DNA from: Curvibacter sp. PAE-UM
GTDB lineage: Bacteria > Pseudomonadota > Gammaproteobacteria > Burkholderiales > Burkholderiaceae_C
Assembly: GCF_001432305.1 (NCBI RefSeq)
Contig: NZ_KQ483358.1
Coordinates: forward strand, 814,881-878,880
Length of the DNA stretch: 64,000 nucleotides
Direction of reading: 5' to 3'
The translations under genes and the position numbers were made by a program. This document shows, one piece after another, positions 1 to 64,000 of this stretch. Every line of letters starts with the position of its first letter. Position 1 is the stretch's first letter. Under the pieces are notes generated by a model. That model searched no databases, was not told the origin of the DNA, and was given only the letters and a program-made list of their open reading frames with translations.

Positions 1-2
1 CT

Positions 3-689
3 GTGGCCGTGGCGCGCCCGGCCACAGGTTCGGCGACATCTGTGGTCGCGAGAGTCGTTGCTCCCGTTTCGCGTGCCATGCCAGCTGAAATCGCGGGCAT
101 GGACTGGGGGCCGCTGCAGCAGGCGGTGGCATCGTGCCAGGCCTGCGGCCTGTGCCAGAGCCGCAAGAACACCGTGTTCGGCGTGGGCGATACGCAGGCG
201 CGCTGGCTGGTGGTCGGTGAAGCACCGGGCGAGAACGAGGACATCCAGGGCGAGCCCTTTGTCGGCCAGGCCGGCCAGTTGCTGGACAACATGCTCAGGG
301 CGGTCGGGCTGAACCGCCAGGGCACGGGGACGCAGGGCGTCTACATCGCCAACGTGCTCAAGTGCCGCCCGCCGGCCAACCGCAACCCGCAGCCCGAAGA
401 GGTGCTGCAGTGCGAGCCCTATCTGCGCCGCCAGGTCGCGCTGTTGCAGCCGCAGATCATCCTGGCACTGGGCCGTTTTGCCGCCCAGTCGCTGTTGCAG
501 CACAGCGTGCCCGACGTGGCCACGATGCCGCTGGGCAAGCTGCGCGGCCGGGTCCACCGCTACGAGGGCGTGCCGGTCATCGTGAGCTACCACCCGGCTT
601 ACCTGCTGCGCACGCCGCAGGACAAGGCCAGGACCTGGGCTGATCTGTGCCTGGCCATGGACGTCATGCGCAGCGGCGCCCCCGCCTGA
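3..689 (+). CDS. Family-4 uracil-DNA glycosylase (5' end probably outside window)
   Basis: This is a base-excision repair enzyme that removes uracil from DNA. Seen: an N-terminal C-x2-C pair (CQACGLC), the active-site block GEAPGENEDIQG followed by EPFVGQAG, a third cysteine in NVLKCRPP, a fourth in LQCEPYL, and the C-terminal SYHPAYLLR motif. These match the 4Fe-4S family-4 enzymes, which use four cysteines to hold the cluster. The reading frame is open to the window edge and a GTG occurs at position 3. The first 35 or so residues are low-complexity and precede the conserved core, so the true start probably lies upstream. The domain from residue 36 onward is complete. The family assignment is firm; the start is not. 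Confidence 0.9.
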   Translation: MAVARPATGSATSVVARVVAPVSRAMPAEIAGMDWGPLQQAVASCQACGLCQSRKNTVFGVGDTQARWLVVGEAPGENEDIQGEPFVGQAGQLLDNMLRAVGLNRQGTGTQGVYIANVLKCRPPANRNPQPEEVLQCEPYLRRQVALLQPQIILALGRFAAQSLLQHSVPDVATMPLGKLRGRVHRYEGVPVIVSYHPAYLLRTPQDKARTWADLCLAMDVMRSGAPA

Positions 690-713
690 GTCAACGAATC
701 TGGAGCATCCCTC

Positions 714-1151
714 ATGAAAAACAAACTGATCCGCCTCGTGCTGATATTCCTCGCGGTCGTGGTCCTGCTGACGATCGGCTGGGTCTGGATCGCCTTGCAC
801 TGGAGCTATTCCGACGGCGAGCGCGCGGGTTATGTGCAGAAGCTCTCGCGCAAGGGCTGGCTGTGCAAGACCTGGGAGGGTGAGATTGCCATGGTCACCA
901 TGCCGGGGGCCATTCCGGAGAAGTTCGAGTTCTCCGTGCGTGACGACGACGTGGCGCAGAAGATCAACCTGTTGGCCGGCAAGCGTGTCGTGCTGGACTA
1001 TCGCCAGTACAAGTTCATCCCCTCGACGTGCTTCGGCGAGACCGAATACTTCATCGATGGTGTCCGGGAGGTGGTGGACACACCTGCGCAAGCCGCCCCG
1101 CAGCCACTGGCACCCGTCGTCTCACCAGGCCAGCTGACGCCGGTGCGTTGA
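714..1151 (+). CDS. Small single-pass membrane protein of unknown function
   Basis: A 145-residue protein with one strong N-terminal membrane segment (about residues 6-28) and a basic start (MKNKLIR), followed by a soluble extracytoplasmic-looking domain. The soluble part contains KGWLCKTWEGE and a YKFIPSTCFGETEYFI stretch with two cysteines. Similar proteins in betaproteobacteria often carry the misleading name 6-phosphogluconate dehydrogenase (recalled, not checked), but no NADP-binding motif or dehydrogenase residue is visible here. It starts 24 bases after the glycosylase stop. Function unknown. The gene is judged real from its membrane anchor, coherent composition and position. Confidence 0.75.
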   Translation: MKNKLIRLVLIFLAVVVLLTIGWVWIALHWSYSDGERAGYVQKLSRKGWLCKTWEGEIAMVTMPGAIPEKFEFSVRDDDVAQKINLLAGKRVVLDYRQYKFIPSTCFGETEYFIDGVREVVDTPAQAAPQPLAPVVSPGQLTPVR

Positions 1152-1167
1152 CACACCGGCCGTGGTC

Positions 1168-1257
1168 ATGAAGCCTCGCACCCTGGTCTTCATCGCCACC
1201 CGCCTGGACGGCTGCATCGCGTGCAGCAACGGCAGTCTCCGCCGGCCGAAAGGTTGA
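1168..1257 (+). pseudogene. Remnant of a RibD/dihydrofolate reductase-like gene (N-terminus only)
   Basis: A 29-codon open frame starts with ATG at 1168 and reads MKPRTLVFIATRLDGCIA before a TGA at 1255-1257. The segment FIATxLDGxIA is the hallmark first strand and loop of RibD C-terminal/DHFR-like reductases, where the protein normally continues for 150 or more residues. Nothing of the rest of the domain follows; the next gene starts four bases later. I infer a decayed gene left by deletion. A short random match is possible because only about 18 residues carry the signal. Confidence 0.4.
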
Positions 1258-1261
1258 TGCC

Positions 1262-1597
1262 ATGTACGAATCCAGAAAAGAAGCGCCCCTGCCGCACGCC
1301 AGTTTTGTCCGGCGTCTCTTGCTGCACCTGTTTCTCGCGTTGGCCCTGCTGGCGCTCTCGCTGCTGGCCGGCATGGCCGGTTACGCGTATTTCGAGCAGC
1401 TCGATTGGGTGGATGCCTTCATCAACTCGGCCATGCTGCTGGGGGGCATGGGGCCGGTCCATCTGCCTGTGACGACCGGGGGCAAGCTGTTTGCCGGGTT
1501 TTACGCCTTGTACGCGGGGCTGGTGTTCATCGCCACGGCGGCCCTGATGTTCACGCCGGTCATGCACCGCCTGCTGCACAAGTTTCACTGGGACTGA
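1262..1597 (+). CDS. Two-helix membrane protein of unknown function
   Basis: A 111-residue protein with a cytoplasmic start (MYESRKEAPLPH), a first membrane helix at about residues 18-42 and a second at about 78-98. Between them lies a conserved-looking loop with DAFINSAMLLGGMGPV and TTGGKLFAG. The arrangement of helix, glycine-rich loop, helix recalls the pore module of ion channels, but no selectivity-filter signature can be identified, so this is only an impression. It lies just downstream of the DHFR remnant and 30 bases upstream of a secreted hydrolase in the same direction, so co-transcription is plausible. Confidence 0.65.
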   Translation: MYESRKEAPLPHASFVRRLLLHLFLALALLALSLLAGMAGYAYFEQLDWVDAFINSAMLLGGMGPVHLPVTTGGKLFAGFYALYAGLVFIATAALMFTPVMHRLLHKFHWD

Positions 1598-1627
1598 CTT
1601 CGAATTCATCCACAAGAGGAGACAAGC

Positions 1628-2707
1628 ATGAGACAAGCAATTCAAAAGACGGGCTGGCGTACGCTGGCCCTGGCCCTGGCCCTGCTGGCGGGGAGCAGCC
1701 TGGCCGGCGCGGCCGACTACCCGGCGCCCAAGTCGGGCAGCTGGGTCATCAAGAACTTCCGTTTCAATACCGGCGAGGTGATGCCGGAACTGAAGGTGAA
1801 CTACCACACGGTGGGTGAGCCCACGGGCGAGCCGGTGCTGATCCTGCACGGCACCGGCGGTTCGGGTCGGGGCCTGCTCAGCCCGGGTTTTGCCGGCGAG
1901 CTGTTCGGGCCCGGGCAACCGCTCGATGCGGCGCGTCACTACATCATCCTGCCGGATGCCATCGGGGCCGGCGGCTCGTCCAAGCCCTCGGATGGCCTGC
2001 GCATGGCCTTTCCGAAGTACAACTACGAGGACATGGTGCGGGCGCAGCACGCGCTGGTGACCGAGCATCTGGGGATCAAGCAACTGAAGCTGGTGCTGGG
2101 CAACTCCATGGGGGGCATGCACACCTGGTTGTGGGGCGTCATGTACCCGGACGCCATGCGCAACCTCGTGCCCATGGCCTCGATGCCGGTGGAGGTGGCC
2201 GGGCGCAACTGGATGACGCGCCGCATGCTGATGGAGGTGATCAAGCTCGACCCCGACTGGAACAACGGCAACTACACGCGCCAGCCGCGCGGGCTGCAGG
2301 TCGCGCAGCTGTACTTCAGCGTGGCCACGCTGGGGGGCAACCAGGGCCTGCACCAGATCGCGCCGACACGCGAGAAGGCCGACCAGTACATCACCGACCA
2401 GCTGGCCAAGGGCTCAGCGAGCGATGCCAACGACATCCTCTACCAGTTCGATGCCCTGCGCGACTACAACCCGGCGCCTCGGCTCGAAGCCATCCGCGCC
2501 CGCCTGCTGGCCATCAATGCCGCCGACGACGAGCGCAACCCGCCCGAGCTCGGCATCATGGAACGCGAACTCAAACGCGTGAAGAACGGCAGTCTCTATC
2601 TCATTCCCGCCAGCCCCAGCACCCGCGGCCATGGCACCACCGGTCAGGCCAAGTGGTGGACGGCCCAGTTGCAGGCCTGGCTCGCTCAGGATGCAGCACG
2701 ACGTTGA
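1628..2707 (+). CDS. Secreted alpha/beta-hydrolase, homoserine O-acetyltransferase-like
   Basis: A 359-residue protein with an N-terminal signal peptide (hydrophobic stretch about residues 13-30, likely cleavage after AGAA). The mature part is an alpha/beta-hydrolase fold: oxyanion region ILHGTGGSG, a PDAIGAGGSSKPSDG loop typical of MetX-like proteins, the nucleophile elbow GNSMGG with the active serine, an aspartate region near INAADDERNP and the histidine in RGHGTTG. MetX acetylates homoserine in the cytoplasm, so a signal peptide argues against that role and for an exported esterase-like hydrolase. An RBS (AAGAGGAG) lies about seven bases before the ATG. The end overlaps the next gene by 17 bases. 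Confidence 0.85.
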   Translation: MRQAIQKTGWRTLALALALLAGSSLAGAADYPAPKSGSWVIKNFRFNTGEVMPELKVNYHTVGEPTGEPVLILHGTGGSGRGLLSPGFAGELFGPGQPLDAARHYIILPDAIGAGGSSKPSDGLRMAFPKYNYEDMVRAQHALVTEHLGIKQLKLVLGNSMGGMHTWLWGVMYPDAMRNLVPMASMPVEVAGRNWMTRRMLMEVIKLDPDWNNGNYTRQPRGLQVAQLYFSVATLGGNQGLHQIAPTREKADQYITDQLAKGSASDANDILYQFDALRDYNPAPRLEAIRARLLAINAADDERNPPELGIMERELKRVKNGSLYLIPASPSTRGHGTTGQAKWWTAQLQAWLAQDAARR

Positions 2708-3245
2708 AACGCCCACCGAGGCCCGGCTGTTCCTCGCCCTGGTACCGGGGGGGCCGGTCCGGGCCGAGCTGAGTGCGCACACCCAGGCCTGGCGCTGGAA
2801 CGACGGGGCCCAACGCTACGCCCCACCCGACTGGCATGTGACCCTGCACTTCATCGGCCCGGTGCCGCGCACACGCCTGGACGAATTGCGGGCCGGGCTG
2901 TCCCAGCCGTTCACCCCCTTCGAATTGCGCTTTGGCGAGCCTGCCTTGTGGCCGCATGGGCTGGCGGTGCTCTTGCCGATGGCCACGCCGCCCGCCTTGC
3001 AGGTGCTGCATGACCGCCTGGGCGCGCAGCTGCGCCGGCTGGGTTTGCACACCGACGAGCGCCCTTACCGGCCACACCTCACCCTGGCGCGCCGCGCCGA
3101 GCAGGCCGTGCCGCCGGCGCCGCCGGCCTGGGGCTGGATGGTGCGGGGGTATGTGCTGATGGAGTCGACCGGCCGGCCCGAGGCGCGCTACCGCGTACTG
3201 CAGCGTTTTGATGATCGCGGTCAAGACGATGGCGCGACGGCTTGA
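2691..3245 (+). CDS. thpR: RNA 2',3'-cyclic phosphodiesterase
   Basis: A 2H-phosphoesterase-superfamily protein of 184 residues. The two signature H-x-T/S-x motifs are visible as WHVTLHFIG in the first half and RPHLTLAR in the second; these histidines form the active site that opens 2',3'-cyclic phosphates to 2'-phosphates. The start is placed at the ATG inside the end of the preceding hydrolase gene, because the protein then begins just before the expected first strand (ARLFLALVP). An upstream in-frame start at 2631 would add 20 unlikely residues. The length is normal for ThpR/LigT-like proteins. Confidence 0.88.
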   Translation: MQHDVETPTEARLFLALVPGGPVRAELSAHTQAWRWNDGAQRYAPPDWHVTLHFIGPVPRTRLDELRAGLSQPFTPFELRFGEPALWPHGLAVLLPMATPPALQVLHDRLGAQLRRLGLHTDERPYRPHLTLARRAEQAVPPAPPAWGWMVRGYVLMESTGRPEARYRVLQRFDDRGQDDGATA

Positions 3246-3290
3246 AGCACAATTCGTCTTCAGGAACGCCCCCATCATCCCGAAGCCGCC

Positions 3291-3782
3291 ATGACCAACA
3301 AGACTGCCGACGCCCCGCTGTCCATCGAGCTCTATGACGAGCCCGGTCACCTGATCCGCCGTGCCCAGCAGATTGCCGTTTCCAAGTTTCACGAGGTGCA
3401 TGGTCGCCATGTCACGCCCATCCAGTACGCCATCCTGCGCACCCTGCACGAGACCCCGGGCATCGACCAGGTCACGCTGGCGCAGCTGATCGCGCTGGAC
3501 ACTTCCACCACGGCCGACATCGCCGCGCGGCTGGAGACCAAGGGCTGGATCCTGCGCGAGGTGCTGCCGCGCCGCCAGCGCCGTCTGTCCCTGACCCCGG
3601 AGGGTGAAGAGGTGCTGCTGGAGCTCAAGCCCGGCGTGGACGTGCTGTACCACGGCATGATGAGCAGCCTGGAGTCGGCCGAGCAGAAGGAGTTCATGCG
3701 CCTGCTGCGCAAGTTCGTGCACCTGCACGACAGCCAGAACCCGGCCGAGGTCCGCAAGCTCCGCCTCGCGTCCAAGGCCTGA
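3291..3782 (+). CDS. MarR-family transcriptional regulator
   Basis: A 163-residue winged-helix regulator. The core is typical: helix region QYAILRTLHETPGIDQVTLAQLIALDTSTTADIAARLETKGWI, then the wing LPRRQRRLSLTPEGEEVL, where the DxR-like basic wing contacts the minor groove. MarR proteins usually sense aromatic carboxylates and repress neighbouring catabolic genes. The gene reads toward the Rieske oxygenase pair, and the gap contains a promoter with two tandem inverted repeats. It is therefore the likely regulator of that pair; the link is inference from position. Confidence 0.88.
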   Translation: MTNKTADAPLSIELYDEPGHLIRRAQQIAVSKFHEVHGRHVTPIQYAILRTLHETPGIDQVTLAQLIALDTSTTADIAARLETKGWILREVLPRRQRRLSLTPEGEEVLLELKPGVDVLYHGMMSSLESAEQKEFMRLLRKFVHLHDSQNPAEVRKLRLASKA

Positions 3783-3849
3783 GGGCGCCTGCCCCCGGCC
3801 ACCGGTCGGAAACCCCCGCCAGGTCAGGGTAAGTCCGGTTTTTTTGGGT

Positions 3850-3877
3850 TTGACAGGCCGTAATCATTCAGTACAAT
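3850..3877 (+). promoter_or_regulatory. Sigma70-like promoter for the Rieske oxygenase genes
   Basis: TTGACA at 3850-3855 and TACAAT at 3872-3877 are separated by 16 bases and face the oxygenase gene whose ATG is at 3942. This is close to the housekeeping consensus and unusually clear for so GC-rich a sequence. The -10 box lies inside the first inverted repeat of the operator-like pair, which suits repression. Confidence 0.65.
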
Positions 3878-3901
3878 GAATGACATTCAGTATACGGAAT
3901 G
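3864..3901. promoter_or_regulatory. Tandem inverted repeats, likely MarR operator pair
   Basis: Two copies of CATTC-N8-GAATG occur at 3865-3882 and 3884-3901, spaced by 19 bases. Both begin CATTCAGTA, so they are also direct repeats. The first extends to TCATTC/GAATGA. The pair covers the -10 box and the start of the transcript. A dimeric winged-helix protein such as the upstream MarR regulator is the natural binder. Confidence 0.6.
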
Positions 3902-3941
3902 ATGAAGTCCGTCTATTTTTAACCCTCACAAGGAGCCCGCC

Positions 3942-4991
3942 ATGTTTCCCAAGAACACCTGGTACGTCGCCGCCACCCCCAACGAGATCGACGAAAAGCC
4001 CCTGGGCCGCACGATCTGCGGCGAGCGCATTGCCTTCTACCGCGGCGAGGAGGACAAGGTCGCCGCCGTGCAGGACTTCTGCCCGCACCGCGGCGCACCC
4101 CTGTCCCTGGGCTATGTGAGCGAGGGCAAGCTGGTCTGCGGCTACCACGGCCTGGAGATGGGCTGCAAGGGCAAGACCATTTCCATGCCCGGGCAGCGCG
4201 TGGGCGGCTTCCCGGCCATCAAGGCCTACCCGGTGGTCGAACGCTACGGCTTCATCTGGGTCTGGCCCGGCGAGCCGGCACTGGCCGACGAGAGCAGGAT
4301 CCCCGTGCTCGAGTGGTACGACCACCCCGACTGGGCCTACGGCGGCGGCCTGTACCACATCGCCTGCGACTACCGCCTGATGGTCGACAACCTGATGGAC
4401 CTCACGCACGAGACCTATGTGCACAGCACATCCATCGGCCAGAAGGAAATCGACGAGACGCCCTGCAAGACCGTGGTCGAGGGCGACATGGTCGTCACCA
4501 GCCGCTACATGAACGGCATCCTGCCCCCGCCCTTCTGGAAGGCCGCGCTGCGCAGCAACAACCTGGCCGACGACGTGCCGGTGGATCGCTGGCAGATCTG
4601 CCGTTTCACGCCGCCCAGCAACGTGATGATCGAAGTGGGCGTGGCCCACCAGGGCCACGGCGGCTACGACGCGCCCAGCGACAAGAAGGTCTACAGCGTG
4701 GTGGTGGACTTCATCACGCCCGAGACCGAGACCTCGATCCACTACTTCTGGGGCATGGCGCGCAAGTTCAACCCGAAGGACAAGGCGCTGACCGCCACCA
4801 TCCGCGAAGGCCAGGGCAAGATCTTTGCCGAGGACCTGGAGATGCTGGAGCGCCAGCAGCAGAATCTGCTCACCTATCCGGACAGGAAGCTGCTGATGCT
4901 CAACATCGACGCCGGCGGCGTACAGTCGCGCAAGATCATCGATCGCATCGTCGCGGCCGAGCAGGCCGCAGCGGCTGTCGCCACGAACTGA
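3942..4991 (+). CDS. Rieske non-heme iron oxygenase, VanA-like
   Basis: The oxygenase component of a two-part aromatic O-demethylase or ring hydroxylase of the vanillate demethylase type; 349 residues, normal for the family. The Rieske [2Fe-2S] ligands are C47-x-H49 and C66-x2-H69 (CPHRG and CGYHG). The mononuclear iron site is visible in DNLMDLTHETYVH, which supplies the bridging aspartate and two histidines. A clear RBS (AAGGAG) precedes the ATG. It is followed after nine bases by its reductase. The substrate is probably a methoxylated or carboxylated aromatic acid, but the exact compound cannot be read from sequence, so no gene symbol is given. Confidence 0.9.
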   Translation: MFPKNTWYVAATPNEIDEKPLGRTICGERIAFYRGEEDKVAAVQDFCPHRGAPLSLGYVSEGKLVCGYHGLEMGCKGKTISMPGQRVGGFPAIKAYPVVERYGFIWVWPGEPALADESRIPVLEWYDHPDWAYGGGLYHIACDYRLMVDNLMDLTHETYVHSTSIGQKEIDETPCKTVVEGDMVVTSRYMNGILPPPFWKAALRSNNLADDVPVDRWQICRFTPPSNVMIEVGVAHQGHGGYDAPSDKKVYSVVVDFITPETETSIHYFWGMARKFNPKDKALTATIREGQGKIFAEDLEMLERQQQNLLTYPDRKLLMLNIDAGGVQSRKIIDRIVAAEQAAAAVATN

Positions 4992-5000
4992 GGACCCGGC

Positions 5001-5966
5001 ATGAGCTCTGTCAATCTGCAGGTGCGTGTGGCCCGCAAGGCCCAGGAGGCGCTGGACATCGTCACGCTGGAGCTGGTCGCCAGCGACGGCCGCGCGCTGC
5101 CGGCCTTCTCGGCCGGCTCGCATGTGGACGTGCAGCTGCCGGGCGGCATCACGCGCCAGTACTCCCTGTGCAACGACCCCAAGGAAACGCACCGTTACCT
5201 GATCGGCGTGCTGCGCGACCCGGCCTCGCGCGGCGGCTCTTTGGTCGTGCACGACAGCCTGAAGGAAGGCGATGTGCTGCAGATCAGCGCACCCAGGAAC
5301 CATTTCCCGCTGGCGCACGAGGCGAAGCAACACCTGCTGCTGGCCGGCGGCATCGGCGTCACGCCCATCCTGTGCATGGCCGAGCGCCTGGCCATCACGG
5401 GTGCGGCTTTCGAGATGCACTACGCCACGCGCGCGCCCGAGCGCACCGCCTTCCGCAGCCGTATCGCGGCTTCCAGCTTCGCGGACCGTGTGCACTTCCA
5501 CTACGACAACGGTGATGCTGCGCAGAAGTTGGACCTGAAGGCGCTGCTCGCCAGACCGCAGGCCGGCACACACCTCTACGTCTGCGGCCCCAAGGGGTAC
5601 ATGGACGCGGTGCTGGGCACGGCGCGCGCCGCCGGCTGGCCCGAGAGCCAGCTGCACTACGAGTTCTTCGGCGCGGAAGTGGCGAAGTCCGACAGCGACG
5701 CCGGCTTCGAGATCAGATTAGCCAGTTCCGGCCGCATCATCATGGTGCCCAAGGATCAGACCGTCACCCAGGCCCTGGCCGCGGCCGGCGTGGAAGTCAT
5801 GGTGTCCTGCGAGCAGGGTGTGTGCGGCACCTGCCTGACGCGCGTGCTCGAAGGCGTGCCTGACCACAAGGACAGCTACCTGACACCGGAAGAGCAGGCG
5901 GCCAACGACCAGTTCACGCCCTGCTGTTCCCGTTCCAAGACGCCGCAACTGGTGCTTGATCTCTGA
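5001..5966 (+). CDS. Oxygenase reductase component, VanB-like (FMN/NAD/[2Fe-2S])
   Basis: A phthalate dioxygenase reductase-type protein of 321 residues that passes electrons from NAD(P)H to the Rieske oxygenase encoded just upstream. Domain order: flavin-binding barrel with RQYSLCND, nucleotide-binding domain with [12 protein letters not shown] and YVCGPKGYM, and a C-terminal plant-type ferredoxin with CEQGVCGTC and a final cysteine in FTPCCS. All four iron ligands are present. It is followed by a strong hairpin terminator, so the transcription unit probably ends here. Confidence 0.92.
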
Positions 5967-5979
5967 GCCGAAGGTGAGG

Positions 5980-6003
5980 AAGGGGCCCGTTCGGGCCCTT
6001 TCT
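5980..6003 (+). terminator. Rho-independent terminator after the VanAB-like pair
   Basis: AAGGGGCCC pairs with GGGCCCTTT around a GTTC loop (nine pairs, one G-T) and the 3' arm ends in a short T-rich tail. It lies 14 bases after the reductase stop and just before pyrF. Confidence 0.75.
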
Positions 6004-6015
6004 TACAATAGGACC

Positions 6016-6855
6016 ATGACTTTCCTCGACATGTTGCGTGCCGCCGAGCGGCAGAACGATTCCATGCTCTGCGTGGGCCTGGACCCGGAACCGGCGAAGT
6101 TTCCCGCCGCCATGAAGGGCGATGCCACGAAGATCTACGACTTCTGCGCCGCCATCGTCGAGTCCACGGCCGATCTGGTGATTGCCTGGAAGCCGCAGAT
6201 CGCCTACTTCGCCGCGCACCGCGCCGAAGACCAGCTGGAAAAGCTGGTGGCCCACATGCGCCGCGTATCACCCAATGTGCCGGTGATCCTGGACGCCAAG
6301 CGTGGGGACATCGGCAGCACGGCCGAGCAGTACGCGAAAGAGGCCTTCGAGCGCTACGGTGCCGATGCGGTGACGCTCTCGCCCTTCATGGGCTTCGATT
6401 CCATCCAGCCTTACCTCAAGTACCACGGCAAGGGTGCCTTCCTGCTGTGCCGCACTTCCAACCCGGGCGGTGACGACCTGCAGGCCCAGCGCTTGGCCAG
6501 CGTGCCGGGCGAACCCCTGCTCTACGAACACATTGCCCGCCTGGCGCAGGGGCCCTGGAACACCAATGGCCAGCTGGGCCTGGTGGTGGGTGCCACCTAC
6601 CCGGCCGAGATCGAGCGTGTGCGGGCCGTGGCCCCCACCGTGCCCTTGCTGATCCCGGGCGTGGGCGCGCAGGGCGGTGACGCCGCAGCGACGGTCAAGG
6701 CCGGCTGGCGGGCCAGTGGTGGCGAGACCACGGCACCGATCGTCGTCAACTCCTCGCGTGCCGTGCTCTACGCCTCGCAGGGCGCGGACTACGCGGCCGC
6801 GGCACGCCAGGTGGCCCGGCAGACGCGAGACCTGTTGCAGACGGCACGCGGCTGA
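6016..6855 (+). CDS. pyrF: Orotidine 5'-phosphate decarboxylase
   Basis: The last step of de novo UMP synthesis, converting OMP to UMP and CO2. The 279-residue protein is of the longer PyrF subtype. Seen: N-terminal [12 protein letters not shown], the catalytic charged network in [17 protein letters not shown] (K and D residues of the DxKxxD motif), GFDSIQPYL, and the phosphate-binding [11 protein letters not shown] with [10 protein letters not shown] near the end. The ATG at 6016 is chosen because the protein then begins directly with [10 protein letters not shown]; an in-frame start at 5956 would lie inside the previous gene's end and span the terminator. Confidence 0.95.
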
Positions 6856-6862
6856 AGCCGAT

Positions 6863-6904
6863 TAGGGCCTGTTCACACTTGAGAAATGAGTGTGAACGGC
6901 CCTA
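6863..6904. repeat. Long imperfect palindrome after pyrF
   Basis: TAGGGCC-T-GTTCACACT pairs with AGTGTGAACGGCCCTA around a nine-base loop (TGAGAAATG): 16 pairs with one bulged T. No T run follows on either strand, so it is not a classical terminator. It could be a dispersed intergenic repeat, a transcript-stabilising hairpin or a factor-binding site. Confidence 0.6.
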
Positions 6905-7001
6905 GCCTGAAACAAAATGTAGAGGGCAAGCGCTGGACACGGCCTGGAGGCACAATCAAGGTCATGTTTTTTGCAGCCCAGGCTGCGCAGGAGTGTGGCT
7001 C

Positions 7002-7598
7002 ATGATGAAAATTCTCAAGCAATTACCGATGTACGCCTTGATCGGCTCCATGGCCCTGGGGGGCTGCTCCGTGGTGGCCGAGGCCCCGGGTGCCAGCGGG
7101 CCGGGACGTGACAAGGACCGCTATGAGCGGCGCGATGACCGCAAGGATGACCGTCGGGAGAGCCGCCGCGACGACAAGCATGACCGGCGTGATGATCGAC
7201 GAGATGACCGACGCGATGATCGCAGGGACGACCGGCGTGACGACCGCGGTGACGATCGCCGCGGCGGCTCGAATGTGCAGATCAATATCGGCGGCTATTT
7301 TGGCGAGCGCCAGCGCACTTCGGTCTACGAGGCCTATGGCCAGCCGTCGCGCGCCAACTGCCCGCCCGGCCTGGCCAAGAAGAACAACGGCTGCCAGCCG
7401 CCCGGACAGGCCAAGAAATGGAAGATGGGCCAGCCCCTGCCGCGTGACATCGGCTACCGCCCGGTCGAGGCCGACATCCGCGTGCGCCTGGGCACGCCGC
7501 CGGCCGGCCACGAGTTCGTGCGCGTGGCGCAGGACATCCTGCTGATCGCCGTCGGCACCAGCATCGTCATCGACGCCATCGAAGACCTGCAGCGCTGA
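7002..7598 (+). CDS. CigR/RcnB-like lipoprotein with Arg-Asp repeat tract
   Basis: A 198-residue envelope protein. The start is set at the ATG 10 bases after an AGGAG box. A lipoprotein signal ends in the lipobox LGGC (Cys22). Residues 36-87 are an almost pure tract of Arg, Asp and a few Lys/Glu in RRDDRRDD-type repeats. Then follow an NCPPGLAKKNNGCQPPGQAKKW segment split by two cysteines and a C-terminal domain (PVEADIRVRLGTPPAGHEFVRVAQDILLIA) of the RcnB/CigR type, which ends in a hydrophobic stretch. RcnB-like proteins help metal or envelope homeostasis; the role here is unknown. The repeat tract may vary in length between strains. Confidence 0.7.
   Translation: MMKILKQLPMYALIGSMALGGCSVVAEAPGASGPGRDKDRYERRDDRKDDRRESRRDDKHDRRDDRRDDRRDDRRDDRRDDRGDDRRGGSNVQINIGGYFGERQRTSVYEAYGQPSRANCPPGLAKKNNGCQPPGQAKKWKMGQPLPRDIGYRPVEADIRVRLGTPPAGHEFVRVAQDILLIAVGTSIVIDAIEDLQR
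7107..7262 (+). repeat. Intragenic repeat encoding alternating Arg/Asp
   Basis: A degenerate short tandem array of GACGAYCGNCGN-like units inside the CigR-like gene, encoding RRDD units. Codons vary between units, which suggests the protein property (high mixed charge) is kept rather than the DNA being recently expanded. Confidence 0.75.
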
Positions 7599-7635
7599 GC
7601 AGGCAAGACGCAGCGAACCGCGGGGGAAGGCTTCC

Positions 7636-9876
7636 ATGGACCGAAGCCCTTCCCGCTTCGCCTACACGCGCAGCTTGCGGCTGTCGGTCGGTATTGCGGC
7701 GCTGCTCTTCATCTGCTTCGGCATCTACGTCCAGGCGGAAAAACAGATCGACCGCGCCAACGAAGCGCGTTACCGCTCACGCCTGCTGGCCGACGAGTTG
7801 CGGCAGTCCTCCGATGATCTGACTCGCATGGTGCGCAGTTATGTGCAGACGGGCCATCCGCTTTACAAGCAGTACTTCTCCGATATCCTGGCCATCCGTG
7901 ACGGCCGCAAACCCAGGCCGATTGCTTACGACGGCATTTACTGGGACCTGTTCGGCCCGGATGGGCGCCCGCCACGGCCGGACAGCGACCAGGCCACCAG
8001 CCTGCTGGACCTGATGCGCCAGGCCGGCTTCACGGCGGCTGAGTTCGAGCGGCTGGAGCAGGCCAAGGAAAACTCGGACGCCCTGACCGAGATCGAGCAC
8101 GTCGCCATGAACCTCGTCGAGGCCCCGGGCCCCGATCTCCCGCAACGACGCCTGCAGGCCAGCCGCATCCTGCACGACGTGATCTACATGCAGGCCAAGG
8201 CCGACATCATGCGCCCCATCGGCGAGTTCTATGCCCTGCTGGAACAGCGCACGGCCAAGGACGTCGAGGATGCCGTCAACCGGGCCTACTGGCTGCGCGT
8301 CCTGGTGGTGACCCTGGGCCTGGCCCTGTTGCTGGCCTTGTGGGACAGCCTGCGCAAGCTCAGAGCCACCCTGGGCGCAGCGCCGGACGAGGTCTATGCC
8401 CAAATCGTGCAACTGGGCCAGGGCAAGTTCCAGGACCCGATCGCCGTACAGGCGGGCATGCAAGACAGCGTGCTGGGCTGGCTGCAACAGACCCAGCGGC
8501 AGCTGCACCAGATGGAGGTCGAACGGCGTGTATCGGACGCCCGGCTGGTGCAGCTGGCCGACTACGATCCGCTGACCGGCCTGCCCAACCGCCGCCTCTT
8601 GCAGGACCGGGCGCAGACCGCGCTGGGCCGCGCCCATCGGCATGGCGAGGCACTGGCCCTGATGTTCCTGGACCTGGATCGATTCAAGAACATCAACGAT
8701 AGCCTGGGGCACCAGCTGGGCGATGCGTTGCTGGTGCAGGTGGCGCAGCGCCTCAAGTCCCTGCTGCGCGAAGAAGACACGATCTGCCGCCTGGGCGGCG
8801 ACGAGTTCGTGCTGCTGTGCCCGGGCACCGACGCAGCCAGTGCCGCCCACGTGGCGCGCAAGGTGCTGGCCCTGGCGGCGCAGCAGTACCAGATCGGCAC
8901 GCAGGAACTGGCGGTCACCTGCTCGATCGGCATCGCCATGTACCCCTCGGACGGTGACTCGCTGGAGACCCTGTCGATGAGCGCCGACACGGCCATGTAT
9001 CGCGCCAAGCAGGCCGGCCGCAATGGCTTTCGCTTCTTCAAGGCGGAAATGCAGACTCACTCCACCCGCACCTTGCAGCTGGAGAACGCGCTGCGCCGCG
9101 CGCTGGCACTGGGCCAGATGCACCTGGAGTACCAGCCCCAATTCAGCCTGCACAACGGCGAGGTCACCGGGGCCGAAGCCCTGCTGCGCTGGCACCATCC
9201 GGAGCTGGGTGTGCTGTCACCGACCGAGTTCATCCCCGTGGCGGAAGACAGCGGGCAGATCCTGGAGATCGGCGAATGGGTGCTGCGCACCGCCTGCCGC
9301 CAGCTGCGTGCCTGGCAGGATACCGGCCTGCCGATCCGGCGCATGGCGGTCAACCTGTCGGCCCTGCAGTTTCGCCACCCCAAGCTGCCCCGGCAGGTGG
9401 AGCAGGTGCTGGCGCAAACCGGTTTGCCAGCGCAGTGCCTGGAGCTGGAATTGACCGAGCGCGTGGCCATGGAGAACCCGGAAAGTGCGATCGCCATGAT
9501 GGATCACCTGTCCGAACGCGGCGTGCAGATGTCGATCGACGACTTCGGCACGGGCTACTCATCGCTCAACTACCTCAAGCGCTTCAGGATCTACAAGCTC
9601 AAGATCGACAAGTCCTTCGTGCGGGATATCGCCGAGGACCCGGACGACCGCGCCATCGTGACGGCCATCATCAGCATGGCGCGCAGCCTGGGTTTCCTGA
9701 CCATCGCCGAAGGGGTGGAAACGCCGGGGCAGCTGCAGTTCCTGCGCGAGCACGGCTGTGACGAGGTCCAGGGCTACCTCTACGGCCGGCCCTTGCCCCC
9801 GCAGGAATTCGAGCAGCATGTGCGCCAGCACCTCGCCCGCCACCCGGTCGTGTCCCAGGCGGGCGTGCCGGGCTGA
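7636..9876 (+). CDS. Membrane GGDEF-EAL cyclic-di-GMP turnover protein
   Basis: A 746-residue protein with two membrane helices (about residues 14-32 and 219-238) that flank a periplasmic sensor region, then GGDEF (about 310-470) and EAL (about 480-735) domains. The diguanylate cyclase motif GGDEF is intact near residue 387, and an inhibitory RxxD site (REED) sits five residues before it. The phosphodiesterase domain keeps EALLRW, the Asn of NLSALQF, ELELTER, DDFGTGYSS, KIDKSF, AEGVET and QGY. Both activities are therefore possible, and the I-site suggests product control. The periplasmic part has no recognised ligand domain. It ends four bases from the convergent uvrA gene. Confidence 0.92.
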   Translation: MDRSPSRFAYTRSLRLSVGIAALLFICFGIYVQAEKQIDRANEARYRSRLLADELRQSSDDLTRMVRSYVQTGHPLYKQYFSDILAIRDGRKPRPIAYDGIYWDLFGPDGRPPRPDSDQATSLLDLMRQAGFTAAEFERLEQAKENSDALTEIEHVAMNLVEAPGPDLPQRRLQASRILHDVIYMQAKADIMRPIGEFYALLEQRTAKDVEDAVNRAYWLRVLVVTLGLALLLALWDSLRKLRATLGAAPDEVYAQIVQLGQGKFQDPIAVQAGMQDSVLGWLQQTQRQLHQMEVERRVSDARLVQLADYDPLTGLPNRRLLQDRAQTALGRAHRHGEALALMFLDLDRFKNINDSLGHQLGDALLVQVAQRLKSLLREEDTICRLGGDEFVLLCPGTDAASAAHVARKVLALAAQQYQIGTQELAVTCSIGIAMYPSDGDSLETLSMSADTAMYRAKQAGRNGFRFFKAEMQTHSTRTLQLENALRRALALGQMHLEYQPQFSLHNGEVTGAEALLRWHHPELGVLSPTEFIPVAEDSGQILEIGEWVLRTACRQLRAWQDTGLPIRRMAVNLSALQFRHPKLPRQVEQVLAQTGLPAQCLELELTERVAMENPESAIAMMDHLSERGVQMSIDDFGTGYSSLNYLKRFRIYKLKIDKSFVRDIAEDPDDRAIVTAIISMARSLGFLTIAEGVETPGQLQFLREHGCDEVQGYLYGRPLPPQEFEQHVRQHLARHPVVSQAGVPG

Positions 9877-9880
9877 AACC

Positions 9881-12910
<3,030 letters not shown>

Positions 12911-13066
12911 GATAGAGAATTCCTGGAGGCCCTGGTGCCCCGGCTGGCCGGATCGGGGACAATACAGGTCTTGCCCGCCCCTGCGCGGGCCTTCTCTATT
13001 CCGGTGCCCGCTTCCCCCGTGTCTTCTTCAGTCGCTACGCCCGCCGCCAGCCCCGACGCCTACGCC

Positions 13067-14239
13067 ATGACCGCGCACGAGCGGCGTGCCAGCGCTTCCC
13101 TGGCCGCCATCTTCGCCCTGCGCATGCTGGGTCTGTTCCTGGTGCTGCCGGTTTTCGCGCTGGAAGCCGCCCGTTACCCGGGTGGCGACGACCCGGTGCT
13201 GATCGGCCTGGCTATGGGCATCTATGGCCTGACCCAGGGCCTGCTGCAAATCCCCTTCGGCATGGCTTCCGACCGCCTGGGGCGCAAGCGCGTCATCATC
13301 GCCGGCCTGCTGGTTTTTGCCCTGGGCAGTTTCGTGGCCGCCCTGGCCGGCAGCCTGACCTGGCTCATCATCGGCCGCTCCCTGCAGGGCGCCGGTGCCG
13401 TCTCGGCTGCCGTTACCGCCCTGCTGGCCGACCAGACCCGCGACGAGGTGCGCACCAAGGCCATGGCCCTGGTGGGTGCCAGCATCGGCCTGATGTTCGC
13501 GCTCTCCCTGGTGCTGGCGCCCCTGCTGGTCACCTACATCGGTCTGGCCGGCCTGTTCACGCTGACGGGCTCGCTGGCCCTGGCCGGCGTGGCCGTGGTG
13601 ATCTGGTGGGTGCCCGCCGAACCCCTGCAGCACAAGAACCAGCCACGCGGCAAACTCTCCGAGGTGCTCAGACACGCTGCCCTCTTGCGCCTGGATGCCG
13701 GTGTGTTCATCCTGCACGCGGTGCAACTGGCCATGTGGGTGGCCATTCCGGCCCTGCTGGTGCAGGCCGGCCTGCCCCCGGCGCAGCACTGGTGGGTCTA
13801 CCTGCCGGCCGTGCTGGCATCTTTTGTGGTCATGGGCGCCACCCTGTTCCCGCTGGAGCGCCGCGGTTACCTGCGCGCCGTGTTCCTGGGCTCCATTGCG
13901 CTGATCGCCCTGGTCCAGCTGGGCCTGCTGTGGGCGGCAGATACGCCGCACATCGCCTGGCTGGCCTTCATGCTGTTCCTGTTCTTCTGCGGCTTCAATG
14001 TGCTCGAAGCCAGCCAGCCCAGCCTGGCCTCGCGCGTGGCTCCGCCCCATGCGCGTGGCGCGGCCCTGGGGGTCTACAACACCCTGCAATCCCTGGGCTT
14101 CTTCGCCGGCGGCGCGGCCGGCGGCTGGTTGGTCAAGACCCAGGGCGTGCCGGCGCTTTTCATCGCCTGCGCGGTCGGCATGGGCCTGTGGCTGCTGCTG
14201 GCCTGGCCCATGGTGGCGCCGGGCCGCAAGGGCTCATAA
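13067..14239 (+). CDS. YajR-like MFS transporter
   Basis: A 12-helix major facilitator protein of 390 residues. The start MTAHERRAS followed by [15 protein letters not shown] closely recalls E. coli YajR, and motif A appears as [13 protein letters not shown]. YajR has an additional C-terminal cytoplasmic YAM domain, which is absent here; the protein ends after helix 12. In-frame GTG codons at 13004 and 13019 are alternative starts, and no start has a convincing RBS. It sits between divergent uvrA and co-directional ssb, an order I recall as common in Burkholderiales. The substrate is unknown; the family is drug-efflux-like. Confidence 0.85.
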
Positions 14240-14265
14240 TTACTGAATCTCTGGAGGAATTCCCC

Positions 14266-14754
14266 ATGGCATCCGTCAACAAAGTCATCCTGGTCGGCAA
14301 CTGCGGCCGCGACCCCGAAATCCGTTACCTGCCCTCGGGCCAGGCCGTGGCCAACGTCAGCGTGGCCACCTCCAGCCGCCGCAAGGACAAGAACTCCGGC
14401 GAGATGATCGAAGACACCCAGTGGCACCGCGTCACCTTCTATGACCGCCTGGCCGAGATCGCTGGCGAGTACCTCAAGAAGGGCCGTCCGGTCTACGTCG
14501 AAGGCCGCATCAAATACGGCAAGTTCACCAACAAGGATGGCGTTGAGCAGAACACCTGCGACATCATCGCCACCGAAATGCAGTTGCTTGGCGGCCGTGA
14601 AGGCTCGGGCGGCCCGGAGGAAGACGGTGGTGGCGCCCCGCGCCGCAGTGCTCCCCCGGCGGCACGCCCAGCGCCCAGCGCCGCCCCGCGCCCGCAGGCC
14701 CCGGCCAAGTCGGCCAGCGGCTTCGAGGACATGGACGACGACATTCCGTTCTGA
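14266..14754 (+). CDS. ssb: Single-stranded DNA-binding protein
   Basis: A 162-residue SSB. The OB-fold occupies residues 1-112 ([52 protein letters not shown]), followed by a Gly/Pro/Ala-rich flexible linker and the acidic tip MDDDIPF that recruits repair and replication partners. A strong GGAGGA ribosome site stands six bases before the ATG. It is followed by a strong terminator. Confidence 0.97.
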
Positions 14755-14779
14755 CCTTTTCCTTGTCAGGCTGAAGTGC

Positions 14780-14811
14780 AAGAGCCCCGTTGACCGGGGC
14801 TCTTTGTTTTT
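14780..14811 (+). terminator. Rho-independent terminator after ssb
   Basis: AAGAGCCCCG pairs perfectly with CGGGGCTCTT around a TTGAC loop, followed by a T-rich tail (TTGTTTTT). It closes the ssb transcription unit. Confidence 0.92.
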
Positions 14812-14820
14812 GGTGAGGTG

Positions 14821-14939
14821 GGTTGCCGAAACAATTCGTCCGGCGGCCGCACGTTGCCACGGTTGTCGCGCCAGACATGGTCGAGCCCGTCAACGACCAC
14901 GACCAACGGGGCCTTCTTATCTTCAACTGCCGCGAGAGG
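14821..14939 (-). pseudogene. Fragment of an NTPase gene carrying a Walker-B-like segment
   Basis: Read on the minus strand from 14939, a 39-codon open stretch encodes AAVEDKKAPLVVVVDGLDHVW followed by RDNRGNVRPPDELFRQP. Four valines followed by DGLDHVWR have the form of the Walker B strand of STAND/NACHT-like NTPases. There is a TAG immediately upstream in frame, no start codon, no Walker A, and the frame runs into the ssb terminator. The fragment overlaps the last codons of the LysR gene in another frame, so the LysR tail probably reads into the debris. The family match is recalled, not searched. Confidence 0.45.
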
Positions 14940-15915
14940 CTACTTTTCTCTTGTAAGCGACGCCACGAACCTGGCGTTGCGCGCTTAGAAGCTCCTTGCC
15001 GCTCAATACGTACTCAGGGTTGTTGCTTAGTCGTTCCACGGCCAAGTCGATGAACGCCCGGGCACGCGCAGGCTGTGATGTCCTGCTGCCAAAGTACACA
15101 AAGTAGCTGGCGAAGTCCGGCATATGGTCGACAAGTATGGGCACCAGCTGCCCTGAACGGATATAGGGTGCGGCAGTTACACCTGCCAACTGCCCCAAGA
15201 CCTTCCCGGCCAGCACGGCCTGCAACTCGAAAACTTCGTCATTGCTGCAGATGGCGGGCACGACCGGTTGGTCTACGACCTGATCACCCAAGCTGACGTG
15301 CCAGGGGACGACCTTGCCTGTCCCTGGGTGGCGGAAGGCACTGCAGCGGTGGGAGGCAAGTGCGGCCAGGGAATCCGGCAGGCCGTGGCGCTGAAAGTAG
15401 GCCGGTGCCCCGCAAATGACCATCTGCAAGGGAAACAGCTTGCGGGCGATGACGCCTTCATGCGGCGAGGGCCCGAGCCTGAAGCCGACGTCCACTCGAT
15501 CCTCTACCCAGTTGCCGACCCGGTCATCCAGGAGCACGTCGGGCTGAATGTTTGGGTATAGCTCACAGAATTCCTCGACCAGTCGCCAGAGGATGGGCTG
15601 AAAGGTCGTGCGCGGGCCGGTGATCCGCAATGGCCCGGCGAATTCATCCTTGGCCGTCCGTGCGCTTTGCAATGCGCGTTGCATGCCCAGCAGCGCGGGC
15701 TGGACATCTTCGAGCAGGTGCTGGCCAGCGTCTGTCAAGGACATCACCCGCGTGGTGCGGTGAAATAACCGCGCATCCAAATGCTCCTCCAGCTGCGCTA
15801 GCGCCTTGCTAGCCGCCTGCGGGCTGATGTTGAGCGCCTGGGCAGCCTTGCGCAGGCTGCCCAACTCGGCAGCCTTGATGAAAGTGGATACGGACCGAAG
15901 CTCGTTAATGGCCAT
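14923..15915 (-). CDS. LysR-family regulator of the aldo/keto reductase block
   Basis: A 330-residue LysR protein. The N-terminal winged helix is clear (STFIKAAELGSLRKAAQALNISPQAASKALAQLEEHL), followed by the effector-binding domain (GPLRITGPRTTF, DVLLDDRVGNWVEDRVDVGFRLG). The ATG at 15915 has an AGGAG box at a good distance; an upstream in-frame extension to 16143 has no support. It is divergent from the aldo/keto reductase gene at 16037 and probably controls it, as LysR proteins usually regulate the gene across the shared promoter. The extreme C-terminus (about the last six residues) overlaps the NTPase fragment and may be non-native. Confidence 0.88.
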   Translation of the reverse strand: MAINELRSVSTFIKAAELGSLRKAAQALNISPQAASKALAQLEEHLDARLFHRTTRVMSLTDAGQHLLEDVQPALLGMQRALQSARTAKDEFAGPLRITGPRTTFQPILWRLVEEFCELYPNIQPDVLLDDRVGNWVEDRVDVGFRLGPSPHEGVIARKLFPLQMVICGAPAYFQRHGLPDSLAALASHRCSAFRHPGTGKVVPWHVSLGDQVVDQPVVPAICSNDEVFELQAVLAGKVLGQLAGVTAAPYIRSGQLVPILVDHMPDFASYFVYFGSRTSQPARARAFIDLAVERLSNNPEYVLSGKELLSAQRQVRGVAYKRKVASRGS

Positions 15916-16027
15916 GTAAGAGCATCTCCTGTTTTCATTATCTCCAAATTCATGCCAATAAAACAACCTATTGACAACTATTCGGATGCGAGTTGAGTGT
16001 CTAAAGTTCGCTGCATGGAACCCTTGA

Positions 16028-16888
<861 letters not shown>

Positions 16889-16981
16889 GCCGGTCGCATG
16901 AGAACTGGCACCGCTTGTGTCCACTGGCTGCATCGTGGCACGACGTCGCCGCCATCCATCACGTCAACAGGAGACCTATGC

Positions 16982-18166
16982 ATGAAAACACTGCTTTGCC
17001 TCTTCCTGGGTGGTGCGGCTACCCTGGTGGGCGCGCAGACGCCCGCCACGGCGAGTGCCGCGCCCGCCGTCCTTGTTCGCATGGCCTCGTCTTCGCCAGT
17101 CACAACAGGGGCGAAAGAGACCTTCAATGGCACCGTGCGCATCAGCTCTCCGTTCCAGGCGCTGTCGCCCGGGAGAGCCGGGGGCGCGATAGTGAGCTTC
17201 GAGGCGCGAGCGCGGACTGCCTGGCACACCCATCCGCTGGGGCAAACCCTGGTGGTCACCGCCGGATTGGGGCTCGTGCAACAGCAGGGGCAGCCAGCCC
17301 AGGTGATACGCCCAGGAGATGTCGTCACGATTCCCGCCAACGTGCACCATTGGCATGGCGCAGGCCCCGGCAGCGCCATGAGCCACGTTGCCATCGCCGA
17401 AAAGGAAGAGGGCAATTCGGTGACCTGGAAAGACCAGGTCAGCGACCAGGACTACCAGGCTGCCTTGCTCAGCGCCGGCCTCGCTTCGGCTCCCTCCGCC
17501 ATGAGGCGTGCACAACCCAGCTCCGAAATTCTGTCGGCCAGGCAGCAGGCCATTCCACTGATGGCGTCTTTCATGGCCAACAGCGACATGCCCAGGCTCA
17601 ATGCCGCTTTGAACCAGGGTCTGGATGCGGGGATGACCATCAACGAGGCCAAGGAAATTCTCGTGCAGCTCTATGCCTACGCCGGTTTCCCGAAAAGTCT
17701 CAACGCGCTCGGTGAGCTGCTGAAGGTCGTGGAAGCGCGCAAGCAGCGAGGCATCCAGGACGCAACGGGCCGCGAACCCAGCCGCGCCATTGCCACAGGC
17801 AATGAACTGCTTGCGGCAGGCCAAGCGAACCAGACCGAGATTTCCGGTGGTCCGGTGCAGGGCCCGGTGTTCGACTTCGCGCCCGTCATCAACCAGTTCC
17901 TGCAGGCCCATCTGTTCGGCGACATCTTCGAGCGCGACAACCTCGACTGGCAAAGCCGCGAACTGGCGACCGTCGGCGCACTGGCTGCCATGCCGGGCGT
18001 GGAGGCGCAATTGCGTTCGCACATGCGGGCCAGCCTGCGCGTGGGTTTGAGCGGCGTGCAGTTGCGGCAACTGGCGCAAGTACTGGCCGAACACGGCCAT
18101 CCCGATGCCGCCACTCGCGCAAACGAAGCACTTACGCAGGCCCTGGCCGCTGCCTCGCAAGGGTGA
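16982..18166 (+). CDS. Secreted cupin fused to carboxymuconolactone decarboxylase-like domains
   Basis: A 394-residue exported protein (signal peptide about residues 1-18, ending at VGAQ). An RBS (AGGAG) lies eight bases before the ATG. Residues 35-145 form a cupin: AWHTHPLGQTLVV and NVHHWHGAGP supply metal-type histidines. Two CMD-like helical regions follow, roughly 165-250 (EAKEILVQLYAYAGFPKSLNAL) and 290-390 (DWQSRELATVGALAAM). The Cys-x2-Cys pair of redox-active AhpD/CMD proteins is absent, so a peroxidase-type thiol role is unlikely. Cupin-CMD fusions sit beside reductases in many proteobacteria, but their function is unknown to me. Flanked by two aldo/keto reductases. Confidence 0.82.
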   Translation: MKTLLCLFLGGAATLVGAQTPATASAAPAVLVRMASSSPVTTGAKETFNGTVRISSPFQALSPGRAGGAIVSFEARARTAWHTHPLGQTLVVTAGLGLVQQQGQPAQVIRPGDVVTIPANVHHWHGAGPGSAMSHVAIAEKEEGNSVTWKDQVSDQDYQAALLSAGLASAPSAMRRAQPSSEILSARQQAIPLMASFMANSDMPRLNAALNQGLDAGMTINEAKEILVQLYAYAGFPKSLNALGELLKVVEARKQRGIQDATGREPSRAIATGNELLAAGQANQTEISGGPVQGPVFDFAPVINQFLQAHLFGDIFERDNLDWQSRELATVGALAAMPGVEAQLRSHMRASLRVGLSGVQLRQLAQVLAEHGHPDAATRANEALTQALAAASQG

Positions 18167-18267
18167 ACATGAAAGCCACTCTCCAACAACGTCCAGATCG
18201 CCAACCCGGTATCAAAGTTTCCGGTCGAGAAGAAGCTGGACAGACCTAAATCGCAAGGAGCATAGCC

Positions 18268-19604
<1,337 letters not shown>

Positions 19605-20531
19605 TCAGCGGCCCCAGCGCAGCACCAGCGGATCGAGGCGTTTGGCGGCGTCCAGCAGGCCGGCGCGCACCTCGGGCTGCATCGCAGGGAAGGGGTGGCG
19701 GCCCGCCTCGCAGGCGATCACGCCGCCGGCCTTCATGAGCGCCTTGGCGGTGAGGATGCCGCCCTGGCGGTTCTCGGCGTTGATCAGCGGCAGCCATTTG
19801 CCGTAGGCCGTCACTGCGGCTTCACGGTCGCCGGCCAGGTAGGGGTCGATGATGGTGCGGATGCCATCGGGGTAGGCACCGCCCGTCATGGCGCCGGTGG
19901 CGCCGGCGTCCAGGTCGGCCAGCAGGGTGATGGCTTCTTCGCCGTCCCAGGGGCCTTCGATGGCCTCACCGCCCAGGCGGATCAGCTCGCGCAGCTTCGC
20001 TGCAGCGCCTGCGGTCTCGATCTTGAAGTAGGCCAGCTGTTCGATCTCCCGGGCCATGCGGGCCAGGAAGGGCGCTGACAGCACCGTGCCGCTGGCCGGC
20101 GCGTCCTGCACCATGATGGGAATGTCGATGGCGTCCGAGACCCGCGCGTAGAACTCGTAGATCTGCGGCTCGGGCACGCGGAAGGTGGCGCCGTGATAAG
20201 GCGGCATGATCATCACCATGGCCGCGCCCTGCTCCTGCGCGCGACGGCTGCGTGCGGCGCACACTGCTGTGCCGTAGTGGGTGGTGGTGACGATCACCGG
20301 CACGCGGCCCGCCACGTGTTCCAGCACCGTGCGTGTGATGGTTTCACGCTCCTCGTCCGAGAGCGAGAACTGCTCGGAGAAGTTGGCCAGGATGCACAGG
20401 CCGTTGGAGCCGGCAGCGATCATGAAGTCGACACAACGCTTCTGGCTTTCCAGGTCCAGCGTGCCGTCTTCATGGAAGGTGGTGGGCACCACCGGGTACA
20501 CGCCCTGGTAACGACGCTGCATGGCACTCAT
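19605..20531 (-). CDS. 2-keto-3-deoxy-L-arabonate dehydratase-like protein (DapA superfamily)
   Basis: A 308-residue member of the DHDPS/NAL lyase superfamily. The Schiff-base lysine is K170 (YFKIETAG). The usual catalytic Tyr of the YNxP motif is replaced: the segment reads [11 protein letters not shown], which I recall as characteristic of L-2-keto-3-deoxyarabonate dehydratase from Azospirillum. That enzyme makes alpha-ketoglutarate semialdehyde. Other shared features are [27 protein letters not shown] and [16 protein letters not shown]. It is the last gene of a four-gene minus-strand operon, and its ATG overlaps the stop of the enolase-superfamily gene (ATGA). Specificity is inferred. Confidence 0.8.
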
Positions 20532-21700
20532 TCAGTGATGTGGAACTGGTCGAGGTAATCGGGCTTGAGCGTCAGGCCCAGGCCGGGCACGTCGTCGCGC
20601 AGGTCCAGGAAACCGTTCTCGGCGATGGGTTCACCGTCGAAGATGTACCAGAACAGCTCGTTGCCCACTTCCACGTCGAAGATGGGGAAGTACTCGGCCA
20701 TGGGCGAGGCCAGGGTGCTCATGGTCAGGTGGTAGTTGTGCATCTGGCCCGCGTGCGGGATCACCGGCACGCTGTAGGCCTCGCACAGGGCGTTGATCTT
20801 GTGCGCGGCGGTGATGCCGCCCACGCGGTTGGTGTCGTACTGCACCACGCTCACGGCTCGTCTGTCGAGCAGCTGCTTGAAGCCGTAGAGCGAGAACTCG
20901 TGTTCACCACCCGAGATCGGGATGCTGGTGAGCTGGTTGAGTTCGGCGTAGCCGTCGATGTCGTCGGCGATCACGGGCTCTTCGAGCCAGCGCGGCTCGA
21001 ACTTCTCCAGTTTGGGCAGGATGCGCTTGGCGTATTCCAGGTTCCAGCCCATATAGCACTCGAGCATCAGGTCATTCTCGTAACCGATGACTTCGCGCAC
21101 GGCTTCCACCGATTTGAGGTTTTCCGTCACGCCGGTCTGGCCGTGCGCCGGACCGTAACCGAAGCGCATCTTGAAAGCCTTGAAACCCTGGTCCTTGAAC
21201 TGCTGGGCCTCGGCCTGCATGGCCTGGAGGTCGGTGCGGTAGAGCTTGCTGTAGTAGCAGGGAATTTTTTCCTTGGTGCGCCCGCCCAGCAGTTTGAACA
21301 CCGGCTTGTTGACCGACTTGCCCAAGATGTCCCAGATGGCCAGGTCCACCGCCGAGATGGCGGCCATGGTCACGCCCTTGCGGCCCCAGGCGTGGGTGGC
21401 GCGGTACATGCGCTGCCAGAGGTATTCGTAGTCCCAGGGGTCCTGGCCGAGGACCAAGGGGGTCAGGTACTCGTCGATGATGGCCTTGGCGATCTTGGGT
21501 GCCAGGGCCACATTGCCCAGGCCAACGATGCCGTCGTCGGTCTCCACTTCCACCACCGTCCAGGAATGGAAACGGAAGGTGCTCATGGTCTCGGCCCTGG
21601 AGTACAGCAGGTCCATGGCGTTGGAGCAGAAGTTGCCCTGGGGCGGCACGGTCTTGCCCTTCCATTCGAAGACACGGGCACGGACGGATTTGATTTTCAT
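20528..21700 (-). CDS. Enolase-superfamily sugar-acid dehydratase
   Basis: A 390-residue mandelate-racemase/rhamnonate-dehydratase-type protein. Metal ligands are plausible at E214 ([10 protein letters not shown]), E240 (RWLEEPV) and E266 (SGGEHEF); K177-x-R179 (FKMRFG) and a histidine in [12 protein letters not shown] complete the catalytic set. Such enzymes abstract the alpha-proton of a sugar acid and eliminate water to give a 2-keto-3-deoxy acid. The neighbouring KDA dehydratase-like gene suggests an L-pentonate substrate (arabonate or lyxonate), since all L-pentonates give the same product after loss of C2/C3 chirality. Start at the ATG 12 bases after the pdxA-like stop. Confidence 0.85.
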
Positions 21701-21711
21701 GCGGGAGACTT

Positions 21712-22728
21712 TCAGGAAGACAGGCCGGCCGCACCCATGCGGCAGGCGATGAGAAACGCTTGTTCGGTGGCGCCCACATTGGCGCGGCCCTGGCCGGCGA
21801 TGTCGTAGGCCGTGCCGTGCGCGGGCGTGGTGATGGGCAGGGGCAGGCCGCCCTGCACCGTCACACCCTTGGAGAAGCCCATGAGCTTGAGCGCGATCTG
21901 GCCCTGGTCGTGGTACATGGTGACGATGGCGTCGAGCTCGCCGTCGCGGGCCCGCAGGAAGATGGTGTCGGCAGAAAAAGGCCCGTCGATGGCCAGGCCC
22001 TCGGCGCGCAGCGCGCGCACCGCCGGCTCGATGATCTCGATCTCTTCGCGCCCGCAGGTGCCGCCGTCCCCGCCGTGCGGGTTGAAGGCCGCCACCGCCA
22101 CGCGGGGCTGTGCCGTGCCTGCCGCCTGCAGCGAGCGGTGGATCAGCCGCGTGGCTTGCTGGATGCGTTCCACGCTCAGGTAACTCGCCGCGTCCTTGAG
22201 CGGGATGTGCGAGGACACACGCGCCGTCCACAGCCCGTCCAGGGTGTTGAACTCGCAGAAATAGCCCCTCACGCCCAGGTACTCGGCAAAGTGGTGCAGC
22301 TCGTCCTCGTGCTTGAGGCCGCCCAGTTTCATGGCCTGCTTGTTCAGCGGCGCAAAGCAGATGGCGTCCACCGCGCCGGCGCGTGCCGCGTCCATGCAGC
22401 GGTTGAGCACCTGCAGCACCGAGCGGCCACCGGCGGCGCTCACCTGGCCCACTGTGACCTCGCTGCGCTGCACCGTGTCCATGGCCACAAAGGCTGGCAC
22501 CCCGGTGTTGCTGCGGCTGCGTGCCTGCTCCAGCGTGGCCAGCGGCGTGGTGGCCACCGGTACCCCGGCCATCTGCTGGCCCCAGGCCCAGAGCCAGGGA
22601 TCGCCGATCAGCACCACGTTGGCGCGGCGCGTGGCGTCGGTTTCGCTCAGCAGGCGGGCGATCAGCTCGGCGCCGATGCCGGCGGGGTCGCCCAGGGTCA
22701 GGGCGACGACGGGAAGTGGCTTGCTCAT
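21712..22728 (-). CDS. PdxA-family dehydrogenase (PdxA2-like)
   Basis: A 338-residue member of the 4-hydroxythreonine-4-phosphate dehydrogenase family. Seen: [16 protein letters not shown] at the start, a metal/substrate region with [29 protein letters not shown], and [16 protein letters not shown] near the C-terminus. Family members outside vitamin B6 synthesis act on four-carbon phospho-acids such as 4-phosphoerythronate or 4-phosphothreonate. Here it lies between a Bug receptor and a sugar-acid dehydratase, so a catabolic role is likely; no kinase that would make a phosphorylated substrate is nearby, which is odd. Confidence 0.82.
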
Positions 22729-22735
22729 TTCAGGT

Positions 22736-23695
22736 TCAGTCCAGCTTGATGTTCTTCTTGCGGATCAGGCCGCCGTAACGCTGGTTCTCGGCGTCGTGAA
22801 ACGTCTTGAACTGCGCGGGTGTCATGGGGGTGAGATCGGCGCCGATGGCGGACAGGCGGGTCAACGTCTCGGGCATGGCGATCACCTTGTTGACCTCGGC
22901 GTTCACGCGCTCGATCACGGCCTTGGGCGTGGAGGCCGGCATGTAGATGCCGTACCAGGCGCTCATCTCCACGCCCTGGACGCCGGCCTCGGCCATGGTG
23001 GGCACGTCCGGCAGCTGCGGGTTGCGCCTGGCCGCGGCCACGGCCAGCGCCTTGACCTTGCCGTTCCTGATGTGGCCGATCACCGAGGGCATGGTGTCGA
23101 AGCTGATCTGCACCTGGCCCGCGATCAGGTCGATCAGCGCCGGGCCGCTGCCGCGGTAGGGGATGTGGGTGATGAAGGTGCCGGTCGCGTCCTTGAACAG
23201 CTCGGCCGCGATGTGCTGCGTGCTGCCGGCGCCACTGGTGGCGTAGTTGAGCTGGCCGGGTTTGCTCCTGGCCAGCTTGACCAGATCGCCCACCGTGGCC
23301 GTCGGTAGCGCGGTGTTGGCCACCAGCACATTGGGCACCGAGCCGACGAAGGCCACGGGCACCAGGTCCTTGTTGTTGTCGTAACCCAGCTTGAGCAAAT
23401 GTGGCGCAATCGCGTGCGCGGTGGACACGCCCATGACCAGGGTGTGGCCGTCGGTGGACTTGGCGGTGAAGTCGGCCGCGAGCGTATTGGACGCACCGGG
23501 TTTGTTCTCCACCACCACGGATTGTTTGAGCAGCGGGCCCAGGCGGTCGGCCACCGCACGGGCCATGGCGTCGGTGCCGCCGCCGGGTGAGGAGCCGACC
23601 ATGATGCGGACCGGGCGGCTCGGCCATTCCTGGGCTTGCACGGCGCCGCAGGTGGCCAGGATCGCGAGGGCGATCGTTGTGGTCAGAGTCTTCAT
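22736..23695 (-). CDS. Bug-family (TctC) periplasmic solute receptor
   Basis: A 319-residue exported receptor of the tripartite tricarboxylate transporter type. A signal peptide (residues 1-22, ending VQAQ) is followed by PSRPVRIMVGSSPGGGTDAMARAVADRL, then YATSGAGSTQHIAAELF and YRGSGPALIDLIAGQVQ, the usual carboxylate-binding landmarks. TctA/TctB membrane subunits are not nearby, as is common for Bug proteins in Burkholderiales. It is the first gene of the sugar-acid operon and divergent from a LysR gene, so it probably binds the operon's sugar acid or a precursor. Confidence 0.9.
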   Translation of the reverse strand: MKTLTTTIALAILATCGAVQAQEWPSRPVRIMVGSSPGGGTDAMARAVADRLGPLLKQSVVVENKPGASNTLAADFTAKSTDGHTLVMGVSTAHAIAPHLLKLGYDNNKDLVPVAFVGSVPNVLVANTALPTATVGDLVKLARSKPGQLNYATSGAGSTQHIAAELFKDATGTFITHIPYRGSGPALIDLIAGQVQISFDTMPSVIGHIRNGKVKALAVAAARRNPQLPDVPTMAEAGVQGVEMSAWYGIYMPASTPKAVIERVNAEVNKVIAMPETLTRLSAIGADLTPMTPAQFKTFHDAENQRYGGLIRKKNIKLD

Positions 23696-23774
23696 GGTTT
23701 TGTCTCCAGATGTGGTTTGAGGACGTCTCGAGAACCGATGGTAGGGATGCCTTCAATTGCCGTAAACTGAAAGC

Positions 23775-23790
23775 TATTGATCGATCGATA
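23775..23790. promoter_or_regulatory. Near-perfect palindrome in the divergent LysR/operon gap
   Basis: TATTGATCGATCGATA is a 16-base palindrome with one mismatch pair. A smaller inverted repeat, CTGA-GGTAA-TCAG, follows at 23793-23805 just before the GTG start of the LysR gene. LysR proteins bind such dyads and repress their own gene from this position. Confidence 0.5.
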
Positions 23791-23806
23791 ACCTGAGGTA
23801 ATCAGC

Positions 23807-24742
23807 GTGGGCTCCATCGACCGCCAGGACAGCACACCGCAGTTGCTCAACCGGCTGCGCATGCGGCAGATTGCGCTGATGCTCGCCATCGACAGCGAGC
23901 GCACCCTGCGGGGTGCGGCCGGCCAGCTCGGCCTGACCCAGCCGGCGGCCACCAAGATGCTCAAGGAACTGGAAGACGCCCTGGGCCAGCCCCTGTTCGA
24001 GCGTGTGGGCCGCGGCCTGCGGCTCAACGCGGCGGGCGAGCGGGTGACCGGTTATTTCCGCAGCATCCGCGGCAGCATGGAGGCGCTGAACCGCGAATTG
24101 GTGGAGGTGCGCCAGGGCCGGGCCGGCAAGTTTTCGGTGGGCAGCATCATGGCGGCCTCACCGGGGCGCCTGACCGAGGCCTTGCTCGGGCTCAAGGAGC
24201 TGTTTCCCCTGCTGACCATCGAGATCGCGGTCGACACCAGCGACCGCCTGCTGCAGCAATTGAGCGAAGGTGTGCTCGAAGTGGTCGTCGGCCGGCGCGT
24301 GGGCAACCCCGGCATTGAATGCCGTTTCACCGCCATCGAGGACGAACGTCTGGCCGTCGTGGTTGGCAACGAGCATCCCCTGGCGCGCAAGCGGCAGGTG
24401 GTGTTTGAGGACCTGCTGGACTATCCCTGGATCCTGCAGCCGGCCGGCAGCCCGCTGCGCGAGCTGATCGAGCGCGAATTCCGCGACCACCAGGCCGCCT
24501 TGCCCCGGGGCCTGATCGAGACCGGCTCCATCCTCACCACCATCAACCTGATCCGGCGCTCACAGCTGGTCTCGGTCATTCCCGAAGCCGTGGCCCAGCG
24601 TGACGCCGAGCACGGCATCCTGCGCATCCTGCCCTACCGCCTGGGTCAGAGCCTGGCCGCCTACGGCAGCCTGGTCAGCAAGGACCGTCCGCTGAGCAAG
24701 CCGGCCGAACATTTTCTGGAACTGCTGCACCGGAAACGATAG
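23807..24742 (+). CDS. LysR-family regulator of the sugar-acid operon
   Basis: A 311-residue LysR protein of the GbpR-like type: the helix-turn-helix comes after a short leader (LRMRQIALMLAIDSERTLRGAAGQLGLTQPAATKMLKELEDALGQPLFERVGRGL). The effector domain begins at KFSVGSIMAASPGRL. The start is GTG with a GAGG box seven bases before it. Divergent position from the Bug-pdxA-dehydratase operon makes it the likely regulator, with a sugar acid as probable inducer; GbpR itself responds to galactose-type sugars. Confidence 0.88.
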   Translation: MGSIDRQDSTPQLLNRLRMRQIALMLAIDSERTLRGAAGQLGLTQPAATKMLKELEDALGQPLFERVGRGLRLNAAGERVTGYFRSIRGSMEALNRELVEVRQGRAGKFSVGSIMAASPGRLTEALLGLKELFPLLTIEIAVDTSDRLLQQLSEGVLEVVVGRRVGNPGIECRFTAIEDERLAVVVGNEHPLARKRQVVFEDLLDYPWILQPAGSPLRELIEREFRDHQAALPRGLIETGSILTTINLIRRSQLVSVIPEAVAQRDAEHGILRILPYRLGQSLAAYGSLVSKDRPLSKPAEHFLELLHRKR

Positions 24743-24807
24743 CCTTGGATGAAGCCGGGCGGCAGACCCGCCAAGCTCGCGGGTCGTGGGGGTTTGAGGG
24801 GGCGTTG

Positions 24808-24850
24808 TTGTACTCCTGGGGGTATATGGTATATACTGCACCCAGTATAT
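24808..24850 (+). promoter_or_regulatory. Promoter with CsoR-type operator for the RND operon
   Basis: TACTCCTGGGGGTA (24811-24824) is a G/C tract flanked by TAC/GTA, the form bound by CsoR/RcnR-family repressors. A perfect 8-4-8 inverted repeat, ATATACTG-CACC-CAGTATAT, lies at 24831-24850. A possible -10 (TATACT, 24832-24837) sits in its left arm, with TTGTAC at 24808-24813 as a weak -35 (18-base spacing). A CsoR-family repressor is encoded at the end of the same operon, which suggests autoregulation. Confidence 0.6.
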
Positions 24851-24860
24851 GGAGAAAGCC

Positions 24861-25919
24861 ATGAAATCGATCCACACCATCGCCTTTGTCGTTTCCCTGG
24901 CCGTTCTGGCCGGTGCCCCCGTTCTGGCCAAGGGCGGCGTCACCGTGCCGACGGTCCAGATCGGGGCGCGTGCCGTTTCCACCGGTTATGAGATCGACGG
25001 CGTCATCGAGCCGGTCAAGCAGAGCGTGGTTTCGGCCCAGGCCTCCGGGCGTGTCGTCAAGCTGCTGGTCAAGATGGGCGACCGCGTCAAGGCGGGCCAG
25101 TTGCTGGCCACCATCGACGACCAGGAAAGCTCGGTCGGTGTGCAGCGCAGCGCCGCCCAGGTGACGCAGAGCGAGGCCGAGTTGCGCAACGCCCAGGTCA
25201 ACTACGAGCGCACGCGCAACCTGCAAAGCCAGGGTTTCGTGAGCCAGGCCGCGCTGGACGTGGCCGAAACCCAGTACAAGGCCGCCCAGGCCGGCCGTGC
25301 GCAGGCCGCCGCCGGCGCGCGGCAGTCGGCGCTCTCGCAGGGCTACACCCGGGTGACCGCCCCTTATGACGGCTGGGTGTTGCAGACGCACGCCGAGGCC
25401 GGTGACCTGGCCGTGCCGGGCAAGCCCATCGTGACGGTCTACGCGCCGCTGCCGCTGCGCGCCGTGGTGCAGGTGCCGGCCTCGCTGGCCGACAGCACGC
25501 GTGCGGCCAAGGAAGTGCTGGTGCAGCTGAGTGAGGCCAACGGCGAATCGAAGTGGGTCGCGCCGGTCAAGCGCAGCGCCATGCCGGCGGCCGATCCCGT
25601 GTCGCAGACCGTGGTGTGGCGCCTGGACCTCTCGCCCCAGGCGGCGCAGAATCTGCTGCCGGGTCAGCAGGTGCGTGTGCGTTTCGTCGGAGGCCAGGCC
25701 AACCGTACGGTGGTGCCGGCGGCTGCGGTGCTGCGACGCGGTGAATTGACCGCCGTCTATGTGGCCACCGAGCGAGGTTTCGTGCTGCGCGCCGTGCGCC
25801 TGGGTGCCGACCATGGTGCCGACGGTGTGGAAATCGTGGCCGGACTGGCCGCTGGCGAGCGCGTGGCGCTCGATCCGGTCAAGGCCGGCCTGGCCGGCGC
25901 CGTTGCCGCCCAACCTTGA
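24861..25919 (+). CDS. RND efflux periplasmic adaptor (membrane fusion protein)
   Basis: A 352-residue exported protein (signal peptide residues 1-21, ending at VLAK). The halves of the lipoyl domain are GRVVKLLVKMGDRVKAGQLLATIDDQE and VTAPYDGWVLQTHAEAGDLAVPGKPI, separated by a coiled hairpin (residues about 90-145, rich in Gln/Ala/Glu). A beta-barrel and membrane-proximal domain follow. It couples the inner-membrane RND pump to an outer-membrane channel; no TolC homologue is encoded nearby. The ATG at 24861 has a GGAGAAAGCC ribosome site; an in-frame ATG at 24849 is less likely. Confidence 0.9.
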   Translation: MKSIHTIAFVVSLAVLAGAPVLAKGGVTVPTVQIGARAVSTGYEIDGVIEPVKQSVVSAQASGRVVKLLVKMGDRVKAGQLLATIDDQESSVGVQRSAAQVTQSEAELRNAQVNYERTRNLQSQGFVSQAALDVAETQYKAAQAGRAQAAAGARQSALSQGYTRVTAPYDGWVLQTHAEAGDLAVPGKPIVTVYAPLPLRAVVQVPASLADSTRAAKEVLVQLSEANGESKWVAPVKRSAMPAADPVSQTVVWRLDLSPQAAQNLLPGQQVRVRFVGGQANRTVVPAAAVLRRGELTAVYVATERGFVLRAVRLGADHGADGVEIVAGLAAGERVALDPVKAGLAGAVAAQP

Positions 25920-25951
25920 GAACCGACATGAAAAACAGCCAGGAGGAGCGC

Positions 25952-28900
25952 ATGGGCATTTCCGGACGCATCGCGGCGGCCTTCCAGGCCAACGCCATCA
26001 CCCCCTTGCTGGCCCTGGTGGCCCTGCTGCTGGGCCTGTTCGCCGTGTTCGTCACGCCGCGCGAGGAAGAGCCGCAGATCAACGTGACCATGGCCAATGT
26101 GCTGATCCCCTTCCCCGGGGCCAGCAGCACCGATGTGCAGAACATGGTCGCGCGCCCGGCCGAGCAGGTGCTCAGCCAGATCGCCGGCATCGAACACACC
26201 TATTCCGTGGCCCGCCCGGGGCTGGCCGTGCTGACCGTGCAGTTCAAGGTGGGCGTGCCGCGCACCGAGGCGCTGGTGCGCCTGTACGACGTGCTCAACG
26301 CCAACCAGGACTGGCTGCCGCGCGACCTGGGCACGCTGGCGCCCATCGTCAAGCCCAAGGGCATCGACGACGTGCCGGTGCTGGCCGTGACCCTGTGGAG
26401 CAAGGACGCCCAACCCGCACAGGAACTGGAGCGCGTGGCCCACGAGGTGGAAACCGAACTCAAGCGCGTCAAGGGCACGCGTGAGGTGCAGACCATCGGC
26501 GGCCCGGGCCGCGCGGTGCACGTGTGGCTGGACCCCACGCGCCTGCGCGCCCGCGGCATTGACGTGCTGACGCTCAAGCAGACGCTGACCGCCGCCAACT
26601 TCGGCATGCCGGCCGGCAGCGTGCTGGATACCAGGGGCAAGACCAAGGGTGCTGCGCCGCAGATGCTGAGCGTGGAAACCGGCGAGTTCCTGCGCTCGGC
26701 GCAGGATGTGGGCGACATCGTGGTCGGCGTGAGCCGGGGCGCCCCGGTCTACCTGCGCGAAGTGGCGCGCGTCGAAGCCGGCGCCCAGCAGCCGCAACGT
26801 TATGTCTGGTTCACCCCCGGAGCCGCCATGGCCCAGGGTGAGGGTGGCGATGCCGCCCCCGCTGGTCAGGTCTACCCGGCCGTCACGCTGACCGTGACCA
26901 AGAAGCCGGGCGAGAACGCGGTGGACGTGGCACGCGGGGCCAACGCCCGCGTGCAGGCCCTGCGCAACACCGTCATCCCGGGCAACATCGAAGCCACCGT
27001 CACCCGCAACTACGGCGAGACCGCGGCCGAGAAAGCCAACAAGCTGATCCAGAAACTGGCCTTCGCCACCGGCTCGGTGATCCTGCTGGTGGGTTTTGCG
27101 CTGGGCCGGCGCGAGGCCGTGATCGTCGGCGCTGCCGTGATCCTGACGCTGATGGCCACGCTCTTTGCCTCCTGGGCCTGGGGCTTCACGCTCAACCGCG
27201 TTTCGCTGTTCGCGCTGATCTTCTCCATCGGCATCCTGGTGGACGACGCCATCGTCGTGGTGGAGAACATCCACCGTCACCAGCAGCTCACACCCGAGGC
27301 GCCGCTGCGCGAGATCATTCCGCGCGCCGTCGATGAAGTGGGCGGCCCCACCATCCTGGCCACGCTGACCGTGATCGCCGCGCTGCTGCCCATGGCCTTC
27401 GTGAGCGGCCTGATGGGCCCTTACATGAGCCCGATCCCGATCAACTCCAGCCTGGGCATGGCCCTCTCGCTGGCCATCGCCTTCACGGTCACGCCCTGGC
27501 TGGCGCTGAAACTGATGAAGGAACACGGCCCCGGCCATGCTGCACACGACGCGCATGCTGGCGGCGGCATCGGTGGCAAGCTGCAAACGCTGTTCACCCG
27601 CGTGCTCACGCCCTTCCTGGCCAGTTCGCGCCAGCGCCTGCTGCTGCTGGCCGGCATCATGGGGGCGCTGCTGCTGTCGGTCGCGCTGACCCTGGTGCCT
27701 TCTTCCTTTGTCGGCGTGGTGCTCAAGATGCTGCCCTTCGACAACAAGAGCGAATTCCAGGTGCTGGTCGAAATGCCGGCCGGCGCCCCGCTGGAAGACA
27801 CGGCCGCCACTTTGCACGAGCTGGGCGCTTTTCTCTCGCAGCAGCCCGAGGTGCAGGACCTGCAGGGTTATGCCGGCTCGGCCTCGCCCATCACCTTCAA
27901 CGGCCTGGTGCGCCAGTACTACCTGCGCGCTGAAGCCGAGCAAGGCGACCTGCAGGTCAACCTCGTCGACAAGCACCACCGCAGCGACAAGAGCCACGTG
28001 ATCGCCCAGCGCCTGCGCCCCGAGCTGGAAAAGATCGGCGTCAAGCACGGCGCGCGCGTGAAGGTGGTCGAAGTACCGCCGGGCCCGCCCGTCATGAGCC
28101 CGCTGGTGGCCGAGATCTACGGCCCCGACGAAGCCGGCCGCCAGCAACTGGCTCGGCGTGTGGCACAGGCTTACAGCGAGACCACCGACATCGTCGGGGT
28201 GGATACGTCCCTCAAGGAAGACGCGCCGCGCGCCTGGCTGCGTGTGCGCCGCCAGCGCGCCGAGTCCCTGGGCATTCCGGTGGCCGCCGTGGCGCAGACC
28301 GTCTCGGCCGCGCTCTCGGGCACCGATGCCGCCTGGCTGCACGACGCGCAGTCCAAGTACCCCGTGCCGGTGCGCCTGCAGCTGCCGCGTGAGCAGCAGG
28401 TCGGCCTGGATGCACTGCTGGCCCTGCCCCTGCGCGCGGCCAACGGCCAGCTGGTGCCGCTGTCCGAACTGGTACGCGTGGAGCGCGGCGTGATCGACAA
28501 GCCCCTGTTCACCAAGGACCTGGCCAACGTGAGTTACGTCTTCGGCGACATGGCGGGCAAGCTGGACTCGCCGCTCTACGGTCTGTTCGCCATCCGTCCG
28601 AAGCTGGAAGAAGCCGCGCTCAAAGGCACGGGCGAACTCAACGAATACTGGATCAGCCAGCCGACCGACACCTGGCGCCAGTACGCGCTCAAGTGGGACG
28701 GCGAATGGCAGATCACCTACGAGACCTTCCGCGACATGGGCGCCGCCTATGGCGTGGGGCTGATCCTGATCTACCTGCTGGTGGTGGCGCAGTTCCGCTC
28801 CTACACCACGCCGCTGGTCATCATGGCGCCCATCCCGCTGACCATCATCGGTGTGATGCCGGGCCACGCCCTGCTGGGCGCGCAGTTCACCGCCACCTCC

Positions 28901-29248
28901 ATGATCGGCATGATCGCGCTGGCCGGCATCATCGTGCGCAACTCCATCCTGCTGGTGGACTTCATCGAGCTGCAGGTCAGCCAGGGCATGAAGTTCCGCG
29001 ACGCCGTGGTGCAGTCGGCCGCCGTGCGCGCGCAACCGATCGCGCTCACGGGCCTGGCCGCCATGATCGGCGCCTTCTTCATCCTGGACGACCCGATCTT
29101 CAACGGCCTGGCGATTGCCCTGATCTTCGGCATCCTGGTCTCCACGCTGCTGACGCTGGTGGTGATCCCGGTCCTGTACTATTCTCTATACCGCCGGAGG
29201 TATAAGAACGCCGACGGTACGCCCCTGCAACCCGTATCCGCAACCTGA
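25952..29248 (+). CDS. RND efflux permease (AcrB superfamily)
   Basis: A 1098-residue inner-membrane proton-driven pump. It has the first helix at NAITPLLALVALLLGLFAVFV, a large periplasmic loop (PGASSTDVQNMVARPAEQVL), a second half repeating the layout, and the paired aspartates of the proton relay in GILVDDAIVVVENIHRH. The chosen ATG follows AGGAGGAGCGC; in-frame ATG 25928 and TTG 25916 overlap or abut the adaptor stop and have weaker signals. The length and sequence style resemble the less-studied RND branch near HAE1, not CusA, because no methionine triad is apparent. Neighbours suggest export of a thiol- or sulfur-related toxicant; this is inference. Confidence 0.92.
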   Translation: MGISGRIAAAFQANAITPLLALVALLLGLFAVFVTPREEEPQINVTMANVLIPFPGASSTDVQNMVARPAEQVLSQIAGIEHTYSVARPGLAVLTVQFKVGVPRTEALVRLYDVLNANQDWLPRDLGTLAPIVKPKGIDDVPVLAVTLWSKDAQPAQELERVAHEVETELKRVKGTREVQTIGGPGRAVHVWLDPTRLRARGIDVLTLKQTLTAANFGMPAGSVLDTRGKTKGAAPQMLSVETGEFLRSAQDVGDIVVGVSRGAPVYLREVARVEAGAQQPQRYVWFTPGAAMAQGEGGDAAPAGQVYPAVTLTVTKKPGENAVDVARGANARVQALRNTVIPGNIEATVTRNYGETAAEKANKLIQKLAFATGSVILLVGFALGRREAVIVGAAVILTLMATLFASWAWGFTLNRVSLFALIFSIGILVDDAIVVVENIHRHQQLTPEAPLREIIPRAVDEVGGPTILATLTVIAALLPMAFVSGLMGPYMSPIPINSSLGMALSLAIAFTVTPWLALKLMKEHGPGHAAHDAHAGGGIGGKLQTLFTRVLTPFLASSRQRLLLLAGIMGALLLSVALTLVPSSFVGVVLKMLPFDNKSEFQVLVEMPAGAPLEDTAATLHELGAFLSQQPEVQDLQGYAGSASPITFNGLVRQYYLRAEAEQGDLQVNLVDKHHRSDKSHVIAQRLRPELEKIGVKHGARVKVVEVPPGPPVMSPLVAEIYGPDEAGRQQLARRVAQAYSETTDIVGVDTSLKEDAPRAWLRVRRQRAESLGIPVAAVAQTVSAALSGTDAAWLHDAQSKYPVPVRLQLPREQQVGLDALLALPLRAANGQLVPLSELVRVERGVIDKPLFTKDLANVSYVFGDMAGKLDSPLYGLFAIRPKLEEAALKGTGELNEYWISQPTDTWRQYALKWDGEWQITYETFRDMGAAYGVGLILIYLLVVAQFRSYTTPLVIMAPIPLTIIGVMPGHALLGAQFTATSMIGMIALAGIIVRNSILLVDFIELQVSQGMKFRDAVVQSAAVRAQPIALTGLAAMIGAFFILDDPIFNGLAIALIFGILVSTLLTLVVIPVLYYSLYRRRYKNADGTPLQPVSAT

Positions 29249-29264
29249 ACCCTAGGAGTTAAAA

Positions 29265-29489
29265 ATGACTGTTGAACGCTACATCCGCATCATGGCCGGT
29301 TTCTTCGTCATGCTGTCGCTGGCCCTGGGCGTCGAAGCCAGCCCGATCTTCGTGAGCCCCTGGTTCCTGGCCTTCACCGCCTTCGTCGGCTTCAACCTGT
29401 TCCAGTCCGGTTTCACCGGCTTCTGCCCGCCCGGCATCCTGCTCAGGAAACTGGGCGTGCCTGAAGGCGGCTCCTGCGGCACCAAGTAA
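29265..29489 (+). CDS. DUF2892 (YgaP-like) small membrane protein
   Basis: A 74-residue protein with two membrane helices (about residues 7-24 and 28-47) and the TGFCPPGILLRKLG ending typical of DUF2892. In E. coli the same two-helix unit is the tail of the rhodanese YgaP. Here it stands alone and ends in GGSCGTK, so two cysteines face one side of the membrane. An AGGAG box lies seven bases before the ATG. It sits between the RND pump and an OsmC-like protein, a grouping that hints at persulfide or thiol chemistry. Confidence 0.85.
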   Translation: MTVERYIRIMAGFFVMLSLALGVEASPIFVSPWFLAFTAFVGFNLFQSGFTGFCPPGILLRKLGVPEGGSCGTK

Positions 29490-29499
29490 GGCCAGCGCC

Positions 29500-29946
29500 A
29501 TGAGCGAGTCCAGGCCCCGTGTCGTGCTGCGTCAGCAGCAGGACTTCCAGTTCGCCATCGACTTCGGCAACGGCCAGCCGCCGCTCGTGGGTGACGAGAA
29601 CCCGCCGCTGGGCCAGGGCCGAGGCCCGACCCCGGTGCAGTTGCTGGCCGCTGCCGTGGGCAACTGCCTGTCGGACTCGCTGCTGTTTGCCCTGCGCAAG
29701 TTCAAGCAGACGCCCGAGCCCATCAGCTGCGAGGTCACGGCGGAGATCGGCCGCAATGCCGACAACCGCCTGCGCGTGCTGGGGCTGGACGTGGCGCTCA
29801 CCTTGGGCGTGCCGGCAGCCAGCTTGCAGCACCTGGACCGCGTACTCGAACAGTTCGAGGCCTTCTGCACCGTGGGCGCCAGCGTGGCGCAGGGCATCCC
29901 CCTGCACGTGAGCGTGCGTGACGCCAACGGGCAGCAACTCAAATAA
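29500..29946 (+). CDS. OsmC-family protein
   Basis: A 148-residue OsmC/Ohr-fold protein. The two catalytic-type cysteines are C56 (AAAVGNCLSDS) and C123 (EAFCTVGAS), in the positions used by the family to reduce organic hydroperoxides. A third cysteine is at ISCEV. Family members are dimers that use thiol exchange with dihydrolipoyl partners or other thiols. It starts ten bases after the DUF2892 gene and is followed after 11 bases by the CsoR-family gene, so it is part of one operon. Confidence 0.86.
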   Translation: MSESRPRVVLRQQQDFQFAIDFGNGQPPLVGDENPPLGQGRGPTPVQLLAAAVGNCLSDSLLFALRKFKQTPEPISCEVTAEIGRNADNRLRVLGLDVALTLGVPAASLQHLDRVLEQFEAFCTVGASVAQGIPLHVSVRDANGQQLK

Positions 29947-29957
29947 AGGGAAGAGGC

Positions 29958-30311
29958 ATGGCCAAAAGCGCATCCTTGAAGAAAGCACCGGCGCCCACCA
30001 GCACCGTGGTCGGCTGCGACCCGACCGTGCTGACCGACAGCGACGCACGCACCGAGGTGCTCAACCGCCTGCGTCGCGCTGAAGGCCAGCTGCGCGGCAT
30101 CCAGCGCATGATCGAGGATGGCGAAAGCTGCCTCAAGATCGGCCAGCAGTTCTCGGCCGTGCGCAAGGCGCTGGACAGCACCTACCTGCGCATGACGGTC
30201 TGCTTCATGGAGCAGGAACTCGAAGCGCGCCTCTCACCTGGCGAAGAGCAGAAGGCCGACCTCTCGGCCATGATGAAGGACATGGAGACGCTGCTGGCGC
30301 GGATGGGCTGA
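29958..30311 (+). CDS. CsoR/DUF156-family repressor without histidines
   Basis: A 117-residue all-helical regulator. The family core is clear: NRLRRAEGQLRGIQRMIEDGESCLKIG and FSAVRKALDSTYLRMTV. Copper-sensing CsoR uses Cys, His at +25 and Cys at +29; here the first cysteine is C58, the second is C82 at +24, positions +25 and +29 are Phe and Glu, and the whole protein has no histidine. A third cysteine, C20, lies in an N-terminal extension. The nickel, copper and formaldehyde sensors are therefore unlikely models; a dithiol or persulfide sensor related in logic to CstR is possible. It ends the RND operon. Confidence 0.88.
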   Translation: MAKSASLKKAPAPTSTVVGCDPTVLTDSDARTEVLNRLRRAEGQLRGIQRMIEDGESCLKIGQQFSAVRKALDSTYLRMTVCFMEQELEARLSPGEEQKADLSAMMKDMETLLARMG

Positions 30312-30329
30312 GCTTGCGTGCGGCAACCG

Positions 30330-30815
30330 TCAGGGGCGGTTGGGACGGACGCGGCCCAGCATGCGCTGGTTCGTCTTGAACCACTCGCTGGCGCCTGCCT
30401 GCCAGGGCCATATGCCGCTGGTGGTCGGGTAAATGAGCTGGACGACTTCGTAGCTTTTGCCCTTGTAGTGTCGGTCGCAGCCCAGCGTGTATTCGGTCAG
30501 TCGGCTGGGCTTGGCCGGCTCGACATAGATGGAGAAACCTTCCAGGAAGCCCGAGTAGAGTACGCCTCGGGCGAATCGGCCGTTGCGTCGGACCTGGTCC
30601 TTGTATTCGTTGATCATGGCGTGGCCCAACTCCGGGCGCACGCCGATGACGATGGCTTCGGGCGCGCCGCAGCTTTCCTGGATGCCCACCGAATAGGAAA
30701 ACGTGGGCTCTTTCCCCTCGGGGTCAAACACGCTGATCACGTGGCAGCCATATTCGGCGATGTCGGCCTTGACGCGTTCATCGTTCTCCCGTCGCTGTTC
30801 TTTGCTGATCGCCAT
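30330..30815 (-). CDS. DUF4262 protein
   Basis: A 161-residue cytosolic protein of the DUF4262 family: AEYGCHVISVFDPEGKEPTFSYSVGI, APEAIVIGVRPELGHAMINEY and YKGKSYEVVQLIYP are the typical blocks. The function of the family is unknown. The start is set at the ATG at 30815, which has a GGAG box nine bases upstream; an in-frame TTG five codons earlier is less likely. It is convergent with the CsoR-family gene and lies in the same direction as, and downstream of, the adenine deaminase gene. Confidence 0.8.
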   Translation of the reverse strand: MAISKEQRRENDERVKADIAEYGCHVISVFDPEGKEPTFSYSVGIQESCGAPEAIVIGVRPELGHAMINEYKDQVRRNGRFARGVLYSGFLEGFSIYVEPAKPSRLTEYTLGCDRHYKGKSYEVVQLIYPTTSGIWPWQAGASEWFKTNQRMLGRVRPNRP

Positions 30816-30875
30816 CTCATTCAACTCCAAATGTCTGGTAGATCAAGATGCAGGGTCTCAGTGCACACCCGGTTA

Positions 30876-31961
<1,086 letters not shown>

Positions 31962-33098
31962 TTATTTGCCCCCGGGAATCTTGCCTTCCACGCCCTTGAC
32001 GTAGAAGTTGACGCCGCCGAGGAACTTGTCGTCGGCCACTTCGTCCTTCTTCAGAACGTCCTTGCCGTCCTGGCCGACGATGGGGCCCTTCCAGATCACG
32101 AAGCTGCCCGCCTTCAGGCCGGCCTTGATCTCGTCGATCTTCTTCTTGCTGTCTTCCGGCACGTCGGCGGCGATGGACACCATGTCGATGGCGCCTTCCT
32201 TCACGCCCCACCAGGCCTGGCCGGTGGCCCACTTGCCTTCGAGTGCATCACGCGTGGCCTTCACGTAGTAAGGGCCCCAGTTGATGATGGCCGAACCCAG
32301 GTGGGCCTTGGGGCCGTAGGCGGTCATGTCGCTGTCCCAGCCGAAGGCGCGCTTGCCCATCTTCTCGGCGGTCTGCAGCACGGCCGAGGAGTCGGTGTTC
32401 TGCATCAGCACGTCGGCACCGCCGTTGATCAGCGCGGTGGCCGCTTCGGTTTCCTTCGGCGGGTTGAACCACTCGCCCACCCACACCACGCGGGTCTTGA
32501 CCTTGGGGTTGACCGACTGTGCGCCCAGCGTGAAACTGTTGATGTTGCGGATCACCTCGGGGATCGGGATCGAGCCGACCACACCCAGGGTGTTGCTCTT
32601 GGTCATCTTGCCCGCGATCACGCCGGCCATGTAGGCGCCTTCGTAGGTGCGGCTGTCGTAGGTGCGCATGTTCTCGGCGGTCTTGTAGCCGGTGGCATGC
32701 TCGAACTTCACGTTCTTGAAATCAGGCGCGACCTTGAGCATGGGCTCCATGTAACCGAAGGTGGTGCCGAAGATCAGGGTGTTGCCCTCGCCGGCCATGT
32801 CGCGGATCACGCGTTCGGCGTCGGCGCTTTCCGGCACCTTCTCGACGAAGCTGGTGACGACCTTGTCGCCGAATTCCTTCTCGATGGCCTTGCGTCCGTT
32901 GTCGTGCGCAAAGGTCCAGCCGCCGTCGCCCACCGGGCCGACGTAGGCAAAGGCGATCTTCAGCGGCGCGGCCTTGGGCGCGGCGGCGGGTGCGGTAGCG
33001 GCAGGTTCTTCCTTCTTGCCACAGCCCACGAGGGCGGCGGCGGTGATGGCGGAAATGGCGGCGGCCTGGAACAGGCGGCGTTGGGTCAGGTCGGTCAT
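31962..33098 (-). CDS. BMP-family ABC transporter receptor (nucleoside/nucleobase)
   Basis: A 378-residue basic membrane protein/PnrA-type lipoprotein. The signal ends in a lipobox (ALVGC), followed by a short Ala/Pro/Lys linker. The binding domain begins IAFAYVGPVGDGGWTFAHDNG, and GDKVVTSFVEKVPESADAERVI, TYEGAYMAGVIAGKMTKSNTLG and FGWDSDMTAYGPKAHLGSAI are family hallmarks. Such receptors deliver purine nucleosides or bases to YufO/P/Q-type importers. It is the last gene of the importer set and is followed by a terminator. Confidence 0.93.
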   Translation of the reverse strand: MTDLTQRRLFQAAAISAITAAALVGCGKKEEPAATAPAAAPKAAPLKIAFAYVGPVGDGGWTFAHDNGRKAIEKEFGDKVVTSFVEKVPESADAERVIRDMAGEGNTLIFGTTFGYMEPMLKVAPDFKNVKFEHATGYKTAENMRTYDSRTYEGAYMAGVIAGKMTKSNTLGVVGSIPIPEVIRNINSFTLGAQSVNPKVKTRVVWVGEWFNPPKETEAATALINGGADVLMQNTDSSAVLQTAEKMGKRAFGWDSDMTAYGPKAHLGSAIINWGPYYVKATRDALEGKWATGQAWWGVKEGAIDMVSIAADVPEDSKKKIDEIKAGLKAGSFVIWKGPIVGQDGKDVLKKDEVADDKFLGGVNFYVKGVEGKIPGGK

Positions 33099-33130
33099 GG
33101 TGTCCTCACTGGGTTGAAAAAACGTTGCGA

Positions 33131-34054
33131 TTATGAGCTTGGCGTGAAAGTCTTGCCCAGCGATGCGGGCATGTTCACGCGGATCCAGGCCGGGTTGCGC
33201 GAGATCAGGGCCAGCACCACGATGGTGGCCAGGTAGGGCAGCATGTCCAGGAACTGGCTGGGCATCTCCACGCCCACGCCCTGCAGATGGAACTGCAGCA
33301 TGGTCACGCCGCCGAACAGGTAAGCACCGAGCAAGACGCGTGCCGGGCGCCAGGTGGCAAAGGTCGTCAGTGCCAGGGCGATCCAGCCCTTACCGGCCAC
33401 CATGCCCTCCACCCACAGCGGGGTGTAGATGATGGAGAGGTAGGCACCCGAGAGGCCGCACAGCGCGCCGCCGGCCACCACGGCCGCCAGTCGGATGCGC
33501 CGCACCGGGTAACCCAGGGCATGGGCCGATTCGGGCGACTCGCCCACAGCGCGCAGGATCAGGCCGCTGCGGCTGCGCCCGAACCAGAAGACCAGGGCCA
33601 CGACCAGGGCCATGGTCACATAGACCAGCGGGTGCTGGCGGAACAGTGCCGGGCCGATCCAGGGGAGGTCGCCCAGCACCGGCACCACCCATTGCGTGCG
33701 CTCGGGCAGCTTGGCCTGCACGTAGGCGATGCCCGCGAAGGCGGAAAAGCCCGCGCCAAAAAGACTCAGCGCCAGGCCGGTGGCATAGGGGTTGGTGTTG
33801 AGCCAGATCACCAGCCAGCCGAAGAGCGCGGCCAGCAGCGCCCCGGCGCCCATGCCGGCCACGAAACCCAGCCAGTCGTTGCCCGTGTGCACCACGGTGG
33901 CGAAACCGGCAATGGCCGCGCACAGCATCATGCCTTCGGCCCCCAGGTTGACGATGCCCGACTTCTCGTTGAGCAGCAGGCCCAGCGCAGCAAGCGCCAG
34001 CACGGTGCCGGCATTGAGTGTGGCCGCGAGCAGCAGCGCGTAGGACTCCATCAT
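33131..34054 (-). CDS. ABC transporter permease (YufQ/NupQ-like)
   Basis: A 307-residue membrane subunit with about eight to nine hydrophobic segments. It has LLLNEKSGIVNLGAEGMMLCAAIAGF near the start and the coupling-helix region LRAVGESPESAHALGYPVRRIRLAAVVAGGALCGLSGAYL, typical of the nucleoside/sugar BPD_transp_2 family. Its ATG overlaps the stop of the preceding permease gene by four bases. Pairs with the YufP-like subunit. Confidence 0.92.
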   Translation of the reverse strand: MMESYALLLAATLNAGTVLALAALGLLLNEKSGIVNLGAEGMMLCAAIAGFATVVHTGNDWLGFVAGMGAGALLAALFGWLVIWLNTNPYATGLALSLFGAGFSAFAGIAYVQAKLPERTQWVVPVLGDLPWIGPALFRQHPLVYVTMALVVALVFWFGRSRSGLILRAVGESPESAHALGYPVRRIRLAAVVAGGALCGLSGAYLSIIYTPLWVEGMVAGKGWIALALTTFATWRPARVLLGAYLFGGVTMLQFHLQGVGVEMPSQFLDMLPYLATIVVLALISRNPAWIRVNMPASLGKTFTPSS

Positions 34055-35112
34055 CCCCCCTTGCCCCAGCGCAGCCGGTAGTTGATCAGCGTGTCGCAGG
34101 TCAGCAGCGTGAACAGCAGCAGGCCCTGGAACACGCCGGTGAGGGACTTGGGCAGGCCCAGGCGCGACTGCGCCAGCTCACCGCCGATGTAGAACATGCT
34201 CATGAGGATGGCCGAGAACACCATGCCCACCGGGTGCAGCCGCCCCACGAAGGCCACGATGATGGCGGCAAAACCGTAACCCGCCGGCACATAGGGCGTG
34301 AGCTGGCCGATGGGCCCCGCCACTTCCAGTGCGCCGGCCAGGCCGGCCGCGCCGCCCGAGACCAGCAACGCCGTCCACAGCGCCTTGCGTGAAGAGAAAC
34401 CCGCGTAACGCGCCGCTGCCGGCGCCAGGCCGCCCACCTGCAGTGCAAAACCCGCGCGCAGGCGGAACAGGAACACCCAGAGTGCCCCCGCGCCCAGCAG
34501 CGCCAGGATGAGGCCGATGTTCAGGCGCGAGCCGCTCATCAGGCGCGGGATCTGCGTGACCGCCTCGAAGGTCTTGGTTTGCGGGAAGTTGTAGCCCCCC
34601 GGGTCCTTCCAGGGGCCGTGCACCATGAAGTTGAGCAGCTGGATGGCCACGTAGACCAGCATCAGGCTCACCAGGATCTCGTTGGCGTTGAAGCGGTCAC
34701 GCAGCAGGGCCGTGAAACCCGCCCAGACCATGCCGCCCAGCACACCGGCCAGCAGCAGGGCCGGGATGATCCAGGGGCCGGTGCCTTTGTCGGCCAGCAG
34801 GGCGACGCCGCCGGCGCAGACAGCGCCGATCACGAACTGCCCCTCGGCACCGATGTTCCAGACATTGGAGCGGAAACACACCGCCAGGCCCAGCGCAATG
34901 ATGAGCAGGGGCGTGGCCTTGACCATCAGCTCGCCCAGGGCGTAACCCGACTTCACCGGTTCCCAGAAGAACATCTGCAGGCCGCGCAGCGGGTCCTTGC
35001 CCAGCGCGACGAAGAGGATCACGCCCAGCAGCACCGTGAGCGCCAGCGCCAGCAGGGGCGAGCCCAGGCTCCAGGCGCGCGAGGGTTGGGGGCGGGCTTC
35101 AAGCCGCAGCAT
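34051..35112 (-). CDS. ABC transporter permease (YufP/NupP-like)
   Basis: A 353-residue membrane subunit of the same importer. It begins with a long basic leader and first helix (LGSPLLALALTVLLGVILFVALG), then FRSNVWNIGAEGQFVIGAVCAGG and the coupling segment LRAGFALQVGGLAPAAARYAGFSSRKALWTALLVSGGAAGLAGALEV. The start overlaps the end of the ATPase gene by 14 bases, which shows translational coupling. Confidence 0.92.
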   Translation of the reverse strand: MLRLEARPQPSRAWSLGSPLLALALTVLLGVILFVALGKDPLRGLQMFFWEPVKSGYALGELMVKATPLLIIALGLAVCFRSNVWNIGAEGQFVIGAVCAGGVALLADKGTGPWIIPALLLAGVLGGMVWAGFTALLRDRFNANEILVSLMLVYVAIQLLNFMVHGPWKDPGGYNFPQTKTFEAVTQIPRLMSGSRLNIGLILALLGAGALWVFLFRLRAGFALQVGGLAPAAARYAGFSSRKALWTALLVSGGAAGLAGALEVAGPIGQLTPYVPAGYGFAAIIVAFVGRLHPVGMVFSAILMSMFYIGGELAQSRLGLPKSLTGVFQGLLLFTLLTCDTLINYRLRWGKGG

Positions 35113-36664
35113 GACCGGCCTCCATATCCTGCAGATGGTGTTGCACTTCGCCGTGCCACAGGCCGCTCATCCACTCGCCGATGCGCTCGGTCGTCGCCTC
35201 GGCCATGGGCAGCGAGGGCGAGAGGCGCCCCTTGGCCATGACGTGCAGGCGGTCGCTGAGCTCGAACAGTTCTTCCAGCTCCTCGCTCACCACCAGCACG
35301 GCGCAGCCCGCGTCGCGCAGCGCCAGGATCTCGGCGCGGATCTGCGCGGCCGCGCCCACGTCCACGCCCCAGGTCGGCTGCGAAACGATCAGCAGGCGCG
35401 GGCCGGCGTCGATTTCGCGGCCCACGATGAATTTCTGCAGATTGCCGCCCGAGAGGCTGCGCGCCGCGGCGTGTTCGTCGGCCGCCTTCACGTGCAGGCG
35501 CGCGATGATGCCGCGCGCCTGGGCGGCCAGCACCCCGGTGCGTATCCAGCCTAGGGGGCCCAGCGCTTCGCCGCGCGTGAGCAGCAGGTTGTGGTCCAGG
35601 CCCATGGCGGGCACGGCGCCACGGCCCAGGCGTTCCTCGGGCACGAAATGCAGGCCCAGGGCGCGGCGGCGGGCCGGGTCCAGCCGGGTCGCGTCCTGCG
35701 TGCCCAGGCGGATGCTGCCGCCCGGGCTGCGCAGGTCTTCACCCGAGAGCGCGTAGAGCAGCTCGCGCTGGCCGTTGCCCGACACCCCCGCGATGCCCAC
35801 CACCTCGCCTGTGCGCACCTGCAGGGCGATGTCGTCCAGGTCCACGCCGAAGGGGTCCTGCCGCGGCAGGCTCAAGGCCCGTACGTCCAGCTGCACCGCA
35901 CCGGTCTGGGGCGGCTTGTGCTGCAGGGCCGGTGGTTCCGCGCCGATCATCAGGCGGCTCAGCGAGGCATTGCTCTCCTCGCGCGGGTCGCAGGTGCCAG
36001 TCACCTCTCCGCCGCGCAGCACGGTGCAGGCCGTGCACAGGGCACGGATCTCGTGCAGCTTGTGGCTGATGTACAGGATGCTGCAGCCCTGGGCGGCCAG
36101 CTGGCGCAGCACCTCGAAGAGTTTTTCCACCGCCTGCGGCGTGAGCACCGAGGTCGGTTCGTCCAGGATCAGCAGCTGCGGCTCACCCAGCAGCGCACGG
36201 ATGATCTCCACGCGCTGCATCTCGCCCACGCTCAGGCTGTGCACGGGGCGCAGCGGGTCGATGTCCAGCCCATACTCCTGTGCCTTGTCGCGGATGCGCT
36301 GCGTCACCGCGGCCAGCGTCAGGCTCTTGTCCAGGCCAATCCAGACGTTCTCGGCCACCGTGAGTGAATCGAAGAGGCTGAAATGCTGGAACACCATGCT
36401 GATGCCCAGCGCGCGGGCCTGCTGCGGGTTGCGAATGTGCACCGGCTGCCCGTTGTAGATGATCTCGCCCTCGTCGGGTTTGACGGCGCCGTAGATGATC
36501 TTCATCAGGGTGGACTTGCCCGCCCCGTTTTCGCCCAGCACCGCATGGATCTGGCCAGCTTGCACCGCCAGCGCCACCTGGTGGTTGGCCACCACGCCGG
36601 GGTAGCGCTTGGTGATCCCCGAGAGTTGGAGGCGTAGGCGGGTGTCGGCCACGGCAATGCTCAT
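35099..36664 (-). CDS. ABC transporter ATPase with two nucleotide-binding domains (YufO/NupO-like)
   Basis: A 521-residue double ATPase. The first domain is complete: Walker A GENGAGKST, signature SVGEMQR, Walker B LLILDEPTS. The second is degenerate: its Walker A reads GVSGNGQRE without the Lys/Thr pair and the Walker B reads LLIVSQPTWG, replacing the catalytic Asp-Glu with Ser-Gln, while LSGGNLQK is kept. One silent site is known in this nucleoside/sugar ABC group. It is the first gene of the importer operon, with its promoter in the divergent gap shared with xdhA. Confidence 0.93.
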   Translation of the reverse strand: MSIAVADTRLRLQLSGITKRYPGVVANHQVALAVQAGQIHAVLGENGAGKSTLMKIIYGAVKPDEGEIIYNGQPVHIRNPQQARALGISMVFQHFSLFDSLTVAENVWIGLDKSLTLAAVTQRIRDKAQEYGLDIDPLRPVHSLSVGEMQRVEIIRALLGEPQLLILDEPTSVLTPQAVEKLFEVLRQLAAQGCSILYISHKLHEIRALCTACTVLRGGEVTGTCDPREESNASLSRLMIGAEPPALQHKPPQTGAVQLDVRALSLPRQDPFGVDLDDIALQVRTGEVVGIAGVSGNGQRELLYALSGEDLRSPGGSIRLGTQDATRLDPARRRALGLHFVPEERLGRGAVPAMGLDHNLLLTRGEALGPLGWIRTGVLAAQARGIIARLHVKAADEHAAARSLSGGNLQKFIVGREIDAGPRLLIVSQPTWGVDVGAAAQIRAEILALRDAGCAVLVVSEELEELFELSDRLHVMAKGRLSPSLPMAEATTERIGEWMSGLWHGEVQHHLQDMEAGHAAA

Positions 36665-36811
36665 GATGTCAGAGGGGGTGTACGCACAGGGCTAAAGGTG
36701 TGAGCCGTTCCTAGCTTAAGCTATAACTGTGCCAAGTCCTGTATACAACTATCGCATACAAACGGGTGCAGGTGGGCGACATCTGGTATGACGCTTGCTT
36801 CGGAGACCGAG
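36665..36811. promoter_or_regulatory. Divergent control region between purine importer and xanthine dehydrogenase
   Basis: This 147-base gap serves two divergent operons. A perfect 12-base palindrome, TAGCTTAAGCTA, lies at 36712-36723. Further on, TGTATACAACTATCGCATACAA (36740-36761) contains the repeated element TAYACAA and a GTATAC core like the sites of FadR/GntR-type repressors. No regulator gene is adjacent. Promoter boxes cannot be assigned with confidence. Confidence 0.5.
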
Positions 36812-38239
36812 ATGAACGTAAGACCCTTGCAGTTCGTGCGCCGCGGCCAGCTGGTCAGCCTGGAGAACGTGGCGCCCTCACGCACCCTGCTGGAAGTGCT
36901 GCGCGAAGACCTGCAGTGCACGGCCGTCAAGGAAGGCTGCGGCGAAGGCGACTGCGGTGCCTGCACCGTGGTGCTGGCCGAGCCCGCGGGGGAGGGCCTG
37001 AGCTACAAGGCCATCAACAGCTGCATCCGCCTGGCCCATTCGGTGCACGGCATGGCGGTCTGGACCGCGCAGGACCTGCCGGCTTCTGACGGTGCCCTGC
37101 ACCCCTGCCAGCAGGCCATGGTCAACTGCCATGGCAGCCAGTGCGGTTTCTGCACCCCCGGCTTCGTGATGAGTCTGTTTGGCATGTACCAGAACCGTGT
37201 CTTGGCTGGCGAGACCGTGAGCCGTGAAGACGCCCAGACCGATCTCTCGGGCAACCTCTGCCGCTGCACCGGTTACCGCCCCATCCTCGACGCCGCGCAG
37301 CAGATGGGCGCCTTGCCCCGTGTGCCGGTGGACGAAGCCGCGGTGCTGGCCCAGCTGCACCAGATCGCACCCGCCCCCGCGGCCGACTACAGCGCACCCA
37401 CTCGCCTGGTTGACTTGCTGAAACTCCGCGCTGAACAACCCCAGGCCCAATTGGTGGCCGGCTGCACCGACGTGGGGCTCTGGGTTACCAAACAGCACCG
37501 CCAGTTTGCCCAGGTGCTGGACGTGACCCGCGTGGAGGAACTGCGCCAGCTCAGCCGCACATCCGACACCCTGCGCATCGGCGCGGCCGTCACCCTGCAC
37601 GAGGCCTACGCCGCCCTGGTGGCCGATCGCCCGCAGCTGCGCCGGTTTGCCGAACGTTTCGCCGGCCTGCCCGTGCGCAACAGCGGCACCCTGGGTGGCA
37701 ATGTGGCCAACGGCTCGCCCATCGGCGACAGCATGCCCCTGCTGCTGGCCCTGGGCGCCACCCTGGTGCTGGCCAGTGTGCGCGGCGAGCGCCGCTTGCC
37801 CCTGGACGATTTCTACACGGGCTACCGCAAGAACCTGCTCGCGCCGGACGAGGTGCTGGCTTTCATCGACGTGCCGTTGCCCGTGGTGGATGAGCACCTG
37901 CGTATCTACAAAATCTCCAAGCGCCAGGACGACGACATCTCTGCCGTCTGCCTGGCGCTGAACCTGCACGTGCGTGCGGGCCGTATCAGCAGCGCGCGCA
38001 TCGGCGCGGGCGGCGTGGCGGCCACGCCGGTGCGCGCGCGCAAGACCGAAGCCGCCTTGCTGGGCCAACCCTGGGCGCTTGCCACCTTCGAGGCGGCAGC
38101 CCAGGTGCTGCAGCCCGAGTTCGAACCCATTTCCGATATGCGCGCCAGCGCGGCCTACCGCAGCAGCGTGCTGGGCCGCCTGCTCTTGCGTTACTGGGCC
38201 GAAGAACAGGGCGAGTTGCAGCTGGAGGCCTTGTCATGA
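36812..38239 (+). CDS. xdhA: Xanthine dehydrogenase small subunit
   Basis: A 475-residue iron-sulfur and FAD subunit that moves electrons from the molybdenum subunit to NAD+. The first [2Fe-2S] cluster uses CGEGDCGAC plus a later cysteine, and the second uses CGFC and CRCTGYRP. The FAD-binding domain starts near residue 185 (LVAGCTDVGLWVTK, then RNSGTLGGNVANGSPIGDSMP and KRQDDDISAV). The ATG at 36812 has a GGAG box; an in-frame ATG at 36788 has none. The stop overlaps the xdhB start by four bases. Confidence 0.95.
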   Translation: MNVRPLQFVRRGQLVSLENVAPSRTLLEVLREDLQCTAVKEGCGEGDCGACTVVLAEPAGEGLSYKAINSCIRLAHSVHGMAVWTAQDLPASDGALHPCQQAMVNCHGSQCGFCTPGFVMSLFGMYQNRVLAGETVSREDAQTDLSGNLCRCTGYRPILDAAQQMGALPRVPVDEAAVLAQLHQIAPAPAADYSAPTRLVDLLKLRAEQPQAQLVAGCTDVGLWVTKQHRQFAQVLDVTRVEELRQLSRTSDTLRIGAAVTLHEAYAALVADRPQLRRFAERFAGLPVRNSGTLGGNVANGSPIGDSMPLLLALGATLVLASVRGERRLPLDDFYTGYRKNLLAPDEVLAFIDVPLPVVDEHLRIYKISKRQDDDISAVCLALNLHVRAGRISSARIGAGGVAATPVRARKTEAALLGQPWALATFEAAAQVLQPEFEPISDMRASAAYRSSVLGRLLLRYWAEEQGELQLEALS

Positions 38240-40524
38240 GCGCTTCCGATCCCGTCTTCGCCAGCGGCCAGTCGGTCGCGCACGAAAGCGCGCGCCACCA
38301 GGTCCAGGGCCTGGCGCCCTATGTGGACGACCTGCCCGAGCTGCGCGGCACCCTGCACGCCGCGCCTATCCTCTCGCCTGTCGCGCACGGCAGGCTGAAG
38401 GGCGTGGACACGAAGGCTGCACGCGCCATGCCCGGTGTGGTGGACGTGGTGCTGGCCGCCGATATTCCCGGTGACCCACTGTTGGCCACCTTCGTCCACG
38501 ACGAACCCATCTTCGCGCGCGACACGGTCTTACACGTGGGCCAGGTCATTGGCCTGGTGCTGGCCGAGACCGTGATGCAGGCACGCCGCGCCGCGCGTGC
38601 CGTCAAGCTCGACATCGAAGCCCTGCCCGCCCTGCTCACCGCGCGCGCCGCCCATGCCGCGCAGAGTTATGTGCTGCCGCCCGTCACCGTGAAGCGCGGC
38701 GAGCCCGAGCAGGCCATGAAGAGCGCCAAACACAGGCTCACGGGCAGCTTTGAGGTCGGCGGCCAGGAGCACTTCTACCTCGAAGGCCAGATCGCCTACG
38801 CCATCCCGCAGGAGCAGCAGCAGTGGCTGATCCACAGCAGCACCCAGCACCCGGGTGAAATCCAGCACTGGGTGGCCCATGCTCTCGGGCTGGACAACCA
38901 CCGCGTGCGCGTGGAATGCCGGCGCATGGGCGGCGGTTTCGGCGGCAAGGAAACGCAGGCCGGGCACCTGGCCGTGTGGGCCGTGCTGGCCGCACACAAG
39001 ACGGGCCGCCCCGTCAAGCTGCGCCTGGACCGCGACGACGACTTCATGGTCACCGGCAAGCGCCATCCCTTCGCCTACGACTACACCGTGGGTTTTGATG
39101 ACGAGGGCCTGGTCACCGCCCTGCAGCTCACCCTGCTGGCCGAATGCGGTTTCAGCGCCGATCTCTCGGGCCCCGTGGCCGACCGCGCCGTCTTCCACAG
39201 CGACAACGCCTATTTTCTGAGCGATGTGCGCATCGACAGTTACCGCTGCAAGACGAACACGCAGAGCCACACGGCCTTCCGCGGTTTCGGCGGCCCGCAG
39301 GGGGTGATCGCCATCGAGACCATCCTGGGTGACATCGCGCGCCAGCTGGGCCGCGATCCGCTGGACGTGCGCCTGCGCAATCTCTACGGCATCACGGAGC
39401 GCAATGTCACCCACTACCAGATGACGGTGGAAGACAACATCCTGCAGCCGCTGATGACTCAGCTGGCGCAGACCGCACGCTACCGCGAGCGCCGCGCCGA
39501 GATCGCCGCCTGGAACCGCGAGCACACCCTGCTCAAGAAAGGCCTGGCCCTCACACCCGTGAAGTTCGGCATCAGCTTCACCGCCACCCTGTTCAACCAG
39601 GCCGGTGCGCTGGTGCACGTCTACAACGACGGCAGCGTGCTGGTCAACCACGGCGGCACCGAGATGGGCCAGGGCCTGCACACCAAGGTGGCGCAGATCG
39701 TGGCGGATGAGTTGGGCCTGCCGTTTGAGCGCGTGCTGGTCAGCGCCAGCGATACGGCCCGTGTGCCCAATGCCAGCGCCACTGCGGCCTCCAGCGGCAC
39801 CGACCTCAACGGCCGCGCGGCCCAGTTCGCCGCGCGCCAGGTGCGCGAGAACCTGGCTGCTTTTGTGGCCGGCCTGCAGGGCTGCGGTGCGGGTGAGGTG
39901 CGATTTGCGGGCGGCAAGATCCACGCCGCCGGCAGCACACGCGACTTCCGCGAAGTGGTCAAGGCGGCCTACGCCAACCGCATCCAGCTCTGGAGCGACG
40001 GTTTTTACCGCACGCCCAAGATCCACTACGACAAGACCACGCTCACGGGCCGGCCCTTCTACTACTTCGCCTACGGCGCGGCCTGCTGCGAGGTGGCCAT
40101 CGACACGCTCACGGGGGAGAGCCGTGTGCTGGCCGTGGACATCCTGCACGACGTGGGGCAGAGCATCAACCCGGCCATCGACATCGGCCAGATCGAAGGC
40201 GGTTTCATCCAGGGCATGGGCTGGCTCACCACCGAGGAACTGGTCTGGAACGCCGACGGCAAACTCGCCACCCACGCGCCCAGCACCTACAAGATCCCCG
40301 CCACGGGCGACGTGCCTGAAAAAATGCGCGTGGACTTCTGGCCCGAGCCCAACCGTGAAGACAACGTCTTCGGCAGCAAGGCCGTGGGCGAACCGCCTTT
40401 CATGCTGGCCATCGCCGTGTGGGAGGCCATCCGTGACGCCGTGGCCGCTACACGGACCGACGGCCGCGTGAGCATGAGCGCCCCCGCCACGGCCGAACGC
40501 GTCTGGCGCGCCCTGCAAGACTGA
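38236..40524 (+). CDS. xdhB: Xanthine dehydrogenase molybdenum-binding subunit
   Basis: A 762-residue catalytic subunit that oxidises hypoxanthine and xanthine to urate. Molybdopterin contacts are visible in RMGGGFGGKETQ, FRGFGGPQG and GGTEMGQGLHTKVAQI, and the catalytic glutamate in KAVGEPPFML. YFAYGAACCEVAIDTLTGE and DIGQIEGGFIQGMGWLT are further landmarks. XdhC, which inserts the sulfurated cofactor, is encoded about 2.5 kb downstream on the other strand. Immediately followed by the 8-oxoguanine deaminase gene. Confidence 0.95.
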   Translation: MSASDPVFASGQSVAHESARHQVQGLAPYVDDLPELRGTLHAAPILSPVAHGRLKGVDTKAARAMPGVVDVVLAADIPGDPLLATFVHDEPIFARDTVLHVGQVIGLVLAETVMQARRAARAVKLDIEALPALLTARAAHAAQSYVLPPVTVKRGEPEQAMKSAKHRLTGSFEVGGQEHFYLEGQIAYAIPQEQQQWLIHSSTQHPGEIQHWVAHALGLDNHRVRVECRRMGGGFGGKETQAGHLAVWAVLAAHKTGRPVKLRLDRDDDFMVTGKRHPFAYDYTVGFDDEGLVTALQLTLLAECGFSADLSGPVADRAVFHSDNAYFLSDVRIDSYRCKTNTQSHTAFRGFGGPQGVIAIETILGDIARQLGRDPLDVRLRNLYGITERNVTHYQMTVEDNILQPLMTQLAQTARYRERRAEIAAWNREHTLLKKGLALTPVKFGISFTATLFNQAGALVHVYNDGSVLVNHGGTEMGQGLHTKVAQIVADELGLPFERVLVSASDTARVPNASATAASSGTDLNGRAAQFAARQVRENLAAFVAGLQGCGAGEVRFAGGKIHAAGSTRDFREVVKAAYANRIQLWSDGFYRTPKIHYDKTTLTGRPFYYFAYGAACCEVAIDTLTGESRVLAVDILHDVGQSINPAIDIGQIEGGFIQGMGWLTTEELVWNADGKLATHAPSTYKIPATGDVPEKMRVDFWPEPNREDNVFGSKAVGEPPFMLAIAVWEAIRDAVAATRTDGRVSMSAPATAERVWRALQD

Positions 40525-40533
40525 GACCTATTC

Positions 40534-41940
40534 ATGACGACACTGCTCATCAAGGACGCCCGTTGCATCGCCACCCAGGACGACGCACGCACGGAACTGA
40601 AAGGCGCCTCCATCCTTATCCGTGACGGTTTCATCGACCGCATCCTGCCCGCAGGCACGGACCTGCGCGCGCTCGTGGCCGAAGTGGACGAGGTCATCGA
40701 CGCCCGCAAGCATGTGGTCATCCCCGGTTTGGTCAACACGCACCACCACATGGTGCAGTGCCTTACACGCGCCATTCCCGGTGTGCAGAACGCCGAGCTT
40801 TTCTCCTGGCTCAAGGGCCTCTACCCCATCTGGGCCGGTCTCACGCCCGAGATGGTCAAGGTCTCCAACCAGGTGGCCATGGGCGAGCTGCTGCTCAGCG
40901 GCTGCACCACCAGCAGCGACCATCTCTACATCTACCCCAACGGCGTGCGCCTGGACGACAGCATCGAGGCCGCGCACACCATCGGCATGCGCTTCACGGC
41001 CACGCGCGGCAGCATGAGCGTGGGTGAGAGCCAGGGCGGCCTGCCGCCCGACCGCGTGGTGGAGAAGGAAGATTTCATCCTCCAGGAAACGCGCCGCCTC
41101 ATCGAGACCTGGCACGACACGAAACCCGGCGCCATGCTGCAGGTGGCCGTGGCCCCCTGCTCGCCTTTCACCGTGAGCCAGGACCTGATGCGCGAATCGG
41201 CCAAGCTGGCCCGCGCCTACGGTGTGCGCCTGCACACCCACCTGGCCGAGAACGACCACGACATCGCCTACACGCGCGAGCACTTCAACTGCACGCCGGC
41301 CGAGTACGTGGAAGACCTGGGCTGGGTGGGGCAGGACGTGTGGCACGCCCACTGCGTGAAACTCGACGAGCACGGTAGCCATCTCTTTGCCAAGACCGGC
41401 ACCGGCATCGCCCACTGCCCTTGCAGCAATATGCGCCTGGCCAGCGGTATCCTGCCGCTGCGCAAGCTGCTCAACCTGGGCGTGCCCGTAGGCCTGGGTG
41501 TGGACGGCAGCGCCAGCAACGACGCCGGCCACCTCTTGAACGAAGCACGCCAGGCCATGTTGCTGGCACGCGTGGGCAAGGCGCTCGAACCCTTCGGTTG
41601 CGATACGGGGCCGAGCGAAATGACCCCGCGCGACGCGCTTTGGCTCGCCACCCGCGGTGGTGCCCGCGTGCTGGGCCGCAGCGACATCGGCCAGATCGTG
41701 CCCGGCAAGTGTGCCGACCTGGCCATGTACCGCACCGACACGCTGAGCATGGCCGGCGGCGCCGTGCATGACCCCCTGGGCGCGCTCATGCTCTGTTCCA
41801 GCGACAACGCCGACTACACGGTGGTCAATGGCAGGGTGGTGGTGCGCCAGGGTGAGCTGACCACGGTGGACACGGGCGCGCTGATCGAACGCCAGAACAC
41901 CCTGGCCTGGCAACTCGCGCAGCAGGCCGGCACGCGCTGA
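40534..41940 (+). CDS. 8-oxoguanine deaminase
   Basis: A 468-residue amidohydrolase that converts 8-oxoguanine to urate and ammonia. The metal-binding HxH sits in PGLVNTHHHMVQ, with further ligands in LHTHLAEND, WHAHCVKL and GVDGSASND. RGSMSVGESQGGLPP and APCSPFTVSQDLMRESA match, from memory, the characterised Pseudomonas 8-oxoguanine deaminase; related hydroxyatrazine and guanine deaminases are the alternatives. The start is nine bases after xdhB, so co-expression is likely, and the product joins that of xanthine dehydrogenase at urate. Confidence 0.88.
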   Translation: MTTLLIKDARCIATQDDARTELKGASILIRDGFIDRILPAGTDLRALVAEVDEVIDARKHVVIPGLVNTHHHMVQCLTRAIPGVQNAELFSWLKGLYPIWAGLTPEMVKVSNQVAMGELLLSGCTTSSDHLYIYPNGVRLDDSIEAAHTIGMRFTATRGSMSVGESQGGLPPDRVVEKEDFILQETRRLIETWHDTKPGAMLQVAVAPCSPFTVSQDLMRESAKLARAYGVRLHTHLAENDHDIAYTREHFNCTPAEYVEDLGWVGQDVWHAHCVKLDEHGSHLFAKTGTGIAHCPCSNMRLASGILPLRKLLNLGVPVGLGVDGSASNDAGHLLNEARQAMLLARVGKALEPFGCDTGPSEMTPRDALWLATRGGARVLGRSDIGQIVPGKCADLAMYRTDTLSMAGGAVHDPLGALMLCSSDNADYTVVNGRVVVRQGELTTVDTGALIERQNTLAWQLAQQAGTR

Positions 41941-42132
41941 ATATTTACTCTTACGGCTGCCTGAGCCGGGCGAAAAGCTTTTGCGCACTAGGCAGACCGG
42001 TCACACGCGACGATAGGGGATCAACAGACAAGTCAGCAGTAGACTTATCCGGGCCCGAGCAGCCCATCTTGTAATAGACGGATGGCTCAGGTGGGGTGAT
42101 GAGTCAATAAAAAAGACACAGGGAGCGCGTGC

Positions 42133-43047
42133 GTGCTGAAACTATCCGGCTTTGACGTGTTGTTCGCCGTAGCAGGCAATCTGTACCTGCTGTTGGCATT
42201 CGCTGGTGTGTGCGTTGCTTTGTGGAAGGGCAGGACCTGGCTGCGCAAAGGAATTTATGCGGTGGTGGTGCTTGTCGGCTTCGCTGCACCGCTCGCGCCC
42301 GAGGTCAGTCGACAAATAGAGCATCGCAACAGGCTGGCTACCGCACAGCACATGTTTGCGGAACGCTGCAAGACAGCGGGTGAGAAGATCCACAAGACGG
42401 TAGAGGGTGTGGAAGGTATTTACCTGATGAAGGTACGCACCACGACCAACTTCGGAGACCAGTTCGCGCTGGATGACCCGTATGGGGATGATTCAACGGG
42501 CGATCAGTACTTGCTCAATTTTTTGCAAGGTTTTTACCATCAGCGCAATGATCCGCCGGTTGCTGGCTCGCCACCGCGCATCGGCTACCACTACATCGAG
42601 GCTCAAGACCCCAAAGACGGACAGCGCTATCGTTACACGGGGCGTACTGAACAGCCGGGGCTGACGGACACACGTTACTCCTACGACTACAAGCGTTTTG
42701 TTTTCGACAAAGTCCCGGCTCCCGGAAATCCGCCTCGCTACGGCGTCACCTATGACGACATCTCGACCCGCGAAGAGCGCGAATACTGGATTGCAGGCAG
42801 TTCGCTCAAGGTAATCGACCTTGAAACCAAGGAAGTCATAGGCGAGCGCATTGGCTACATGATGGATTGGGCGCAGGGCAGCACGGCTGGGTTTCGTTCA
42901 CCTTGGCGTTATGCAGCGAGTAACGCTTGTCCTGGATTTCAGTGGAATCCGAAATTCCCGATAAACCCAAGCAATGGTGGCGGCGCAAGTGAGCAGCCTG
43001 GGCAAACCCTCATATTTGTCGAAAAAATTCTCAAACCAGCTAAGTAA
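42133..43047 (+). CDS. Hypothetical membrane-anchored protein
   Basis: A 304-residue protein starting with GTG; a GGGAG box lies seven bases before it. Two hydrophobic helices (about residues 8-30 and 38-53) precede a long soluble domain with aromatic-rich segments (RIGYHYIEAQDPKDGQRYRYTG, YSYDYKRFVFDKVP) and two cysteines. I do not recognise the family. By eye its bases are less GC-rich than its neighbours, and it lies between the purine genes and xdhC, so it looks like an inserted accessory gene. The 190-base gap before it shows no clear terminator or promoter. Confidence 0.7.
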   Translation: MLKLSGFDVLFAVAGNLYLLLAFAGVCVALWKGRTWLRKGIYAVVVLVGFAAPLAPEVSRQIEHRNRLATAQHMFAERCKTAGEKIHKTVEGVEGIYLMKVRTTTNFGDQFALDDPYGDDSTGDQYLLNFLQGFYHQRNDPPVAGSPPRIGYHYIEAQDPKDGQRYRYTGRTEQPGLTDTRYSYDYKRFVFDKVPAPGNPPRYGVTYDDISTREEREYWIAGSSLKVIDLETKEVIGERIGYMMDWAQGSTAGFRSPWRYAASNACPGFQWNPKFPINPSNGGGASEQPGQTLIFVEKILKPAK

Positions 43048-43051
43048 GCGG

Positions 43052-43864
43052 TCAGGCTGGTCCGAAGCGCTGCAGCAGCTGCGCCGCCACCGCCACGGCT
43101 ATCACCTCGGGCTGTTTGCCCGCAATGCCCGGCACGCCTATGGGGCTGGTCACGCGCGCGAAGTCTTCCTCAGCAAACCCCCGCGCTTCCAGCCGGTGGC
43201 GAAAGGTCGCCCATTTGCTCTTGCTGCCGATCAGGCCGATATAGGGCAGGTCATCCTGCTCACGCGCGCGGCGCAGGCACAGGGCGAGGATCTCCAGGTC
43301 TTCCGCATGGCTGAAGCTCATGATGAGCACGGCCGAACCCGGCGCGATGTCGGCCACCGCCGCCTGCACCGGGTATGAATGTTCGCAGCGGATGTTGGGT
43401 GGCGTGTCCGTAGGAAAGATCTCGTCGCGGCTGTCGATCCAGTGCAGGGTAAAGGGCAGGTGGGCGAGCTGGCGTGCAATGGCCTGGCCCACATGGCCGC
43501 CGCCGAAGAGGGCCACGGGCGAGGTGGGTGCCTGCAGGCGCTGCGCCAGGCCGGTCGCGTCCTGCGGGCCCAGCAATTCGTAACGCAGAAACACCACACC
43601 GCCGCAGCACTGGCCCAAGCTGGGGCCCAGGGCCACGCGCTGTGGTTCGGTCGGGACGGCGGCACCTGCGAGCAGGGTGCGGGCCCGGGCGATGGCGTCG
43701 AACTCCAGATGGCCGCCGCCGATGGAGCCGATCACGCTTGTTGGCAGTACGGCCATCCAAGTCCCGGTTTCACGGGGCGCTGAGCCTTGAGTCTGAACTA
43801 CGCGCACCAATACTGAGGGTTTGTGAGAGAGGGCCTGCTCCAGCTTGAAAGACGCAAGATTCAT
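43052..43864 (-). CDS. xdhC: Xanthine dehydrogenase accessory protein
   Basis: A 270-residue XdhC protein that binds molybdenum cofactor and delivers its sulfurated form to the XdhB subunit. Typical blocks are TQGSAPRETGTWMAVLP, GSIGGGHLEFDAI, GPSLGQCCGGVVFLRYE with the double cysteine, and the C-terminal Rossmann-like domain LFGGGHVGQAIARQL with IDSRDEIFP. It is separated from xdhAB and faces the opposite way, ending five bases from the convergent hypothetical gene. Confidence 0.93.
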   Translation of the reverse strand: MNLASFKLEQALSHKPSVLVRVVQTQGSAPRETGTWMAVLPTSVIGSIGGGHLEFDAIARARTLLAGAAVPTEPQRVALGPSLGQCCGGVVFLRYELLGPQDATGLAQRLQAPTSPVALFGGGHVGQAIARQLAHLPFTLHWIDSRDEIFPTDTPPNIRCEHSYPVQAAVADIAPGSAVLIMSFSHAEDLEILALCLRRAREQDDLPYIGLIGSKSKWATFRHRLEARGFAEEDFARVTSPIGVPGIAGKQPEVIAVAVAAQLLQRFGPA

Positions 43865-43912
43865 GGGTCTAGTATCGCGCTGAAGGGGCCGGACCAGATG
43901 CCGGCGTGTCTG

Positions 43913-44686
43913 CTAAGTTCTCTTGCGCGCCGCGTGGAAAGCCTGTCGATTGGCCTCGGATGTGAGGGCTGTCTTGCGCATTGCTTTAATGTCATTAGAG
44001 CCAGTTAGGGACCTGGCCACTAGCACGCAGGGCCCACTAGCCTGTAGCGACAGGGAAGCAAACGGTTCGGAAAATTGTTGCTGATCTACCTTAATGTATG
44101 CCACGACTTTCCCGAGATAGAGGCGGTATGCATTGACACCGTCCCACTGCTCCCGGTGGGGATTCATAAGGGCAGTGGTAGGGATTCGATCATCATCAGA
44201 TTCGCTCCATACCGAAAGAACTGCATCGAAGGTCGCAGAAACGATAGGAGGTGACCCAAACAGCGACCCCTTTGCCGTCTGCTCCTGAACTCCAAGATCG
44301 ACGGTGTTGTAAAAGGGCTGACTTGAGGCAGACGCGCGCCACAGAATAGAAACCAAAAACTCCAAGAGCCGAATCTTGTCAACAGCAAGGCCGGCGTAGC
44401 CTACGGTTTGAGAGTCTTGCCGAACAGGTTCAAAGTGATTTGTAAATCTGGTCAGCAAAACGTCGACGCCATATGAGTCGGTTGGGGAGAATCTGGCCTC
44501 GCATGAAGCGCAAAGCAACTCCTTGTCATATATGCCGATTGGCGCTCGTTTAGGAAGGATTCCTTTTGCACCAGCGACGATAAGAGGACTTTCGCCGCCC
44601 TCGCGAAGTGGCCGGAAGAAAGCTTCGGGAATGACATGGGCCTTTATGAGGCTTGCTTCAGCACCGCAAAACCGACAGCACTTCAT
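43913..44686 (-). CDS. HNH-like zinc-ribbon protein of unknown role
   Basis: A 257-residue protein. The N-terminus has CCRFCGAEASLIKAHVIPEAFF, a C-x2-C zinc knuckle followed by a His-Val-Ile-Pro segment like that of HNH-type endonucleases, and a second knuckle LLCASCE about 40 residues later. The rest has no recognisable domain. By eye it is clearly less GC-rich than the surroundings, which suggests transfer. The ATG at 44686 has no good RBS; a TTG at 44722 is an alternative. It could be a nuclease or an inactive zinc-binding relative. Confidence 0.68.
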   Translation of the reverse strand: MKCCRFCGAEASLIKAHVIPEAFFRPLREGGESPLIVAGAKGILPKRAPIGIYDKELLCASCEARFSPTDSYGVDVLLTRFTNHFEPVRQDSQTVGYAGLAVDKIRLLEFLVSILWRASASSQPFYNTVDLGVQEQTAKGSLFGSPPIVSATFDAVLSVWSESDDDRIPTTALMNPHREQWDGVNAYRLYLGKVVAYIKVDQQQFSEPFASLSLQASGPCVLVARSLTGSNDIKAMRKTALTSEANRQAFHAARKRT

Positions 44687-44758
44687 GTTGTTAGGCTGAA
44701 AAATAAGGAGCGTGTCTCGCAAAGCTTCAATAAAGGCTGGCAGGTGGAATCGCGCTCT

Positions 44759-45961
44759 CTAATTCGCAGCGTCAATCACCCCGCCACCCAAACACACCTC
44801 ACCGTCATACAGCACCGCCGACTGCCCCGGCGTCACCGCCCACTGCGCCTCCGGGAAAACAAGGCTGAAGCCCGCGCCTTCGATGTCGGAGATCGTGCAA
44901 GCTGCATCCGCCTGCCGATAGCGCGTCTTGGCCGCCAGGGCGCCCGGCTTGGGCGGTTCACCCGCCACCCAGCTCGCGTCCTGTGCGCGGAGCAGATGGC
45001 TCTGCAGCAGCGGATGCTCGTGCCCCTGCACCACCCACAGGGTGTTCTTCTCCATGTCCTTGCGCGCGACAAACCAGGGGGCGTGTTCACCACCGCCTTT
45101 TTGCGCGCCTTTGGCCTTGATGCCGCCGATGCCCAGGCCCTGGCGCTGGCCCAGGGTGTAGAAGCTCAGGCCTTCGTGTTTGCCGATGACACGGCCATAG
45201 GCCTTGTCGCCCACAGGCGGCGTGCCGTCCTTGATGGGGCCGGGTTCTTTCTGGATGTAGCGGTTCAAAAATTCGCGGAAGGGGCGCTCGCCGATGAAGC
45301 AGATGCCGGTGCTGTCCTTCTTCTTGGCATTGGGCAGGCCGATTTCGGTGGCGATGCGGCGCACCTCGGTCTTGTGCAGCTCGCCCACGGGGAAGAGCGT
45401 CTTGCTCAGCTGCGCCTGGTTGAGGCGGTGCAGGAAGTAGCTCTGGTCCTTGCCCGGGTCCAGGCCCTTGAGCAGTTGGTAGCTCACGCGGGCACCATCG
45501 CGCGCGGTCGCGTGCGATGTTCCATCTTGCCCAACGGGCTCGCCTGTGTCGGCTGCAACGCAGCGGACACGGGCGTAATGCCCGGTGGCGATCTTCTCGG
45601 CGCCCAGGCGCATGGCGTGGTCCAGGAAGGCCTTGAACTTGATTTCGGCGTTGCAGAGGATGTCTGGGTTGGGTGTGCGGCCGGCCTGGTATTCGCGCAG
45701 GAACTCGGCGAAGACGCGGTCCTTGTACTCGGCGGCGAAGTTGACGTGTTCGATCTCGATGCCGATCACGTCGGCCACGGCGGCGGCGTCCACGAAGTCG
45801 ATGTTGGACGAGCAGTATTCGCTGTCGTCGTCATCTTCCCAGTTCTTCATGAAGATGCCGATGACCTCGTAACCCTGCTGTTTGAGCAGGTGCGCGCTGA
45901 CCGCAGAGTCCACGCCCCCGCTCAAACCCACCACCACCCTTTGTTTGCCTGCTGTACCCAT
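44759..45961 (-). CDS. mnmA: tRNA-specific 2-thiouridylase
   Basis: Places sulfur on U34 of tRNA-Lys, -Glu and -Gln. The 400-residue enzyme begins with the PP-loop motif [12 protein letters not shown] and has [26 protein letters not shown] with the first catalytic cysteine, [10 protein letters not shown] and [12 protein letters not shown] with the second. An acidic and polar insertion (near [22 protein letters not shown]) makes it slightly longer than usual. The ATG at 45961 is the only start close to the PP-loop. Divergent from a LysR gene 51 bases away. Confidence 0.95.
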
Positions 45962-46012
45962 AGGTGTGCGATTATCCCAGCCGCAGACAAACAAGGCAGA
46001 CAGCAGGCTTTT

Positions 46013-46945
46013 ATGGAACTCAGGCAGATCCGTTATTTCGTGCGGGTGGTGGAGCTCGGCAGCATGAGCCGCGCCGCGCTGGAGCTCGACATGGTGCAGT
46101 CGGCCCTGAGCCAGCAGATCAGCCGGCTGGAGGGGGAGCTGTCCACCCGCCTGCTGCAGCGTTCCAGCAAGGGCGTGACGCCCACCGAGGCCGGCCTGGC
46201 CTTCTTCCGCGAAGCCCAGCTGACCCTGCGCCACGCCGAGCAGGCCGCGCGCGCGGCGCAGCAGGCGCGGCTCTCGGGTTCGGTCAGCGTGGGCCTGGCG
46301 CCCACCACGGCTGCCGTGCTGGGCCTGCCCCTGCTGCGCGCCATGCGCGAGCGTTACCCCGATGTGCGCCTGCATCTGGTGGAAAGCATGTCGGGCCATG
46401 TCACCACCATGCTCAATGCGCGCCAGCTGGACCTGGCCGTGCTGTTCAACACCGACCCGGGGCGGCGCTGGAGCGTGATGCCGCTGCTGGAGGAAAAGCT
46501 TTATTACATCCGCGCGCGCAGCAGTGTGAAGGGCAAGCTGCCAGCGCAGGTGCGAGCGGCCAGCCTCAAGGGTGCACCGCTGATCATGCCCACGGGGGGG
46601 CACGGCCTGCGCAGCGCGCTGGATGCCGTGTTCAGCCGTGCGCGCATCCAGCCCACGGTGGTCGCCGAGATCGACTCCCTGTCCATGCTGATGGATGCGG
46701 TCGAAGCGGGCCTGGGCGGTTCCTTGCAGCCCTGGGCGGCGGTGAGCCGCTACCGCGATGCGGCCGAGCGTTTTGCCCTGTCGGAGCTGGCCGATCCCCT
46801 GGCCTGCCGCCGCAACATGCTGTGCAGCCTGTCGGACGACGAGCTCTCGCCGGCCGGCCTGGCCGCCCGCGTGGTGCTGGCCGACTGCGCGCGCGAGCTG
46901 GTGCGCTCGGGGCGCTGGGTGGGTGCCAGCCTGCTGGCGGATTGA
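46013..46945 (+). CDS. Nac-like LysR regulator
   Basis: A 310-residue LysR protein with [43 protein letters not shown] at the start, the form seen in Nac/CbI-type members. The effector domain contains [23 protein letters not shown] and [12 protein letters not shown], also shared with the second LysR gene at 47640-48575. It is divergent from mnmA and is followed by the GlcG/HbpS gene, which is the more plausible target. Confidence 0.88.
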
Positions 46946-47045
46946 GTCAGCGCACTCTCATCAGAAAAACTGATGCCCCCATCGCGACCCTGAGGGGGGC
47001 GAGGGTATTGCGGCGGACTACATTGCGTCGGTCTGCTGCCGGTAC

Positions 47046-47061
47046 TTGACCAGGCGGTCAG
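47046..47061. promoter_or_regulatory. Short inverted repeat before the GlcG/HbpS gene
   Basis: TGACC-AGGC-GGTCA lies 31 bases before the ATG of the secreted GlcG-like gene. It could be an operator for one of the neighbouring LysR proteins; evidence is limited to symmetry and position. Confidence 0.35.
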
Positions 47062-47091
47062 ATGTCATAAACACACAAACAGGAGACGTTC

Positions 47092-47604
47092 ATGATCAAG
47101 ACCCGCAAACTGCTGGTGGTGGCTACCCTGCTGCTGGCCGGTACCGCTTTTGCCCAGACGCCCAACCCCCTGGACGTGGTGGCCGAGAAACAACCCAACG
47201 ACTTCCCTTACGGCAGCCCGATCAGCCTGGAGCGGGCCGACGCCGTGCTGGCGGCGGCCGTGGCCGAAGCCAGGCGCCGCAACTGGACGCTGGCCTGCGC
47301 CGTGGTCGATTCCGGCACCAACCTGGTGTCCTTCAAGCGCGTGGACGGCACCCAGATCGGCTCCATCGACGTGGCCATCCACAAGGCCCGTGCGTCGGCC
47401 AAGTACAAGCGTCCGACCAAGGCCTTCGAGGCAGGGATCCAGGGTGGCAACAACTATCTGCTGACCCTGGATGACGTGATCGCTTCGCGCGGCGGCATTC
47501 CGCTGATGGAGGGCGGCAAGATCATCGGTGCCATCGGCTGCTCCGGCGCTTCCGGCGCGCAGGACGAGGTGGTGGCCAACGCCGGCATCGCCGCGCTGAA
47601 GTAA
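47092..47604 (+). CDS. Secreted GlcG/HbpS-family protein
   Basis: A 170-residue exported protein with a signal peptide ending TAFAQ. The mature part is a GlcG/HbpS domain (ADAVLAAAVAEARRRNWTLACAVVDSG, DVAIHKARASAKYKRPTKAF, IPLMEGGKIIGAIGCSGASGAQDEVVANAGIAAL). HbpS binds haem in Streptomyces; the many secreted proteobacterial versions have no settled role. An AGGAG box precedes the ATG. Flanked by two Nac-like LysR genes, which suggests it belongs to a regulated small-molecule system. Confidence 0.9.
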   Translation: MIKTRKLLVVATLLLAGTAFAQTPNPLDVVAEKQPNDFPYGSPISLERADAVLAAAVAEARRRNWTLACAVVDSGTNLVSFKRVDGTQIGSIDVAIHKARASAKYKRPTKAFEAGIQGGNNYLLTLDDVIASRGGIPLMEGGKIIGAIGCSGASGAQDEVVANAGIAALK

Positions 47605-47624
47605 GCCCCGGCGCTCATCCACCT

Positions 47625-47661
47625 AAGGGGTCAATCTGCTCAGAGCAGGTTGACCCCTTTC
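47625..47661. terminator. Long hairpin, probable bidirectional terminator
   Basis: AAGGGGTCAATCTGCTC and GAGCAGGTTGACCCCTT form 17 pairs (one G-T) around a single A, so the real loop must open a few pairs. It ends in CCCCTTT for the plus-strand gene and covers the stop codon of the minus-strand LysR gene, so it may serve both convergent genes. Confidence 0.7.
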
Positions 47662-48575
47662 CACGTCCCGCTACTCACGAGCTGCTTGACGGTTTCGCGC
47701 AGCTCGCCGCGCACGGCGGCGGCGGCGGGTGTCAGGCGCTCCGGGTCGACCGAATAGAGGAAGTTGGGGCGTTTCATCTCGGCGTCGGAAATCGCCAAGG
47801 TGCGCCAGCCCTCGCGCATGCGGCCTTCCAGCAGGGCGGCCGACATGGGCTTGATGGTGGCGCCCATGCCGTCGCGCACGCAAGTCATCAGCAGGGAGAG
47901 CGAGTCGATCTCGGCCACCACGTGCAGGGCCAGGTTGCGCTGCTCGAACTCGGCCGCGATGCGACGGCGCAGGCCGTGGATGCCGGTGGGCAGGATCAGG
48001 GGCAGGTCGGCCGTGTCGGTGCAACTGAGCTTGATGCGCCGGGGCGGCACCAGGTCGCTGTCTTCGGGCAGCATCACAAACAGCTCTTCTTCCACCAGGG
48101 GCTCGGCCGGCAGGTCGGGCACGGCGTCGCGGCTGAAGAGGATGGCCAGGTCCAGCTGGCCCATGCGCATCATCTGCGCGAGGTGGCCGCTCATGCCCTC
48201 GACCACATTGAGCACGATGCCGGGGAATTTCTCGCGGATGCGGCGCATGAAGGGCACGCCCACGGCGCAGACCGTGGTGGCCGCCAGGCCCACCGAGACC
48301 ATGCCGTGCACGGTGCCCGGTTCCTGGCGCGCGATCGAGAGCGCCTGGTCCAGCTGGCGCAGCATGAAACGCGCATGGTGGTGCAGGGCGGTGCCGTTTT
48401 CGGTGGGGGTCACGCCCTTGGCGGTGCGGATCAGCAGGGGCTTGCCGACCTCGGCCTCCAGCTTGGCGATGTGCTGGCTCAGCGCGGGTTGGGCAATAAA
48501 AAGCTGGCGCGAGGCCTTGGCCAGGCTGCCGCTTTCCACGATCTGTACGAAGTATCTGAGTTGTCGCAGGTCCAT
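47640..48575 (-). CDS. Nac-like LysR regulator of the downstream catabolic cluster
   Basis: A 311-residue LysR protein with MDLRQLRYFVQIVESGSLAKASRQLFIAQPALSQHIAKLEAEVGKPLL at the start. The effector domain opens with GMVSVGLAATTVCAVGVPFMRRI and VEGMSGHLAQMMRMGQLD, similar to the LysR protein at 46013, so the two are paralogues. It is divergent from the ABC receptor gene at 48723, and the shared gap holds a Nac-type site. It is therefore the likely regulator of the 48.7 kb cluster. Confidence 0.9.
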   Translation of the reverse strand: MDLRQLRYFVQIVESGSLAKASRQLFIAQPALSQHIAKLEAEVGKPLLIRTAKGVTPTENGTALHHHARFMLRQLDQALSIARQEPGTVHGMVSVGLAATTVCAVGVPFMRRIREKFPGIVLNVVEGMSGHLAQMMRMGQLDLAILFSRDAVPDLPAEPLVEEELFVMLPEDSDLVPPRRIKLSCTDTADLPLILPTGIHGLRRRIAAEFEQRNLALHVVAEIDSLSLLMTCVRDGMGATIKPMSAALLEGRMREGWRTLAISDAEMKRPNFLYSVDPERLTPAAAAVRGELRETVKQLVSSGTWKGVNLL

Positions 48576-48610
48576 CGCCGCATCCTATAAGTTTTTGAGG
48601 ATGGCCCCCT

Positions 48611-48652
48611 ATAAGAAATAGCTATACCCCATCTCGGAAAACAGTATTTTCC
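48611..48652. promoter_or_regulatory. Nac-type LysR site and palindrome in the divergent gap
   Basis: ATA-N9-TAT, the known Nac recognition pattern, occurs at 48611-48625. A second symmetry, GGAAAA-CAGTA-TTTTCC, lies at 48636-48652. A direct repeat of CCTATAAG stands at the left edge of the gap. These are the best candidate sites for the divergent Nac-like LysR protein. Confidence 0.5.
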
Positions 48653-48722
48653 AGAGTGACGGGCTCTTCCTATCATCGGCCCTGCATTCCAGTCCATACC
48701 CAAACCAACAGGAGACAAGATC

Positions 48723-49994
48723 ATGGAAGCCAAACAGAACAAGCAAAAAAGCCAGGCGCCCTCCAGCCAGCGCCGCACCCTGCTGCAGGCCGGTGCCCTG
48801 GTGGCCGGCAGTGCCGCCCTGGGCCTGCCCTCGCTGGTCAGCGCCCAGTCGGGCCCGATCAAGATCGGCCACCTCACGCCCATGACCGGCTTCCTCGGTG
48901 CGCTGGGCGAGTATGCCGCGCAGGGCATCAAGATGGCGGCCGAGGAGATCAACGCCGGCGGCGGCGTGCTGGGCCGCCCACTGGAAGTGATGAGCGAAGA
49001 CTCGGTCAACCCGCAGACGGCCGCCACCAAGGCGCAGCGCATGATCGAGCGCGACAACGTCACGGTGCTGATGGGCGAGATCAACTCCGGCTCGGCGCTG
49101 ACCATCTCGCAGGTGGCCGCACGCAACAAGAAGCTGTTCATGAGCATCGGCGCGCGCTCCGACGCGCTGCGCGGCAAGGACTGCAACCGCTACACCTTCC
49201 ACGTCGACATCCCGGTGACGGTGATGGTCAATGCCGCCGGCGAGGCGCTGGTGCGTGAAGGCCACGTCAAGGGCAAGAAGATCTTCAGCCTGACGGCCGA
49301 CTACCTCTTCGGCCACGACCTGTCGCGCCAGGCCAAGCGTTTCTTCACCGCCAACGGCGGCACCGTGATCGGCGACGAGCTGGTGGCCACCGACGTGACC
49401 GACTTCAGCCCCTACCTGCTCAAGATCCGCCAGGCCCGCCCCGATCTGGTGGCCACCAACCTGGCCGGCAACCAGGTGACCAACTTCGTCAAGCAGTATT
49501 CGGAATTCGGCCTGCCCTACCCGGTGGCGGGTTTCAACCTGAACACCGCCGACGCCTGGGCTGCCGGCGAGGGCAATCTGGGCGGTATCTGGCCCACCGT
49601 CTGGCACCACGAGCTCAAGACCCCGGGTTCGCAGGCCTTCGTGGCCAACTTCACCAGGAAGTACGGCCGCATCCCGGAGAACCACGCCTGGATCGAGTAC
49701 GTCTCGCTCAAGATGATGGCCCAGGCCATGAACGCCACCAAGTCCACCGACACCGAGAAGCTGATCGCCTACTTCGAGTCCGAGGCCAAGTTCGACGTGC
49801 TGAAGGCTCGCCCGGCCTACTTCCGCAGCTGGGACCACCAGCTCATGCAGGAGGCCTATCCCTTCACCGTCAAGCCCAAGGGCCAGGCCAAGAACAAGCA
49901 GGACTTCCTGCTGTTCGGTGAAGCCGTGCCGGCCGCGAACCAGCCGCTGGACTCGCTGGCCCCTCCGAAGGCGGAGAGCGCCTGCAAGATGTAA
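48723..49994 (+). CDS. ABC transporter receptor, branched-chain amino acid/amide type
   Basis: A 423-residue periplasmic binding protein with a twin-arginine-like leader (SSQRRTLLQAGALVAGSAALG). The mature domain starts IKIGHLTPMTGFLGALGEYAAQGIKMAAEEINAGGGVLG, followed by MIERDNVTVLMGEINSGSAL and VTDFSPYLLKIRQARPDLVATN. This receptor class binds amino acids, amides, urea or aromatic acids, so the ligand is open. It is the first gene of a long plus-strand cluster and has an AGGAG box. Confidence 0.92.
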   Translation: MEAKQNKQKSQAPSSQRRTLLQAGALVAGSAALGLPSLVSAQSGPIKIGHLTPMTGFLGALGEYAAQGIKMAAEEINAGGGVLGRPLEVMSEDSVNPQTAATKAQRMIERDNVTVLMGEINSGSALTISQVAARNKKLFMSIGARSDALRGKDCNRYTFHVDIPVTVMVNAAGEALVREGHVKGKKIFSLTADYLFGHDLSRQAKRFFTANGGTVIGDELVATDVTDFSPYLLKIRQARPDLVATNLAGNQVTNFVKQYSEFGLPYPVAGFNLNTADAWAAGEGNLGGIWPTVWHHELKTPGSQAFVANFTRKYGRIPENHAWIEYVSLKMMAQAMNATKSTDTEKLIAYFESEAKFDVLKARPAYFRSWDHQLMQEAYPFTVKPKGQAKNKQDFLLFGEAVPAANQPLDSLAPPKAESACKM

Positions 49995-50097
49995 AGAAGC
50001 CGTGAGTTGATGGGAGGGGCGTTGCGTGCCGTGACGCCCCTTGCCTTGCCCGGGCCGCCGCGTGCGGTGCCGCGCCACTCCCACCCGTCTGGAAATC

Positions 50098-50973
50098 ATG
50101 GAAATCTTGTTCTTGCTCGAGCAGGTCGTCAACGGCCTGGTGCTCGGTGGTTATTACCTGCTGCTGGCCCTGGGCCTGTCGCTGATCTTCAGCGTGGGTG
50201 GCATCGTCAACCTGGCGCACGGCGCCTTCTATGCGCTGGGCGCCTACGTTTCGCTGGAGGTGATCAAGCATGCCGGCTTCACCGGCAGCATCTTCATCAC
50301 GCCGGCCCTCGTGGGCCTGCTGGGCATCCTGTTCGAGCGCTACCTGCTGCGCCGTTTCTACACGGCCGATCCCATCCTCAGCCTGCTGGTGACCTTCGGC
50401 CTGGCCCTGGTGGCCGAGCAGGCCCTGCGCATGGCCTGGGGCTCGGCCCCGCTGGCCTCCACCATGCCGCCCGAATTCAAGGGCCAGCTCATCATGGGCG
50501 ACATGATGTTCTCCAAGTACCGGCTCTTCATCCTGGGCGTGGTGACGGTGGTGATGGTCGGCATCTGGCTGCTGCTGCACAAGACCTCTTTCGGTCGTGT
50601 GGTGCGCGCCGGTGTGCAGAAGCCCGACATGGTGGCCGTGCTGGGCATCAAGCTGCAGCCCTATATGACGGCCATCGTCATGCTGGGTGTGGCCACGGCC
50701 GCGCTGGGGGGTGTGCTCTTCGGCCCCATCACCATCGTGCACCCGGCCATGGGCACCGAGATCATGACGGTGGCCTTTGTCGTCGTGGTGATCGGCGGCC
50801 TGGGCAGCTTCTGGGGCGTGGTGCTGGCGGCGCTGCTGGTGGGCGTGGTGCGCGGCATCACCATCCATTTCCAGCCGGCGGCCGGCGAGGCTTCCATGTA
50901 CGTGCTGATGTTCCTGGTGCTGATGTTCCGTCCGCGTGGCCTGCTGGGTGAGCGCATCGAACGCTTCGAGTGA
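50098..50973 (+). CDS. ABC transporter permease, LivH-like
   Basis: A 291-residue membrane subunit. Typical blocks are QVVNGLVLGGYYLLLALGLSLIFSVGGIVNLAHGAFYALGAYVSLEV at the start and GVQKPDMVAVLGIKLQPYMTAIVMLGVATAALGG in the coupling region. The ATG at 50098 is chosen because it opens directly before the first helix; the in-frame start at 50041 adds a basic, unlikely leader. Partner of the fused LivM-LivG-LivF protein that follows. Confidence 0.92.
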   Translation: MEILFLLEQVVNGLVLGGYYLLLALGLSLIFSVGGIVNLAHGAFYALGAYVSLEVIKHAGFTGSIFITPALVGLLGILFERYLLRRFYTADPILSLLVTFGLALVAEQALRMAWGSAPLASTMPPEFKGQLIMGDMMFSKYRLFILGVVTVVMVGIWLLLHKTSFGRVVRAGVQKPDMVAVLGIKLQPYMTAIVMLGVATAALGGVLFGPITIVHPAMGTEIMTVAFVVVVIGGLGSFWGVVLAALLVGVVRGITIHFQPAAGEASMYVLMFLVLMFRPRGLLGERIERFE

Positions 50974-50995
50974 GAACGAGAAGAAAACCAAAACA

Positions 50996-53530
50996 ATGAC
51001 TGCTCTGCTGAATTCCAAATACCGGCCCTTGTGGGTCGGCCTGGTCGCCCTGGTGCTGCTGCCCCTGGGGTTCCAGGCCATCGGCCTGACGCTGGACGCC
51101 GCTACCGTGGTGGTCATCCTGGCCATGGCGGCCATGGGCCTGAACCTGCTGGTGGGCACCACCGGCCTGGTCTCCTTCGGCCACAGCGCCTGGTTCGGCA
51201 TCGGCGGCTACGCAGCCGCGCTGGCCCAGCTGCACTGGTTCAAGGATCAGATCGTGCTGCCCTTCGCCTTTTCCATCCTGTTCACGGCGACCTTGTCGCT
51301 GCTGGTGGGCTTTCTCATCCTGCGTCGCCGCGGGGTCTATTTCTCGCTGCTGACGCTGGCGCTGACCGCGCTGACCTTTGCCATCGCCTTCCGCTGGACC
51401 AGCCTGACCGGCGGCGAGGGTGGCCTGGGTGGCATCGAGCGGGGCGGGCTGGCCCTGCTCAACCTGGACAGCCACCTGGTCTATTACGTGCTGGTGGCGC
51501 TGACTGGTTTTGCCGTGCTCTACGCCCTGCTGCGTGTGACACGCTCGCCCTTCGGCCATGTGCTGGTGGCCATCCGCGAGAACGAGCAGCGTGCGACCTT
51601 CCAGGGCTACAACGTCGACCGCTACAAGCTGCTGGCCTTTGTGATCTCGGCCACGGTGACCGGCCTGGCCGGCGCGTTGATGGTCTTCCTGCACCGCCTG
51701 GCCGCGGCCGAGTCCACCACGGTGGCCTTCTCGGGTGAGCTGCTGGCCATGGTGGTGATCGGCGGCATGCGCAGCTTCCTGGGCCCGGCCCTGGGCGCGC
51801 TGTTCTTCCTGCTGTTCCGCGAGCTGTTCTCCATCTACACCGACAACTGGCTGCTGTATTTCGGCCTGATCTTCGTCGCCTTCATCATCTTCTCGCCCGC
51901 GGGCCTGACCGGCATCTGGGCCCAGCTGCAGCGGCGCTGGCGTCCCGCGCCCGAAGACGGCGCCGCCATGAGCAAGCGCAAGATCTTCGAAGGCCTGCCC
52001 CTGCCCGAGTTCCTGCGCCCGAAGCGCGTCGAGGGCGCCGTGCTGGAGGCGCAGGGCATCAGCAAACGTTTTGGCGGCATCCAGGCCGTGCGCGAGAACA
52101 GCCTCACGATGGAGGCGGGACAGATCCACGCCCTGATCGGCCCCAATGGCGCGGGCAAGACCACGACCTTCAACCTGATCTCGGGCATGTTCATGGCCGA
52201 CACGGGCACGGTGCGCCTGCACGGGCAGGCCATCCAGTTCCTGGCGCCGGACCGCATCTGCCAGCAGGGCCTGGCCCGTTCCTTCCAGATCACCAATCTG
52301 TTCAAGGGCCTGAGCATCTACGAGAACCTGCGCCTCTCGCTGCAGGCGCGGCACGCGGCGCGCTTCAACGTCTGGCGCGACATCGACAGCTACCCCGAGG
52401 TTCACACCGAGACGACCGAGCTCATGAAGTTCCTGGGCCTGCAGGGCATGGAGCAGGTGGGCGGGGGCGACCTGTCCTATGGCGGCCAGCGCCTGGTGGA
52501 TCTGGGCATCGCCCTGGGCTCCAAGCCCCAGGTGCTGCTGCTGGACGAGCCGCTGGCCGGCCTGGCCGCGGCCGAGCGCGAGCGGGTCTCCAATCTGGTC
52601 AAGACCATCGCGAGCAACATCCCCGTGCTGATCGTGGAGCACGACATCGACCGCGTGTTGTCTTTCTCGCACCGCGTGACGGTGATGAACCAGGGCGAGG
52701 TGCTCATGAGCGGCACGCCCGAGGAGGTGCGCTGCGACCGGCGTGTGCAGGAGATCTACACCGGCACCGGCACGCCGCCCGTGACGGGCCGCACCGGCGT
52801 GGCCACGGGCGACCGGCCCCTGGTGCTGGACTTCGACAAGGTCAACGCCTTTTACGGCAAGAGCCACATCCTCAACGACGCCAGCCTGCAGGTGCGCGAG
52901 GGCGAGATCGTGGCGCTGCTGGGCCGCAATGGCGCGGGCAAGTCCACGCTGCTGAAAAGCCTGGTGGGCCTGCTGTCACCGGCCAGCGGCCGTGTGAACT
53001 TCAACGGCCGCGAGATCGCCGGCCTCAGCGCGCCCGACATTGCGCGCCTGGGCATCGGTTACGTGCCCCAGGGCCGCGGCCTGTTTGCCGGCATGACGGT
53101 ACGCGAGAACCTGTCGCTGGGCCGGCTGGCGCGTCCCACCGACGGCAAGACCGGCGTGGTCTGGGACGAGGCGCAGATCCTGGCCTATTTCCCGCGCCTG
53201 AAAGAACGCATGGACGTGGCGGCCGACTACCTCTCGGGTGGCGAGCAGCAGATGGTGGCCGTGGCGCGCGCGCTGTCGGGCAACGTCAAGCTGCTGCTGC
53301 TGGACGAGCCCTTCGAAGGCCTGGCGCCCACCGTGGTGCAGGAGCTGTTCACCGTGTTCGACAAGCTGCGCCAGCACGTGTCCATCGTCATCGTCGAGCA
53401 CAACCTGGATCTGGTGCTGGCCCTGGCCGACCGCGCCTATGCGCTGGAGCGCGGCGCCGTCTTCCACGAAGGCCCGGCCGAACCCCTGTTGACCGATCTC
53501 GATTACCGCAAGAAGATTCTCTGGCTCTGA
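50996..53530 (+). CDS. Fused ABC importer subunit: LivM permease + LivG ATPase + LivF ATPase
   Basis: A single 844-residue open frame that joins three normally separate subunits. Residues 1-318 are a LivM-type permease (MGLNLLVGTTGLVSFGHSAWFGIGGYAAAL, AIRENEQRATFQGYNVDRYKLLAF). A linker near 320-345 leads to a LivG-type ATPase (about 345-585; Walker A GPNGAGKTT, signature LSYGGQR, Walker B LLLDEPLAGL). Residues 606-844 are a LivF-type ATPase (GRNGAGKST, LSGGEQQ, LLLDEPFEGL). Both ATPase sites look intact. An internal ATG at 51968 has no ribosome site. The complex would need only LivH and the receptor in addition. Confidence 0.93.
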   Translation: MTALLNSKYRPLWVGLVALVLLPLGFQAIGLTLDAATVVVILAMAAMGLNLLVGTTGLVSFGHSAWFGIGGYAAALAQLHWFKDQIVLPFAFSILFTATLSLLVGFLILRRRGVYFSLLTLALTALTFAIAFRWTSLTGGEGGLGGIERGGLALLNLDSHLVYYVLVALTGFAVLYALLRVTRSPFGHVLVAIRENEQRATFQGYNVDRYKLLAFVISATVTGLAGALMVFLHRLAAAESTTVAFSGELLAMVVIGGMRSFLGPALGALFFLLFRELFSIYTDNWLLYFGLIFVAFIIFSPAGLTGIWAQLQRRWRPAPEDGAAMSKRKIFEGLPLPEFLRPKRVEGAVLEAQGISKRFGGIQAVRENSLTMEAGQIHALIGPNGAGKTTTFNLISGMFMADTGTVRLHGQAIQFLAPDRICQQGLARSFQITNLFKGLSIYENLRLSLQARHAARFNVWRDIDSYPEVHTETTELMKFLGLQGMEQVGGGDLSYGGQRLVDLGIALGSKPQVLLLDEPLAGLAAAERERVSNLVKTIASNIPVLIVEHDIDRVLSFSHRVTVMNQGEVLMSGTPEEVRCDRRVQEIYTGTGTPPVTGRTGVATGDRPLVLDFDKVNAFYGKSHILNDASLQVREGEIVALLGRNGAGKSTLLKSLVGLLSPASGRVNFNGREIAGLSAPDIARLGIGYVPQGRGLFAGMTVRENLSLGRLARPTDGKTGVVWDEAQILAYFPRLKERMDVAADYLSGGEQQMVAVARALSGNVKLLLLDEPFEGLAPTVVQELFTVFDKLRQHVSIVIVEHNLDLVLALADRAYALERGAVFHEGPAEPLLTDLDYRKKILWL

Positions 53531-53560
53531 GCCGCTGCAACACACAAGGAAGGAATGATC

Positions 53561-53947
53561 ATGAACAAGAAACCCGAGCTGCGGCTCCTGCTGGAAAAGA
53601 TGGCGAACATGCCCTGGAAGGAATACCCGGGCCACTTCGGCGGCGCCCTGTCCAAGGAGCTGGCCGGCCCCACCACCACGGGCAGCTCGCGCGTGGACTT
53701 CCGCATCTCGCGCTACGCGCCCATGGCCTATGTGCAGGAGCACGTGCACAAGGTGCAGGAGCAGGTGTATTACGTGCTTGAAGGCGAGGGCATCCTCACG
53801 CTGGACGACCAGAAGCAGCTGATGCGAGCGCACGATTACGTCTACGTGCCGCCCGGCATCCGCCACAGCTTCACCAACACCGGCACCGATGGCCTGGTGT
53901 TCCTGGTGGTCACCACGCCGGCCGACGACGAAGAGGAGATGCGCTGA
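53561..53947 (+). CDS. Single-domain cupin
   Basis: A 128-residue cupin with EHVHKVQEQVYYVLEGEGILTLDDQ and YVPPGIRHSFTN, which supply the metal-binding His/Glu set of cupin motifs 1 and 2. Such proteins act as small dioxygenases, isomerases or ligand-binding regulators. The ATG at 53561 follows AGGA at six bases; an in-frame ATG two codons earlier is equally possible. Its stop overlaps the start of the aldehyde dehydrogenase gene (TGATG), so the two are translationally coupled. Confidence 0.85.
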   Translation: MNKKPELRLLLEKMANMPWKEYPGHFGGALSKELAGPTTTGSSRVDFRISRYAPMAYVQEHVHKVQEQVYYVLEGEGILTLDDQKQLMRAHDYVYVPPGIRHSFTNTGTDGLVFLVVTTPADDEEEMR

Positions 53948-55416
53948 TGGACCGCAAGGTATCTGCCGTGATCGACACGGCCACGTCCGCCGCTCCGGCT
54001 GTCTACGGCCTGCTGGTCAACGGCCAGTGGATCGCCGGCACGGGCCCGCGCGTTGCCGTGCGCGACAAGTACAAATTGCAGCCCTGCGCCACGGTCACCA
54101 CCGCCGACGCGGCGCAGGTGCGCCAGGCCGTGGAAGTGACGCACGCTGCCTTCCGCCAGGGCGCGCCCGTGGCCTATGAGCGTGGTGTGGTGCTGGACCG
54201 CGCCGCCCAGTTGCTGGAGGCGCGCAGCGAGGAGTTCGTGCGCGCCATGCAGCTGGAAGCCGGTTTCACCCAGAGTGATGCCATGGGCGAGGTGCGCCGC
54301 TGCCTGCAGACGCTACGGCTTTCGGCCGAGGAGGCGCGCCGCCTGGCCGGCGACGTGATCCCGCTGGCCGGCGCGCCCGGCGCCGCCGGCCGCCTGGGTT
54401 TCACGCTGCGTGTGCCCCTGGGTGTGGTGGCCGCCATCACACCCTTCAACTCGCCGCTCAACACGGTGACGCACAAGGTGGCGCCGGCCTTTGCCGCCGG
54501 CAATGCCGTCATCCTCAAGCCTTCGTCCTTCACGCCCATCACCGCCTGCCTGCTGGCCGAGGTGCTGCTGGACGCCGGGATACCGAAGGGTTTCCTCAGC
54601 GTGCTGCATGGCAGTGCCGAGGTGGTGCAGGCCTTGCAGGCCGACGAGCGCGTGCGCTTTTTCGCCTTCACGGGCAGCACCGAAGTGGGCCGCAAGATCC
54701 AGCAGGCCGCCGGCCTGCGCCGCACGCAGATGGAGCTGGGCTCGATCGCCTGCACCATCGTCTGTGACGACGCCAAACTGGACGCGGCCCTGCCCAAGAT
54801 CGTCAATGCCGGTTACCGCAAGGCTGGCCAGGTCTGCACCTCGGTGCAGCTGCTGCTGGTGCACGAGTCGCTGCTGGCCGAGGTGGAAACGCGCCTGGGC
54901 CAGATGGTCAAGGAGCTGGTCTGCGGCGACCCGCAGGACAGCAAGACCTTCGTCGGCCCGGTCATCAGCGAAGACAACGCCATCCGCATCGAGGCCTGGA
55001 TCAACGAGGCCGTGGCGGCCGGCGCCAAGCTGCTGGCCGGCGGCCCGCGCCAGGGCGCCGTGGTGCCACCCACACTGTTGACCAACATCGGCGACGCCAT
55101 GAAGGTGGGCTGCAACGAGATCTTCGGCCCCGTGGTCTGCATCGTGCCTTTCAAGACCCTGGCCCAGGCCATCGCGCGCGTGAACGCCACGCCCTTCGGC
55201 CTCGCCACCGGCCTGTTCACCAACCGCCTGGGCGATGCGCTGGCCGCGGCCCAGCAGCTGGAGGTGGGCGGCGTGCACATCAACGAGACCTCGAGCTCGC
55301 GCGTGGACCTCATGCCTTACGGCGGCTCCAAAGACAGCGGCTTCGGCCGCGAAGGCCCGCATTACGCGGTCCATGAAATGACCGAAGAGCGTATCGTGAC
55401 GTTCACTGCGGTCTGA
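53947..55416 (+). CDS. Aldehyde dehydrogenase
   Basis: A 489-residue NAD(P)-dependent ALDH that oxidises an aldehyde to an acid. The catalytic cysteine is in KAGQVCTSVQLL, the general base Glu in QMELGSIACTIV (the usual ELGG reads ELGS), the nucleotide-binding segment is FFAFTGSTEVGRKI, and the ending EIFGPVVCIVPF and SSSRVDLMPYGGSKDSGFGREGPHYAV is normal. It lies between a cupin and a ThDP enzyme, so its aldehyde is probably produced by decarboxylation of a 2-oxo acid. The exact aldehyde is unknown. Confidence 0.92.
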   Translation: MDRKVSAVIDTATSAAPAVYGLLVNGQWIAGTGPRVAVRDKYKLQPCATVTTADAAQVRQAVEVTHAAFRQGAPVAYERGVVLDRAAQLLEARSEEFVRAMQLEAGFTQSDAMGEVRRCLQTLRLSAEEARRLAGDVIPLAGAPGAAGRLGFTLRVPLGVVAAITPFNSPLNTVTHKVAPAFAAGNAVILKPSSFTPITACLLAEVLLDAGIPKGFLSVLHGSAEVVQALQADERVRFFAFTGSTEVGRKIQQAAGLRRTQMELGSIACTIVCDDAKLDAALPKIVNAGYRKAGQVCTSVQLLLVHESLLAEVETRLGQMVKELVCGDPQDSKTFVGPVISEDNAIRIEAWINEAVAAGAKLLAGGPRQGAVVPPTLLTNIGDAMKVGCNEIFGPVVCIVPFKTLAQAIARVNATPFGLATGLFTNRLGDALAAAQQLEVGGVHINETSSSRVDLMPYGGSKDSGFGREGPHYAVHEMTEERIVTFTAV

Positions 55417-55448
55417 TACCTGACACCTGAAAGTAGAAAGAGCTGAAC

Positions 55449-57227
55449 ATGGCCAAGATGAAAGGTGGCGAACTGATCGCCCAATACCTGGTCCAGGAAA
55501 AAGTGCCGTACATCTTCGGCATCTGCGGCCACGGCAACGTGGGCATCCTCGATGCCCTATACGACGTGAAGGACGAGCTCAAGCTCATCTCGCCGCGCCA
55601 CGAGCAGTGCGCCGGCCACATGGCCGACGCCTACTTCCGCGTCAAGCACAAGCCGGTGGCCACGCTGACCTCCACCGGCCCCGGTTCGGCGAACATGGTG
55701 ATGTCCTGCGCCACCGCGCTGTCGGATTCGTCTGCCTTCCTGTGCATCACGTCCAACGTGCCGACCTCGCAGCACAACCGCGCGCCCTTCCAGGAGCTGT
55801 ACAAACACAACCAGGCCGACTTCGCGCAAGTGATGCGCCCGGTGGTCAAGCGGGCCTTCCAGCCCACGCGCGTGGACATGCTGCCGCTGGCCCTGCGCCA
55901 GGCCATGGACACCATGGTCACGGGCCGCCCCGGCCCGGTGAACCTGGACATCCCCTACAACGTCTACCAGGAAGAGGCGGATGTGGAGCTGCCGCCGCCC
56001 TCGCACGTGCAGCGCGCGCACCGCCCGGGCGCGAACGACGCTGACATCGCCATCGCACTGGACCTGCTGGCCGCGGCGCGCGAGCCCGTGCTCTTCATCG
56101 GCCACGGCGCCACCCTGTCCGAAGCCGGCCCCGAGATCACCGAGCTGGCCGAGAAGCTGGGCATCCCGGTCATCACCTCGCCCAATGGCATGGGCGCGAT
56201 CCGCGGCGACCACCCGCTGGCGCTGGGTTTCATCGGCCGCAACGGCGCCTACCCCGCCAACGAGGCCGGCCGCCGTTCGGACCTGGTGATCACGTTGGGC
56301 ACACGCTTCGACGACCGCAGCTCTTCGAGCTGGTTCGAGGGTTATTCCTGGAACTTCCCCAAGACCAAGCTCGTGCACGTGGACATCGACCCGCAGGAGC
56401 TGGGCCGCAACTACGCGCCCACACTCGGTGTGATCGCCGACGTGAAGGTCTTCACGCGCCAGCTGCTCAACGCGCTGCCCAACCGCAAGGACATCACGGC
56501 CACGCGCTACGCGCCCTGGCTGGCCCAGGTGCAGGGCTGGCAGGCCCAGTGGGAAGCTTTCGTGCGCCCGCACTTTGGTGACTCCACCAGCCCGCTGCGC
56601 CCCGAGTTCGTGGTGGGCACGCTGCAGAAGGTGCTGCCTGACGACGTGATCCTCGCACTCGACTCCGGCGTGCACCACAACTGGTTCATGCAGTTCTGGC
56701 AGGCCAAACGCCCGCAGAGCATGCTCAACAGCTGGGGCTATTCCAGCATGGGCTTCGGTGTCTGCGGTGTCATGGGTGCGGCGCTGGCCGCGCCCGACCG
56801 GCCTTGCGTGGCCGTGGTCGGCGACGGTGGTTTCACCATGGCGCCTTATGTGCTGTGCACGGCGGTGGAATACAACCTGCCCGTCGTCTGGATCATCTGG
56901 AACAACTTCGCCTGGGGCGCCATCCGCGATCTGCAGTACGGCCTGTTCGACGGCCGCGAGATCGGCACGGCCTTCTACCACGGTGAAACCGGCGCGCGTT
57001 ACAACCCGGACTTCGCCGCCTGGGCCCGTGCCTGCGGCGCCGACGGCTACACCGTGACCCGTCCGCAGGACCTGGGCGCCACCGTGCAGCAGGCGCTGAA
57101 GAACAAACGCCCCTGTGTGATCGACGTGCACGTCGATGCCGAGGTGCGTCCCCCCTCTACGGGTACCTGGCAGCTGCCCCCCATCCCCTACAAAGAACCG
57201 ATCTACGGCAAGCCTTACAAGGCCTGA
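55449..57227 (+). CDS. Thiamine diphosphate-dependent enzyme (acetolactate synthase/decarboxylase family)
   Basis: A 592-residue ThDP enzyme. The activating glutamate is E52 (SPRHEQCAGHMADAY), STGPGSANMV forms the first domain's loop, and the cofactor motif is GDGGFTM followed after the usual spacing by NN (IIWNNFAWG). The N-terminal FGICGHGNVGILDAL segment resembles the GHGN motif of the inositol-pathway hydrolase IolD more than acetolactate synthase. No small subunit follows, so a role as 2-oxo-acid decarboxylase, carboligase or C-C hydrolase is likely. It precedes an SDR gene by 30 bases. Confidence 0.9.
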   Translation: MAKMKGGELIAQYLVQEKVPYIFGICGHGNVGILDALYDVKDELKLISPRHEQCAGHMADAYFRVKHKPVATLTSTGPGSANMVMSCATALSDSSAFLCITSNVPTSQHNRAPFQELYKHNQADFAQVMRPVVKRAFQPTRVDMLPLALRQAMDTMVTGRPGPVNLDIPYNVYQEEADVELPPPSHVQRAHRPGANDADIAIALDLLAAAREPVLFIGHGATLSEAGPEITELAEKLGIPVITSPNGMGAIRGDHPLALGFIGRNGAYPANEAGRRSDLVITLGTRFDDRSSSSWFEGYSWNFPKTKLVHVDIDPQELGRNYAPTLGVIADVKVFTRQLLNALPNRKDITATRYAPWLAQVQGWQAQWEAFVRPHFGDSTSPLRPEFVVGTLQKVLPDDVILALDSGVHHNWFMQFWQAKRPQSMLNSWGYSSMGFGVCGVMGAALAAPDRPCVAVVGDGGFTMAPYVLCTAVEYNLPVVWIIWNNFAWGAIRDLQYGLFDGREIGTAFYHGETGARYNPDFAAWARACGADGYTVTRPQDLGATVQQALKNKRPCVIDVHVDAEVRPPSTGTWQLPPIPYKEPIYGKPYKA

Positions 57228-57257
57228 CATTTCACTCGAATCAATCAAGGATTTCCC

Positions 57258-57980
57258 ATGAGCAAGAAGATCGCACTCGTTTTCGGCGGCACGCGCGGCA
57301 TCGGCGCGGCGACGGTCCAGAAACTGGCCGAGGGCGGCTACGACGTGGCCTACACCTATGTGAGCAGCGCGCCCAATGTGCCGGCCAAGATCGGCAGCGC
57401 CACGACCCGGGGCTACAAGGTCGACATCCGCGAGGCGGCCCAGGTGGCCCAGGTGTTCACCGATGTGGCCAGGGACTTCGGCAGCATGCCCCATTGCGTG
57501 GTGGCCAACGCCGGCATCAACGTGCCGCCCGGCCCCATCGCCACTTACGACCCCGAGAACTTCCGCAAGGTCGTGGAGGTGAACCTCATCGGCGCCTTCA
57601 ACGTGCTGAGCGCGGCCGCGAAGCACGTGGTGGACGGCGGCAACATCATCGGCCTGACCACCTCCATGGTGCGCGTCGCCGTGCCCGGCGGCGGTGCCTA
57701 CACCGCCACCAAGGCGGGCGTCGAAAGCCTGCTGCGGTCCATGTCCAAGGAACTGGCGCCGCGCAAGATCCGCGTCAACGGCGTGGCCCCGGGCCCGGTG
57801 GACACGGACCTGTTCCGCGCCGGCAAGGACGAAGCCGCCATCGCGCGCTCGGCCGGCATGAGCCCCTTTAACCGCGTGGGCCAGCCCGAAGAGGTGGCCG
57901 AGGTCGTGGCCTTCCTGGCCTCCGACAAGGCGTCCTGGGTGCACGGCCAGATCATCCAGCCCAACGGCGGCATGGTCTGA
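57258..57980 (+). CDS. Short-chain dehydrogenase/reductase
   Basis: A 240-residue classical SDR. The cofactor motif is GGTRGIGAATV (TGxxxGxG form), NAG is present (VANAGIN), the active-site Ser lies in LTTSMVRV and the Tyr-x3-Lys is YTATK. The ending WVHGQIIQPNGGMV is usual. It probably oxidises or reduces an alcohol/ketone in the same pathway as the ThDP and aldehyde enzymes. The next gene starts five bases after its stop. Confidence 0.92.
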   Translation: MSKKIALVFGGTRGIGAATVQKLAEGGYDVAYTYVSSAPNVPAKIGSATTRGYKVDIREAAQVAQVFTDVARDFGSMPHCVVANAGINVPPGPIATYDPENFRKVVEVNLIGAFNVLSAAAKHVVDGGNIIGLTTSMVRVAVPGGGAYTATKAGVESLLRSMSKELAPRKIRVNGVAPGPVDTDLFRAGKDEAAIARSAGMSPFNRVGQPEEVAEVVAFLASDKASWVHGQIIQPNGGMV

Positions 57981-57985
57981 TCTCG

Positions 57986-58882
57986 ATGCGCCTCGCGGTC
58001 TTCACCAAGAACTTTACGAACCCGGCCTACGGCGCAGCGCGCCTGGGCGCGGAGCGTGCGGCCGCGGTCTTCGGCGACGAGGTGCTGCACTTCGTTCCCC
58101 AAAAGGGTGACGACCCGGTGGAGCAGAGCGCGCTGATCGAGCAGGCTCTGGCATTGAATCCGCGACCCGATGCCTTCGTGTTTTCGCCCGTCCATGCGAG
58201 CAGGGTGGATGCGGCGATCGGCCAGGTGGTGGCCGCTGGCATCCCCATGATCGGCTTCGTCAACCCGATCGCGGCCGCGCCCATGGTGAGTTACGTCAGC
58301 TCGGACGATGAGCAGCTGGCGCAGGCGATCGCCAGCTACCTGTTCAGACATCTGCAAGGCAAGGGCCGGGTGCTCGTGGTGACGGGCCCCGAGGAGTCCT
58401 ACACCAGCCAGGAGCGTCTGCGCGGTTTCCGCGACGCCGCGTGCGCCCTGCCCGGCATCGTGCTGGTCGGCCAGATCGCGGGTGACTACGTGCGCGAGAC
58501 CGCACGGGACCGCACGGCGGCCTGGCTGCGCGACAACCCGGAACCCGATGCGGTGCTGGTGGCCAACGACATCATGGCCATCGGCGTGCTCGATGCATTG
58601 GACGCCGCGGGGAAGACCGCGGCCGTGGTCGGTGTGAACGCCATTCCCCAGGCCATCGAGGCCATCGCCGCGGGCCGCATGCTGGCCACGGCCGATTTCA
58701 ACGCCATGCAGATGGCCTATCTGGCGGCCGAATGCGCGGCGCGCCACCTGCGTGGTGAGACGGTGCCGGCTTCGGTGGAACTGCCCGTGCAGATCGTGGA
58801 CCGAGGCAATTTCGCGCAGTGGAACCTGCCCTACGAGCAGCGCCCCGTCATCACCTTGGAACAACTGAGGAGCAAAAAATGA
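57986..58882 (+). CDS. Periplasmic-binding-protein-like protein without signal peptide
   Basis: A 298-residue type-1 solute-binding fold of the sugar/LacI class: MRLAVFTKNFTNPAYGAARLGAERAAA, DAFVFSPVHASRVDAAIGQVVAAGIPMIGF, LVVTGPEESYTSQERLRGFRDA and DAVLVANDIMAIGVLDALDAAGKT. The first strand starts at residue 2, so there is no export signal and no helix-turn-helix. A cytoplasmic ligand-binding or sensing protein is implied. The stop overlaps the ATG of the next gene, so it is made together with the Bug receptor. Confidence 0.82.
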   Translation: MRLAVFTKNFTNPAYGAARLGAERAAAVFGDEVLHFVPQKGDDPVEQSALIEQALALNPRPDAFVFSPVHASRVDAAIGQVVAAGIPMIGFVNPIAAAPMVSYVSSDDEQLAQAIASYLFRHLQGKGRVLVVTGPEESYTSQERLRGFRDAACALPGIVLVGQIAGDYVRETARDRTAAWLRDNPEPDAVLVANDIMAIGVLDALDAAGKTAAVVGVNAIPQAIEAIAAGRMLATADFNAMQMAYLAAECAARHLRGETVPASVELPVQIVDRGNFAQWNLPYEQRPVITLEQLRSKK

Positions 58883-59850
58883 AACGCAACTTCCTGAAGC
58901 AGGTCCTGGGCGGACTGCTGCTGGCCACGCTGGCCGGCGGTGCTGTCGCGCAGGACTACCCAAACAAGCCGATCCGTCTCGTGGCGCCCTTCGCGCCGGG
59001 CGGCGCGGTCGACATCCTGGCGCGCATCATCGGGGAGCGCCTGAGCACCCAGTACGGCCAGAACGTGATCGTCGACAACAAGCCCGGCGCCAGCGGCCAC
59101 CTGGGTGCGCAGATCGTGGCCAAGGCGCCCGGCGACGGCTACACCCTGATGGTGGGCACCATCGGCATCCATGCTGCCTACGCCAGCTACAGCAAGCTGA
59201 CCTACAAGCCGGCCGAGGAGCTGCGGCCCGTGCTGATCATTGGCGAGTCGCCCAATATCGTGGTGGTGCCTGCGAACTCCAGGTACAAGACCTTTGCCGA
59301 CTTCCTGGCCGATGCGAAAGCGAATGCCGGCAGGATCAACTACGCCACGGCCGGCGCCGGCTCCTCGGTGCACATGGTCACCGAGCTGTTCCAGCTGGCC
59401 ATCGGCCAGCGCATGAACCACGTGCCCTACCGAGGCAGCGGTCCGGCCCTGATCGACCTGATCGCCGGCCAGGTCGACGTGATGTTCGACAACATGTCCT
59501 CCGGCATGCCGCACGTGCAAAGCGGCAAGCTGCGTGTGCTGGCCGTGACCGGTTCGAAGCGCGACCCGCGCCTGCCGGAGGTGCCCACCATCGCCGAAGC
59601 CGGTGTGCCCGGTTACAGCGGCACCTCGTGGTTCTCGCTGGCCGCACCGGCCAGCATGCCGGCCGCGCTGGTGGCCAAGCTCAACCAGGACGTGCAGCGT
59701 GTGCTGGCCAGCCCCGAGGTGGTGGCGCGCTACGACAAGCTGGGCATGAACTACACACCTAACAGCCCGGCCGAGGCGACGGCGTTTTTCAAGAGCGAAA
59801 CCGAGAAGTGGACCCGCGTGATCGAAGCGGCCAGGATTCAACTCGACTGA
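58879..59850 (+). CDS. Bug-family (TctC) periplasmic receptor
   Basis: A 323-residue exported receptor with signal peptide ending GGAVAQ. Family landmarks: PNKPIRLVAPFAPGGAVDILARII, YATAGAGSSVHMVTELF, YRGSGPALIDLIAGQVDVMF and the C-terminal AEATAFFKSETEKWTRVI. A GAGG box precedes the ATG, which overlaps the previous stop. It probably binds a carboxylate relevant to the cluster. No TctA/TctB genes are present in the window. Confidence 0.92.
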   Translation: MKRNFLKQVLGGLLLATLAGGAVAQDYPNKPIRLVAPFAPGGAVDILARIIGERLSTQYGQNVIVDNKPGASGHLGAQIVAKAPGDGYTLMVGTIGIHAAYASYSKLTYKPAEELRPVLIIGESPNIVVVPANSRYKTFADFLADAKANAGRINYATAGAGSSVHMVTELFQLAIGQRMNHVPYRGSGPALIDLIAGQVDVMFDNMSSGMPHVQSGKLRVLAVTGSKRDPRLPEVPTIAEAGVPGYSGTSWFSLAAPASMPAALVAKLNQDVQRVLASPEVVARYDKLGMNYTPNSPAEATAFFKSETEKWTRVIEAARIQLD

Positions 59851-59865
59851 CCCCAGGAGACCAAC

Positions 59866-60837
59866 ATGCTGAAGCAACTGATCCATCCGCTGCTGGTGAC
59901 CGGCCTGCTGGCCGCCAGTCTCTGTGCCCAGGCCCAGGACGTCTTTCCCTCCCGGCCGGTCAAGATCGTCGTGCCCTATGCGGCCGGTGGTCCGGCCGAC
60001 CTGCTGGCCCGCGGCGTGGCCGAGAAGCTGGGCCCGCGCCTGGGCCAGCCCGTGGTGGTGGAGAACAAGCCGGGTGCCGGCGGCCACACGGGCGCCGAGC
60101 AGGTGGCCAAGGGCCCGGCCGACGGCTACACCCTGGTGCTGGCCACGATTGCGCACAACGGCGCGGTGGCCCTGTACCCCAAGCTGCGTTACGACCCCAT
60201 GAAGGAGCTCAAGCCGGTGATCCTGCTGGCCGAAGCGCCCAGCATCCTGATCGTCAAGCAGGACCTGCCGGCCAAGTCGGTGCAGGAGCTGTTGGCGCTG
60301 GCCCGGGCCCAGCCCGGCAAGCTGACCTACGGTTCGGCCGGCAATGGTTCGGCCATGCACATGGCGGCCGAGCTGTTTCGTTACATGAGCAAGGTGGACT
60401 ACGTGCACGTGCCCTACCGCGGTGGCGCGCCGGCCATGGCCGACCTGCTGGGCGGCCAGATCGACATGCTGTTCGAGAGCCTGGGCACGGCCCATCCGCA
60501 GCTCAAGAGCGGCAAGGTGCGTGCCCTGGCCGTGACCGGCACCAGCCGCAGCCCCAGCCTGCCCGATGTGCCCACCGTGGCCGAAGCCGGTGTGCCCGGT
60601 TACTCCTCGGTGCCCTGGTACACCCTCTCGGTGGCCAGCGGTACGCCGGCGGCCATCGTCAGCAAGCTCAATGCCGAGCTCAACGTCGTGCTCAAGGACA
60701 AGGACCTGGTGCAGCGCTGGGACGGCCTGGGCATCATGGCCCTGGGCGGCACACCGGCCGATGCGCAAAAGCGCAACGAGGCCGAGACGAGCAAGTGGAC
60801 GGCGGTGATCAACGCGGCCAACATCAAGTTGGATTAA
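59866..60837 (+). CDS. Second Bug-family (TctC) periplasmic receptor
   Basis: A 323-residue receptor similar to the preceding one: signal peptide ending AQAQ, PSRPVKIVVPYAAGGPADLLARGVAEKL, YGSAGNGSAMHMAAELF and YRGGAPAMADLLGGQIDMLF. The two genes are adjacent paralogues, but their ligand-side residues differ in places (for example GSG against GGA), so they may bind different acids. An AGGAG box precedes the ATG. Confidence 0.92.
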   Translation: MLKQLIHPLLVTGLLAASLCAQAQDVFPSRPVKIVVPYAAGGPADLLARGVAEKLGPRLGQPVVVENKPGAGGHTGAEQVAKGPADGYTLVLATIAHNGAVALYPKLRYDPMKELKPVILLAEAPSILIVKQDLPAKSVQELLALARAQPGKLTYGSAGNGSAMHMAAELFRYMSKVDYVHVPYRGGAPAMADLLGGQIDMLFESLGTAHPQLKSGKVRALAVTGTSRSPSLPDVPTVAEAGVPGYSSVPWYTLSVASGTPAAIVSKLNAELNVVLKDKDLVQRWDGLGIMALGGTPADAQKRNEAETSKWTAVINAANIKLD

Positions 60838-60847
60838 GCGCCCGGGC

Positions 60848-62332
60848 ATGCAGAGAGAAGAACGGACTTACGACGTGGTGGTGGTCGGCGGCGGCGGCGC
60901 CGGCTTGGCCGCGGCCATCGAGGCGCGCGAGAGCGGGCGCAGCGTGCTGCTGCTGGAGAAGAACCCGGCCCTGGGCGGCTCCACGGCCTGGTCCATCGGT
61001 TCGGTGACGTCCAGCGGCACGCCGCATCAGAAAAAGCGCGGCATCGTCGACAGCCCCGCGGACCACTGGGCCGACATGCCGGGGTTTGCGGGTGAGCTCG
61101 ATGCCCGCGACAACCCCGAGCTGCGCCGCATCCTCTGCAACGAGATCCCCGCCACCTTCCAGTGGCTGCTCGACTCCGGCGTGCGTTTCATGGGCCCCAT
61201 GCCCGAGCCGCCGCACCGCCAGCCGCGCATGCACAACGTGCTGCCCAATTCACGCGCCTTCATCTACCACCTGGGCCGGCGTGCGCGCCGCGTTGGCGTG
61301 GAGATCCGCACCGGCCTGCGCGTCACGGCGCTGCTGCAGGAGGGCGGGCGCGTGACCGGCGTCGATGCCGAGGGTGACAGCGGCCTGAAGCGCTACATGG
61401 CGCGCGGCGGTGTGGTGCTGGCCGCGGGCGACTTCACCAACGGCCCCGAGTTCAAGGCTCGTTTCATGGGCCCGCAGGAGGCCAAGGTGGAGGGTGTGAA
61501 CCTCACGGCCACCGGCGACGGCCAGCGCCTGGGCGAGACCCTGGGCGCGCGCATCGTCAACGGCGACCTGGCCCTGGGCCCCGAGATCCGTTTCATCGCC
61601 CCGGCCACCGAGACCTTCGTGCGGCGCCTGCCGCCCTGGCGCTGGCTGGCGGTCTTCATGCAGTGGTCGCTGGACCACCTGCCCCAGGCCATCCTGCGGC
61701 CCTTCATGATGAAGTTCCTGACCACGGCGCTGGCGCCCTCGACCACGTTGTTCGAGCAGGGGGCCATCCTGGTCAACCAGCGCGGCGAGCGTTTCGGCAA
61801 CGAACTTGACAAACCGGCCTGGCGCCTGCCCGACCAGCCCGGCAAGGTGGGCTACATCGTGATCGATGCCGCACTGGCGCAGCAGTTCTCGGCCTGGCCG
61901 CACTTCGTGTCCACCGCGCCGGGCATCGCCTATGCCTACATCCCCGACTACCGCCAGAACCGGCCCGACGTCTACGCCGAGGCGCCGACGCTGCCCGAAC
62001 TGGCGCGCAAGCTCGGCATGGACGCGACGGTGCTGGCGAGCAGCGTGGCGGCGGCCCCGGTGCGCCCCCTGGGTGCAGGGCCCTACGTGGCGCTGGGCCC
62101 GGTGCGTTCGGTCTTCGTGCACAGCGAGGGCGGCCTGATGGTGGACCACCAGCACCGCGTGCTGGGTGCCGACGGCCAGCCCGTGAGTGGACTGTACGCT
62201 GCGGGTTCCACCGGCCAGGGCGGCCTGCTGCTCAAGGGCCATGGCCACCACCTGGCCTGGGCCTTTGTCTCGGGCCGGCGCGCGGGCCGCCTGGCGGCCC
62301 AATCCGGCACGCCCGACCGGCAGCCATCCTAG
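60848..62332 (+). CDS. FAD-dependent oxidoreductase, fumarate reductase/ketosteroid dehydrogenase-like
   Basis: A 494-residue flavoprotein with VVVVGGGGAGLAAAIEARESG binding the ADP part of FAD, LLLEKNPALGGSTAWSIGS, GVVLAAGDFTNGPE and a C-terminal GLYAAGSTGQGGLLLKGHGHHLAWAF segment that closes over the flavin. Members oxidise or reduce carbon-carbon double bonds next to carbonyl or carboxyl groups. No haem or signal peptide is present, so it is cytoplasmic. It follows the two Bug receptor genes and probably acts on their ligand. Confidence 0.88.
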   Translation: MQREERTYDVVVVGGGGAGLAAAIEARESGRSVLLLEKNPALGGSTAWSIGSVTSSGTPHQKKRGIVDSPADHWADMPGFAGELDARDNPELRRILCNEIPATFQWLLDSGVRFMGPMPEPPHRQPRMHNVLPNSRAFIYHLGRRARRVGVEIRTGLRVTALLQEGGRVTGVDAEGDSGLKRYMARGGVVLAAGDFTNGPEFKARFMGPQEAKVEGVNLTATGDGQRLGETLGARIVNGDLALGPEIRFIAPATETFVRRLPPWRWLAVFMQWSLDHLPQAILRPFMMKFLTTALAPSTTLFEQGAILVNQRGERFGNELDKPAWRLPDQPGKVGYIVIDAALAQQFSAWPHFVSTAPGIAYAYIPDYRQNRPDVYAEAPTLPELARKLGMDATVLASSVAAAPVRPLGAGPYVALGPVRSVFVHSEGGLMVDHQHRVLGADGQPVSGLYAAGSTGQGGLLLKGHGHHLAWAFVSGRRAGRLAAQSGTPDRQPS

Positions 62333-62355
62333 CCATCACAATCTGTGATACCCCC

Positions 62356-62389
62356 TTGTGCCCCGACCCCTCGCCGGGGCGGGGCACAA
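62356..62389. promoter_or_regulatory. GC-rich inverted repeat upstream of the second SDR
   Basis: TTGTGCCCC and GGGGCACAA form a perfect nine-base inverted repeat around a GC-rich centre that can itself pair (GCCCC...GGGGC). No T run follows on the plus strand. It may end the flavoprotein transcript or be an operator; a GTATAC core lies just after it at 62391-62396. Confidence 0.45.
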
Positions 62390-62430
62390 CGTATACAGTG
62401 CATGCTTATCTTCTCAGCAAGGCACAGATC

Positions 62431-63186
62431 ATGGATTTGCAACTCAAGGACAAGACGGCGCTGGTCACCGGCGCCAGCGCAGGCATCGGCCGTGGCATCG
62501 CCAAGACCCTGGCCGCCGAAGGCGTGCGTCTGGCCATCACGGCGCGCCGCGTGGACAAGCTGCGTGAAGTCGCCGCCGAGATCGTGGCCGCTGGCGGCCA
62601 CGCCCCGGTGCTGATCGAGCAGGACATGTATGCCGAGGACGCCGCGAAAAATCTGGCCCGGGCCGCCATCCAGGGCCTGGGGCACGTGGACATCCTGGTC
62701 AACAACGCCGGTGGTTCGCGCAGCTTCAAGGACCTGCACGTGAGCGAAGAGCAGTGGCAGGAAGCCATCACGCTGAATTTCCACCGTCCGCGCCAGCTGG
62801 GCGACGCCCTGATCGACCAGATGATCGAACGCAAGTGGGGCCGCATCGTCTGCATCACGGGCAAGAGCGAGCCCGAGCACATCAACGGCGCCTTCTGCGC
62901 CAAGGCCGGCATCCACAGCTGGGCCAAGGGCCTCTCGCGCATGGTGGGCCAGCACGGCATCACGGTGAACTGCGTGCCGCCCGGGCGCATCATCTCCGAG
63001 CAGATCATGCGCAACTACTCGCCCGAGTTCCAGAAGTGGCAGTGCGAGAACGAGATCCCGGTGGGCCGCTACGGTGAGCCCGAAGAGCTGGCCAATCTGG
63101 TGACCTTCCTGGCCTCGCCGCGCGCCGGCTACATCACGGGCGCGGTGATCCCGGTCGACGGCGGCCTGCGCAAGTACCAGTTCTGA
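62431..63186 (+). CDS. SDR-family protein lacking the catalytic tyrosine
   Basis: A 251-residue SDR-fold protein. The cofactor motif VTGASAGIGRGIAK and NNAGG are intact, as is the lysine (K158). The tyrosine expected four residues before it is Ala154 (segment NGAFCAKAG), and the usual serine region reads CITGKSEPE. Similar SDR proteins with CAKAxxHxWAKGLSR occur in Burkholderiales (recalled), so this is probably a conserved subgroup and not a random mutation. The ATG at 62431 is preceded by AAGG; the upstream in-frame ATG at 62356 lies in the inverted repeat and is unlikely. Confidence 0.88.
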   Translation: MDLQLKDKTALVTGASAGIGRGIAKTLAAEGVRLAITARRVDKLREVAAEIVAAGGHAPVLIEQDMYAEDAAKNLARAAIQGLGHVDILVNNAGGSRSFKDLHVSEEQWQEAITLNFHRPRQLGDALIDQMIERKWGRIVCITGKSEPEHINGAFCAKAGIHSWAKGLSRMVGQHGITVNCVPPGRIISEQIMRNYSPEFQKWQCENEIPVGRYGEPEELANLVTFLASPRAGYITGAVIPVDGGLRKYQF

Positions 63187-63274
63187 ACGGAACAGGCTGA
63201 GCGCACCGCTCTCCGGCCTGCAGGGGCCCGGGGGCGGCGCATGAGTTTTCCCGAAGAGGGTTGGAGTTGTACGT

Positions 63275-64000
63275 ATGAGTCTGGACGTCCTGGTGATCGG
63301 TGGCGGCAATGCCGCCCTGTGCGCCGCCCTGATGGCCCGTGAGGCGGGTGCCAGCGTGATGCTGCTGGAGTCCGCGCCCAAAGAGTGGCGCGGCGGCAAT
63401 TCCATCCACACGCGCAACCTGCGCTGCATGCACGATGCGCCGCAGGACGTGCTGCAGGAAGCCTACCCCGAAGAAGAGTTCTGGCAGGACCTGCTCAAGG
63501 TCACCGGCGGCCTCACCAACGAGCACCTGGCCCGCCTGACCATCCGCGCTTCCTCCACCTGCCGGCCCTGGATGATCAAGCACGGTGTGCGTTTCCAGCC
63601 CTCGCTGTCGGGCACCCTGAGCCTGTCGCGCACCAACGCCTTTTTCATGGGCGGGGGCAAGGCCCTGGTCAACGCCTACTACCGCAGCGCGGAGAAACTC
63701 GGCGTACAGATCCGCTACAACGCAGCCGTGGATCGCCTGGACATCCAGGACGGGCAATTCAAGGCGGCCTACATCGGCGATGAGCGCATTGAGGCCAAGG
63801 CCTGTGTGCTGGCTGCCGGCGGTTTCGAATCCAACCGCGCCTGGCTGCGCGAGGCCTGGGGCCAGAACGCCGACGGTGAATGGCCGGCCGACAACTTCCT
63901 GATCCGCGGCACGCGTTTCAACCAGGGCGTGCTGATCAAGGACATGATGAAACACGGCGCCGACATGATCGGCGACCCCTCGCAATCGCACTGCGTGGCC
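63275..64000 (+). CDS. FAD-dependent tricarballylate dehydrogenase-like protein (3' truncated by window)
   Basis: The gene starts at ATG 63275 (GGAG box nine bases before) and runs off the window after 242 codons. The protein opens with DVLVIGGGNAALCAALMAREAGASVMLLE, then EWRGGNSIHTRNLRCMHDAP, YPEEEFWQDLLKVTGG, and LSLSRTNAFFMGGGKALVNAYYRSAEKLG. These match, from memory, TcuA, which oxidises tricarballylate to cis-aconitate. With the Bug receptors nearby it suggests that a tri- or dicarboxylate is handled by this cluster. Confidence 0.87.
   Translation, partial: MSLDVLVIGGGNAALCAALMAREAGASVMLLESAPKEWRGGNSIHTRNLRCMHDAPQDVLQEAYPEEEFWQDLLKVTGGLTNEHLARLTIRASSTCRPWMIKHGVRFQPSLSGTLSLSRTNAFFMGGGKALVNAYYRSAEKLGVQIRYNAAVDRLDIQDGQFKAAYIGDERIEAKACVLAAGGFESNRAWLREAWGQNADGEWPADNFLIRGTRFNQGVLIKDMMKHGADMIGDPSQSHCVA

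Follow-up and report, generated by a model that had tools for sequence, protein, structure and literature searches.

A conserved thiamine-diphosphate enzyme module set within a tricarballylate locus may open the ring of a small carboxylic acid

What is catabolized by the long gene row at the end of the 64,000-nucleotide stretch of Curvibacter DNA analyzed here (the window), and does this row form one pathway, as the initial annotation had proposed? Using open reading frames, Pfam, and NCBIfam, we found 13 co-directional genes at 48723–64000, in agreement with the earlier estimate of at least 12, and 6 further co-directional genes past the window end, reaching ~70.9 kb, so that the whole row comprises 19 genes. 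Those beyond the window encode TcuB, a split thiamine-diphosphate (ThDP) enzyme (alpha and beta), the aldehyde dehydrogenase ALDH2, an MmgE/PrpD protein, and a D-2-hydroxyacid dehydrogenase. Intergenic distances range from −14 to 32 bp, with four wider gaps: SBP and TcuB are followed by ~100 and 80 bp, and SDR2 and TcuA are preceded by 98 and 88 bp, respectively. The gene list given previously (importer, cupin, ThDP enzyme, ALDH, two SDRs, two Bug receptors, and two FAD enzymes) was accurate, apart from the omission of PBP4. The features are as follows.

46013..46945, +: LysR_a, regulator of LysR type for the resident tcu locus, in a tcuR-like position; adjoins TcuA-TcuB upstream in relatives without ThDP1
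47092..47604, +: HbpS/GlcG-like protein (PF03928), opening the extra stretch
47640..48575, −: LysR_b, the module's divergent regulator, of LysR type (PF00126 + PF03466; 42/64 loci)
48723..49994, +: SBP, ABC substrate-binding protein of HAAT type (PF13458)
50098..50973, +: LivH-type permease (PF02653; start codon checked)
50996..53530, +: LivM-LivG-LivF fusion (LivMGF), a single 844-aa protein with permease and two ATPase domains (PF02653, two PF00005 stretches)
53555..53947, +: small cupin (PF07883; 57/64 loci)
53947..55416, +: ALDH1, aldehyde dehydrogenase (PF00171, 467 bits; 53/64 loci)
55449..57227, +: ThDP1, ThDP enzyme (PF02776, PF00205, PF02775; G27-H28-G29-N30 and E52)
57258..57980, +: SDR1, short-chain dehydrogenase (PF13561; 47/64 loci)
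57986..58882, +: PBP4 (Peripla_BP_4), sugar-binding-type periplasmic protein fold (PF13407)
58879..59850, +: Bug1 receptor (PF03401)
59866..60837, +: Bug2 receptor (PF03401)
60848..62332, +: FAD, FAD_binding_2 dehydrogenase or reductase, the final module gene, not TcuA (PF00890)
62431..63186, +: SDR2, short-chain dehydrogenase belonging to the tcu locus (PF13561)
63275..64000, +, continuing past the window to ~64693: TcuA, FAD-dependent tricarballylate-dehydrogenase family (NF006130)

The TcuA-like assignment made earlier held, with 771.6 bits against NF006130 (cut-off 369); this is the sole protein of the genome above that cut-off, the FAD enzyme at 60848 scoring 150.9 bits. TcuB reached 678.2 bits with NF011607 (cut-off 524). 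The two Bug receptors are 46% identical, and comparison with the N-termini of homologues left no room for a signal peptide in PBP4.

The row proved to be a composite. In five relatives without the ThDP enzyme, LysR_a is directly joined to TcuA and 16.3 kb is absent, while in a sixth, 15.5 kb is absent, up to SDR2. In locus L142, from a genome without a ThDP1 match (G006), SDR2 sits between TcuA and a LysR_a orthologue that matches the LysR Pfam domains. A LysR_a protein at >50% identity occurs in 8/12 TcuA loci, and tcu genes without ThDP1 were found in 12 genomes. The stretch from LysR_b to FAD (47.6–62.3 kb) is thus one module within a tcu locus, since the empty sites in relatives tie the importer, cupin, ALDH, ThDP enzyme, SDR, PBP, two Bug receptors, and FAD enzyme together. 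A single conserved unit from 48723 to the window end is ruled out because relatives retain the tcu part alone; of the one catabolic pathway annotated initially, a conserved catabolic module stands, and TcuA and SDR2 belong to the separate tcu locus. G+C in 2-kb windows was 0.649–0.699 within the module and 0.596–0.663 at 40–46 kb. No tRNA gene lies within 44–64 kb, and in the repeat search each border stretch was scanned by itself rather than one against the other.

ThDP1 is carried by 7/25 genomes of the genus. Among 11 relatives examined, 8 (ThDP enzyme 91–98% identical) keep the order and strand of SBP-LivH-LivMGF-cupin-ALDH-ThDP-SDR-FAD-TcuA, which places gene order beyond chance, and the fusion protein aligns across all 844 residues in these 8; the 3 more distant ones (48–68% identical) keep parts of the order only. 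The refutation named in the initial annotation, a gene order that falls into pieces, thus applies in part, because relatives keep the tcu locus of TcuA and SDR2 without the rest; nevertheless, the pieces are linked in other lineages. The locus counts refer to those 64 among 85 loci that span 15 kb or more (the 21 shorter ones being excluded), with identity cut-offs set by us; in them, cupin, ALDH1, SDR1, and LysR_b were frequent (see the list), LivMGF was found in 44/64, an FAD or KstD-like FAD enzyme, consistent with ring-type chemistry, in 52/64, and an HbpS/GlcG-like homologue close to the ThDP enzyme in 9/64. In other lineages, KstD-like FAD enzymes, sugar-type isomerases, and epimerases surround ThDP1; three KstD-like proteins scored 363–441 bits with the 4-oxocyclohexene-carboxylate 5-dehydrogenase model, under its cut-off of 900.

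The module and the tcu pieces are also linked elsewhere. A TcuA-family gene was present in 12/12 relatives with the ThDP enzyme vs. 18/48 without it (Fisher p 0.00012, kinship not corrected for). Among 30 other ThDP1 genomes, hand-picked from 80 loci and mostly named isolates (31 were chosen, and the one with locus L055 was left out), 29 had TcuA, within 20 kb of ThDP1 in 17/30; TcuA or TcuB was already known at the ThDP1 locus in 9 of them. For the 21 picked without TcuA seen at the locus, one of which showed a weak TcuB there, the numbers were 21/21 and 9/21, respectively. At E ≤ 1e-100, TcuA matched in 19/19 ThDP1 genomes, within 7 kb in 11/19 by table reading. The one genome lacking a TcuA match in the 30-genome search, G118, has a 71% TcuA stretch at its own ThDP1 locus (L112). 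Chance proximity of two unrelated pathways, the module and the tcu locus, would fit the clean empty sites described above, the 12 genomes with tcu genes alone, and an order-wide sample in which a stricter TcuA cut-off gave no enrichment (2/19 with ThDP1 vs. 37/281). However, the near-universal TcuA in the 30 genomes, including the 21 just mentioned, and the several differing arrangements that place TcuA-family genes beside ThDP1 speak against chance, and we regard this explanation as unlikely.

Which reaction ThDP1 catalyzes is suggested by its motif. The GHGN motif noted earlier as IolD-like was confirmed at residues 27–30, aligning with all five IolD proteins; Gly-His-Gly occurs in 78/78 ThDP1-like rows of the alignment (74 loci) and 5/5 IolD. 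The genome's four other full-length ThDP enzymes carry PGG, PGE, PGI, and PGA at this position, its own acetolactate synthase being the one with Pro-Gly-Gly. IolD is the 3D-(3,5/4)-trihydroxycyclohexane-1,2-dione acylhydrolase of myo-inositol catabolism, and isomerase, Gfo/Idh/MocA, and ALDH genes near ThDP1 in some lineages add to the likeness. A haloarchaeal ThDP1 relative (38% identical) adjoins a gene annotated as scyllo-inosose 3-dehydrogenase. Nevertheless, ThDP1 is only 26% identical to IolD and scores 274.1 bits with its model (TIGR04377, cut-off 715), and one genome (G058) has both enzymes; in the present genome, IolD gave no match at E ≤ 1e-150. The other ring-opening relative is cyclohexane-1,2-dione hydrolase (CDH), also 26% identical and ranked 23 in the profile search, which binds FAD too, going by the title of entry 2pgn; a search with a 40-residue ThDP1 query did not have CDH among the matches listed. 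Residue His28 has the same number in ThDP1 and CDH (the structural match starting from residue 2 in both), as compared by numbering rather than by residue-level alignment, and one ThDP1 structural match is titled CDH-H28AN484A. According to a review (PMC12247030), CDH cleaves the ring and the H28A/N484A variant instead couples pyruvate to ketones. Confidence in the ThDP1 structure model is low near residues 106–117, 289–302, and 486–520.

Salmonella uses tcuRABC for tricarballylate utilization, and the present locus resembles it in TcuA and TcuB scores above the cut-offs and, in relatives, in a LysR gene that immediately precedes TcuA. It differs in that no TcuC, the citrate-type transporter, is found among the 19 genes, and in that the ThDP module separates LysR_a from TcuA. 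Curated models were also used to identify other components. As a urea transporter (UrtABCDE), the importer was rejected, with SBP at 108.4 bits against the UrtA model (cut-off 492.75); the fused ATPase exceeds the UrtD and UrtE cut-offs, but with a score that sums two ATPase domains. Membership among branched-chain amino acid importers was dropped on model scores, and the nearest solved relatives of SBP, judged by depositor names alone, gave no pointer to a ligand. The split ThDP genes resemble a sulfopyruvate or phosphonopyruvate decarboxylase with an aldehyde dehydrogenase, but this identity was likewise rejected, as they score below the cut-offs of TIGR03845 (111 vs. 147.95) and TIGR03846 (140.4 vs. 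221.5). Their beta subunit occurs in 3/30 ThDP1 genomes, in one of them as the same block, and had no match in a plasmid search.

Together, these observations suggest that the gene set probably imports a ring-shaped small acid, opens the ring with a vitamin B1 enzyme, and feeds central metabolism. More specifically, we tentatively propose a conserved module acting on a small carboxylic acid that is alicyclic and probably hydroxylated, with ring opening by ThDP1 and exit through TcuAB to the TCA cycle; what we observed are the gene content, the conserved order, the borders of the module, the motif, and the genomic linkage to TcuA-family genes, and its substrate, every reaction, and the direction of flow are what we infer. 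The acid would be taken up by the Liv-type ABC importer, with the Bug receptors as accessory binders, and SDR1 and the FAD enzyme would oxidize or desaturate the ring to a cyclic 1,2-dione. ThDP1 may then open the dione hydrolytically to an aldehyde acid, like IolD and CDH, ALDH1 would oxidize this product, yielding a di- or tricarboxylate, and TcuAB would desaturate a tricarballylate-like product, which would enter the TCA cycle near cis-aconitate. The chemistry envisaged in the initial annotation (an acid substrate, double-bond chemistry, C–C cleavage, and aldehyde oxidation) is consistent with the protein families, and its statement that no known pathway uses this set agrees with our literature search, largely without subscription journals, which found no description among the titles and abstract openings listed; the gene set is apparently undescribed.

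Two other activities of ThDP1 were weighed against ring opening. ThDP1 could be a 2-oxo acid decarboxylase for an acyclic carboxylated substrate, ALDH1 oxidizing the aldehyde formed. Among curated models, those of acetolactate synthases come closest (391.3 bits with TIGR00118, the biosynthetic acetolactate synthase large subunit, under the cut-off of 538.35), and 5-guanidino-2-oxopentanoate decarboxylase is also listed. The adjoining split ThDP enzyme, ALDH2, and D-2-hydroxyacid dehydrogenase would together make up a route of this kind, and ALDH1 shares 53% identity with ALDH2. Since Gly-His-Gly replaces Pro-Gly-X, and KstD-like FAD enzymes and sugar-type isomerases and epimerases lie near ThDP1 in other lineages, we consider this possible but somewhat unlikely. 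We consider it very unlikely that ThDP1 joins or splits small aldehydes as a carboligase or lyase of the kind seen in glyoxylate carboligase or hydroxyacyl lyase: glyoxylate carboligase ranks best in the structural comparison, and the best sequence match is a ThDP enzyme that bears the title HKA synthase (BbmA), but the fold is common to the entire superfamily, and the genome's own glyoxylate carboligase carries a different motif, PGAAIN.

If ring opening by ThDP1 is correct, CoA-free opening of non-aromatic carbon rings would be widespread in soil and water bacteria, and the tricarballylate dehydrogenase family would gain an upstream source of its substrate; with an acyclic substrate, a conserved pathway with a defined border would still stand and would set right annotations such as acetolactate synthase or branched-chain amino acid transporter. 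Because some close relatives carry the module and others show a clean empty site in its place, it also offers a genetic handle.

We also considered, as distinctly doubtful, that all 19 genes serve the non-aromatizing degradation of a trihydroxycyclohexane-carboxylic acid (quinate- or shikimate-like), which, if true, would give the substrate of tricarballylate dehydrogenase a metabolic origin. Here, ThDP1 would cut the oxidized ring between two keto groups and ALDH1 would yield 4-carboxy-2-hydroxyadipate; the D-2-hydroxyacid dehydrogenase would convert this to the 2-oxo acid, from which decarboxylation by the split ThDP enzyme would yield tricarballylate semialdehyde, ALDH2 would give tricarballylate, and TcuAB would give cis-aconitate for the TCA cycle. 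For every step, the row contains a fitting gene. Against this, the split-ThDP block is present in only 3/8 near relatives having the module, and G006 has the alpha, beta, and ALDH2 genes without ThDP1. A type II dehydroquinase close to ThDP1 in 3/64 loci and in 1/8 additional loci gives a weak hint of quinate.

Thirteen genes were counted on the plus strand between 48723 and 64000, in agreement with the twelve or more co-directional genes claimed in the initial annotation, and the whole row comprises 19. Its last gene is followed 657 bp further on by pntA in this 3.63-Mb genome (window at G000:C1:814881-878880).

Features of the row and its upstream flank (window coordinates)
46013..46945 (+), LysR_a, LysR-type regulator of the tcu locus
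47092..47604, HbpS/GlcG-like gene, between both LysR genes
47640..48575 (-), LysR_b, divergent regulator of the module
48723 onward (+), SBP, then LivH, of the ABC importer
50996..53530 (+), LivM-LivG-LivF fusion (LivMGF) of the importer
next (+), cupin, then ALDH1
55449..57227 (+), ThDP1, thiamine-diphosphate enzyme with GHGN motif
next (+), SDR1
57986..58882 (+), Peripla_BP_4 protein (PBP4)
next (+), receptors Bug1, then Bug2
60848..62332 (+), FAD_binding_2 enzyme (FAD)
next (+), SDR2, then TcuA (tricarballylate dehydrogenase family), the latter crossing the window end
beyond the window (+), TcuB, ThDP alpha, ThDP beta, ALDH2, MmgE/PrpD, D-2-hydroxyacid dehydrogenase

LivMGF unites the permease and both Liv-importer ATPases in a single 844-residue protein, which is kept in 8 near relatives and annotated as one gene on an M. 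nodulans plasmid. Since the genome holds 58 TctC/Bug matches, two Bug receptors in the row are not unusual in themselves. The Peripla_BP_4 gene starts 5 bp past SDR1, and its product has no signal peptide as judged by eye; among the matches listed, 2 of 19 homologues carry a hydrophobic leader (L106 and L119). Judging from sequence, this protein may be cytoplasmic in the present genome.

ThDP1 orthologues (E ≤ 1e-100) were found in 12 of 60 genomes, the present one included, and in 7 of 25 same-genus relatives. Conservation of gene order, proposed initially as a check on a single pathway, gave a divided answer: the order and strand of SBP-LivH-LivMGF-cupin-ALDH1-ThDP1-SDR1-FAD-TcuA are kept in 8 of 11 relatives compared (two of these contigs stop inside TcuB), but the tcu genes stand without the module in ThDP1-less relatives. 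PBP4-Bug1-Bug2 was found in 6 of the 8 order-keeping relatives and SDR2 ahead of TcuA in 3, the same 3 that carry the split-ThDP block, while three distant relatives (ThDP1 identity 48-68%) retain only parts of the row.

We inspected 12 TcuA loci from ThDP1-less relatives, 8 of which encode LysR_a at >50% identity, and compared 6 by nucleotide. In five (L135-L139), the match stops at 46926-46987 and restarts at 63262-63284, the intervening stretch in these loci being 98-190 bp; for L142 (genome G006), the remaining locus, the match restarts at 62428, just ahead of SDR2. From these break points, about 15.5 kb, from the HbpS-like gene to the FAD enzyme, is extra inside the tcu locus. The stretch at 65.9-70.2 kb (split ThDP, ALDH2, MmgE) is likewise extra relative to three of the five. 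Where the two pieces join, the spacer between FAD and SDR2 contains a strong hairpin (62356-62389, z -3.9) that is not followed by a T run; a simple search did not find this hairpin in the 3 near relatives keeping SDR2 there.

TcuA (NF006130, E ≤ 1e-100) was present in 12/12 ThDP1 genomes versus 18/48 without ThDP1 (Fisher p 0.00012, kinship ignored), 1 of those 18 scoring below the curated cut-off. Of 30 further ThDP1 genomes, 29 have TcuA, and in 17 the two genes are no more than 20 kb apart; without the 9 genomes whose TcuA or TcuB had been seen before they were chosen, the counts are 21/21 for presence and 9 for a distance within 20 kb. In a 300-genome sample of the order, TcuA at E ≤ 1e-100 occurred in 19/19 ThDP1 genomes, a figure covering ThDP1 genomes only, and by our reading of the table it lay within 7 kb in 11. 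No enrichment was seen in this sample at E ≤ 1e-190 (2/19 with ThDP1 versus 37/281 without): the TcuA-like gene that accompanies distant ThDP1 genes is itself more diverged, sharing 32-36% identity with the present TcuA. Together, these comparisons indicate that module and tcu locus are two pieces, yet linked. Two TcuA-family genes in ThDP1-carrying genomes (G099:C181:145586-146968 and G117:C2:73859-75232) each contain one in-frame stop.

With each species represented by a single genome, a scan found at least 80 ThDP1 loci in beta- and alphaproteobacteria (query relatives among the candidates, at least 558), to which five annotated plasmids were joined. Neighborhoods were counted in the 64 loci that span 15 kb or more, with identity cut-offs of our own setting: cupin 57, ALDH1 53, SDR1 47, LivMGF 44, LysR_b 42, FAD 29, TcuA 20, TcuB 19 and the HbpS/GlcG-like gene 9. 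In favor of ring-type chemistry, a KstD-like FAD enzyme occurs in 28, and either this or the FAD enzyme in 52; three KstD-like proteins scored 363-441 bits against the 4-oxocyclohexene-carboxylate 5-dehydrogenase model, below its cut-off of 900. Alphaproteobacterial and Paraburkholderia loci carry a TIM-barrel isomerase (16/64) and epimerase-like dehydrogenases (18/64 and 15/64). A Peripla_BP_4 protein, from a family with cyclic sugars and inositol as known ligands, is a module member in 20/64.

As the likeliest route we tentatively propose, at somewhat below even confidence and with every reaction assigned from enzyme families, that an alicyclic acid would be imported, its ring oxidized by SDR and FAD enzymes and opened hydrolytically by ThDP1, the aldehyde oxidized by ALDH1, and a tricarballylate-like acid desaturated by TcuAB. 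A fuller version, in which the split-ThDP block is also used and a ring with three adjacent oxygens and one carboxyl passes via tricarballylate to cis-aconitate with a gene for every step, seems unlikely. If the shorter route holds, it would by function be a ThDP ring opening of the type of IolD and cyclohexane-1,2-dione hydrolase, although by sequence ThDP1 belongs to neither. A literature search, in sources available in part, did not find a description of the present gene set.

On an Aminobacter sp. MSH1 plasmid (L117:8547-15782), two genes of the ThDP1 type, whose products are 50% and 65% identical to ThDP1, occur together with Gfo/Idh/MocA, epimerase-like and SDR genes. A haloarchaeal ThDP gene with PGHGST (L133:7001-11000) adjoins genes annotated as scyllo-inosose 3-dehydrogenase and sugar phosphate isomerase, and perhaps encodes a ThDP enzyme that, without belonging to the IolD family, opens the ring when inositol is degraded.
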